Of a DNA stretch of 38,462 nucleotides, positions 1 through 38,462 are shown one piece after another. Both the position numbers and the translations under genes were made by a program. The first letter of the stretch is position 1. Each line of letters starts with the position of its first letter. Under the pieces are notes generated by a model. That model did not search any database, was not told the DNA's origin, and saw nothing but the letters and a program-made list of their open reading frames with translations. This DNA is from Halobacterium sp. KA-4 (lineage in GTDB: Archaea > Halobacteriota > Halobacteria > Halobacteriales > Halobacteriaceae), in the NCBI RefSeq assembly GCF_021028995.1, contig NZ_JAJJZG010000025.1, forward strand, positions 1 to 38,462. The letters run 5' to 3'.

Positions 1-268
1 CCACGCACGAGCGCAGGTGTTTCTTGCCCTGTGCCTTCGCCTTGTCGTCGCTATCACCAACTACGAACGCGGAGACAATCCGGGAAGCACGATCATCACG
101 GTGTGAGAAGAGTTCTATGACACCCTCGGTGACAGTTATCATGTGGTCTTTCCCTCGGAGTCGAATCGTTGGTTCATGACTCGGTTCATCGAGGGGAGTG
201 TGGCGGAGCTTCCCTTCGAGTTAGAGGTCGAGGAGAGCGTCTCGAAGGTGCTGTTGAAGGAAGCCTGA
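1..268 (+). pseudogene. Fragment of an unidentified protein with an in-frame stop
   Basis: One frame is readable from base 2 to a TGA at 266-268, interrupted by a TGA at 104-106. Both halves look like genuine haloarchaeal protein: the first contains FLALCLRLVVAITNYERGD and the second ends ELEVEESVSKVLLKEA. The upstream part lies outside the window. I do not recognise the family; a decayed transposase or regulator is possible but no catalytic motif is visible. The stop codon makes it a probable pseudogene unless the base is a sequencing error. Confidence 0.4.
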
Positions 269-367
269 GTCGGGTTTTCACACGGGTGATGTGGTGGATG
301 CACACGCGTCTTAACAACCGTTTTTACTGGTAATTCGTATCGTGGTACCTAGCCACAAGGGATTACT

Positions 368-1576
368 ATGAGTCTAATCGATCAAATCAAAGCAATCGGG
401 CCTGGCGCAATGGTCGCGGCAGCGTTCATCGGTCCAGGCACCGTCACCACTGCAAGCGTCACCGGCGCTCAGTACGGATATGCACTCCTCTGGACGATTG
501 CCTTCGCTATCATCGCGACAATCGTCCTCCAAGAAATGAGCGCACGCCTCGGCCTCGTCTCCGAACAGGGGCTCGGCGAAGCGCTCCGAACCCGATTCGA
601 CAACCAGCTCGTCGAGTACATCAGCATCTTCCTCGTCATCGGCGCTATCGGCGTCGGTACAGCCGCCTACGAAGCCGGTAACATCATCGGCGGTGCCGAA
701 GGCCTCGCAACAATCACTGGCATCAGCGCCACCGTCTGGGGCGTTCTGATGGGCGTGGTCGCTGGCATCCTGCTGTTCACCGGCCGCTACAAACTCATCG
801 AACGCGCGCTCGTCGGCCTCGTCGCCATCATGGCGATCTCGTTCGTCGCTTCGGCGGTTCTCATCGGCCCCGACCTCAACGCAATCGCGGCCGGATTCGT
901 GCCAAGTGTTCCCTCCGGCTCCGCGTACGTCATCACCGGCCTCATCGGCACGACCATCGTCGGCTACAACCTCTTCCTCCACGCCAGCAACGTCCAAGAA
1001 CGCTGGGATGGTCCGAATGACCTCCGCGAAATGCGAATCGACACCGTCGCCTCCATCGTCGTCGGCGGCATCATCACGATGACGATTCTCGTGACCGCTG
1101 CTGCAGCCTTCCCGACCGGCACCGAACTCAGCGACGTTGGGCAGATGGCAGTGCAACTCGAACCACTGGCCGGTCCGTACGCCAAACTGTTCTTCAGCAT
1201 CGGACTGTTCGCGGCCGGGTTCACGAGCGCTACAACGGCACCACTGGCCGGCGCGTGGGCGACGACCGGCGCTCTCGGCTGGGATTCGGACATGAAGAGC
1301 ACCAAATTCCGCGCCGTCTGGGGGACGATTCTCGGTGTGGGGATTCTCTCGATTCTCCTCGGCGGGAGCCCCGTCGAGATTATCGTCTTCGCCCAAGTCC
1401 TGAACGGCGTATTGCTCCCGATTCTGGCAGTCTTCCTAATTTATGCGATGAATGACCGAGACATCCTCGGTGAATACACGAACAGCACCGTCGCGAACGT
1501 CCTTGGCCTCGCCGTGACGCTCGTCGTTGTTTGGGTCGGCGTGCAGGGACTGCTCGGTGTGCTGGGGGTGCTGTGA
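368..1576 (+). CDS. NRAMP-superfamily transporter, noncanonical metal site, hydantoinase-linked
   Basis: This is a 402-residue integral membrane protein with about eleven hydrophobic segments, the usual size and shape of NRAMP (SLC11) carriers. The N-terminal helix has AAFIGPGTVTTAS where classical NRAMPs have the metal-ligating DPGN motif, and the sixth-helix region reads VGYNLFLHASNVQERW where classical members have MPHN. Both canonical metal-binding stretches are thus altered although the fold signature is kept. The stop codon at 1574-1576 abuts the hyuA start at 1577, so the genes are surely co-transcribed. The linkage suggests a role in uptake for the hydantoinase/oxoprolinase reaction, either an organic substrate or a cation needed by the enzyme. 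A manganese/iron transporter annotation would be unsafe. Confidence 0.85.
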   Translation: MSLIDQIKAIGPGAMVAAAFIGPGTVTTASVTGAQYGYALLWTIAFAIIATIVLQEMSARLGLVSEQGLGEALRTRFDNQLVEYISIFLVIGAIGVGTAAYEAGNIIGGAEGLATITGISATVWGVLMGVVAGILLFTGRYKLIERALVGLVAIMAISFVASAVLIGPDLNAIAAGFVPSVPSGSAYVITGLIGTTIVGYNLFLHASNVQERWDGPNDLREMRIDTVASIVVGGIITMTILVTAAAAFPTGTELSDVGQMAVQLEPLAGPYAKLFFSIGLFAAGFTSATTAPLAGAWATTGALGWDSDMKSTKFRAVWGTILGVGILSILLGGSPVEIIVFAQVLNGVLLPILAVFLIYAMNDRDILGEYTNSTVANVLGLAVTLVVVWVGVQGLLGVLGVL

Positions 1577-3580
1577 ATGCCGGCGAACATCGTCGGTGTC
1601 GACGTCGGCGGGACGTTCACTGACGTCGCGTTGCTGGTCGACGGGGAACTCGTCACGGCGAAAGTCCCGAGCACCGACGAACAGAGCGACGGCGTGATTG
1701 CGGGCATCGAGAAAGCGTGTGCGAATGCAGGCATCGCGCCGAGCGACCTCACGGAGTTCTCGCACGCGATGACTGTCTCTGTCAACGCGCTGCTCGAAGA
1801 AGACGGAGCGAAGACCGCGCTCGTTACGACAGCCGGATTCCGCGACGTCCTCGAAATCGGGCGGCAGGACCGCCCGTCGTTGTACGATCTCGACGCGGAG
1901 AAACCCGATCCGCTCGTGCCACGACACCGTCGATACGAAGTCTCCGAACGGACGACGCCGGAGGGTGTCACCGACGAGGTCGACGAACAGGAGGTACGGG
2001 AGGTCGCAGCGGCAATTCGCGACGACGATGCGGAAGCAGTCGCGGTTTCGCTGCTGCACTCCTACGCACACCCCGAGAACGAGCGGACAGTGACGCGGCT
2101 GCTTCGGGAGGAACTCGACGTGCCGGTGTCGGCATCGCACGAGGTACTGGGAGAGTTCCGTGAGTACGAACGCACGTCGACGACGGTCGTGGATGCGTAC
2201 GTACGGCCGGCAATCGACCGCTACGTCGGGCGGTTGTCCGAACGCGCCGCATCCGCGGGCATTCCCGCACCACGAATCATGCAGGCCAACGGCGGGATTA
2301 CGGACGCCGAGACCGTCCGCAAGAAGGCAGTGTTGACGGCGCTCTCCGGCCCCGCAGCCGGTGTCGTTGGAGCGAACGCGTTAGCGAGTCCTGGCACCGA
2401 CGAGCAGCCGGATCTGGTGACGTTCGACATGGGTGGGACATCCAGTGACGTGAGCCTCATTCGCGACGGGACGGTCGAACGGACAACCGACGCCGAAATC
2501 AACGACCGACCAATCCGAACTCCGATGGTCGACATCGAGACGGTCGGCGCAGGCGGCGGCTCGATTGCGTGGGTAGACGCCGGTGGCGCACTCCGAATCG
2601 GCCCGCAGTCCGCCGGCGCGAATCCCGGGCCAGCCTGCTACGGGAAGGGTGGCTCGAAGCCGACCGTGACTGACGCGAATCTCGTCCTCGGCTACATCGG
2701 GGACAGCACCAGCCTCGGCGGGGAGCTCTCCCTCGACGAAGACCGGGCGTACGACGTGCTCGAGGATCTCGCCGCCGAAGCGGGGATGGACGGACCCGTC
2801 GAGGCAGCCCGTGGAGTCTACCGGGTTGCGAACGCGAGCATGACGCGAGCAATTCGGTCTGTGACGGTCGAACGCGGATACGACCCCCGAACCTTCGGAC
2901 TCGTCGCCTTCGGTGGCGCAGGGCCGATGCACGCCGTCCAACTCGCGGACAGCCTCGACATGAATCGCGTCGTTATCCCGCGCGCTTCCGGGGTCCTCTC
3001 CGCGTACGGGTTGCTGGCTGCCGACGAAAAACAGGACGCAGTGCGCACGTACCGGCAACCACTCGCGGACGCCGACGCGGACCGGGTTGCCGGCATCTTC
3101 ACCGAGCTCGAAGCCGACGTCCTCGATGCGGTGTCGGACCGGGCGAACGCGACGCTCGACCGGTCAGTGGACCTCAAGTACGCCGGGCAGAGTTTCGAAC
3201 TGACCGTGGACGTTGACGGTCAGTTCGACCCGGAGACGGCCAAACAGCGGTTTGCAGACGCACACGAGACCGCCTACGGCTACCAAATGGACGAACCGGT
3301 GCACTTGGTCAACTGCCGGGTGACAGCAACTATCGCCCGGACGCCGCCGGCCCTAGACTACGACGCAACCGGCGACCCACAGAAAGCAACTCGTGAAGCC
3401 GTCTTCGCCGATGGTGTCCACGAGACACCGGTCTACGACCGCGCGAAAGTAGCGCCAGGCGAAACAATCCAGGGACCAGCAGTCATCGAGGAGAACGAAA
3501 GCACCACCGTCGTCCCGCCAGCGTGGACGGTGTCCGTCCGCGAGGATGGCGCGCTCGTCGCCGAAACGGAGGCAGAATGA
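1577..3580 (+). CDS. hyuA: Hydantoinase/5-oxoprolinase subunit A
   Basis: The 667-residue protein belongs to the HyuA/OplaH-N family, the ATP-binding half of ATP-dependent N-methylhydantoinases and 5-oxoprolinases, which open a cyclic amide at the cost of ATP. It starts with the ASKHA-type phosphate loop VDVGGTFTDVAL (residues about 8-19). It has a second phosphate-binding motif DMGGTSSDVSLI near residue 284 and the family block GAGGGSIAWVDAGG near residue 325. Length is normal for the subunit. It starts directly after the transporter stop and its own stop overlaps the next gene as ATGA. Whether the substrate is 5-oxoproline, hydantoin or another lactam cannot be read from the sequence. Confidence 0.93.
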   Translation: MPANIVGVDVGGTFTDVALLVDGELVTAKVPSTDEQSDGVIAGIEKACANAGIAPSDLTEFSHAMTVSVNALLEEDGAKTALVTTAGFRDVLEIGRQDRPSLYDLDAEKPDPLVPRHRRYEVSERTTPEGVTDEVDEQEVREVAAAIRDDDAEAVAVSLLHSYAHPENERTVTRLLREELDVPVSASHEVLGEFREYERTSTTVVDAYVRPAIDRYVGRLSERAASAGIPAPRIMQANGGITDAETVRKKAVLTALSGPAAGVVGANALASPGTDEQPDLVTFDMGGTSSDVSLIRDGTVERTTDAEINDRPIRTPMVDIETVGAGGGSIAWVDAGGALRIGPQSAGANPGPACYGKGGSKPTVTDANLVLGYIGDSTSLGGELSLDEDRAYDVLEDLAAEAGMDGPVEAARGVYRVANASMTRAIRSVTVERGYDPRTFGLVAFGGAGPMHAVQLADSLDMNRVVIPRASGVLSAYGLLAADEKQDAVRTYRQPLADADADRVAGIFTELEADVLDAVSDRANATLDRSVDLKYAGQSFELTVDVDGQFDPETAKQRFADAHETAYGYQMDEPVHLVNCRVTATIARTPPALDYDATGDPQKATREAVFADGVHETPVYDRAKVAPGETIQGPAVIEENESTTVVPPAWTVSVREDGALVAETEAE

Positions 3581-5217
3581 CAGCACACGACCACACTTCC
3601 GACGAAGCCACCGGGGAATCGACTGCCGACATCGACCCAGTCACGCTCGAAATCCTCCGGAATCAACTCGAGAGCATCGCCGAAGAGATGGGGCATCTCC
3701 TCATCACTGGCGCGTACTCGCCGAACATCAAGGAGCGACAGGACTGCTCGACCGCGTTGTTCGACGCGGACGGCAACATGATCGCGCAGGCTGAACACAT
3801 CCCCGTCCACCTCGGCGCGATGCCCGACGCGGTCGACGTCGTGATGGAAAACGACCCAGAGCCCGGGGACGTCTTCATCGTCAACGACCCGTTCGCGGGC
3901 GGCACCCACCTCCCCGACATCACGCTCGTCTCCCCGATTGCACCCGAGGGTGACATCATCGGGTACGCCGTCTCGCGCGCACACCACGCCGACGTCGGCG
4001 GTAGTTCTCCAGGAAGTATGCCCTCCGGCGCGATGGAAATCTACGAGGAGGGACTGCGGTTGCCCGCCGTTCGGCTCGTCGAAGGCGGCGAGGTCAACGA
4101 GGACGTCCAGAATCTGATTCTGGCGAACGTCAGAACGCCGGCGGAGCGGCGAGCGGACTTGCGGGCGCAGCGAGCGGCGAACGAACGCGCCGAAGAACGA
4201 ATCGGGGAGCTTCTCGCCGAACACGGCGACCTACTCTTACGAGCGTTCGATGCCGTCATCGAGTACTCCCGGGACCGGATGGAAGCCGAAATCGGGGAAC
4301 TCCCCAACGGCACCTACGACGCCCGCGACATCCTCGAAGGCGACGGCATAACCGACGAGGACATCCCCATTCAAGCAACCGTCTCGATCGAGGACACCGA
4401 AGTCACAGTTGACTTCGACGGGACGGCGGGACAAGTCGATGGGAACCTCAACGCCCCACGTGCCGTCGCGAAAAGCGCCGTCTACTTCGTCGTTCGTGCC
4501 GTCACTGATCCGGAGATTCCCCCAAACCAGGGCTGCTACGACCCGATTACAGTGTCCGTCCCGGAACGGTCAGTTCTCGATCCCGAGCCGCCTGCGGCGG
4601 TGGTTGGTGGCAACGTCGAGACGAGTCAGCGAGTGACGGACGTCACTCTACGAGCGTTCGCGGAAGCCATCCCCGAGCGCGTGCCGGCAGACGGCCAGGG
4701 GACGATGAACAACCTGATTATCGGCGACCGGCACGGCGAATTCACGTACTACGAGACGATTGCCGGCGGGTTCGGCGCACGACCGGACAAAGACGGGATG
4801 GACGGCGTTCAGGTCGGCATGACCAACACACTCAACACGCCCATCGAAGCGCTGGAAGCCGAATACCCGCTGCACGTCGAGCGGTACGCGTTCCGCCCCT
4901 CCAGCGGTGGCGATGGCCGGTACCGTGGCGGCCTCGGGCTTGAGCGGTCCGTGACGGTGCAGACAGACGCGACTGTGTCGCTGCTAACTGAACGGCGACG
5001 GACGGCTCCAGCCGGCGTGAACGGTGGTGAAGACGGCAAGCGTGGCGAGAACCGCATCGACGGCGAAATCGTCCCCTCGAAGGTCTCCAAGGATGTCAGC
5101 GCGGGTACGACTATCTCAATTCGCACTCCCGGTGGTGGTGGCCATGGATCACCGGAAGAGCGGACCACAGATGCCCGTGAGCGAGACCGCCGCAACGAGA
5201 AAGTGACCGAAGACTGA
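3577..5217 (+). CDS. hyuB: Hydantoinase/5-oxoprolinase subunit B
   Basis: This 546-residue protein is the HyuB partner of the preceding HyuA. It opens with the family's DPVTLEILRNQLESIAEEMG block (about residues 21-40), followed by SPNIKERQDCSTALFD and an HIPVHLGAMP segment. The C-terminal part carries the glycine-rich GGDGRYRGGLGLER and TPGGGGHGSPEER motifs typical of the subunit. The chosen start is the ATG at 3577, overlapping the hyuA stop by ATGA. The frame stays open upstream to 3523, but that stretch lies inside hyuA. The two subunits act as a cytoplasmic complex. Confidence 0.93.
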   Translation: MTAHDHTSDEATGESTADIDPVTLEILRNQLESIAEEMGHLLITGAYSPNIKERQDCSTALFDADGNMIAQAEHIPVHLGAMPDAVDVVMENDPEPGDVFIVNDPFAGGTHLPDITLVSPIAPEGDIIGYAVSRAHHADVGGSSPGSMPSGAMEIYEEGLRLPAVRLVEGGEVNEDVQNLILANVRTPAERRADLRAQRAANERAEERIGELLAEHGDLLLRAFDAVIEYSRDRMEAEIGELPNGTYDARDILEGDGITDEDIPIQATVSIEDTEVTVDFDGTAGQVDGNLNAPRAVAKSAVYFVVRAVTDPEIPPNQGCYDPITVSVPERSVLDPEPPAAVVGGNVETSQRVTDVTLRAFAEAIPERVPADGQGTMNNLIIGDRHGEFTYYETIAGGFGARPDKDGMDGVQVGMTNTLNTPIEALEAEYPLHVERYAFRPSSGGDGRYRGGLGLERSVTVQTDATVSLLTERRRTAPAGVNGGEDGKRGENRIDGEIVPSKVSKDVSAGTTISIRTPGGGGHGSPEERTTDARERDRRNEKVTED

Positions 5218-5384
5218 TTCGTTGGGTTGTCTTGCGGTCCGTCCGCAGACCACGCTCACCGGGGGTGAATGCCGGTAATTCCGAAACGAGCGCCGCCGTC
5301 GCGTCCGTTTGTTGCTGCGATCGACCAACCGTGTACCCGCGCGACCTTCACTACGATATCAATTCCCACCGAAAATTAGCCGGG

Positions 5385-6344
5385 TCAATAGCTCACGTCG
5401 GAGATCTCCAGATCTTCATCAACCGTCAGCGCGAATTCATCGCCTTCGATGGTTGTTGTGAGTCGGACCTTGAGCGGGTTGATGGTGAGGATGTCCTCAG
5501 TGTAGTCTTCATGGACACGATTCAGCTTGTGGATATCTGTTACGTCCGGGGAAATTGGATTGATGTCGTGTTCAAGCAAGAATGACAGCAGGGGCGTTAT
5601 GGTGCAGAACGCCAGAAAGAGGCCGCCCCCGATCTTGTAATTGCAGTTTGTGCAATTGGATGTGAGAAATACGGCGTATCGACGCCCACAGCTGCCACAA
5701 ATCCCTTCCGTAGAATTATGGTCTTCGCAGATATCGATGGTAGGTTCCGTATCTGCGGAACATCGCGGACAAATCCCGCTAGCCATCGCCAGAATTTCGA
5801 GGTTCCCCCAGGTCCACGCTGCCCGATAGGCGGCCTCTGGTGTTCGGCCTTCGACGCCAGCGGGCGGGAGCAACATCGCTCCAAGACTCCCGTAATCACC
5901 GGGGACATCCGGCTCATCAGTCGGCCGCGGACTCGCATAGGCTCCCTCGCAGTTCGTGCAATATATTTGGACGCGCTCCTCGCTGTAACGGACCGCAATC
6001 TGTGCCCCACAGTAGTGGCACTGTTCATCGATCGTCGTTAACTCGAATTTGGGCGCTTTGGTGACCGCACCCGAAAGAATTGCTTCGATCACCCGACGAC
6101 CGGCTTGGCGGAGCCGATATCCGTCTTCTGTCTGCTCAACGAAGTGTCCGACGAGTTTGTTGAGGTGGTAGTTGAACTGGCCACTGTCCCGAACGCTAAC
6201 ATCGTCGTGCAGTTCGGAGAAGCTAACCGGCTCAGTAGCGTTACCAAGCGCTTGGAGGATTTCCATACGAGTTTCGTCCCCCAACATGGCGAACGCATCA
6301 TCGGGTGCCAACGTGGAAGCACCCTCATCTGCTGAGTCTGTCAT
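5385..6344 (-). CDS. ArsR-type winged-helix regulator with zinc-ribbon C-terminal domain
   Basis: The 319-residue protein starts with an ArsR-like winged helix (about residues 13-75: MLGDETRMEILQALG, then a DNA-recognition helix region with SGQFNYHLNKLVG). Its central and C-terminal parts carry repeated CxxC pairs (CHYC, CTNC, CPRC, CGSC, CTNC), enough for two or three zinc ribbons. A short hydrophobic stretch (GGGLFLAFCTITPLLSFLLE) follows. The layout resembles a haloarchaeal family of helix-turn-helix proteins with a DUF-type zinc domain of unknown ligand. It converges on hyuB from the opposite strand with a 167-bp gap, so it need not regulate that operon. The target is unknown. Confidence 0.75.
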   Translation of the reverse strand: MTDSADEGASTLAPDDAFAMLGDETRMEILQALGNATEPVSFSELHDDVSVRDSGQFNYHLNKLVGHFVEQTEDGYRLRQAGRRVIEAILSGAVTKAPKFELTTIDEQCHYCGAQIAVRYSEERVQIYCTNCEGAYASPRPTDEPDVPGDYGSLGAMLLPPAGVEGRTPEAAYRAAWTWGNLEILAMASGICPRCSADTEPTIDICEDHNSTEGICGSCGRRYAVFLTSNCTNCNYKIGGGLFLAFCTITPLLSFLLEHDINPISPDVTDIHKLNRVHEDYTEDILTINPLKVRLTTTIEGDEFALTVDEDLEISDVSY

Positions 6345-6459
6345 TTCTTACCACAAAATACGCACCGCCCCTTCTCAATCTTCTTCTTTACCAAGGAGGC
6401 TGTACGTCGTATTTCGCGCCCCCGGAATCCATTTCCGAGCGACGGTCGCAGAGGTAGGT

Positions 6460-6933
6460 ATGCCCTCCACGAATCGGCGGACGGTACTCGCAACGCTTGG
6501 AACAGTTAGTTTGGGCGGCCTCGCCGGTTGTTCGTTCCGACAATCCGACGAGCATCCAGCGGGGAGTCTGACGTTCGCCAACGAGAGCGACCTCCCGCAT
6601 TCGATCACGATGCGGGTCACGGACGTCGGCGAAGAACCCGGCGAACAGCCATACTCGGTAACGGGTGAGACGACTACCCGACCGGCACAGCGAACACTCA
6701 CGGCTTCTACGACAATCTCCCCGGGTGCCCGTGAAACGTACGAGGGCGTCTTCACCGAACCAGTATGGTACGCAATCCAATTCACAGCCGACGGCCAAAC
6801 CCCACCAGATTCGAGGGGGCGCGTCGTCTACTCGCCAGCCCCCGACACTGACTCGACCGGGCGAACGCTACGCGGAACAATCGGCAGTAACGGCGAGTTC
6901 CGATGGGGGATTAGCAGGGCGGTGAGGGCCTAA
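6460..6933 (+). CDS. Small Tat-type lipoprotein of unknown function
   Basis: From the ATG at 6460 the protein is 157 residues and begins MPSTNRRTVLATLGTVSLGG followed by the lipobox LAGC. This is a twin-arginine-like signal plus lipidation Cys, the usual pattern for haloarchaeal surface lipoproteins. The mature part is Thr/Ser and Glu rich, without a recognised domain, perhaps a beta-sandwich. The frame is open further upstream to 6172, but that extension antiparallels the neighbouring regulator and lacks a signal, so the later start is chosen. The stop at 6931-6933 lies against the left hairpin of the IS1341-type element, so the last residues may derive from the insertion. Confidence 0.7.
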   Translation: MPSTNRRTVLATLGTVSLGGLAGCSFRQSDEHPAGSLTFANESDLPHSITMRVTDVGEEPGEQPYSVTGETTTRPAQRTLTASTTISPGARETYEGVFTEPVWYAIQFTADGQTPPDSRGRVVYSPAPDTDSTGRTLRGTIGSNGEFRWGISRAVRA

Positions 6934-6934
6934 G

Positions 6935-6978
6935 CCCCCGTCCTTAACGAGCGACCAAGGGAAGCGAGTAGGGCGGGG
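6935..6978 (+). repeat. Left subterminal hairpin resembling the right-end omega-RNA hairpin
   Basis: CCCCCGTCCTT at 6935-6945 pairs with AGGGCGGGG at 6970-6978, with one G-T wobble in the stem. The 3' arm (GCGAGTAGGGCGGGG) is almost the same as the 3' arm of the tnpB-terminal hairpin (GCGAGTAGGCAGGGG, ending 8331). It is either the left-end recognition hairpin of this element or the leftover right end of another tnpB element. Confidence 0.5.
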
Positions 6979-7056
6979 ATACAGCGCCCGCACAAATATC
7001 AAACTCCTTTCATCAGAACCTTTAACAAACCACACCCACCAGCCACTACCACGGCG

Positions 7057-8334
7057 ATGAAGTACAGTCCACGATACCGACTCTTCCCGACAACAGCGCA
7101 ACGGGAGAACCTTGACTGGACTCGAAACATCGTACGACAACTGTACAACCACGCTCTCCACGAATTCAACAAAATCCCCGAGGACGCTGGCACGCTCCGA
7201 CAACGCGTCTGGCAAGTCAGAGACAGACTCCCAGCCCTCAAAAACTGGTGGACAGACCTCACGAACGTCTGGTCAACCGTCCTCCAGAAAGCCGTCGAGC
7301 GCATCCGCACCAACATCCAAAACCTCGGGAAACTGAAAGACAACGGGTACAACGTAGGGTCGTTGAACTGGAAATCGCCGCGTGAGTTCCGGAGTTTCAC
7401 GTATCGGCAATCAGGCTTTGAACTCGACAAGAAGAGTGGCCCAGACAACCGAGCCATACTCCAACTCAAGAAAGTCCGCGGCGAACCCCTCGACATTCCA
7501 GTACGACTCCACCGCGACCTCCCCGACCACGACGCTATCAAAGAAGTCACACTCAAACAAGAACCCACGGGCGCGTGGTACGCCAGTTTCTGCATCGAAG
7601 CCGACGAGCCAGCGAAACCCGAACCTGAAGATATCGAACCCAAGGACACTGTCGGACTCGACCTCGGCGTGTTGAAATTCATTCACGACTCAGACGGCCG
7701 GTCAATCGACAGACTTGACTTGTCTGAGGAGCGCAAGCGCCTCGAACGCGAGCAACGCTCGCTCTCCCGGAAAGAATACGAGTCGAACAACTGGGAGAAG
7801 CAGCGCCAACAAGTCGCCGAAGTCCACGCGAGGATGACGAACAAGAAGCGGGATTTCAAACACAAGCTCGCTCACTATTATACCACGGAATACGACGCCG
7901 TGTTCGTCGAGGATTTGAATGTCAAGGGGATGCTGGAGTCCCCTGAGAACGCGCGGAACAAGGCTGAGGTCGGCTGGCGTGACTTCATCAGCATCCTCAA
8001 GCATCACGGCCGCAAGCGCGGCTGTCACGTGGTCGAGGTTGAACCGCGTGGGACGACGAAGGAGTGCGCTCGGTGTGGTGTGGAGACGGCGAAGCCGTTG
8101 TGGGTGCGCGAGCACTCGTGTGCCAGTTGTGGGTTCAGGCTGGATCGGGATTTCAACGCGTCGCTGAACGTGCTTTCTCGCGGTCTCGAAGACCTAGGAG
8201 TGGGATACTCCGAAGACACGCCTGTGGAGACTGCGACCGCTATGGACACGGTTTCTGTGTCTGCAAGTCGCGTCGTTGAATCAGGAAGCCCCTGCCTCAA
8301 AGAGCCGCCAACAGCGGCGAGTAGGCAGGGGTAG
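7057..8334 (+). CDS. tnpB: RNA-guided endonuclease TnpB
   Basis: This 425-residue protein has the full TnpB layout. A helical N-terminal region starts MKYSPRYRLFPTTAQ. The RuvC-like active site is intact, with D202 in TVGLDLGVLKF, E285 in AVFVEDLNVKG and D365 in RLDRDFNASLN. The zinc finger is CARCG...CASCG (about residues 338-360). All catalytic positions are present, so the nuclease is probably active. TnpB proteins use an omega RNA made from the element's 3' end to cleave DNA next to a short target-adjacent motif, favouring retention of the element. The C-terminal codons (ESGSPCLKEPPTAASRQG) run through the right-end hairpin, so coding and RNA functions overlap. Confidence 0.93.
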   Translation: MKYSPRYRLFPTTAQRENLDWTRNIVRQLYNHALHEFNKIPEDAGTLRQRVWQVRDRLPALKNWWTDLTNVWSTVLQKAVERIRTNIQNLGKLKDNGYNVGSLNWKSPREFRSFTYRQSGFELDKKSGPDNRAILQLKKVRGEPLDIPVRLHRDLPDHDAIKEVTLKQEPTGAWYASFCIEADEPAKPEPEDIEPKDTVGLDLGVLKFIHDSDGRSIDRLDLSEERKRLEREQRSLSRKEYESNNWEKQRQQVAEVHARMTNKKRDFKHKLAHYYTTEYDAVFVEDLNVKGMLESPENARNKAEVGWRDFISILKHHGRKRGCHVVEVEPRGTTKECARCGVETAKPLWVREHSCASCGFRLDRDFNASLNVLSRGLEDLGVGYSEDTPVETATAMDTVSVSASRVVESGSPCLKEPPTAASRQG

Positions 8335-8339
8335 TTCAC
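8200..8339 (+). ncRNA. Probable omega RNA (sense-overlapping transcript) at the tnpB 3' end
   Basis: The last part of tnpB forms a nested hairpin: CCCCTGCCT (8289-8297) pairs with AGGCAGGGG (8323-8331), enclosing GCCGC-CAACA-GCGGC. It is followed by TAGTTCAC at the element edge. This is where omega RNA scaffolds of TnpB systems lie, and where sense overlapping transcripts were described for IS1341-type genes in Halobacterium. The guide would begin immediately downstream, with host sequence from about 8340 (CGCGACAGAGAACGCC). The 5' end is not determinable by eye. Confidence 0.55.
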
Positions 8340-8426
8340 CGCGACAGAGAACGCCGGTAGGTTCGATCTGTAACACGCTAACAGCGAAGTGGGTTCTATG
8401 CCGTCGCAGCCACGTGCTGACCAACC

Positions 8427-9347
8427 CTAGTTCTGGTTCGTCGTGTGGGGTTTCAGAATCGCGTGGACGGCTTCGTTCATCGGGGCGGGGACCCCGACTT
8501 CGTCGGCGTGCTGGACGACGGCGCCGTGGAGTGCTTCGAGTTCGAGCTGCTTTCCGTGCGTCAAATCGTAGTGCAGCGATGAATACATGTCCGGCTCGAA
8601 ATCCTGGGCGAACTCGAGCCACTCCTCGACGGTGTCGTCTGGCAAGTCGACACTCTCTGCCCGCGCAACCGTGCAGACTTCTTCCATGAGGCGGCGATAC
8701 ATCGTCCACGACGCCTCGGTTTCACGAATATCGCCGATTGGCAGTCGTGTCGTCGCGGTCATGCCCGCCTGCGCGCAGATGAGTGCGAACTTCCGCCAGA
8801 TCTCCACGTCGATGTCGTCCGCGAGCACGGCGTCGACGCCCTCACTTTCCGAGAGTGCTTCGTCGAGCGCTTCGATCCGGCTCGTTCGTCGTCCGTCACG
8901 CTCCCCGTAGATGAACCGTGCTGGCCCGCCAGTATGCTCAACCACGCCAGGTTCCTTGATGGTCGAAAAAATGTACGCCACGCCACCGACGACCTGCGAC
9001 TCTCCGACGACGTCGGCGATCCAGTCCTCGTTGTCGACGCCGTTCTGGAACGACACGACGGCCGTTTCCTCGCCGAGGAGCGGCGAGAGGGATTCGGCCG
9101 CGGTCTTCGTGTCGTGCGATTTCACGCAGAAGAGAACGTAGTCGCAGTGGCCGACATCAGCCGGGTCGTCGGTCGCCGGTAACTCGACTGCCGTCTCCCC
9201 AAACGGGCTTTCGACACGCAAGCCATCAGATGCGAGCGCATCAAGGTGATCACCACGCGCAATCAGGTGGACCTCATGGCCTGCATCCGCGAGTCGTGCG
9301 CCCAGATAGCCGCCGACACCGCCTGCTCCATAGATGGCGAACTTCAT
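8427..9347 (-). CDS. ApbA/PanE-family 2-oxoacid reductase, substrate probably not ketopantoate
   Basis: The 306-residue protein starts at the ATG whose complement is at 9345-9347 and begins MKFAIYGAGGVGGYLGARLA, the NADP-binding Rossmann motif of the family. CVKSHDT (about residue 74) and SFQNGVDNED follow, then the C-terminal helical domain with EIWRKFALICAQAG. The catalytic Lys of the WRK segment is present, but the two asparagines that follow it in E. coli PanE (NCAIN) are replaced (ICAQA). It therefore probably reduces another 2-oxo acid. The frame is open 25 codons further upstream, but the Rossmann motif fixes the start. It is divergent from the AOR gene with a 89-bp gap. Confidence 0.85.
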   Translation of the reverse strand: MKFAIYGAGGVGGYLGARLADAGHEVHLIARGDHLDALASDGLRVESPFGETAVELPATDDPADVGHCDYVLFCVKSHDTKTAAESLSPLLGEETAVVSFQNGVDNEDWIADVVGESQVVGGVAYIFSTIKEPGVVEHTGGPARFIYGERDGRRTSRIEALDEALSESEGVDAVLADDIDVEIWRKFALICAQAGMTATTRLPIGDIRETEASWTMYRRLMEEVCTVARAESVDLPDDTVEEWLEFAQDFEPDMYSSLHYDLTHGKQLELEALHGAVVQHADEVGVPAPMNEAVHAILKPHTTNQN

Positions 9348-9436
9348 TCTATACACGGCTACAGGTAGTCCGATGATAGTGGTTGGGATTGAGTTCCTGA
9401 AAACAATTAATAGGCCACGCACTCCCCCTGTAGGTA

Positions 9437-11104
9437 ATGTTACACAGTACCGGACCGCTGCTCTCCGTGAACCTCTCGGCGCAGCAAGCCGACACAGAAG
9501 ACGTCAGCGAGGTGCTTGAGTCGTTCATCGGCGGGCGTGGCGTGGGGACAAAACTGGTCCACGACCGGACGCCCTTCGACGCGGATCCGCTCGGGCCCGA
9601 GAATCGTCTCGTGTTCAGTACGGGCCCGATGCAGGTCTCGAACATGAGCTTCACCGGCCGCATCAACGCGACTTCCGTCTCTCCACTGACCGATGGGTTA
9701 CTCTCCTCGAACGCGGGCGGGTTCATGTCCCGACACCTCGCGGACACGGGCTACGGCGCTATCGAACTCACCGGCGCCAGCGACGACCTCATCATCGTGC
9801 ACGTCCGCGACGACCGCGTCACCTTCGAAGAAGTCCCAGACTTGGCGGGCGCGACGGTCCCGGAGACCTGCACGTATATCGAGGACGAGCACGGCCTCGA
9901 ATCCGAACACGTCGCCTGCATCGGCCCGGCCGGGGAGAACCAGGTCCGGTTCGCCTCCATCATGACGACTGAAGAGCGCGCGTTCGGTCGTGGTGGACTC
10001 GGTGCCGTCCTCGGCTCGAAGAACGTGAAAGCCCTCACCTTCGACGGCGACTCACGCCCGGATATTGACGTGCCCGCCGGCCAGATGGAGATTCATCGGG
10101 AGGCCGCCACTGACGACCACATCATGAAAGAACAGGGGACAGTGTCGGTGATGGACCTTGCCAACGAGATGAACGGCCTCCCATCGTACTACTTCTCCGA
10201 GCAGTCCTTCGAGGGCGTCGAAGGCATCAACGGCGACGCCGTCGCCGAGAAGAAATACAAGAAAGGAACGTGTTCAGCGTGCGCGTTCGCTTGCAAACTC
10301 CCAACCCGAGACGAGGCACGCGGCGTCGAAACAGAAGGTCCGGAGTTCGAGGTGGCGATGGCCTTTGGCTCCAACTCGGGTGTGGATGACATTGTGGATG
10401 TGATGAAGTCCAACCAACTCTGCGACGACTACGGCCTCGACGCCATCTCCGCAGGCAACACCATCGCCGCGTACTTAGCTGCTGAAGACGAGTTCGGCAA
10501 CGAGGAACTTGTCTGGGACCTCGTCGAACAGATCGCCCACCGCGAGGGTGTCGGTGACGAACTCGCGGAGGGAATCGGACGCATCCACGACGACCTTGGT
10601 GTCGACAATTGGTCGGTCAAGAATATGGACTTCGCGGCCCATGAAGGCCGCATTCTCCACGGCCAAGGCCTCTCGTACGCTGTCTCGAACCGCGGCGCCG
10701 ACCACATGTACGCCACCTTCTATTCCGTGGAGTACCCACTCGTCCCCGACGACGAGGCGATGGCGCCCGAAGGGTTCGACGGGAAAGCCCAGCGACTCGT
10801 CGAACGCGAGAATCTGATGGCGCTCAACGACAGCGGCGTCGTCTGCAAGTTCTCTCGGGACTACATGACTCCCGAACGCTACGAGATGCTGTTCGGCGCG
10901 GACTTCGAAGAACTGCTGGACGTCGGCAGCCGCATCGTCACGCTGGAGCGGCATTTCAACAACGAGCGCGGCCTCGACCGCAACGACGACCGGCTCCCCT
11001 ACGAAGACCAACTCCCGGGCTTCGAGGACGCCCTCGACGCCTACTACGACGCCCGCGGCTGGCAACAGGACGGCACGGTCTCTGCCGTCGCGCAGTCGGG
11101 CTAG
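9437..11104 (+). CDS. Tungsten-type aldehyde ferredoxin oxidoreductase
   Basis: The 555-residue protein matches the AOR family, which oxidises aldehydes to acids with ferredoxin, using a tungsto-bispterin and a 4Fe-4S cluster. The N-terminal SFIGGRGVGTKLVHD and TGRINATSVSPLTDGLLSSNAGG segments are the pterin-binding domain. The cluster ligands are C279, C282 and C286 (CSACAFAC) and a late C470 (DSGVVCKF). EERAFGRGGLGAVLGSKNVKAL is the family-typical loop. Length is slightly short of the 600-residue hyperthermophile enzymes, as in other haloarchaeal paralogues. An AT-rich TATA-like stretch around 9405-9413 would give a nearly leaderless transcript. The aldehyde substrate is unknown; sugar-derived aldehydes are plausible in this neighbourhood. 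Confidence 0.9.
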   Translation: MLHSTGPLLSVNLSAQQADTEDVSEVLESFIGGRGVGTKLVHDRTPFDADPLGPENRLVFSTGPMQVSNMSFTGRINATSVSPLTDGLLSSNAGGFMSRHLADTGYGAIELTGASDDLIIVHVRDDRVTFEEVPDLAGATVPETCTYIEDEHGLESEHVACIGPAGENQVRFASIMTTEERAFGRGGLGAVLGSKNVKALTFDGDSRPDIDVPAGQMEIHREAATDDHIMKEQGTVSVMDLANEMNGLPSYYFSEQSFEGVEGINGDAVAEKKYKKGTCSACAFACKLPTRDEARGVETEGPEFEVAMAFGSNSGVDDIVDVMKSNQLCDDYGLDAISAGNTIAAYLAAEDEFGNEELVWDLVEQIAHREGVGDELAEGIGRIHDDLGVDNWSVKNMDFAAHEGRILHGQGLSYAVSNRGADHMYATFYSVEYPLVPDDEAMAPEGFDGKAQRLVERENLMALNDSGVVCKFSRDYMTPERYEMLFGADFEELLDVGSRIVTLERHFNNERGLDRNDDRLPYEDQLPGFEDALDAYYDARGWQQDGTVSAVAQSG

Positions 11105-11166
11105 CGGATTCGTATCGCGCTACAGACCCGACGTCGTCTGCTGTCACGACAGTGGAGGGTGGGTGG

Positions 11167-11685
11167 TCAGGTGGTTAGCGGTGCTTCGAGTTGGGACACG
11201 GAGAGCTGGAGTTCGTTTGTCTGGTGATCGATAGTCGTGATTTCTCCGCCGACGACGAGCTCGGAGTTTGGCGTCGGTCCGATGAGAATTGGGTCACCGA
11301 CGTCAAAGTCGTCGATTGGTTCGCGAAACGCCACCTGCGCGTGGCACTGGTCGGGGTGATTGACGCTGGTGAAGTCGATTTCGGCTACGGTGACGTCGAT
11401 ACGGGTGTAGTCGTGTGCGAGCGTCAAATTCTCGGCCGTGTCGAACGACTGGCGGTCGAGGAATCGATACGCCTCGACAGTCGGTTTATACCCGCCTTTC
11501 GGCCCGGTGATGCCTTCGATCAAATCGAGTGCCTGCAGACTCTGGGTCTCCTTCCGGATTGTCCCAGAGTGACGGTCCACAGAGTCGCCGATTTCTTCGG
11601 CCGTTACCGCAGACTCCGACGCACGGTACTGATCGACGACTACTTCGAGGACAGCCATCTGTCTTCTAGTCAACTCTATTTCCAT
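11167..11685 (-). CDS. Winged-helix transcriptional regulator
   Basis: The 172-residue protein starts MEIELTRRQMAVLEVVVDQY and has a helix-turn-helix over about residues 5-65 (TAEEIGDSVDRHSGTIRKETQSLQALDLIEGITGPKGGYKPT). The GPKGGY wing is like that of Rrf2-type and other archaeal winged helices. The C-terminal 90 residues, rich in beta strands and acidic, form a separate domain that may bind a ligand. It converges on the AOR gene with about 60 bp between stops. No metal-binding cysteine set is visible apart from a single Cys. Target genes are unknown. Confidence 0.7.
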   Translation of the reverse strand: MEIELTRRQMAVLEVVVDQYRASESAVTAEEIGDSVDRHSGTIRKETQSLQALDLIEGITGPKGGYKPTVEAYRFLDRQSFDTAENLTLAHDYTRIDVTVAEIDFTSVNHPDQCHAQVAFREPIDDFDVGDPILIGPTPNSELVVGGEITTIDHQTNELQLSVSQLEAPLTT

Positions 11686-12508
11686 CTTATCTAGGATATC
11701 CGTAGATAGGGAAATATACGTTTTCCTTTAGGAATAATAGATTCAACTACCATACTATACAGGAATTAAATTAGATGCTTGAAATTCTACTTCGGATGGG
11801 GGGCGTCATATACATTACTAACGCATCATATTAGTATTCCTCTATCTAGAAAGATACTTTAAAGAGTGTCTCACGCTCCAGGCGAATTACCTACATCGGA
11901 ATGCTCACTATTGGCAGTGAACTCAGTTGTTGATCGTTGTCAAAGGCGTGCTCAGAAGTCCAATACCTTATTTCTCCGGTTAATATCGAAGAAGTTGCTG
12001 TATTAATGCAGTTACACACGATACATCGTAGTTTGAGTAAACAAAGAATCTTTTCATGGATTCAAGAGTACTATTGCAAATCTCGTAGGCGTGACCTGGA
12101 TTGTATTCCCTCTAGAAAACTTGGTTCGAACTTGTATTGCCGATGATCGAGGAAGATAGATTTTCGCGGCCAGGGATGGAATTTCTCTCGTATTTTAATA
12201 CTATCTTTGAAATTGATAGTTTGGACATCAAGGCCGCGGAGGAATGAGGCGGGACGTGCTGCTGCTTACTATCTCGTTCATGTCTCGGTGGTGTCTGAGT
12301 GAAGGGAAACTCCCAGTTCTTTATGGCTGTTCGAGTCTTCCCATCGAAGCGGTGAGTCGCCTCTCCTCCTCGACTCTCAGCCGTGTCGAGTCGTGTAAGC
12401 GGAGCGACGGCCGCGGTGACCACAGGAAGATCACATAATTTGCCCTTCGGGAACAGGACCCATCTCCGTGAGGGGAACGGCTAAGTGACTTGTCGCACCA
12501 ATAACGCT
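11686..12508. other. AT-rich intergenic stretch with no confident gene
   Basis: About 820 bases. The first half (to about 12130) is clearly more AT-rich than its surroundings and has only short frames such as 11937-12146 with no convincing start or composition. A short frame on the plus strand near 12151-12246 reads as plausible halophile protein (FNTIFEIDSLDIKAAEE then stop) and may be the tail of a decayed gene. The last part leads into the start codon of the interrupted SDR gene. I see no tRNA, CRISPR or clear promoter here. Confidence 0.5.
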
Positions 12509-12519
12509 ATGGGCTCGAC

Positions 12520-13265
12520 GGCACTGTCTAGTTCTGGACCACCTCGATCGGTGTTTTTCCATCGAGAGCTTGGTGCGGTCTGTGGCGGTTGTAGTAATGC
12601 ATAAACTCTTCAAGCCACTCTCGAACGCTCGATCGACTGCCCACCCACGAGTTATGGAAGCGGTCGACCCGCATTTTGAGCGTGTGAAACCACTTTTCGA
12701 TCAGGTTTCGATCGGTATAGTTGACCCGACCGCTCAACCCTAATCGAGCAAGGGCAGTCCGATATCCGAACTGATCGACGAGAAACTCAGCCTCTGAGAG
12801 ATCATGTTTCTCGCGGAGGCCAGCGAGGAACGCCGCCGCCGGATCGGTGCCATGTCGTCCGAATAACGCGACATCGAGGATTAACTTTGTGTCGATGTCT
12901 ATTGCAGCATACAGCCAAGACCACTCACCGTTAATCTTGACAGCAGTCTCGTCAACGGCGACCCGCTTCGGCTGCGCCTCAGGCGGGTCGCGTCCGCTGT
13001 CAGACAGCCGATGCACCCAGTTCCAAACCGCCCCATGAGAGCGTTCAACGCCTAATTCCGCTAAGATCGTTGTTGTTTCTCGAAGCGAACAACCGGTCTG
13101 GTGAAGGCGGACGGCGAACGCCCTAACGGGTGTCGCCGTCCGCTCGTTCTCCCAAGTTTCTTCTAAATCCGGTTCATAGCTCTCGCTGAGCAGGTCTGCG
13201 AGCATCTCTGAACAAGTTACTCAACGACCTGCTCACTTCTCAAACTAACTCAACTAGACAGTGCC
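12520..13265 (-). mobile_element. IS6-family insertion sequence, copy 1 (746 bp, intact)
   Basis: The element is bounded by perfect 14-bp inverted repeats, GGCACTGTCTAGTT at 12520-12533 and its complement at 13252-13265. It is flanked by the 8-bp direct repeat GGCTCGAC (12512-12519 and 13266-13273), the usual duplication length for IS6. It holds one transposase gene on the minus strand. A near-identical copy in opposite orientation lies at 33822-34567 and a deleted copy at 21926-22428. Confidence 0.96.
12528..13205 (-). CDS. IS6-family DDE transposase
   Basis: The 225-residue protein starts MLADLLSESYEPDLEETWEN. An N-terminal helix-turn-helix (CSLRETTTILAELGVERSHGAVWNWVHR) is followed by the compact DDE domain: first Asp in VAVDETAVKING, second in FLVDQFGYRTA, Glu in LIEKWFHTLKMRVDRF. 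The C-terminus is YYNRHRPHQALDGKTPIEVVQN. It differs from the copy at 33882-34559 by only two residues (Leu/Phe in the TALARL segment and Glu/Gln in REWLEEF). Length and motifs are those of intact haloarchaeal IS6 transposases, so it is likely active. Confidence 0.95.
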   Translation of the reverse strand: MLADLLSESYEPDLEETWENERTATPVRAFAVRLHQTGCSLRETTTILAELGVERSHGAVWNWVHRLSDSGRDPPEAQPKRVAVDETAVKINGEWSWLYAAIDIDTKLILDVALFGRHGTDPAAAFLAGLREKHDLSEAEFLVDQFGYRTALARLGLSGRVNYTDRNLIEKWFHTLKMRVDRFHNSWVGSRSSVREWLEEFMHYYNRHRPHQALDGKTPIEVVQN

Positions 13266-14164
13266 GGCTCGACAACCCACGACTACTCGGACGAGACTGT
13301 AATCGTGACCGGCGGCACCTCGGGTATCGGCCGTGAAGTCGCCCGCCGGTTCGGCACTGCTGGCGCCACAGTCATCAACGCAGATCTCCGCGAGACGCCA
13401 AAAGAGACGGACCTCTCGGCGCCGACACACGAGATCATCGAGGACGCAGGGGGCCGTGCCGAGTTCATCGAAACCGACGTCTCGAAACCCGACGAGGTTG
13501 GAGCAGTCGTTGAGGCGGCCCGCGAGTTCGGTGGCGTCGACGTCATGGTGAACAACGCCGGCATCTATCGTGAGGCATCACTCGTCGAGACGGAGACCGC
13601 GTCCTTCGACCAAGTTATGGGCATCAACGTCCGTGGCGTGTTCGCAGGCTGTCGAGCTGCCGCCCGAGACATGCTCGCCCGCGAGGCGTCCGGGAGCATC
13701 GTGAACACGGCGTCCATTAGCTCCGAGTACGCACAGATCGGGCATTCGATGTACGACGCTTCGAAGGGAGCGGTCATGATGCTGACGCGCGTCGCATCAG
13801 CGGAACTCGCCCCGTACGGAATCCGAGTGAACGCCGTCGCGCCTGGCATCATCGAGACGACCTTCGGCGAGGGAAACCCCGAGACCGACGCTGAGCGCGA
13901 GGAGCCGTTCATCGTCGACGATGCCGACCTCCCCGACCTTAACGATCGGATGGTTGGGTCGGACATTCCGATGGATCGCCTCGGCACGCCCGAGGACCTC
14001 GCTGGCGCGTATCTCTTCCTCGCCGGTGACGACGCAGAGTACGTCACCGGGCACCTGCTCTACGTCGACGGTGGCTACCACACGGTCTGACTCGCCATCA
14101 TCCAGTTCCTGAGGTTTAAAGACACCGCTCTCCACAAACGGAACCGGCGTTTCGACGGTGTCCA

Positions 14165-14195
14165 CTTCGGCGGACTCTTTATGTAACCGCCGAAG
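14165..14195. promoter_or_regulatory. Inverted repeat enclosing the SMP-30 gene TATA box
   Basis: CTTCGGCGG (14165-14173) and CCGCCGAAG (14187-14195) are perfect inverted repeats with a 13-base spacer containing TTTATG (14178-14183). The TATA-like stretch is about 25-30 bases before the ATG at 14208, fitting a leaderless transcript. A protein bound at this palindrome would block TBP. It differs from the 17-bp operator found elsewhere in the window, so a different regulator, or an RNA hairpin, is possible. Confidence 0.5.
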
Positions 14196-14207
14196 CGAAA
14201 CCCGTCC

Positions 14208-15086
14208 ATGGATGTCGATATTGAGCGCGTCACCGACACTCACTGTGCGACGGGAGAGGGTCCACTCTGGCACCCCGACGAAGGAGTACTCTACTGGACT
14301 GATATCCCGAACGGGCGACTCTATTGCTACGACCCCGCCAGTGATGACTACGAGCGAGTGCTCGACGACGACGTCGCTCTCGGTGGTTTCACCATCCAGG
14401 AGGACGGCTCCCTGCTCTGCTTTCGCGGCGGTGGACGTGTCGATCAGTTCGTCGGCGGCGAGATAGTCCCCGTGACAGTCGTCGACGCTGCGACTCACAC
14501 GCGATTCAACGACGTCATCGCGGACCCGGAGGGACGCGTGTACGCGGGGACGATGCCGACTAGTGAAGGACCCGGACGGCTCTACCGCCTGAACACCGAC
14601 GGGACGGTCACCGAGGCCGACGAGTACGGGTACGACATCCCGAACGGGATGGGATTCACGCCGGACGGCGAGCACTTCTACGTCACCGAGTCTAACGCGA
14701 AGACGGTCTATTTGTACGATTACGACCGTCAGACAGGCCGTCTCACCGACCGACGTCCGTTTCTCGACCTCACGGGCGAGAACGGGATTCCAGACGGCAT
14801 GACAGTTGATGCTACGGGCGATGTCTGGTCGGCACGGTGGAACGGCGAGGTCGTCGTCAGATACGGCTCAGATGGCACCGAGCGCGACCGGCTCTCGTTC
14901 CCTGCGAAGAAAGTGTCGTGCGTCACGTTCGGCGGTCCCGGCTATAAGGACATCTACGTGGCGACTGCACTTGACGGGGGCGACCGGAGTACAGAAGGAG
15001 ATGGAGCGGGCGCACTCTTCCGGTTCGACGCTCCCAACGGCGTCACTGGTAGCCCCGAGTTTCGGTCAGCGGTCGAAACCGAGTAA
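14208..15086 (+). CDS. SMP-30/gluconolactonase-family sugar lactonase
   Basis: The 292-residue protein is a six-bladed beta-propeller of the SMP-30/LRE family, which hydrolyses aldono-lactones to aldonic acids with one divalent metal. The metal ligands are visible in order: Glu in ATGEGPLWH (about residue 17), Asn in HTRFNDVIADPEGR (about residue 101), Asn in DIPNGMGFTPDG and Asp in GIPDGMTVDATGD. In an oxidative pentose pathway it would act after the sugar dehydrogenase, as the lactonase does in Haloferax volcanii. It follows the interrupted SDR gene by 117 bases and seems to have its own promoter (palindrome at 14165-14195). Confidence 0.88.
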   Translation: MDVDIERVTDTHCATGEGPLWHPDEGVLYWTDIPNGRLYCYDPASDDYERVLDDDVALGGFTIQEDGSLLCFRGGGRVDQFVGGEIVPVTVVDAATHTRFNDVIADPEGRVYAGTMPTSEGPGRLYRLNTDGTVTEADEYGYDIPNGMGFTPDGEHFYVTESNAKTVYLYDYDRQTGRLTDRRPFLDLTGENGIPDGMTVDATGDVWSARWNGEVVVRYGSDGTERDRLSFPAKKVSCVTFGGPGYKDIYVATALDGGDRSTEGDGAGALFRFDAPNGVTGSPEFRSAVETE

Positions 15087-15241
15087 CGGGCTGACGTCAA
15101 TTCAGACAGGAAGGGTCTGCTTACTCCCAACAGTATCACTATGAATCCCGACATCGTTAACCGTGTATATATTCTCCCGCGTACTACCTACTGAATCACG
15201 AAATCTACCGACCACGTTGATTGCTCGACGAGGATATAGTA

Positions 15242-15258
15242 TTCCGGTATTACCGGAA
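15242..15258. promoter_or_regulatory. 17-bp palindromic operator, site 1
   Basis: TTCCGGTATTACCGGAA is a perfect 17-bp palindrome around a central base. It is the best copy of a motif found six times in gene-free parts of this window (consensus TTCCGSYANTASCGGAA). It lies upstream of a TATA-like TTTTAT around 15304-15309 and an orphan ATG at 15338 whose frame closes after 14 codons (MSQVVDVKITYIYL). It may be the operator of a gene that has been lost. Confidence 0.65.
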
Positions 15259-15400
15259 CAAAATCCGAATACGTCGAGTTGATTCAAGAACGCCCATATC
15301 ATTGTTTTATGAACGAACCTTCACCATTCCTCCCCTCATGAGCCAGGTTGTCGACGTGAAAATTACATACATATACTTGTAATGTATCGGGCTAACCTCG

Positions 15401-15417
15401 TTCCGCTATTACCGGAT
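15401..15417. promoter_or_regulatory. 17-bp palindromic operator, site 2
   Basis: TTCCGCTATTACCGGAT has the same length, spacing and ATTA core as site 1, 159 bases away, with one degraded end base. No intact gene starts nearby; the remnant exporter gene on the minus strand ends at 15531. Paired operators like this suit loop formation or two divergent promoters. Confidence 0.55.
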
Positions 15418-15530
15418 GCAAAGTTGGGAACATATACGACTGGCCCCGGACTTGAGGATACCAGTCTATCGTACGTCGAGATCCGGATGCTGTGTATCAC
15501 CGACTGGCTGTAGTAGTCAACGGCAAGCAG

Positions 15531-15851
15531 TTACGCCTTCTCAAGCACTACCGCCACCACGAAACAACCGAGGATGACAGCGAACGAGAACCAAAGCTGA
15601 TCCCCGCGTGCGGGTGGAATTACCGCGTCGGGAACGAGCGGGAGTTTGTAGATCGTCGTCTGGTTGAACACTGCGTCGATGGCGACGCCGAGAATGAACG
15701 GGGGAGGGGAAGCTAGGCGATTGAGGAGGCTCGCCGGGAGCCCGAAGGCGAATCAGTGGCGGTTTTCCTCGCCGAACATACGGAAGATGCGTAAGAATGG
15801 CGAATCAATCTGGTCACGGCACCTGTCGAAATCGTTTGTTCGGTCGATCAC
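15531..15851 (-). pseudogene. Remnant of the N-terminal domain of an MsbA-type ABC exporter
   Basis: On the minus strand a frame beginning at a GTG (complement of 15849-15851) reads VIDRTNDFDRCRDQIDSPF, LRIFRMFGEENRH, then a TGA at 15753-15755 in a place where Trp would fit. It continues FAFGLPASLLNRLASPPPFI, LGVAIDAVFNQTTIYKLP and a hydrophobic segment to a TAA at 15531-15533. From memory, this is how haloarchaeal homodimeric ABC exporters begin (short cytoplasmic leader, then GVAIDAVF in the first membrane hairpin). The remaining membrane domain and the ATPase domain are missing. It is a decayed fragment marking past rearrangement between the lactonase and FAH genes. Confidence 0.55.
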
Positions 15852-15973
15852 CCATGGTAGCATACCTCTATTAGTATAACAATAGTTTGGCTTCCTTTGT
15901 CGATGTCAGGAATAGAATGCCAACTCGTGGAGGCCCGAACTGCAACTGTAATTCTAGGCGTGGGGAGACACCT

Positions 15974-15990
15974 ATCCGGCAATAGCGGAG
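15974..15990. promoter_or_regulatory. 17-bp palindromic operator, site 3 (degenerate)
   Basis: ATCCGGCAATAGCGGAG keeps the core and most arm bases of the 17-bp motif, with both end bases altered. It lies 147 bases upstream of the FAH-family gene at 16138 and about 120 bases from the start of the decayed exporter gene on the other strand, so it could have served either. Confidence 0.45.
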
Positions 15991-16137
15991 ATGCGCGTTA
16001 GTTCGAATTAACTGCGAACATCCAAATAGTGTCGTGAGATAGTCGAGTTGAGAACGGTCCGATTCGCTCCTGCGGCCGGGCACCACTCGTTGACGAAAAT
16101 CGACATTAGTTAGTAAGTGATACTCGAGCATGCTCAC

Positions 16138-16875
16138 ATGCGTCACGTCAGATTCCGCGACCCAGCAGGCAGCGTCAGACAGGGAACCTGGACCGACAAC
16201 GGTATCGAATTCGGCGACCGAGTCTACGACCCAGCGACGGTGGATGTCCTGTCGCCGACGGACCCGTCGAAAATTGTGTGCGTCGGCCTCAACTACGCTG
16301 ACCACGCCGAAGAGGAAGGCATGGATGTTCCGGACCGGCCGCTGCTCTTCCTAAAGCCGCCGAACACGGTTGCAGGCCACGGAGACACGATTACGCTCCC
16401 GGCGGGTAAGGACACCATCGAGCACGAAGTCGAACTCGGCATCGTCGTCGGCGAACAGTGTCGGAACGTCGACGAAGCGGACGCGATGGACGTCGTCGCA
16501 GGTTTCACGTGCGCGAACGACGTCTCGAACCGCGACGACCAGTACGTGGAACAGAACTGGGTGCGCGGGAAGGCCTTCGACGGCTCGTGCCCGCTCGGCC
16601 CCGTCGTCGCCGACCCAAACCACGTCCCTGATGACGCGACCGTAGAACTGCGCGTGAACGGCGAAACACGACAATCCTCATCTATCGCGGAATTCATCTT
16701 CTCTGTCCCCGAAATCGTTGCTGAAATCACCCAATACATGACCCTTGAACCCGGAGACGTCGTCTTGACCGGAACACCAGCCGGAGTCGGCCCACTCGAA
16801 AACGGGGACCACGTGGAGGTCGACATTGAGGGCATCGGCGTGCTTGAACACGACGTCGAGCAACTCGACGACTGA
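16138..16875 (+). CDS. FAH-family hydrolase (diketo-acid hydrolase type)
   Basis: The 245-residue protein has the fumarylacetoacetate hydrolase fold. KIVCVGLNYADHAEEEGMD (about residues 42-60) and LFLKPPNTVAGHGD are followed by the metal-binding HEVELGIVV Glu-x-Glu and CANDVSNRD Asp. It ends with LTGTPAGVGPLENGD. The start ATG at 16138 is chosen because the family N-terminus follows; an ATG seven codons earlier is possible. In the haloarchaeal diketo-hydrolase route for deoxy-sugars (described for L-rhamnose) a protein of this type cleaves a 2,4-diketo-3-deoxy acid to pyruvate plus a hydroxy acid, after oxidation by an SDR. That pairing is present here, with the SDR gene disrupted. A role with another diketo acid cannot be excluded. 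Confidence 0.82.
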   Translation: MRHVRFRDPAGSVRQGTWTDNGIEFGDRVYDPATVDVLSPTDPSKIVCVGLNYADHAEEEGMDVPDRPLLFLKPPNTVAGHGDTITLPAGKDTIEHEVELGIVVGEQCRNVDEADAMDVVAGFTCANDVSNRDDQYVEQNWVRGKAFDGSCPLGPVVADPNHVPDDATVELRVNGETRQSSSIAEFIFSVPEIVAEITQYMTLEPGDVVLTGTPAGVGPLENGDHVEVDIEGIGVLEHDVEQLDD

Positions 16876-16980
16876 CCTACGCGTCCGCCGTCGACCAACT
16901 CGTTTCGGTCACACGAAGACTACGTAAAGACTGCCGGTATCAAAAACTCCCTCTGTGTGACTACTGAATCATCCAGTTGC

Positions 16981-18423
16981 ATGACGGATACGAACACGAA
17001 TTACGTCAACGGAGAGTGGGTCGCGTCGACAACTGGTGACACAGTCGACGTCGTGAACCCCGCGAACCCCAGTGAGGTCGTCGCAACCTACCAGCAATCA
17101 AGCAGCGAGGACGCTACCGAAGCCGCCGAGGCCGCTGCGGACGCCGCCGCTGACTGGGCGAACACACCGGGTCCGGAGCGCGGCCGCATCCTCCGCAAGG
17201 CAGGCTCGATTCTGGCCGACCGAAAAGACGAACTTACCGAGCAGCTCGTCGCCGAAGAGGGGAAGGCACGTCCCGAAGCGGCTGGCGAGGTACAGCGCGC
17301 AATCGATATCTTCCACTACTTCGCCGGGAAATCCTCCGACCTCGGTGGCACCGTCAAAGGATCCAGTAGCCAGGATACGACGCTGTACACGCGCAAGGAA
17401 CCGGTCGGTGTCGCGGCCCTCATCACGCCATGGAACTATCCTATCGCCATCCCGGCGTGGAAGCTTGCGCCCGCCCTCGCGGCGGGCAACACGGTCGTGC
17501 TCAAGCCCGCGAGCGTTGCACCGGGCCCCGCCGTCGCGCTCGCAGAGGCACTAGACGAAGCTGGCCTCCCGGATGGCGTACTCAACGTCGTTACGGGACC
17601 GGGTAGTGACGTCGCGAGCACCTTCGTCGGGCACGAGGCAGTCGACGCAGTGTCGTTCACCGGCAGCAGTCAAGTCGGTGAGATGGTCTACGATCAGGCA
17701 ACCGACCAGGGCAAGCGCGCACAAATGGAGATGGGTGGAAAGAACCCGACCGTAGTCATGGATTCGGCGGACCCCACAGAAGCGGCGGAAATCGTCGCGA
17801 ACGGCGGCTTTGGGACGACCGGTCAGTCCTGTACAGCGTGCTCGCGCGCGATCGTTCACGAGGACGTCTACGATGAGTTCGTCAACGAACTCGTCGCCGA
17901 AGCCGAATCTATCGACATCGGTCCCGGCCTCGATCACGAGATGGGCCCGCAGGTCAGCGAGAGCGAACTTGAATCCACGCTGGACTACATCGACATCGCC
18001 CAGGAGGAGGGCGCGACGTTGGCGGCCGGTGGCGACACGCCCGACGAGTATGATACGGGGTATTTCGTGGAGCCGACGGTGTTCGCGGACGTTGAGAATG
18101 ACATGCGAATCGCTCAGGAGGAGGTGTTCGGGCCGGTTGTCGCCGTCATCAAAGTCAGTGACTTCGAGGAAGGCCTCGAAACCGCTAACGACGTCAAGTA
18201 CGGCCTGTCGGCGAGCGTCGTGACCGACGATCACACGGAAGCCAACCGCTTCATCGACGAAGCCGAAGCCGGCGTCGTCAAAGTCAACGAGAAAACGACT
18301 GGTCTCGAACTACACGTCCCCTTCGGCGGGTTCAAGCGCTCGTCTTCAGAGACGTGGCGCGAGCAAGGGGATGCCGGACTGGAGTTCTACACTATCGAGA
18401 AGACCGTCTACGACAACTACTGA
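16981..18423 (+). CDS. NAD(P)-dependent aldehyde dehydrogenase, 2-oxoglutarate semialdehyde type
   Basis: The protein from the ATG at 16981 is 480 residues; a GTG at 16957 would add eight. It shows the ALDH signatures in order: LITPWNYPIAIPAWK (catalytic Asn), VSFTGSSQVGE, general base Glu in MEMGGKNPTVVMD, nucleophilic Cys in GQSCTACSR, and EEVFGPVVAVIK. It resembles the 2-oxoglutarate semialdehyde dehydrogenase of the Haloferax oxidative pentose pathway (XacF), the last step to 2-oxoglutarate. It could equally oxidise glycolaldehyde or lactaldehyde released by the other routes encoded here. It follows the FAH gene by 105 bases. A half-site CCGGTAT of the 17-bp operator lies upstream near 16934. 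Confidence 0.88.
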   Translation: MTDTNTNYVNGEWVASTTGDTVDVVNPANPSEVVATYQQSSSEDATEAAEAAADAAADWANTPGPERGRILRKAGSILADRKDELTEQLVAEEGKARPEAAGEVQRAIDIFHYFAGKSSDLGGTVKGSSSQDTTLYTRKEPVGVAALITPWNYPIAIPAWKLAPALAAGNTVVLKPASVAPGPAVALAEALDEAGLPDGVLNVVTGPGSDVASTFVGHEAVDAVSFTGSSQVGEMVYDQATDQGKRAQMEMGGKNPTVVMDSADPTEAAEIVANGGFGTTGQSCTACSRAIVHEDVYDEFVNELVAEAESIDIGPGLDHEMGPQVSESELESTLDYIDIAQEEGATLAAGGDTPDEYDTGYFVEPTVFADVENDMRIAQEEVFGPVVAVIKVSDFEEGLETANDVKYGLSASVVTDDHTEANRFIDEAEAGVVKVNEKTTGLELHVPFGGFKRSSSETWREQGDAGLEFYTIEKTVYDNY

Positions 18424-18637
18424 CTGTTCGTTCCCAGAAGCAGCTGGAGGGCTAGTCGAGGACGAAAACTCCGCCATCTGATTTCGGCGGGGGAACGTTA
18501 CTTCTTCTCGCGTGCGTGCTGATCCATAGTGCGAGAATTTCTTGCTGTGAGCGTGGCCACGGGACGGACCGTGGGAACAGAGCTACCTCCTCGAAAAAGT
18601 GCTGGAGCGGTTCGTAGGATGAAAGCAATGCGACGGG

Positions 18638-19102
18638 CTACTCGGCGGTAATTTGGGACGTGACGAAGCCGTCGAAGTTGAGAATGACACGCTGGGCGAA
18701 GTCACCGAAAATCGCTTTTCCAGTCGGGGAACGCTGCTGGCTGGTGATGAAGACGTGGTCACAGTTAAAGTCCTCTGCAGCGGTGAGTGTCGCGGTTCCG
18801 TATCCATCGTCAATAATCCGCACGACGGCTTCATACTCGATGTCCATCTCGTCAAGTGTGTCTTCGATGTACTCTTCGAGTGCGTCTTCGGCCGCGGCGA
18901 CGAACTCGTCTTCGTTGTCGTAGGTGACTCCTTCGACACCGCCGAGAGCCTCGAACTTCTCAACGCCGGAACCGAGCTGCCGTTCAGTGGCGAATGTCAG
19001 GACAACCAGTGGGGCATCAGACCCACGTGCTTGGTGTGCTGCTTCGCGGAGAATGTCGTCGTGCGACTCTGGACCCTTGATAACGACTAACCCTCGTTCC
19101 AT
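18638..19102 (-). CDS. Universal stress protein, UspA family
   Basis: From the ATG complementary to 19100-19102 the protein is 154 residues, beginning MERGLVVIKGPESHDDILRE. It has the UspA alpha/beta layout, ending with a strand-rich C-terminus (DHVFITSQQRSPTGKAIFGD, then FAQRVILNFDGFVTSQI). The SPTGKAIFGDFAQ stretch corresponds to the family's nucleotide-binding G-x(n)-G-S/T loop. Haloarchaeal UspA genes often lie beside transporters; this one is divergent from gntP with 128 bases between starts and may modulate it. An in-frame ATG 15 codons upstream was not used because it overlaps the shared promoter region. Confidence 0.85.
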   Translation of the reverse strand: MERGLVVIKGPESHDDILREAAHQARGSDAPLVVLTFATERQLGSGVEKFEALGGVEGVTYDNEDEFVAAAEDALEEYIEDTLDEMDIEYEAVVRIIDDGYGTATLTAAEDFNCDHVFITSQQRSPTGKAIFGDFAQRVILNFDGFVTSQITAE

Positions 19103-19230
19103 GCTCCCACCGATGAACCAAAGGTCGTTAAATCTACCGACAGTCACGACCGTCCTTCCGCTAACTGGTTATTTGTGTGTCACAACCACAAACATTTATA
19201 CTGTCCAACGTACGCGTTTGATTTGGAGAA

Positions 19231-20628
19231 ATGCCAGCAACACTGCCAGCATTAGCAGCGTTAGTTATTGGTGTCGCTGTCGTCGTACTGTTCCTCGTCG
19301 TGTGGGACCTTCCCGCATTCATCGGGCTCGTTCTCTCTGCATTCATCGTCGGCGTCGTTAACGCGTACTTCCTCCCCGACATCGCATTCGGGACGATACC
19401 AAGCGACGTCGCGACCGCATTCGGGAACAACATGGCTGGGATCGGTATCCCGATCCTGATGGCCGCCATCATCGGGAAGTCGATGACAGAATCAGGCGCG
19501 GCGAACCGCATCGTCAGGTCGTTCCAGTCCGTCGTCTCGGACAAGAACGCCGACTTCGCCCTCTGGGGGAGCAGTACCCTCCTCTCGATCCCCGTCTTCT
19601 TCGACAACGTCTTCTACCTCATGGCTCCGCTTGCTCGCTCGATGCGCGCACGCATCGGGAAGAACTACGCACTCTACATCGCCGTCGTCGGAGGTGGTGG
19701 GACTGCAGCGCACGCATTCGTTCCGCCGACACCCGGTCCACTCGCCGTCGCCCAAGAACTCGGGGCTGGGGAGTCGATCCTCGGAATGACAATCATCGTC
19801 GGGCTTGCAACGGCGATTCCGTCCGCACTCGTCGCCGGCGTCGGATACGGCCGCTTCATCAACAGGCGGATTGACATCCCGCTCCGTGAGACGATGGGAA
19901 CGAGTGCCGAAGATCTCGAACGGCAAGCACAACAGCCAACCTCAAACCTCCCTGGCTTTTTCGAGTCACTACTACCAATCCTCGTCGCGGTCCTGTTCAT
20001 CGCTGCCGGAACGTTCGTGAACACCTTCGCGAGTGTCTATCCGTCGCTGGAACGCATTCAGACGCTCACGACATTCATCGGTGACGCGAACTTCGCACTC
20101 ACCATCGCGGCCATCGTTGCCGCGCTGACGTACCTCCGTATGGACGACTTCCCGCGACAGGTGTGGCAGGACGAACTCACCGAAGCCCTGCAGAACGGCG
20201 GGAATATCGCCGCAATCACCGCTGCTGGTGGCGCATTCGGTGCGATGCTGGCCGCGTCCAATATTGGCACTGTCATCGCGGACGCGCTGAGCGGTATCGG
20301 TGTCGGATTGCTCGTTACCGCGTGGCTCATCGCTGCCATCGTCCGTATCGCACAAGGGTCCGCGACCGTCGCGATGATCACGACTGGTGGCATCATGGCC
20401 CCCCTCGTCCCAGAACTCACAGTCCACCCGGCCTACCTCGTCGTCGCTATCGGCGCAGGTGGTATCACGACCTCGTGGTACAACGACTCGGGGTTCTGGA
20501 TTGTCAAAGAAATCGGCGGCCTCACACAGTCCGAGACATTCAAGGCGTGGACCGCTGTCACGTCCATCCTCTCGATCGTCTCACTAATCATCATCCTGTT
20601 CTACTCGACGGTCTTCCCGCTCGCCTAA
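19231..20628 (+). CDS. GntP-family gluconate/sugar-acid:proton symporter
   Basis: The 465-residue membrane protein has about twelve hydrophobic segments and the GntP signatures SIPVFFDNVFYLMAPLARSM (about residues 128-147), HAFVPPTPGPLAVAQELGAG and, near the end, GGITTSWYNDSGFWIVKEIGG. GntP carriers import gluconate and related sugar acids with protons. Together with the lactonase and dehydratases it suggests that aldonic acids from outside can enter the same pathways. A TATA-like CATTTATAC at 19193-19201 would start transcription around 19225, just before the ATG, with GGAG as a possible ribosome site. A half-site TTCCGCTA of the 17-bp operator is at 19156-19163. Confidence 0.92.
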   Translation: MPATLPALAALVIGVAVVVLFLVVWDLPAFIGLVLSAFIVGVVNAYFLPDIAFGTIPSDVATAFGNNMAGIGIPILMAAIIGKSMTESGAANRIVRSFQSVVSDKNADFALWGSSTLLSIPVFFDNVFYLMAPLARSMRARIGKNYALYIAVVGGGGTAAHAFVPPTPGPLAVAQELGAGESILGMTIIVGLATAIPSALVAGVGYGRFINRRIDIPLRETMGTSAEDLERQAQQPTSNLPGFFESLLPILVAVLFIAAGTFVNTFASVYPSLERIQTLTTFIGDANFALTIAAIVAALTYLRMDDFPRQVWQDELTEALQNGGNIAAITAAGGAFGAMLAASNIGTVIADALSGIGVGLLVTAWLIAAIVRIAQGSATVAMITTGGIMAPLVPELTVHPAYLVVAIGAGGITTSWYNDSGFWIVKEIGGLTQSETFKAWTAVTSILSIVSLIIILFYSTVFPLA

Positions 20629-20760
20629 CGCGGCGACCACCAGTTTTGACCGAATTCTAGTCACTATTTTTCAGAGAGGGGCAAAGTGAATAGGAAATAC
20701 AGTTCCTAACTCCCAAATCACCTCACCAGCCGACTTAGCAGTGTAGAATCGAGGCCGCGT

Positions 20761-21831
20761 CTATTCGAGATCGACCGTCCGCCCCGTGTCCGCGGACTCG
20801 TGGAGCGCTTTGAGGACGCGCATATCGTAGAGGCCGTGTTCGCCGTCGGCGTACACTGGTTCGCTGGAGAGGACGCGGTCCGCGAAGTAATCGAATTCCT
20901 CGGTCATCTCGTTGATATCGTCCGCAGATGCCGAGAACGACCGGTCGGCAGTCTCGACGGCGAGTTCACACTCCATGTGGAACGCAGGTGACAGCGTGAG
21001 CTGTCCGTCCGTTCCCGTGATTGTCAACTCCGTATCGTTGTACGCGTTCTGCGTCGCGGTGATTGCCGCATGAACGCCGTCGTCGTAGACGACAGTGGCA
21101 GTCGAGCGTTCGTCCGGAACGTCCGCGAACGCGTCGTGCATAGACGTCATTTGCGCCTGCACAGACACTGGGTCTGAACCGAGGATGAATCGCGCGGTGT
21201 TGATGGGGTAGATTCCGAGGTCCATCATCGACGTGCCGTAGCCACTGGCGTCGGGGTCGAGGCGCCACTGGTCGGGGTCCTCGATCATGGAGAGCAGCGG
21301 CTGTGAGTTGTTCCCGTACACCTGTACGGGCTCGCCGATAACGCCGCTGTCGACAAGTTCTCTCGCGCGCCGGACCGCCGGCTCCGTGTGCATTCGGTAC
21401 GCAACCATCAAGGGTATGCTCGCATCATCCGCAACCTCAACCATCTGTTCGGCGCGCTCGACGCTGGCTTCCATCGGTTTCTCACAGAGCACCGCCTTCC
21501 CGAGTTCGGCGGCCGTTTCGACGTACTCGAGGTGATAGGCGTTCGGTGTCGCAACGTAGATGGCGTCGTACTCATCGGCGCACTCTCCGTCGTGGTAGCC
21601 AGCACCCGATATTGCATGAGGGACGTCTGCTTCGTCGGCGAATCGCTGTGCTTTCTCCTGTGAGCGGCTGACGAGTACGGTGACCTCACAGAGGTCCGTG
21701 TCCTGAATCGCCGGGATGGCCTCGTCGATAGTCCACCAACCGAGGCCCACGAGTGCAAGTCGAACCGTCCCGTCGGTTGTCTGTTGCCAGTCCCGGTCCG
21801 TGAACGAGCTAACGGTCTGTCGGAAACCCAT
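20761..21831 (-). CDS. Gfo/Idh/MocA sugar 1-dehydrogenase, Gfo6/xylose dehydrogenase type
   Basis: The 356-residue protein starts MGFRQTVSSFTDRDWQQTTD. Its N-terminal NADP-binding fold has VGLGWWTIDEAIPAI (about residues 28-42), then YVATPNAYHLEYV and the family-defining CEKPMEASVERAE. MVAYRMHTEPAVRRARELV and SMMDLGIYPINTARF follow in the substrate domain. From memory, the GWWTIDEA and DWQ-TDGTVR features are those of the haloarchaeal D-xylose/glucose-fructose-type dehydrogenases (Gfo6). This is the likely first enzyme of the oxidative pentose route, yielding the lactone for the SMP-30 enzyme. It converges on gntP and is separated from the other pathway genes by IS elements and the ara island. 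Confidence 0.88.
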   Translation of the reverse strand: MGFRQTVSSFTDRDWQQTTDGTVRLALVGLGWWTIDEAIPAIQDTDLCEVTVLVSRSQEKAQRFADEADVPHAISGAGYHDGECADEYDAIYVATPNAYHLEYVETAAELGKAVLCEKPMEASVERAEQMVEVADDASIPLMVAYRMHTEPAVRRARELVDSGVIGEPVQVYGNNSQPLLSMIEDPDQWRLDPDASGYGTSMMDLGIYPINTARFILGSDPVSVQAQMTSMHDAFADVPDERSTATVVYDDGVHAAITATQNAYNDTELTITGTDGQLTLSPAFHMECELAVETADRSFSASADDINEMTEEFDYFADRVLSSEPVYADGEHGLYDMRVLKALHESADTGRTVDLE

Positions 21832-21925
21832 ACGACATACTCGTCATGGATTCAGTTAAATGGTCGTGTCTCGACGGTTCTCTTCGTGGGTACTTTCAAA
21901 TAAGGATTGAAAGGTGAAGAGATGC

Positions 21926-22428
21926 GGCACTGTCTAGTTCTGGAGTTCCTCGATCGGTGTTTTTCCATCGAGTGCTTGGTGAGGTCTGTGGCGGTTGTAG
22001 TAATGCATAAACTGTTCAAGCCACTCGCGGACGCTTGACCGACTGCCCACCCACGAATTATCGAAGCGGTCAACCCGCAGTTTGAGCGTGTGAGACCACG
22101 TTTCAATCGGGTTTCGATCGGTATAGTTGACCCGACCGCTCAACCCTAATCGAGCAAGGGCAGTCCGATAGCCGATGCACCCAGTTCCAAATCGCGCCAT
22201 AAGAACGTTGGGCACCTAATTCCGCTAAGATCGTTGTTGTTTCTCTGAGCGAACAACCGGTTTGGTGGAGGCGGACGGCGAACGCCGTGACGGGCGTCGC
22301 CGTCCGCTCATTCTCCCAAGTTTCTTCGAAATACGTTCATAGCGCTCGCTGAGCAGGTCTACGAGCATCTTTGGACAAGAAACTCAACGGCCTGCTCACT
22401 TCTCAAACTCATTCAACTAGAAAGCGAC
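21926..22428 (-). mobile_element. Decayed, internally deleted IS6-family copy
   Basis: The left tip GGCACTGTCTAGTT (21926-21939) is intact, but the right tip is eroded (AACTAGAAAGCGAC at 22415-22428). The transposase is the same type as the two intact copies, but about 240 bp are missing between the WNWVHR and GYRTALARL segments. The junction at about 22174-22184 lies in a short TCGGCT repeat present at both breakpoints in intact copies. A further one-base loss shifts the frame near the N-terminus (MLVDLLSERYER then out of frame). The first catalytic Asp is gone. The flanking 8-mers AGAGATGC and AGGCATGC match at six of eight positions, a worn target duplication. Confidence 0.88.
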
Positions 22429-22501
22429 AGGCATGCTACAAGTTGCGCTATAATCCTATTCTCTTAGTGTCCGGATTGTTTAAGATACCTTCTTCCAGCC
22501 A

Positions 22502-23504
22502 ACGCTCTTGCGTAGGAGATTGTTGACGGTACTGAGCGGGGGCTGTAGAGTCGAAGAGGACAAGGGCACCGCGGCAGCGGTGCCCGACACGAATGATTCC
22601 GCTAGATGTGTTTGGGTCGGAATCGGTCGCAGCGGACCTGCTGGAACAGGTTCGCTGGCGTGACGGTGTGACCTGTCCTCGCTGCCGTTCTGATCGGACG
22701 GTCAGAAACGGCAGCTATCGAGAGTTTCAGCGGTATCTCTGTACGAATTGCGACCGCACGTTCAACGACAAGATCGGCACAATCTTCGCTCACTCGAAAA
22801 TTGCACTCCGCCGGTGGTTGTTCTCGATCTACGCGTTTCTCCGCTTTAACACGAGTCTCCGCCAACTACAGTGCGAAATCGAGGTGACACACAAGACGAT
22901 CCAGCGGCGCATCGAGCGCTTCGCCAGCGCGCTCGATGCGCCTTCCCTTGATCTCGTCGGCCCGGTCGAAATCGACGAAGTGTACGTCAACGCGGGGAAG
23001 AAAGGCCGCGAGCGCGACCAGGAGTCGCGCTCGCGTGGTCTGTCCACGCGCGGGCGTGGTTCGTACGATGGCGACAAGCCACCCGTGTTCATTCTCGCTG
23101 ATCGCGGGACCGGACAGCGGTACGTGATTCCAGCGAAAGCCGCCGACGAATCGATGATTCGACTCCTGCTTGCTGACCGCAAAGAGGAGTCGCTCACGGT
23201 CTATACCGACGGCTTTCGAGCGTACGAACCGCTCGAAGCGGACGACGCATTCGACCGCGAATACGTCGTCCACGGCGACGGCGAATACGCCGATGAGGAA
23301 GTTCACGTCAACAGCTGCGAGAGCCACGCGTCGCTGACGCGACGGTGGCTCTCGCCGCATCGAGGGGTCTCGAAAGACAAGTTGACGCAGTATCTCAGAG
23401 CGTTCCGACTACGTCGGGAACTGTTTCGGAAACCCGGTCGAGACGCTCTCAAACACGCTATCAAAGCAACGCTCTGAAATCAACAATGTGCTACGCAAGA
23501 GCGT
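22502..23504 (+). mobile_element. IS1595-family insertion sequence (1003 bp)
   Basis: The tips are ACGCTCTTGCGTAG at 22502-22515 and its complement at 23491-23504; the similarity continues imperfectly through ATTGTTGA. The flanks carry the direct repeat CCAGCCA (22495-22501 and 23505-23511), or 8 bp if the shared next A is counted, as expected for this family. Joining the flanks gives ordinary non-coding sequence, so no gene appears to be disrupted. Confidence 0.92.
22593..23477 (+). CDS. IS1595-family transposase
   Basis: The 294-residue protein opens with the family's zinc ribbon (CPRC...CTNC, about residues 28-53) and a helix-turn-helix (NTSLRQLQCEIEVTHKTIQRR). The DDE-type catalytic core follows: Asp in GPVEIDEVYVNAG, Asp in VYTDGFRAYEPL, and the HVNSCESHASLTRRWLSPHR block with later Lys residues (GVSKDKL), matching the DD(N)K pattern of IS1595. 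The gene fills almost the whole element and shows no frameshift. Confidence 0.93.
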   Translation: MIPLDVFGSESVAADLLEQVRWRDGVTCPRCRSDRTVRNGSYREFQRYLCTNCDRTFNDKIGTIFAHSKIALRRWLFSIYAFLRFNTSLRQLQCEIEVTHKTIQRRIERFASALDAPSLDLVGPVEIDEVYVNAGKKGRERDQESRSRGLSTRGRGSYDGDKPPVFILADRGTGQRYVIPAKAADESMIRLLLADRKEESLTVYTDGFRAYEPLEADDAFDREYVVHGDGEYADEEVHVNSCESHASLTRRWLSPHRGVSKDKLTQYLRAFRLRRELFRKPGRDALKHAIKATL

Positions 23505-23791
23505 CCAGCCAAAGATAAGCGTGCTCTGAACTACCGTGTTGAATAGTGGACTCCGGGCTATGTGAGACGACAGGGTTTTGGAATCACCATGATCAGCATT
23601 TGAAACACTGAGTCAAATTGTACTCCTTCGGGAAGACGCACCTATACAACATAGCTCATTGTGAAGGTGGTTACTCAGATATAGACAAGCACCCGTTGAA
23701 ACGGACTCTGCCCTTCTCAGTGTCCACCATCCAGGAGACAACCATCACAGGCAGTCTGAGACCACACTAGACCCGTCAGTTATCCCTACAA

Positions 23792-25312
23792 TCACTCAGA
23801 TAACTTGTGAAATGCCTCGCTGTATTTCAGTTCTGTTTCGAAGGACGCCGCGTCGGTCTCCTCGTCAATAAGTAAGAATTCAAGGCCGGCCATCCTCGCA
23901 AAATCGCGGAGGTGGTCCGCACTTACAGACTGGCTGAAGCCAGTATGATGGGCTCCGCCGGCGCGAATCCAAGACTCGATAGCAGTTTCAAAGTCTGGGT
24001 CAGGCTCCCAGATTGCGCACGCAACCGGGAGTTCCCGAAGTTCGGCGTCTGGCTCAACTACTTCGACTGTGTTTGCGACAATTCGGAAGCGATCGCCCAT
24101 ATCTACGAGAGATGCATTAACCGCCGATCCGGGTGCCGTATCGAACACCGCGCGTACCGGGTCATCTTTGCCGCCAATGTCGAGAGGGTGAATCTCGAGG
24201 CAGGGGGTCCCATCAGCGATGGACTCACATACCTCTAGCATATGTGAGCCTAAGACCTTCTCTTCGCCCGGCGTCAGGTGGTAGGTGTAATGTTCCATCA
24301 GAGAAGTCCCCCCCTCCAGTCCGGATCCCATAATTTTCATCGCGCGCGTTAGCAGGGCACTCTTCCAATCTCCCTCCGGGCCGAAACCATAGCCGTCTGC
24401 CATCAACCGCTGGACTGCGAGTCCTGGAAGCTGGGTGAGACCGGTTAGATTCTGGAAATTTGTTGTGAAGGCATTGAAATTACCTTCTTCAAGGAACGCC
24501 CGAAGGCCTAACTCGATGGCTGCTGCTTCGCGTAGCGACTCGTGCTTCTCATTGCCGGCCTGGAGTGGAGTAGCGAGTTCGTAATTGGACTCGTATTTGG
24601 TGACGAGCGCGTCGATGTCCTCCTCGCTAACAGCATCAACGTACTCTACTAAATCGCCTAACCCGTAGCCGCTCACGGTACAGCCAAAGCGCATTTTCGC
24701 AGAGACTTTATCACCCTCAGTAACAGCGACCTCCCGCATGTTGTCCCCGAATCGCGCGATCTTTGCGCCCTGAATGCCGGCCAACGCACACGCGGCCCGG
24801 GCCCACCTACCGAGTTCCGTTTGGACGCTCTCGTTTGTCCAATGACCCACGACCACCTTCCGCTTAAGACCCATACGTGTCGTGGTGTAGCCGAACTCTC
24901 GTCCTCCGTGTGCGGACTGATTCGTGTTCATAAAGTCCATGTCTATCTCTTCCCACGGCAGATCACGATTGTACTGTGTGTGGAAGTGGACGAACGGCTT
25001 GTTGAGTGAATTAAGCCCCCGGATCCACATCTGTCCGGGAGAGAAGGTATGCATCCAAATAACGAGGCCGATGCACTCATCGCTTGCGTTGGCCTTTTGG
25101 CATACATCCCAAATATCGCTCTCGGAGGCCACAACAGATTTGGGGATGATATCGACAGGAATACTCTCACTGTCCGAAAGGAAAGTGGCAATTTCCTCGG
25201 CATGGTTCTCAACCGTCTCTATGACTTTCTCGCCGTACAGGTGCTGGCTTCCGGTTATAAACCAGATCTCAGTATCAGGAAACATACTCATTATTGAGAG
25301 AGCTGAACCCAT
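23792..25312 (-). CDS. araA: L-arabinose isomerase
   Basis: The protein of 506 residues (499 if the ATG at 25291 is used) aligns over its whole length with bacterial AraA, which converts L-arabinose to L-ribulose with Mn2+. FITGSQHLYGEKVIE opens the protein and HTFSPGQMWIRGLN, MDFMNTNQSAHGGREFG and FGDNMREVAVTEGDKV follow. The four metal ligands equivalent to E. coli E306, E333, H350 and H450 are in GPEGDWKSAL, GTSLMEHYTYH, LGSHMLEVCES and AGGAHHTGFS. Numbered from the ATG at 25291, the first ligand falls exactly at 306. A TATA box at 25341-25348 predicts transcription from about 25318. Neither araB nor araD is present; the kinase and aldolase upstream are of other families. Base composition is visibly less GC-rich than in the pentose genes. 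Confidence 0.96.
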   Translation of the reverse strand: MGSALSIMSMFPDTEIWFITGSQHLYGEKVIETVENHAEEIATFLSDSESIPVDIIPKSVVASESDIWDVCQKANASDECIGLVIWMHTFSPGQMWIRGLNSLNKPFVHFHTQYNRDLPWEEIDMDFMNTNQSAHGGREFGYTTTRMGLKRKVVVGHWTNESVQTELGRWARAACALAGIQGAKIARFGDNMREVAVTEGDKVSAKMRFGCTVSGYGLGDLVEYVDAVSEEDIDALVTKYESNYELATPLQAGNEKHESLREAAAIELGLRAFLEEGNFNAFTTNFQNLTGLTQLPGLAVQRLMADGYGFGPEGDWKSALLTRAMKIMGSGLEGGTSLMEHYTYHLTPGEEKVLGSHMLEVCESIADGTPCLEIHPLDIGGKDDPVRAVFDTAPGSAVNASLVDMGDRFRIVANTVEVVEPDAELRELPVACAIWEPDPDFETAIESWIRAGGAHHTGFSQSVSADHLRDFARMAGLEFLLIDEETDAASFETELKYSEAFHKLSE

Positions 25313-25340
25313 GCGTAAAAAGATACCGCTAGGTCAGAAA

Positions 25341-25348
25341 TATTTAAA
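25341..25348 (-). promoter_or_regulatory. TATA box of araA
   Basis: TATTTAAA (TTTAAATA on the minus strand) lies about 26 bases before the expected transcription start near 25318, so araA has its own promoter and a leader of about 6 bases to the first ATG. No copy of the 17-bp palindrome is near it. Confidence 0.55.
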
Positions 25349-25524
25349 GAAGATTTGAAAGGAGGTGCGTAACGTTTTCTGAATGGTATGCCCCGTAATG
25401 TTATCCGGAATGGAAGTGCCGACTAGACCAACTTAGATTTTATTGAGCGAGAATCGATACCGTAGCTGCTGGCGATGCTCTGCATTGAGTTGTATCCGAT
25501 GTATGCTCAGATAAGTACAGTCGT

Positions 25525-25650
25525 TTTTATGGGCTGTAATGATTGTGGTAATGTTTGTATTATTCAAACCACTCGTGGATGGATGGCCGACTCCCGCCCA
25601 TGAGTTGTGGAAGCAGCTGACCTCATTCTATGGGTATGAAACTTCTTTTA
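25525..25650 (-). pseudogene. Degenerate IS6-family transposase C-terminal remnant
   Basis: The sequence follows the 3' part of the IS6 transposase genes of this window at a distance: the stretches around 25531-25575 and 25590-25640 match the regions encoding the YYNRHRP, WLEQF and DRF-NSWVGSRSS segments, with many substitutions. No open frame remains. It is part of an 860-base tract between araA and the aldolase gene that consists largely of IS debris. Confidence 0.6.
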
Positions 25651-25737
25651 CTCTATCCACCTATATTTGATCCTATTGATGACAACTCGGGACAGATCCA
25701 CTCTCTGCGAGTTATTCTGTGAATCAGTAAACGTCTC

Positions 25738-25836
25738 TTACCACTGACGGACTGCTTGATGGCCACGATTAACCTCCAGCCAGTCTAAGACAGCCTCGAC
25801 TTCACCAAATGACACCTCATCGAATGAAGTCAAACT
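25738..25836 (-). pseudogene. Fragment resembling the N-terminal region of another transposase
   Basis: On the minus strand the frame reads SLTSFDEVSFGEVEAVLDWL, EVNRGHQAVRQW and then stops. The WLEVNRGHQAVRQW pattern recalls the helix-turn-helix of a haloarchaeal transposase family distinct from the IS6 copies here. Both ends are lost. Identification is tentative. The rest of the tract 25313-26176 holds no gene; at 26094-26113 it contains a short match to the 5' end of the broken transposase at 33086-33720. Confidence 0.35.
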
Positions 25837-26176
25837 GCGAAACAACGTATTAGTATGCGTTCATTCTCGAAAACGCCTCGATTCTCCACGTCTAAGCGTT
25901 CTCTGAAGTGGTCTACGAATTTTACGAACCTTTTCATTATAACTCCTCAAACTCTCTATACTACACAGAGCCCCTGTAATGGCCTCCTCGCCACCTAACA
26001 ACGGATGCCGACTTCATTCGCTCACTCCAGATAACTGTCCCGTTCCACAAATGACTACCTTATCTACGTAATATGCCCTATGATGGTCCAATTTTGGCAT
26101 AGATCACTCGAACAGCGATGTTCTATCTTCTAATCTAATCAACCGTCCATAACTATCTTTCCACGTTCCCCCCGGG

Positions 26177-26965
26177 CTACGGCCATACGTCATCCACGTT
26201 CGCTCCATCGTGGACAACTTCACTGAGGGCACTAATGACCGCCCGAGGATCCTCCTTCTGCCAGATTGAGCGCCCAATCATGATCCCGCTGCCGCCCGCC
26301 TCTATTGAATCAGATACCATTCTGAGCAAGTCACGGGTATCACCGGACTTACCGCCGAGCACAGTCACTGGGACCGGGGAGTTAGACGTGATTCGCTTGA
26401 AGGTTTCTCGATCGTTTGGATAGGGAATCTTAATGATATCCGCTCCATATTCCCATCCCAGTCGGGCAGCGTTTTCGAGCCACTCGGGATCCGTTCGGTT
26501 TTCTTCGGGCGTGTCTCGCCCCCATAAAACCGTCTCGACGATCAACGAGATATCGGTATTCCGAAGCCGTTCAAAGGCCTCGGCGACTGCCCGGATGTTC
26601 CGACAGTACATACCCCGATCGTTCCGGCCGAATACGAGAATAATCTTTACCGCGGCGGGCTCGAACTCGGTGATGAAATCTAGGTCAAACGCCGGCTCCC
26701 ACACATCCTCGTGTTCATCGATTCCCGGGTTCGTTGAGAAAGCGACCACGTCGCCAGTGATTGCAATCGACACGTTCGACTCGTCGAACTCTTCGTCATA
26801 CTGGCGGACAAGGTGAGGACTGACGAGGACGCCGTCGGGATTCCCTCCGAGGACGGTCCGTAGCGTTTCACGAGGGTCCTTAAACCCGTCTATCGCACCA
26901 AACGTCAGCCCGTGGTCCATCGCGACGGTAACCGAGTTACTTGACCGCGAGGCAAATAAAGACAT
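26177..26965 (-). CDS. Class I aldolase, DhnA/DeoC-LacD family
   Basis: The 262-residue protein is a TIM-barrel aldolase of the DhnA type, the family of archaeal class I fructose-bisphosphate aldolase and LsrF. VAMDHGLTFGAIDGF (about residues 13-27) is the N-terminal substrate loop and GADIIKIPYPNDRETFKR carries the expected Schiff-base Lys. VTVLGGKSGDTRDLLRM and GSGIMIGRSIWQKEDP form the phosphate-binding end of the barrel. It lies 37 bases after the kinase gene in the same direction, so the two probably work in series. Cleavage of a ketose 1-phosphate, for instance L-ribulose 1-phosphate to DHAP and glycolaldehyde, would fit the neighbours; fructose 1,6-bisphosphate or another ketose phosphate is the alternative. 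Confidence 0.85.
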   Translation of the reverse strand: MSLFASRSSNSVTVAMDHGLTFGAIDGFKDPRETLRTVLGGNPDGVLVSPHLVRQYDEEFDESNVSIAITGDVVAFSTNPGIDEHEDVWEPAFDLDFITEFEPAAVKIILVFGRNDRGMYCRNIRAVAEAFERLRNTDISLIVETVLWGRDTPEENRTDPEWLENAARLGWEYGADIIKIPYPNDRETFKRITSNSPVPVTVLGGKSGDTRDLLRMVSDSIEAGGSGIMIGRSIWQKEDPRAVISALSEVVHDGANVDDVWP

Positions 26966-27002
26966 GTGATCAGATGGTAGTCAGGAGAGCAGGGCCTTAA
27001 TA

Positions 27003-28145
27003 TTATTGGACGGATTCATCAAAGTGCCCCGCGTACCCGTCTACGAACTTCTTTATTTCTGTGTACGTTGGTGCGGTCCCAGTACGAACGAAGCACCCTG
27101 CGACGGCGTTACCCAAGACAACTCGGGCAGGAACGGGAAGGTTCTGAATAAGCCCCAACACGAAACCTGCGTTGAAGTGATCGCCCGCGCTAGTTGTCAT
27201 CGCCGGGGACTCCGTCATCGGGACTGCGACGGTGCTCGTCTCCTCGTCTGTTACCGCGACTGACTTATCGATCCCGTGGCCCACAACCTGATTGATCTCA
27301 AGCACGGAGAATGCTTCCTGTGTGGCACGTTCGAGATCAGTTGTTGACGTTCCGGCTAGTACGTACGCCAGCTCCTCAATTTCGGAGCGGTTCCCGCTTA
27401 GTATCACAGGTACCTGCTCATTAACAGTCGAAATCAGCTCTGCCCCCTCGCTTGCCTCTGCCTCAGAGAGTCCGCGGATATCGCCCGTGTCAATAAATAT
27501 CGCCTTAGGTGGGTCTTCCATCCGGTTCCACCGCTGCTCCACAAGATTGTGAAGCACGCGAGGTAGATCGGGGATCAGCGCCCAATACCCGGTACTGAGT
27601 ACATCCGCGCCATCGATATATCCGGTGAGCCGCTCCGTGGACACCACCTTAGACATCTGCTCCCAGCTCAGATTCACCGAGTCGCCAGGCTCAACGAGGA
27701 GAAGCTTCTCCGTATCGAACTCGACAGCATCACAGAAACTCGGTTCCCCCACCGAGATGAGCGTGTGTTCCCCGATGTCTTTGACGAACTCCTTACGGGG
27801 CGGGTGCCCGAACGTTCCGACGGCAATGACAGTCAGTCCAAGCTTTCCGAATGCCCGCGAAAGGTGGGGTACGTGGCCACCAATTCGCTTTCCTGTGGTT
27901 ATCCACTCCTCGGTCATCGATGATCTGGAGGCAAGGGTGTTATCGATGTTCTCTCGAAACTCGCGCAGTGATCGCATCGTAGTGTACGTGTCCGAATTTC
28001 TGCGCTCCGAAATTATTTCACGGTTGGTGTCGATGACACCATCAAAGCCGAAAACCACAGATGCATCCCTCGGCTCCGCAGGTAACGCCTGTCGACACGC
28101 ACAGATCGCGTTGAGAGTCTCCTGTGTCAGCTGTCGTTCTTTCAT
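27003..28145 (-). CDS. PfkB/ribokinase-superfamily sugar kinase
   Basis: The 380-residue protein has the ribokinase fold. ASVVFGFDGVIDTNRE is near the N-terminus (about residues 28-43) and the first family signature region is RIGGHVPHLSRAFGKLGLT. The second signature, SAGDHFNAGFVLGLI (about residue 333), holds the catalytic Asp and the anion hole. It is longer than typical PfkB kinases because of an N-terminal extension and an insert around residues 60-95, a feature shared with some ADP-dependent sugar kinases, so the phosphoryl donor is uncertain. Its place between ABC transporter and aldolase genes makes phosphorylation of the isomerised pentulose at O1 the best guess. It is not a FGGY-type AraB. 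Confidence 0.82.
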   Translation of the reverse strand: MKERQLTQETLNAICACRQALPAEPRDASVVFGFDGVIDTNREIISERRNSDTYTTMRSLREFRENIDNTLASRSSMTEEWITTGKRIGGHVPHLSRAFGKLGLTVIAVGTFGHPPRKEFVKDIGEHTLISVGEPSFCDAVEFDTEKLLLVEPGDSVNLSWEQMSKVVSTERLTGYIDGADVLSTGYWALIPDLPRVLHNLVEQRWNRMEDPPKAIFIDTGDIRGLSEAEASEGAELISTVNEQVPVILSGNRSEIEELAYVLAGTSTTDLERATQEAFSVLEINQVVGHGIDKSVAVTDEETSTVAVPMTESPAMTTSAGDHFNAGFVLGLIQNLPVPARVVLGNAVAGCFVRTGTAPTYTEIKKFVDGYAGHFDESVQ

Positions 28146-28277
28146 GGGTTCTATCGGCCGTGTGCTATCCCGGCGACATCTGTGCGTCGTCGCTCAATCG
28201 TCTGTTCATACGCACTCAGTGTGATTACTGTATTGGCTCGTCCCTGTTCATATTCCGATTATTTGGGCCGATGGTAG

Positions 28278-29384
28278 CTAATTGAGGCGGACCGCGGAGT
28301 CGTCGTAGCCGTCAAAGAAGTGCAGGTACGTCTCTTCTGTCGTCAAGTATCCATCCTGTCCCTCGGTGAGGATTCCTGTAGGAACGACCGCGACGATCTC
28401 CTCGTGATCAGGTGTGATACACCGGATAATGTCCTCGGTTCCCATCTGCTCTATTACTTGAACTGTCACTGGAATTGTGACGTTAAACTCTGCTGGTTCT
28501 TCGTCGTACCAGTCAAGATGCTGAGGTCGTATTCCGACCGCCACATCGTTCGACGAACGATCGGCGAGCACACTGACGGAGTTGGAAAGCGTGAACGTCC
28601 CGAAGTCAGATGTGAGCGTGACGATCTCGTCAGTTTCGTCAGTGATGACGCATTGGAGTATGTTGATCTGTGGTGAGCCGATGAAGTTCGCGACGAACAG
28701 AGAGGAAGGATTGTTGAATATTTCCGAGGGGGTACCGACCTGCCCGATATCCCCTCCATTTAGGACGACAATCTTGTCAGCCATCATCATTGCTTCCTCC
28801 TGATCATGGGTGACGTGGATCGTCGTGATGTCTAAGTCATTTTGGAGGCGCTCAATAGAAGACCGAATCTCTCGTTTCATCAACTCATCGAGATCCGAGA
28901 GCGGCTCATCGAGTAGGAAAACTTCGGGCTCACGAACGAGCGCACGAGCGATGGCGACACGCTGTTGTTGCCCCCCAGAGAGGTCATTAACTGGCTTCTC
29001 CAAGAACTCGTCGCAGTTCGCCAGGTTGGCAACTTCCTCGATCCGCTCCGCGTACTCTGATTCAGGTATGGAGCTGTCCGCATTCAACGCGAATTTGATG
29101 TTACCCATCGCGGTGAGGTGGGGGTACAACGCAAGGTCCTGAAACACCATGCTGATCTCGCGATTTTGCGGGGGGGAATCGACTACTGACTTACTACCGA
29201 AGCGGATGTCACCACTGGTTGGTGTTTCGAGACCTGCAATCATCCGGAGTAAGGTCGTCTTCCCACATCCACTCGGACCGACGAACACGACAAGTTCGCC
29301 GTCCTCCAATTCTAGCGAGACGCTGTTTACCGCAACGATGCTTCCGAACTCTTTCCTAAGGTTGTCAACGTGAACGGATGCCAT
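28278..29384 (-). CDS. Sugar ABC transporter ATPase, CUT1 MalK/UgpC type
   Basis: The 368-residue protein has all ABC motifs: Walker A GPSGCGKTTLLR (about residues 36-47), Q-loop MVFQDLALYPHL, signature LSGGQQQRVAIARAL, Walker B VFLLDEPLSDLD and the switch His in HVTHDQEEAMMMADK. A C-terminal OB-type domain of about 130 residues (after GSPQINILQC) is usual for the MalK group and may bind a regulatory partner. It starts 7 bases after the stop of the permease gene, so it is part of the same operon, and is followed by the kinase gene after 132 bases. Confidence 0.94.
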   Translation of the reverse strand: MASVHVDNLRKEFGSIVAVNSVSLELEDGELVVFVGPSGCGKTTLLRMIAGLETPTSGDIRFGSKSVVDSPPQNREISMVFQDLALYPHLTAMGNIKFALNADSSIPESEYAERIEEVANLANCDEFLEKPVNDLSGGQQQRVAIARALVREPEVFLLDEPLSDLDELMKREIRSSIERLQNDLDITTIHVTHDQEEAMMMADKIVVLNGGDIGQVGTPSEIFNNPSSLFVANFIGSPQINILQCVITDETDEIVTLTSDFGTFTLSNSVSVLADRSSNDVAVGIRPQHLDWYDEEPAEFNVTIPVTVQVIEQMGTEDIIRCITPDHEEIVAVVPTGILTEGQDGYLTTEETYLHFFDGYDDSAVRLN

Positions 29385-29391
29385 TATTGTA

Positions 29392-30228
29392 TTATATGTC
29401 GCTGAAGCCCAGTGATAGGCCTTGGATGATGTTCTTTCTGAATGTGACCAGAATTAGTACTGGTGGGAGCGCTGCGACGAAGGCGAACGCCATCATTCTG
29501 TTCCATACGATTGAGTTCCCTCGCCCTAGAGTCGTGACGATGGTTGTGTAAGGCGTGATGTCTGTTCCGCTGATCATCAACGCAAACAGGAACTCGTTCC
29601 ACGCGAATACCCACGCAAGCAGTGTGGTGGCGACAAGTCCCTGTTTGACGAGTGGCAGTGCGACTGAAAAGAATGTTCTGATTCTAGAGCTTCCCTCGAT
29701 GTACGCTGCCTCCTCATAGCTCAGCGGTATTTTATCGAAGAAGTCTCGCATAAGCCACGTGGTTAGTGGCAGGTTGAACGTGAGATATAAGAGTATGAGG
29801 CCGAGGTATGTGTCGCTTAGCCCGACCCGGTTCCAGATAAAGAAGATCGGGAGAACGATTGCGATAGGGGGAAACATTCGGGTTGAGAGCAGCCAGAACG
29901 CAACATGCTTTCCGGCAAGCTTCTTCCCAAAGCGGGAGAAGCCGTATCCTGCCATCGTCCCGAAGATCATCGCTAGCACCGTCGATCCGACTGCAACAAC
30001 GAGGCTGTCGATAAGCGCCCCGCGTGCACGGTCGCTCAAGAAAACCCACAAGAACGCATCTAGGCGCAGTTGCTTGGGATAAAGCGTCGGTATCTCCGTT
30101 CCGATCAAGGCCATCGGTTTTAGCGCCGTGTTTAGGGTCCAGTAGATCGGGAATGCGCTGAACAGTGCAAACGCTGCCAACACGGCCCAGCTCAAATACG
30201 TGAATGTTCGGGAAGAGACTCTGGCCAT
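29392..30228 (-). CDS. Sugar ABC transporter permease, MalG type
   Basis: The 278-residue membrane protein has six predicted helices and the EAA loop EEAAYIEGSSRIRTFFSVALP, the contact site for the ATPase. The chosen start is the ATG complementary to 30226-30228, which overlaps the stop of the preceding permease by one base (TGATG). The frame is open for 26 codons further upstream, but those lie inside the other permease gene. The N-terminus MARVSSRTFTYLSWAVLAAF then leads directly into the first membrane helix, as is usual for MalG-type subunits of CUT1 importers. Confidence 0.92.
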   Translation of the reverse strand: MARVSSRTFTYLSWAVLAAFALFSAFPIYWTLNTALKPMALIGTEIPTLYPKQLRLDAFLWVFLSDRARGALIDSLVVAVGSTVLAMIFGTMAGYGFSRFGKKLAGKHVAFWLLSTRMFPPIAIVLPIFFIWNRVGLSDTYLGLILLYLTFNLPLTTWLMRDFFDKIPLSYEEAAYIEGSSRIRTFFSVALPLVKQGLVATTLLAWVFAWNEFLFALMISGTDITPYTTIVTTLGRGNSIVWNRMMAFAFVAALPPVLILVTFRKNIIQGLSLGFSDI

Positions 30229-31163
30229 CAGATACTCACCTCCGAACTCTGAATGTAACGCCAGAAAGCCATCATAATCAGAGTCGCCCCAAGACCCAAT
30301 ATCCATGTCATCGCCGCCGCACGGCCGATGTTGAACACGTTGAATCCTACCACGTAGGCGTAGTATGTGGGGAGCTCGGTTGCTGAGCCTGGGCCACCGG
30401 AGGTCATAATGAACAGCTTGTCGAAAAGCTTGTACAGGTCCATGAAGCGCAGCAGCCCCGCAACGACTAGGAGGCTCCTAAGTTGGGGGTAAGTGATGTA
30501 TCGGAACTTCATCCAGCGCGATGCGTCCTCAATCTGCGCGGCATTGTACATGCTCTCCGATAGCCCAACACGGCCGCCATAGACAATGATTAACGGTAAC
30601 CCTACCCACTGCCACGTATCCGCGATCAGGAGCGAAGTAAGCCCGAGCCATCGTGATCCGAGCCATTGGACCGCGGGCAGGCCAAGAATCTGTAGGATTC
30701 CATTAACGGCTCCTGAGGATGAGAACAGAAGGGTCCAGATGTTTCCGGCAATGATGGGTGCAAACATCATCGGAGTGGTGAACAGAACAAGTGCGGAGAT
30801 TTTCACTAATTGGCTTTTGACGGCGTTGTGGAGTGCAAGTGCGAGTATCGTCCCGAGTGCCACCTGGAAAATGACCCCGCCGACTCCGTAATAAAGGAAG
30901 TTCACGACGGAGTCCCAGAAGCGCGGGTTAGTCAGTACCCACACATAGTTATCGATTCCTGTCCAGCGCGGCACTGGGTTGATACTACTTGGGTTCCATA
31001 GATGGAAACTCAACCACATCGACCACAGCATCGGCACGATGGTGACAAAGAAGACAGTGAGCACCGTGGGAAGAATCATCAGGAGACCGAACCCACGGTC
31101 CGAAAGTGACCGCGGTGACCATGATGACAACCTTTCACCAAATGCGTCTGTCTCTAAGTTCAT
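30228..31163 (-). CDS. Sugar ABC transporter permease, MalF type
   Basis: From the ATG complementary to 31161-31163 the protein is 311 residues, starting MNLETDAFGERLSSWSPRSL; an ATG 16 codons earlier is possible but that extension looks non-coding. Six helices are predicted, beginning with GFGLLMILPTVLTVFFVTIV. The EAA-like loop is YNAAQIEDASRWMKFRYITYP. TSGGPGSATELPTYYAYVVG is typical of MalF-type subunits of CUT1 importers. A 233-base gap separates it from the binding-protein gene; it may hold a terminator or processing site allowing higher expression of the binding protein. Confidence 0.9.
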   Translation of the reverse strand: MNLETDAFGERLSSWSPRSLSDRGFGLLMILPTVLTVFFVTIVPMLWSMWLSFHLWNPSSINPVPRWTGIDNYVWVLTNPRFWDSVVNFLYYGVGGVIFQVALGTILALALHNAVKSQLVKISALVLFTTPMMFAPIIAGNIWTLLFSSSGAVNGILQILGLPAVQWLGSRWLGLTSLLIADTWQWVGLPLIIVYGGRVGLSESMYNAAQIEDASRWMKFRYITYPQLRSLLVVAGLLRFMDLYKLFDKLFIMTSGGPGSATELPTYYAYVVGFNVFNIGRAAAMTWILGLGATLIMMAFWRYIQSSEVSI

Positions 31164-31396
31164 ACTTGTGAGCCGTTGATTTGTATAGTATTGGTCATAG
31201 CACTGTAACACACATTTTTGATGTCCTAAATAAGTGTTTTGATTTACTGATCCTCTTATTCACCCCCTATTTAGTTTCGTTACACCATGATGAGTGCATA
31301 TTGGCAACCATTGCGAAATTCCGTCAGCGGCCAACGAATCTGGAGATACTCGACTGGCGACCGGAATTAGGGATGCTGGGGATTTTTAGCTTGAGT

Positions 31397-33025
31397 TCAC
31401 AGGTATCCAAGTTTCTCCGCCGAGTTAAGGAAGTCTTGGTAATACTTTGTCTGCTGATCTCGTCCGAGACGGTCCAAGGTCTTCTCCCACTCGTCCGCAG
31501 TATCGTTGAGAGCCTTTGTCGGAGATTTCTGCCCCGCAAGGGCCCTCTGCACGTTTAGCGCGAGGGGCTCGATGTACGAGCGGGCACCGGGCCAGTACGG
31601 CTGTGGGAATCCAATCGACATATTCGCCTGCGCTGCTTCAAGGTGCTGTTTTGCGTTTTCAAGATTATCCCAGACTGCGGGATTACTGTCGAATCCAGGA
31701 CCAGAGTCAGGGCGCAGCGGGTTTGGCTTGGTGAATTGCTTGGCTGCTTTCTCGGTATAATGTTGATCCATATATGGGTCGTTTCCGAGGTAAGGATCCG
31801 CGATGCCATAGATACTGAGATCCTGATGGCTCTCGCGCATGGCCGCATAGAAGGCTGCCTCCTTGATATCTTGGTTCTTATCCTTCGGGATTCCCCATAG
31901 GCGGCCAGAAGCCATGCAAGCACGGTGGCGGATATCTCCACTTTCAGTCTCGTATCCCGGCAATTTCGCGGATGCCTGATCACCAACAACGGGATAATCG
32001 CCGCGAGCGGTGAATTCGGGTAGGTCAAGCCACCACTGACACATAACGACGTTGCCCTGCTGCCATTGGTTGATCGTCTCCGGGATACCGAATTGTTCGG
32101 TCCCGGCAGGAGAGTAGTCAACGCACTCAACCATGTCTTGGAGTGCCTCAATGGCGGAATCTGAGTTGATATCAGGATTCATGTCCTCATCAAAGTAGAG
32201 GACCCCATTGGACGCTGCTCGAGACATGAAGTATCCAAAAGTGAATGGACGATTTCCGTACAACATCGTCCCGTGGACACCCTCTGCGTTTTCCTCGAAG
32301 TATTGTGCGACTTGATTGAATTCTTTCCAAGTCTTGGGTACCCGGAGCTCCTGTCCCGTCTGTTCCCGGTAGCGTCGTTGATGCTCCTCGTCCTCGAAAT
32401 ACGAGGGACGATAGTGGAGTTCAAGAAGATCGCCGTCAATCGGGATACCTAGCGTCTTTCCATCCCACTTCGTATAGAACTCGCGGAATGGGTCAAGGAT
32501 ACCATCATCCCACGATTTGGTCCGATCGTACTTAGCGATGTAGTCGTCGAGCGGCTCAAGTACATCCCGTACTCCATAGGATCCAATATAGATTGGTGAT
32601 ACTTGGACAAGATCCCATGGAACCTTTCCCTGTTGGGTGAATGCAGACTGAATTCTCTCGTTCGTGTTCCCCTGCTCGTACAACACGCCGTCAGTGAATG
32701 AGAGGCCAGCTTCCTCGTTCAACTTCTCCTCCCAAATTCGAAAGTGGGGGCCGCTTGATGCATCACAAATCCACGACAAGTCACGGGTGTCTGCGAAGCG
32801 GTCCGAGTTCAACGGATTCGCGAGAGATGAGGTGTTATCTTCTCCCGAATTGGAGGTGCTGTCGTCGCCGGAGGGCCCCCCACCACTTCCACCGGAACAG
32901 CCCGCGGTGAACACGCCGGCACCGGCTGCAAGCCCACCACCAAGGTACTTCATCGCCTGCCGACGGTTCATTCCGAATGGGTATTCCTGCTCCTTATCTT
33001 CATCTGGCCTAGTCGGATCTGACAT
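31397..33025 (-). CDS. Sugar ABC transporter substrate-binding lipoprotein (Tat type)
   Basis: The 542-residue protein starts at the ATG complementary to 33023-33025 (another ATG lies two codons earlier). It has a twin-arginine signal, GMNRRQAMKYLGGGLAAGAG, followed by the lipobox TAGC and a Gly/Ser linker, so it is exported folded and anchored by lipid. The rest is a family 1-type extracellular solute-binding protein (MSMVFQ-like motifs absent, but WICDASSGPHFRIWEEKLN, VPWDLVQVSPIYIGSYG and GNVVMCQWWLDLPEF are in the usual places). It is the first gene of the sugar import operon. A TATA box at 33047-33056 gives a nearly leaderless transcript. The ligand is inferred from the neighbours to be L-arabinose or an arabinose-containing sugar. 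Confidence 0.9.
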   Translation of the reverse strand: MSDPTRPDEDKEQEYPFGMNRRQAMKYLGGGLAAGAGVFTAGCSGGSGGGPSGDDSTSNSGEDNTSSLANPLNSDRFADTRDLSWICDASSGPHFRIWEEKLNEEAGLSFTDGVLYEQGNTNERIQSAFTQQGKVPWDLVQVSPIYIGSYGVRDVLEPLDDYIAKYDRTKSWDDGILDPFREFYTKWDGKTLGIPIDGDLLELHYRPSYFEDEEHQRRYREQTGQELRVPKTWKEFNQVAQYFEENAEGVHGTMLYGNRPFTFGYFMSRAASNGVLYFDEDMNPDINSDSAIEALQDMVECVDYSPAGTEQFGIPETINQWQQGNVVMCQWWLDLPEFTARGDYPVVGDQASAKLPGYETESGDIRHRACMASGRLWGIPKDKNQDIKEAAFYAAMRESHQDLSIYGIADPYLGNDPYMDQHYTEKAAKQFTKPNPLRPDSGPGFDSNPAVWDNLENAKQHLEAAQANMSIGFPQPYWPGARSYIEPLALNVQRALAGQKSPTKALNDTADEWEKTLDRLGRDQQTKYYQDFLNSAEKLGYL

Positions 33026-33046
33026 AACCAAATCACCATTTCCCCC

Positions 33047-33056
33047 TATTTATAAT
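33047..33056 (-). promoter_or_regulatory. TATA box of the sugar ABC transporter operon
   Basis: TATTTATAAT (ATTATAAATA on the minus strand) is centred about 26 bases before the start codon at 33025, predicting an almost leaderless transcript. The region upstream is the broken transposase ending at 33086, so the operon's own control region has been cut down to about 60 bases. Confidence 0.6.
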
Positions 33057-33085
33057 AAATGTTTGGGACGATACGGTGGTATTGT

Positions 33086-33720
33086 TCAGATTAGCCGATT
33101 CCATGCGAAGGCAAAGGTTTGCAACCATGTTTCCGCAGAGTCAGCAGTTGCGTGGTGGAAGTGGTTGGCGAACTGTTCAGTGCGACGTTTCAGTTCCTTA
33201 AACACGCGTTCGACGGCATTTCGGTTCCCATGAGTGACGTGTTGGAATCGGAGCCCAAGCTCGAAGAGTGCAGCTTTGTGCCACGGTGCACCATCAACCA
33301 GAAACACGGCATTTTTGACGCGATGTTTCTCGCGGAGTTCCGCCAGAAATTGTTTTGTCAAGACGATTGTTCGGGTTTGAAAGAGCCTGACGTGCAGGAA
33401 TTCGTTGGTTTCGGGATCGACTGCGGCGTACAGCCAGTAGCCCAGACCGTTGAGTTGAATCACGGTTTCGTCGATCGCAACGTGATTCGGGTTCTTGTCG
33501 GAATTGGGCTGTAGACCGGCTTCCTGTACCCAATTGTGAACAGTTGAACGAGCGCGTTCGACACCGAACTCAGCGAGGCCACTAATGGTATCCGAGAGTG
33601 ATAAGCCGGCAGTATGGGGTCCGATACGCAAGTTTATCGCGACCTCCGATGTCGCTTCTCGCTTCACAAACGCTCACTCGAAGCAGTCGCTACCTCCGTT
33701 GAGCGGGCGATTTCTGGCAT
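33086..33720 (-). pseudogene. IS6-type transposase (second type) with frameshifted N-terminus
   Basis: The main frame encodes a transposase unlike the 746-bp copies. The DDE residues are in HVAIDETVIQLN, VFLVDGAPWHKAALFE and NRNAVERVFKELKRRTEQF, and the C-terminus AFAWNRLI is characteristic of this group. The natural start, ATG complementary to 33718-33720, reads MPEIARSTEVATASSE. It then goes out of frame before FVKREATSEVAIN, where intact relatives as I remember them have FVEREATP. One or two bases have been lost, and no inverted-repeat tips were found. The element is therefore probably dead. Confidence 0.75.
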
Positions 33721-33821
33721 GGATCACTAGAACCTCACGCCTCACCATTCATCCTCCCTGAATATCGACAGGTTATCAATAAGTCATTAATGCCTCATCA
33801 GATTGAGAGTATTGATACCGG

Positions 33822-34567
33822 GGCACTGTCTAGTTGAGTTAGTTTGAGAAGTGAGCAGGTCGTTGAGTAACTTGTTCAGAGATGCTCGCAGACCTGCTCA
33901 GCGAGAGCTATGAACCGGATTTAGAAGAAACTTGGGAGAACGAGCGGACGGCGACACCCGTTAGGGCGTTCGCCGTCCGCCTTCACCAGACCGGTTGTTC
34001 GCTTCGAGAAACAACAACGATCTTAGCGGAATTAGGCGTTGAACGCTCTCATGGGGCGGTTTGGAACTGGGTGCATCGGCTGTCTGACAGCGGACGCGAC
34101 CCGCCTGAGGCGCAGCCGAAGCGGGTCGCCGTTGACGAGACTGCTGTCAAGATTAACGGTGAGTGGTCTTGGCTGTATGCTGCAATAGACATCGACACAA
34201 AGTTAATCCTCGATGTCGCGTTATTCGGACGACATGGCACCGATCCGGCGGCGGCGTTCCTCGCTGGCCTCCGCGAGAAACATGATCTCTCAGAGGCTGA
34301 GTTTCTCGTCGATCAGTTCGGCTATCGGACTGCCTTTGCTCGATTAGGGTTGAGCGGTCGGGTCAACTATACCGATCGAAACCTGATCGAAAAGTGGTTT
34401 CACACGCTCAAAATGCGGGTCGACCGCTTCCATAACTCGTGGGTGGGCAGTCGATCGAGCGTTCGAGAGTGGCTTGAACAGTTTATGCATTACTACAACC
34501 GCCACAGACCGCACCAAGCTCTCGATGGAAAAACACCGATCGAGGTGGTCCAGAACTAGACAGTGCC
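33822..34567 (+). mobile_element. IS6-family insertion sequence, copy 2 (746 bp, intact)
   Basis: The same 14-bp tips as copy 1 (GGCACTGTCTAGTT at 33822-33835 and its complement at 34554-34567) enclose an almost identical element in opposite orientation. The flanking 8-bp duplication is GATACCGG (33814-33821 and 34568-34575). The target before insertion contained the palindrome ATACCGGTAT. The element lies 30 bases past the end of the IclR gene, where it may have removed or displaced a terminator. Confidence 0.96.
33882..34559 (+). CDS. IS6-family DDE transposase
   Basis: This 225-residue transposase is the twin of the one at 12528-13205, differing at two residues (Phe in RTAFARLGL and Gln in REWLEQF). 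All catalytic residues and the helix-turn-helix are intact. The near identity indicates recent transposition of one lineage within this replicon. Confidence 0.95.
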   Translation: MLADLLSESYEPDLEETWENERTATPVRAFAVRLHQTGCSLRETTTILAELGVERSHGAVWNWVHRLSDSGRDPPEAQPKRVAVDETAVKINGEWSWLYAAIDIDTKLILDVALFGRHGTDPAAAFLAGLREKHDLSEAEFLVDQFGYRTAFARLGLSGRVNYTDRNLIEKWFHTLKMRVDRFHNSWVGSRSSVREWLEQFMHYYNRHRPHQALDGKTPIEVVQN

Positions 34568-34597
34568 GATACCGGTATACGATTTCCGAGCAACGAC

Positions 34598-35359
34598 CTA
34601 TCGGTATTTCAAATTAACCTCAATGACGTTCGCAGTGCGTAACACGAGATCGGGGATCTCCTCGTGGAACCGTTCCTCTTGCATGCCACTCTTCGGGCCG
34701 GAGACGCTGACCGCGCCGAGCACCTGGCCGTCTTCGCCGGTAATCGCTACGCCTACGCAACGCACGCCCGGAATCCGTTCCTCGTCGTCGATGGCATATC
34801 CGCATTCGCGGCACTCCTCAATTTCCTCGAAGAGTCGGTCGCGGTCGGTGACAGTGTGCTCGGTGACTTCCGGGAGGCCATGCTCGTCGAGTATCGCGTG
34901 AATCTCCTCGTCAGGGTACTCCGCCAGAATCGCCTTCCCCGCGGATGTCGTCGAGAGGTGGACATGCTTGCCGACGTGCGTGTCCAGCTGGAACGCGTCC
35001 TCGCCTTCGGCTTTCGCATAGAATACCGCCTTACCGCACTGCTCTACAACCAGATTCGCGTGCTCGCCCGTCTGATGGGCGATTTTCTGTATCTCCGGCT
35101 CGGCCACGTCGTAGATGGGGTCCTGTTTGCGGGCGAAGCCACCGACTTCGAGGAACCGAGCACCCACTTGATAGCCGTCGTCGTCGCTGGTCACGAACCC
35201 TTCATTCTCCAGCGTACGGAGGTGGTCGAACACCGTGCTCGTCGGGAGGTCGAGGTGGTCAGCGAGCTCGGAAACGCCGGTGCACCCCAGTTCCTGGAGC
35301 GCCTCGATGATGGTCACTGTGGTCTGCACAGAACCAATCGGCGCGTCGTGTGTTGCCAT
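34598..35359 (-). CDS. IclR-family transcriptional regulator, likely XacR-like
   Basis: The 253-residue protein has an N-terminal winged helix (about residues 8-68: VQTTVTIIEALQELGCTGVS, DLPTSTVFDHLRTLENEGFV) and the IclR effector domain (residues 75-250). LSTTSAGKAILAEYPDEE and GVRCVGVAITGEDGQVLGAV are typical segments. It is divergent from the sugar-acid dehydratase gene with 130 bases between starts. A 17-bp palindrome lies at 35392-35408, just upstream of its own TATA-like CTATATG (35381-35389, minus strand). The haloarchaeal pentose regulator XacR belongs to this family. It probably binds the palindrome here and at the other five sites, controlling itself and the pentose genes; the effector would be a pathway intermediate. 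Confidence 0.9.
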   Translation of the reverse strand: MATHDAPIGSVQTTVTIIEALQELGCTGVSELADHLDLPTSTVFDHLRTLENEGFVTSDDDGYQVGARFLEVGGFARKQDPIYDVAEPEIQKIAHQTGEHANLVVEQCGKAVFYAKAEGEDAFQLDTHVGKHVHLSTTSAGKAILAEYPDEEIHAILDEHGLPEVTEHTVTDRDRLFEEIEECRECGYAIDDEERIPGVRCVGVAITGEDGQVLGAVSVSGPKSGMQEERFHEEIPDLVLRTANVIEVNLKYR

Positions 35360-35391
35360 ACCTCCTCTGTTCGTACGAGCCCATATAGATT

Positions 35392-35408
35392 TTCCGCCGA
35401 TAGCGGAA
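35392..35408. promoter_or_regulatory. 17-bp palindromic operator, site 4 (IclR/dehydratase divergent promoter)
   Basis: TTCCGCCGATAGCGGAA has arms TTCCGC and GCGGAA. It sits immediately upstream of the iclR-type gene's TATA region and about 45 bases upstream of the dehydratase gene's TATA box (35452-35460). That position suits repression of the regulator and activation of the dehydratase. Confidence 0.7.
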
Positions 35409-35451
35409 CGAAGCCGTCGAAGGCAGCGGCCTCGGTGGCGCTGCTACATGA

Positions 35452-35460
35452 ATATATTTA
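35452..35460 (+). promoter_or_regulatory. TATA box of the sugar-acid dehydratase gene
   Basis: ATATATTTA lies about 26-30 bases before the expected transcription start near 35483, giving a leader of roughly seven bases to the ATG at 35490. Confidence 0.6.
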
Positions 35461-35489
35461 ATACACTCCTCTCAGACCAATAGTTTGCA

Positions 35490-36665
35490 ATGTCGGACGT
35501 TAGCATCACCGGCGTCGAGACCTATCTCGTCGCGAACCCGTGGAAACCGTGGGTGTTCGTCGAACTCGAGACGGACGCTGGCGTGACCGGGATCGCGGAG
35601 GCGACGACGCACGACAAGCCACGTACTGTTGCGAAAGCCATCGACGAGATGTCGAACTTCTTCATCGGACGGGACCCCTTCGACACCGAGTCGCTCTGGT
35701 TGGAGATGTACCGTGACGAGTGGTTCTCCAAGAACGTCATCAACACCACCGTTGTCTCGGCCATCGATATGGCGTGTTGGGACATCAAGGGGAAAGTCCT
35801 CGACGAGCCCGTCTACGACCTCCTCGGTGGCCCGGTCCACGGCACCGAACTTCGCGCGTACGCGAACGGCTGGTACACAGACACCGATGGTGAGCCCGAG
35901 GGGTTCGCCGAAGCCGCCGAACGCGTCGTCGACGACGGCTACGACGCGATGAAGTTCGACCCGTTCGGAACCGCGTGGCAGTCCATGAGCCGCAAGGACC
36001 AAAACCACGCCGTCGACATCGTACGCGCGGTCCGCGAAGCGGTCGGTCCCGACGTCGACCTGCTCATCGAGTGCCACGGCCGCTTCTCCGCCGGACAGGC
36101 GGTCGAAATCGCGCGTGAGCTCGACGAATTCAACCCGACTTGGTTCGAAGAGCCGTGCCCGCCGGACTCGATCAACAGTCTCGCGGAGGTATCGCGCAAG
36201 TCCCCAATTCCGGTGGCGACCGGCGAACGCCACATGACCAAACACGACTTCTACGAACTGGTCACGCGGACTGACGTCGACGTCCTCCAGCCGGACTTGA
36301 TGAACACCGGTGGCATCACCGAAGGGAAGAAGATCGCCGGCCTCGCGGAGGCCGACCACGTCGACATCGCACCCCACAACCCACAGGGTCCGGTGGCTGG
36401 CGCGATCTACGGACACTTCTGCACGTCTATTCCGAACTTCCGTATTCAGGAGATGTTCCAGACGTACGACGTCGACTGGGTCGACAACCTCCTGAAGGAG
36501 CCCCTCGAAGTCGAGGACGGCTACATGCAGATTCCCGAGGGCCCGGGCTACGGGATCGAACTCGACCACGACGTCATCGAGGAGCACGCCTACACTGAGG
36601 ACAAGGTCCACACAATCGATCTCTGGGAGAAGGATTGGGAGAAGCGCGCCGTCGAGAAGCGCTAA
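35490..36665 (+). CDS. Enolase-superfamily sugar-acid dehydratase (pentonate/galactonate type)
   Basis: The 391-residue protein is a mandelate racemase/muconate lactonising enzyme relative of the galactonate-dehydratase group. After an N-terminal capping domain (ETDAGVTGIAEATTHDKPRT) the barrel shows KFDPFG, the metal ligands in LLIECHGRFS, FEEPCPPDS and VATGERHM, and the catalytic His in DIAPHNPQGP. It dehydrates an aldonate to the 2-keto-3-deoxy acid. In Haloferax volcanii the xylonate/arabinonate dehydratase of the oxidative pentose pathway belongs to this superfamily. With the KdaD-like gene next to it, a pentonate substrate is most likely. It is divergent from the IclR regulator and shares its operator. 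Confidence 0.9.
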   Translation: MSDVSITGVETYLVANPWKPWVFVELETDAGVTGIAEATTHDKPRTVAKAIDEMSNFFIGRDPFDTESLWLEMYRDEWFSKNVINTTVVSAIDMACWDIKGKVLDEPVYDLLGGPVHGTELRAYANGWYTDTDGEPEGFAEAAERVVDDGYDAMKFDPFGTAWQSMSRKDQNHAVDIVRAVREAVGPDVDLLIECHGRFSAGQAVEIARELDEFNPTWFEEPCPPDSINSLAEVSRKSPIPVATGERHMTKHDFYELVTRTDVDVLQPDLMNTGGITEGKKIAGLAEADHVDIAPHNPQGPVAGAIYGHFCTSIPNFRIQEMFQTYDVDWVDNLLKEPLEVEDGYMQIPEGPGYGIELDHDVIEEHAYTEDKVHTIDLWEKDWEKRAVEKR

Positions 36666-36909
36666 CTCCATCCCGTTCCGTTCCAACGCGTCTGTCCCCA
36701 CCTGGGTTGATTCCCGTGATCGACCCACCTCCGACCCTGTTCAACTCTCAGAGACAGCTACGTCTACGTTTTCTCGTTCCGCGTGTACACGGACTCCTGT
36801 TACCTGCTGGTGCGAGAATTCGGCAGGCGACGATGGTTATTCACCGACACACATCGCGTCCCACTCAGTCGAAATGATATCCCGTGCAGGCGCCACCTTA
36901 CACTGGTGT

Positions 36910-36926
36910 TTCCGGCAGTACCGGAA
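36910..36926. promoter_or_regulatory. 17-bp palindromic operator, site 5
   Basis: TTCCGGCAGTACCGGAA is a near-perfect copy of the motif, 85 bases before site 6. It lies in the 419-base gene-free stretch (36666-37084) between the dehydratase and the KdaD-like gene. Apart from the two operators and a TATA box I see no other feature in this stretch. Confidence 0.65.
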
Positions 36927-37011
36927 GGATTGTACGGCGGTTTTCGGCAGTGGGTCCGACGTTTCGGCTATACTTTACACAACTACACGTGTAATTCTAC
37001 TCTTGGCATTC

Positions 37012-37028
37012 TTCCGGCATAGCCGGAA
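37012..37028. promoter_or_regulatory. 17-bp palindromic operator, site 6 (KdaD-like gene promoter)
   Basis: TTCCGGCATAGCCGGAA has seven-base perfect arms around a three-base centre. It ends 24 bases before the TATA box of the KdaD-like gene, a usual place for an archaeal activator site. Sites 5 and 6 are about 102 bases apart centre to centre. Confidence 0.7.
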
Positions 37029-37052
37029 AAATCCAAAAATCCGACACACAAA

Positions 37053-37062
37053 GATATATATC
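37053..37062 (+). promoter_or_regulatory. TATA box of the KdaD-like gene
   Basis: GATATATATC is centred about 27 bases before the ATG at 37085, predicting a leaderless transcript. Confidence 0.65.
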
Positions 37063-37084
37063 GGTCGATGATGCACGTGAGGAC

Positions 37085-37954
37085 ATGCGATACTATCGCA
37101 TCCAGAGAGACGAGAGTATATCGCTTATCGCAGAGGATGGCGACGGTGCATACAACCTGACTGCATCAGAACACGCGCCGACTTCGTTCATGGAGCTGGC
37201 CGACGCCGCGTCGCTCACCGATCAGAGCGTTGACGACGTCGCGCGGCGGCATCTAGACGACGCCTCGAACGTCAACTTGGAAACCATCCACGAACACCTG
37301 ATTCGGCCCATCGATCCCGACGAGGTCTGGGGGGCGGGCGTCACGTACGCCATCAGTCAGGAATCCCGCGAGGGAGAGGGGGGCCTCGAAGAAGCGTACA
37401 TCGGCGCGTACGAGGGCGACCGACCAGAAGTCTATTTCAAGGCGACGCCGACGCGGACCGTCGGTCCGAACGAGGCCGTGGGTATCCGGGGTGACTCTGA
37501 TTGGGACGTGCCAGAACCGGAGTTCACGATGATTCTCCACGACGGAGACATCGTCGGCTACACAGTTGGCAACGATGTCTGTAGTCGGGACATCGAGCGT
37601 GACAACCTCCTCTACCTCCCACAAAGCAAGATCTACGACAAGAGTTGTGCCATCGGCCCTTGTGTGGTGACGGAGGAGACAATCGGCGACCCCCACGACG
37701 TCGAGATGACACTGACTATCGAACGTGATGGCGATGTCGCGTTTACCGAGAGCACGTCGACGAGCCAGATGGTCCGGACGTGCGATGAACTTGCGGAGTA
37801 CTTCCGCCGGTATAACTTCGTTCCTGAGTCGACAGCGCTTCTGACAGGGACATCCATCATTCCTCCTGATGACTTCACACTTGAACAGGGCGATCTCGTT
37901 AGCATCGAAATAGAGAATATTGGGACACTAAAGAATCCGGTTGAGCAACTATAG
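37085..37954 (+). CDS. 2-keto-3-deoxy-pentonate dehydratase, FAH family (KdaD/XacE-like)
   Basis: The 289-residue protein aligns by eye with the Sulfolobus 2-keto-3-deoxy-arabinonate dehydratase. IRPIDPDEVWGAGVTYAIS (about residues 73-91), RPEVYFKATPTRTVG and SDWDVPEPEFTMILH (metal-binding Glu-x-Glu) are followed by VGNDVCSRDIERDNLLYLP and QSKIYDKSCAIGP. It ends ISNIGTLxxPV-like (IENIGTLKNPVEQL). It converts 2-keto-3-deoxy-pentonate to 2-oxoglutarate semialdehyde, the step before the aldehyde dehydrogenase. It differs from the smaller FAH protein at 16138, which lacks the LYLPQSKIY block. Two operators and a TATA box lie upstream. Confidence 0.9.
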   Translation: MRYYRIQRDESISLIAEDGDGAYNLTASEHAPTSFMELADAASLTDQSVDDVARRHLDDASNVNLETIHEHLIRPIDPDEVWGAGVTYAISQESREGEGGLEEAYIGAYEGDRPEVYFKATPTRTVGPNEAVGIRGDSDWDVPEPEFTMILHDGDIVGYTVGNDVCSRDIERDNLLYLPQSKIYDKSCAIGPCVVTEETIGDPHDVEMTLTIERDGDVAFTESTSTSQMVRTCDELAEYFRRYNFVPESTALLTGTSIIPPDDFTLEQGDLVSIEIENIGTLKNPVEQL

Positions 37955-38104
37955 CGACTAATAACGAGACGGTATAGAGACGCTGATTTCATCTCCTTCT
38001 TAAAATATATCTTATGATCTATAATTGTAATATAAGTAATTTTGCTGGTTTCACGACCACATGAACATGGAAATCATCATTTAGGATTGATCTAAGGTAC
38101 GTGT

Positions 38105-38462
38105 TTACCCCGAGGACGCAACAGCGGGTACAGCCTGCGCTCGTGAAATCATCTCGTTGTTTCGAGCGATTCGCTTGAACTCTTCGTAGGGATTGCGTCC
38201 CTGCTGGCGGCACGTCGCCAGCAGGGACAGCAGCGTCTCATGCACAAACATGCCGCGGTCGTTGCGGAGCGTTCCGATGAGCTTCCGGAGAACCACTGGC
38301 TCACGGAGCGCATTTTCAGCGGCGTTGTTCGTTGAGGAGACCGCTGGCTCACCGATGAAGGTGAGCCAGTGGTCGAGGCCTCCTTCGATCTTGCCGAGTA
38401 GTGTTGCCACTGGTCCGTCGGGAACTGACCGCTCTATCAGCGATTCAAGCTCTCTTCGCGCC
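38105..38462 (-). CDS. IS66-type transposase, C-terminal part (runs off the window)
   Basis: The frame enters from beyond the right edge and reads ARRELESLIERSVPDGPV, then LLGKIEGGLDHWLTFIGEPA and SSTNNAAENALREPVVLRK. It continues with LIGTLRNDRGMFVHETLLSL and ends ATCRQQGRNPYEEFKRIARN plus a short tail. The NNAAENALRE block with its Glu and the later GRNPYEEF are typical of the IS66 transposase C-terminus. The stop is complementary to 38105-38107. The catalytic aspartates lie outside the window. It shows further IS activity beside the pentose genes. Confidence 0.8.
   Translation of the reverse strand, partial: ARRELESLIERSVPDGPVATLLGKIEGGLDHWLTFIGEPAVSSTNNAAENALREPVVLRKLIGTLRNDRGMFVHETLLSLLATCRQQGRNPYEEFKRIARNNEMISRAQAVPAVASSG

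Follow-up and report, generated by a model that had tools for sequence, protein, structure and literature searches.

The locus analyzed here raises the question of how an archaeon that encodes a bacterial-type L-arabinose isomerase could use L-arabinose when the textbook arabinose genes are absent. L-arabinose use known in haloarchaea is oxidative as a rule, and araBAD-like in Halorhabdus (PMC8551123). The question was addressed in a window of 38,462 nucleotides (the whole stretch of Halobacterium sp. KA-4 DNA analyzed), complemented with searches of the whole genome. Since the cassette genes are present and the textbook arabinose genes absent, L-arabinose is probably split to DHAP and glycolaldehyde; the reading favored here, to which we assign a probability of roughly 0.55, is that of an IS-flanked, horizontally acquired L-arabinose cassette running an AraA, C1 kinase and aldolase route.

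Table 1. Features of the putative L-arabinose cassette and its flanks (positions in the window).
Feature	Coordinates	Strand	Basis and remarks
Degenerate IS6-family copy, opposite cassette flank	21925..22424	-	88-93% identity to intact copies
IS1595-family transposase adjoining araA	22593..23477	+	NF033547, 140.5 bits (cut-off 75)
araA, bacterial-type L-arabinose isomerase (506 aa)	23792..25312	-	NF002795 equivalog; three AraA Pfam domains
araA-aldolase gap	25313..26176		AT-rich (44% GC); TATA-like TTTAAATA ~30 bp before araA start
DhnA/DeoC-LacD-type class I aldolase, predicted L-ribulose-1-phosphate (ketose-1-phosphate) aldolase	26177..26965	-	Pfam DeoC/LacD
Ketohexokinase-family (PfkB superfamily) kinase, predicted L-ribulose 1-kinase	27003..28145	-	Pfam Khk
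CUT1 ABC importer ATPase	28278..29384	-	UgpC/MalK-type matches
ABC permease	29392..30228	-	BPD_transp_1; closest NCBIfam GlcU; reading frame open as far as 30306, with Met27 as the likely start
ABC permease	30228..31163	-	Closest NCBIfam GlcT; ORF open to 31211
Sugar-binding lipoprotein	31397..33025	-	Pfam SBP_bac_1; twin-arginine lipobox signal NRRQAMKYL...TAGCSGG
IS6-family element, cassette flank	33822..34568	+	NF033587, 195.7 bits

The gene set proposed in the first-pass annotation was recovered intact, at the annotated positions and entirely on the minus strand: a complete CUT1 importer (28278-33025; MalK-type ATPase, two permeases and an SBP_bac_1 protein), a Khk/PfkB-fold kinase, a DhnA-type aldolase and AraA (Table 1). 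The araA cassette showed no epimerase gene. The intact IS6-family element on its flank has an inverted copy at positions 12519-13265, 99.6% identical. The araA gene lies 864 bp beyond the aldolase gene, and in the gap between them neither a recognizable gene nor a transposase remnant was found, the matches listed being only copies of the same DNA. Based on this AT-rich gap and its own TATA-like box, araA is probably a second transcription unit, separate from the aldolase; its distance and probable separate transcription count against the proposed route.

AraA scored 771 bits against the NCBIfam equivalog NF002795 (cut-off 622), and shared 65-66% identity with its counterparts in the Halorhabdus-type genus. 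Alignment to the solved AraA 7cx7 showed that the motifs PEGDW, MEHYTYH, SHMLE and AHHTG (two Glu and two His ligands) are conserved, in agreement with the four metal ligands claimed previously. By family, then, it is an L-arabinose isomerase with predicted activity on L-arabinose. Searches for araBAD and transketolase, performed on the whole genome (99.8% complete), extended the claimed absence of araB and araD beyond the window, and no such pair was detected elsewhere: AraB was not found in the genome, where the only FGGY protein was GlpK (738 bits), and neither was AraD, the only class II aldolase being a D-ribulose-1-phosphate aldolase (357.7 bits, cut-off 300) whose gene adjoins a RuBP 5-phosphatase gene. 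Transketolase had no match in this genome, while the four araA-bearing genomes of genus g30 were all positive. Given the lack of AraB, AraD and transketolase, the bacterial araBAD route is closed, and a pathway reaching L-ribulose 5-phosphate or xylulose 5-phosphate would stop there, as there is no transketolase to use them.

The kinase had been described as a member of the PfkB superfamily, a label that holds (Pfam PfkB, 38.5 bits) but is too broad, Pfam Khk being more specific (394.8 bits, cut-off 35). Residues N252, E255, G321 and D322 of the PfkB catalytic motifs are invariant, and a sequence-only PDB search returned weak partial PfkB matches only. In the phylogeny, the kinase grouped with aldolase-linked kinases (support 0.92-0.95) and not with those linked to 1-phosphofructokinase; moreover, it carries L190 and A320 where all of the 15 fructose-type members have Glu190 and Ser320. 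Its identification as a fructose-type haloarchaeal ketohexokinase was rejected on both grounds, as it falls outside the fruK-linked clade and lacks Glu190/Ser320. Among the neighborhoods examined, none of the 10 kinases located within 2.5 kb of a DhnA-subfamily aldolase had a 1-phosphofructokinase within 6 kb, and none of the 11 found near a 1-phosphofructokinase was near such an aldolase, a split that fits direct cleavage of the 1-phosphate. Counting against the route, no report was found of a Khk-family kinase acting on L-ribulose. Phosphorylation at C1 is predicted from the family, whose characterized members make fructose 1-phosphate; the H. marismortui enzyme was called fructose-specific within a panel of sugars that contained aldopentoses but no ketopentose (PMC11519228).

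In the aldolase, the claimed Schiff-base lysine could be verified, as Lys179 aligns with Lys177 of the T. tenax FBP aldolase, while E144, V146 and W148 replace the Trp144/Tyr146/Arg148 of FBP aldolases, a difference present in 33/33 members of its subfamily. Judged by its sequence, the enzyme belongs to a distinct DhnA subfamily. Two assignments were discarded: class I FBP aldolase (DhnA), with 86.7 bits against an NCBIfam cut-off of 430 and the Trp144/Tyr146/Arg148 pattern not kept, and ADH synthase (AroA'), with 132 bits for TIGR01949 (cut-off 299) and Val at the Tyr153 position. ADH synthase was the best PDB match of the AlphaFold model (Z 30.3). Relatives 42-53% identical were retrieved in whole-genome searches, and none in a protein query against the contig collection. 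Two distant relatives adjoin a GAT-family PTS and no Khk-type kinase, as would be expected should the PTS supply the 1-phosphate. Small ORFs beside some of the aldolases, considered as LacA/LacB, resembled on inspection a nucleotidyltransferase/HEPN pair.

According to the proposed route, the CUT1 importer would take up the sugar, AraA would convert L-arabinose to L-ribulose, as its family membership suggests, the kinase would use ATP to form L-ribulose 1-phosphate, and the aldolase would cleave the latter to DHAP and glycolaldehyde. DHAP would enter central metabolism, and glycolaldehyde would join a pool that the genome should already handle, since it encodes the D-ribulose-1-phosphate aldolase of the non-carboxylating pentose bisphosphate pathway. 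Like D-tagatose, L-ribulose has the 3S,4S configuration, whereas the FucA-type enzyme already in the genome should favor 3R,4R; the route would therefore call for an aldolase of its own. Compared to its initial formulation, the route was strengthened by the Khk family of the kinase, the non-FBP active site, the absence of AraB, AraD and transketolase, and a second genome described below. Two of its elements were not supported: nothing pointed to ADP as the phosphate donor, and the aldehyde dehydrogenase suggested as glycolaldehyde sink was identified as 2,5-dioxovalerate dehydrogenase, with 876.7 bits against a cut-off of 750, belonging to an oxidative pentose gene set that had been overlooked. 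The term "phosphorolytic" was also wrong, as the proposed chemistry is phosphorylation followed by aldol cleavage. The oxidative set, whose presence in the window counts against the route, also has a pentose dehydrogenase identified as Gfo6 (591.9 bits, cut-off 350); a lactonase of the SMP-30 type, a dehydratase of the enolase type, two FAH-type proteins and an IclR regulator are encoded in the window as well.

AraA was detected in only six haloarchaeal species among those searched and, besides the Halorhabdus-type genus, the only other haloarchaeon with the enzyme was Halorubrum sp. CBA1125, which carries araA, a Khk kinase and a DhnA-subfamily aldolase on one 47.9-kb contig, with the kinase/aldolase pair 13-15 kb from araA and neither AraB nor AraD near it. 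Its kinase and aldolase are non-orthologous to the pair in the window, and not sister to it. Also counting against the route, the CBA1125 kinase retains Glu190 and the genome has a xylulokinase. The neighborhood search suggested by the first-pass annotation was thus positive in this genome but not at 78 other AraA loci (nearly all bacterial), whose flanks yielded no Khk or aldolase match; the combination was therefore seen only in haloarchaea. The pairing of kinase and aldolase recurs among haloarchaea as a module, accompanied by polyol dehydrogenases or importers. We consider it an even chance that this is a natural L-ribulose 1-phosphate pathway, that it arose in haloarchaea on at least two occasions when araA was added to the modular pair, and that the aldolase represents a new functional class in which Glu144 is used instead of Tyr146.

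The main rival substrate is D-galactose, which the same three enzymes would process through D-tagatose and D-tagatose 1-phosphate to DHAP and D-glyceraldehyde. AraA enzymes are known to isomerize D-galactose, D-tagatose shares its 3S,4S configuration with L-ribulose, and the clusters of several relatives include, along with polyol-type dehydrogenases, a dehydratase scoring 583 bits for galactonate dehydratase, above the cut-off of 311, an enzyme that nevertheless lies outside any tagatose route. As AraA scores as an L-arabinose equivalog and no galactosidase or galactose gene was recognized in the window, this substrate appears unlikely.

Many haloarchaea have the module without araA, which weighs against the route, since the ketose on which the module natively acts may be a different one. 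Kinase and aldolase might act on an imported fructose or polyol-derived ketose, with araA joined by IS activity and feeding nothing, or leaking into the oxidative pathway. The 864-bp gap with a promoter-like box before araA, the IS elements all around, and the polyol dehydrogenases that replace AraA in most relatives are in line with such an arrangement, which we nonetheless find improbable in view of the second genome with araA and a non-orthologous pair within 15 kb, the fructose-type residues missing from both enzymes, and the lack of a 1-phosphofructokinase nearby. It is also quite improbable that L-arabinose is oxidized through a xac-type route to 2-oxoglutarate, the araA cassette being a redundant or decaying import: the oxidative genes are in the window and oxidation is the haloarchaeal rule (PMC8551123), yet all cassette genes are intact with their catalytic residues kept, the pentose dehydrogenase is of the D-xylose type, and both routes could coexist. 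Completion of a classical araBAD route by genes elsewhere, for which Halorhabdus offers a precedent (PMC8551123), is very improbable in a genome this complete without AraB, AraD or transketolase, as all three would have to fall in the missing 0.2%.

The L-ribulose 1-phosphate route favored here shares the logic of the E. coli sulfoglycolytic Embden-Meyerhof pathway, in which an aldose isomerase (YihS), a PfkB-fold C1 kinase (YihV) and a class I aldolase from the superfamily of the cassette enzyme (YihT) lead to DHAP plus an aldehyde; in the structure models, the kinase matched YihV (Z 26.3) and the aldolase YihT (Z 22). The cassette differs in its AraA-family isomerase, its CUT1 importer and a pentose without sulfonate as substrate, and its kinase and aldolase are only distant relatives. 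The khk-fruK-fbaB1 ketohexokinase route of Haloarcula hispanica (PMC11519228) likewise combines a Pfam Khk kinase with a CUT1 importer, but there a 1-phosphofructokinase rephosphorylates the 1-phosphate before cleavage by FBP aldolase, whereas the cassette has no such kinase near and an aldolase of another subfamily. The haloarchaeal non-carboxylating pentose bisphosphate pathway, whose phosphatase and aldolase are encoded in this genome, also ends with a pentulose 1-phosphate split to DHAP and glycolaldehyde, although it starts from nucleosides and proceeds via D-ribulose 1-phosphate, and its aldolase is a FucA-type class II (Zn) enzyme that is not related to the DhnA-type one (PMC9700705).

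The AraA of the Halorhabdus L-arabinose pathway (PMC8551123) is orthologous to that of the cassette (one clade, support 0.998), but that pathway relies on an FGGY ribulokinase, AraD and transketolase, none of them present here; the proposed route, if true, would account for the use of the bacterial isomerase by an organism that has no transketolase. It would also assign a function to an aldolase subfamily found beside ketohexokinase-like kinases in many haloarchaeal genomes. No description of the three-step route in nature was found, and the phrase "L-ribulose 1-phosphate" did not occur in the open-access literature searched. The closest parallel is synthetic: in engineered E. coli pentulose-1-phosphate routes, an epimerase (DTE), for which no gene was seen in the cassette, was added before RhaB and the aldolase, and L-arabinose is converted via AraA and a ketose 1-phosphate to DHAP and glycolaldehyde, as proposed here, so that the cassette would be the equivalent in nature of a type of route built until now by engineering (PMC5727944).

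The window encodes a cassette through which L-arabinose could be degraded by way of L-ribulose 1-phosphate. Translation and profile searches bore out the minus-strand gene list of the first-pass annotation, comprising a CUT1 importer, a Khk-family kinase, an aldolase and araA (see table). From importer through kinase to aldolase, the genes are tightly packed, overlapping or separated by at most about 230 bp, and an AT-rich gap of 864 bp separates the aldolase gene from araA. Since TATA-like boxes lie ahead of both araA and the binding-protein gene, two transcription units would be expected. AraA scored 771 bits (equivalog cut-off 622) and keeps the metal-ligand motifs; its product L-ribulose would be phosphorylated at C1, and the resulting L-ribulose 1-phosphate would be cleaved to DHAP and glycolaldehyde. 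The core of the earlier interpretation (AraA, C1 kinase, aldolase) is supported, with details corrected: the aldehyde dehydrogenase proposed as outlet for glycolaldehyde was assigned by profile search to 2,5-dioxovalerate dehydrogenase, part of an oxidative pentose set that had been missed.

Features of the window and of the araA contig of Halorubrum sp. CBA1125
Feature	Position	Strand	Remark
Hydantoinase/oxoprolinase A and B pair	1577-5217		
TnpB RNA-guided nuclease	7057-8334		IS200/IS605-type element
Aldehyde ferredoxin oxidoreductase family protein	9437-11104		
IS6-family copy	12519-13265		inverted
Oxidative pentose (xac-like) set	13305-21831, 34598-37954		interrupted by araA cassette
2,5-Dioxovalerate dehydrogenase	16957-18423		
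IS6-family copy	21925-22424		flanking, degenerate
araA	25312-23792	minus	
Aldolase	26965-26177	minus	
Khk-family kinase	28145-27003	minus	
CUT1 importer	33025-28278	minus	solute-binding lipoprotein, two permeases, ATPase
IS6-family copy	33086-33667		
IS6-family copy	33822-34568		flanking, intact
CBA1125 araA	17632-19134		with importer ATPase gene
CBA1125 Khk-family kinase	32034-33161		
CBA1125 aldolase	about 33.35-34.15 kb		

The classical arabinose route is closed in KA-4. An araB/araD pair elsewhere in the genome, which had been named as evidence against the proposal, was not found in this 99.79% complete assembly: it has a single FGGY kinase, a glycerol kinase, and a single class II aldolase, identified as the haloarchaeal D-ribulose-1-phosphate aldolase and adjoining RuBP 5-phosphatase, and it lacks transketolase. 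AraA itself is very rare in Halobacteria, being detected in 5 of 391 genomes of the class sample and in 1/170, 0/125 and 4/146 genomes in three family searches overlapping with that sample. The pooled carriers were Halobacterium sp. KA-4, Halorubrum sp. CBA1125 and four species of g30, a genus taken to be Halorhabdus, all four of whose genomes have transketolase. All haloarchaeal AraA sequences fell in one clade (support 0.998).

The window kinase matched the Pfam family Khk ("prokaryotic ketohexokinase") with 395 bits, characterised members of which phosphorylate fructose at C1 (PMC11519228). In trees of 41-42 members it grouped with two kinases located near the same type of aldolase (support 0.92-0.95), apart from those adjoining 1-phosphofructokinase. 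Two positions divide these groups: Glu190 and Ser320 occur in 15 of 15 fructose-type kinases, among which H. volcanii-type kinases were tentatively placed through their Hvo_1808-family neighbours; the window kinase has Leu at the first position and Ala at the second, the aldolase-linked kinases Val or Asn and Ala. Its AlphaFold model (pLDDT 94) has a PfkB fold, with a best structural Z of 28 and the ketose-1-kinase YihV among the matches.

The window aldolase belongs to the DeoC/LacD superfamily, but its scores against the FBP aldolase and ADH synthase profiles lie far under the respective cut-offs. When 33 subfamily members were aligned with haloarchaeal class I FBP aldolases, MJ0400 and the T. 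tenax FBP aldolase, all 33 kept the Schiff-base Lys (K179) and carried the replacements Trp144 to Glu, Tyr146 to Val or Thr, and Arg148 to Trp; D72, K107, R114 and P181 were also invariant. LacD and the class I aldolases of animals employ a glutamate on the strand bearing position 144. PDB chain 1w8s, which we take to be an engineered double mutant, carries Glu144 and Phe146. The AlphaFold model (pLDDT 86) best matched ADH synthase (Z 30.3), followed by LsrF and FBP aldolase; YihT, which cleaves a ketose 1-phosphate, and LacD were also among the matches, at Z 22 and Z 21 respectively.

Because L-ribulose is 3S,4S and FucA-type enzymes are suited to 3R,4R, the resident FucA-type aldolase should not serve for L-ribulose 1-phosphate. 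D-tagatose shares the 3S,4S configuration, so the stereochemical argument fits both pairs, and D-galactose/D-tagatose is retained as a rival substrate pair for the same enzymes.

As regards the L-arabinose route, a second case lies on the 47.9-kb contig NZ_WPCE01000003.1 of Halorubrum sp. CBA1125 (neighbourhoods L240 and L129), with kinase and aldolase 13-15 kb past araA and binding-protein and permease genes between. No AraB or AraD homologue was found within 10 kb of this araA; of the 46 full-length flanks around AraA loci, 40 contained such a homologue. The genome (84% complete) has xylulokinase and gave no match to transketolase. In the trees, neither the kinase nor the aldolase of CBA1125 is sister to its counterpart in the window, and therefore the two sets look independently assembled. 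The chance of an aldolase near araA in both cases is roughly 1e-6, taking an aldolase frequency of 11% and "near" as about 1% of the genome, and ignoring sugar-gene clustering. The island also holds SDRs, a Zn alcohol dehydrogenase and, further upstream, DUF1537-type kinase-like and dehydrogenase-like ORFs.

The aldolase type was present in about 45 of 391 haloarchaeal genomes (E below 1e-50). Among 60 neighbourhoods, most picked around aldolase and kinase matches so that counts indicate exclusion, not frequency, ten Khk-family kinases lay within 2.5 kb of the aldolase type, none with 1-phosphofructokinase within 6 kb, and none of the 11 near 1-phosphofructokinase was near the aldolase type. 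Module partners included polyol-type dehydrogenases, SDRs, a galactonate-dehydratase-like protein and CUT1 or ribose-type importers; two distant aldolases (L099, L108) lie beside a GAT-type PTS (IIB, IIC) and a TIM-like protein, without a Khk-type kinase. The common theme would be a ketose 1-phosphate, supplied by kinase or PTS and cleaved without a second phosphorylation, the upstream ketose supplier varying and being AraA in the window. Enzyme I and HPr genes lie near L099 and L108; in L078, the genes around aldolase and kinase include a ribose-type permease and a dihydroxyacetone kinase split into Dak1 and Dak2. In five other neighbourhoods (L079, L081, L085, L086, L092) the aldolase clusters with an SDR, a DeoR regulator, a cyclase, a PdxA-family dehydrogenase and a D-threonate-kinase-like protein, probably a haloarchaeal four-carbon sugar-acid route.

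The cassette was likely acquired horizontally through IS elements. It interrupts the oxidative set (SDR, SMP-30 lactonase, two FAH-type proteins, 2,5-dioxovalerate dehydrogenase, GntP permease, Gfo6 D-xylose dehydrogenase, IclR regulator and enolase-type dehydratase), its genes have a GC content of 53-56% versus 60-63% in five neighbouring genes, and it is flanked by an intact and a degenerate IS6 copy and bordered by an IS1595 transposase. The intact copy is 99.6% identical to the inverted copy at 12519-13265, and the roughly 22 kb between these two contain both sets of sugar genes, an arrangement resembling a composite transposon. The hydantoinase/oxoprolinase pair of the window is nearest to caprolactamase subunits, far under cut-offs.

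The literature searched yielded no natural L-ribulose-1-phosphate route. Engineered pentulose-1-phosphate relatives (PMC5727944) used an extra epimerase. The scheme of isomerase, C1-kinase and aldolase is already known from sulfoglycolysis, and the KA-4 route would be a variant of it.
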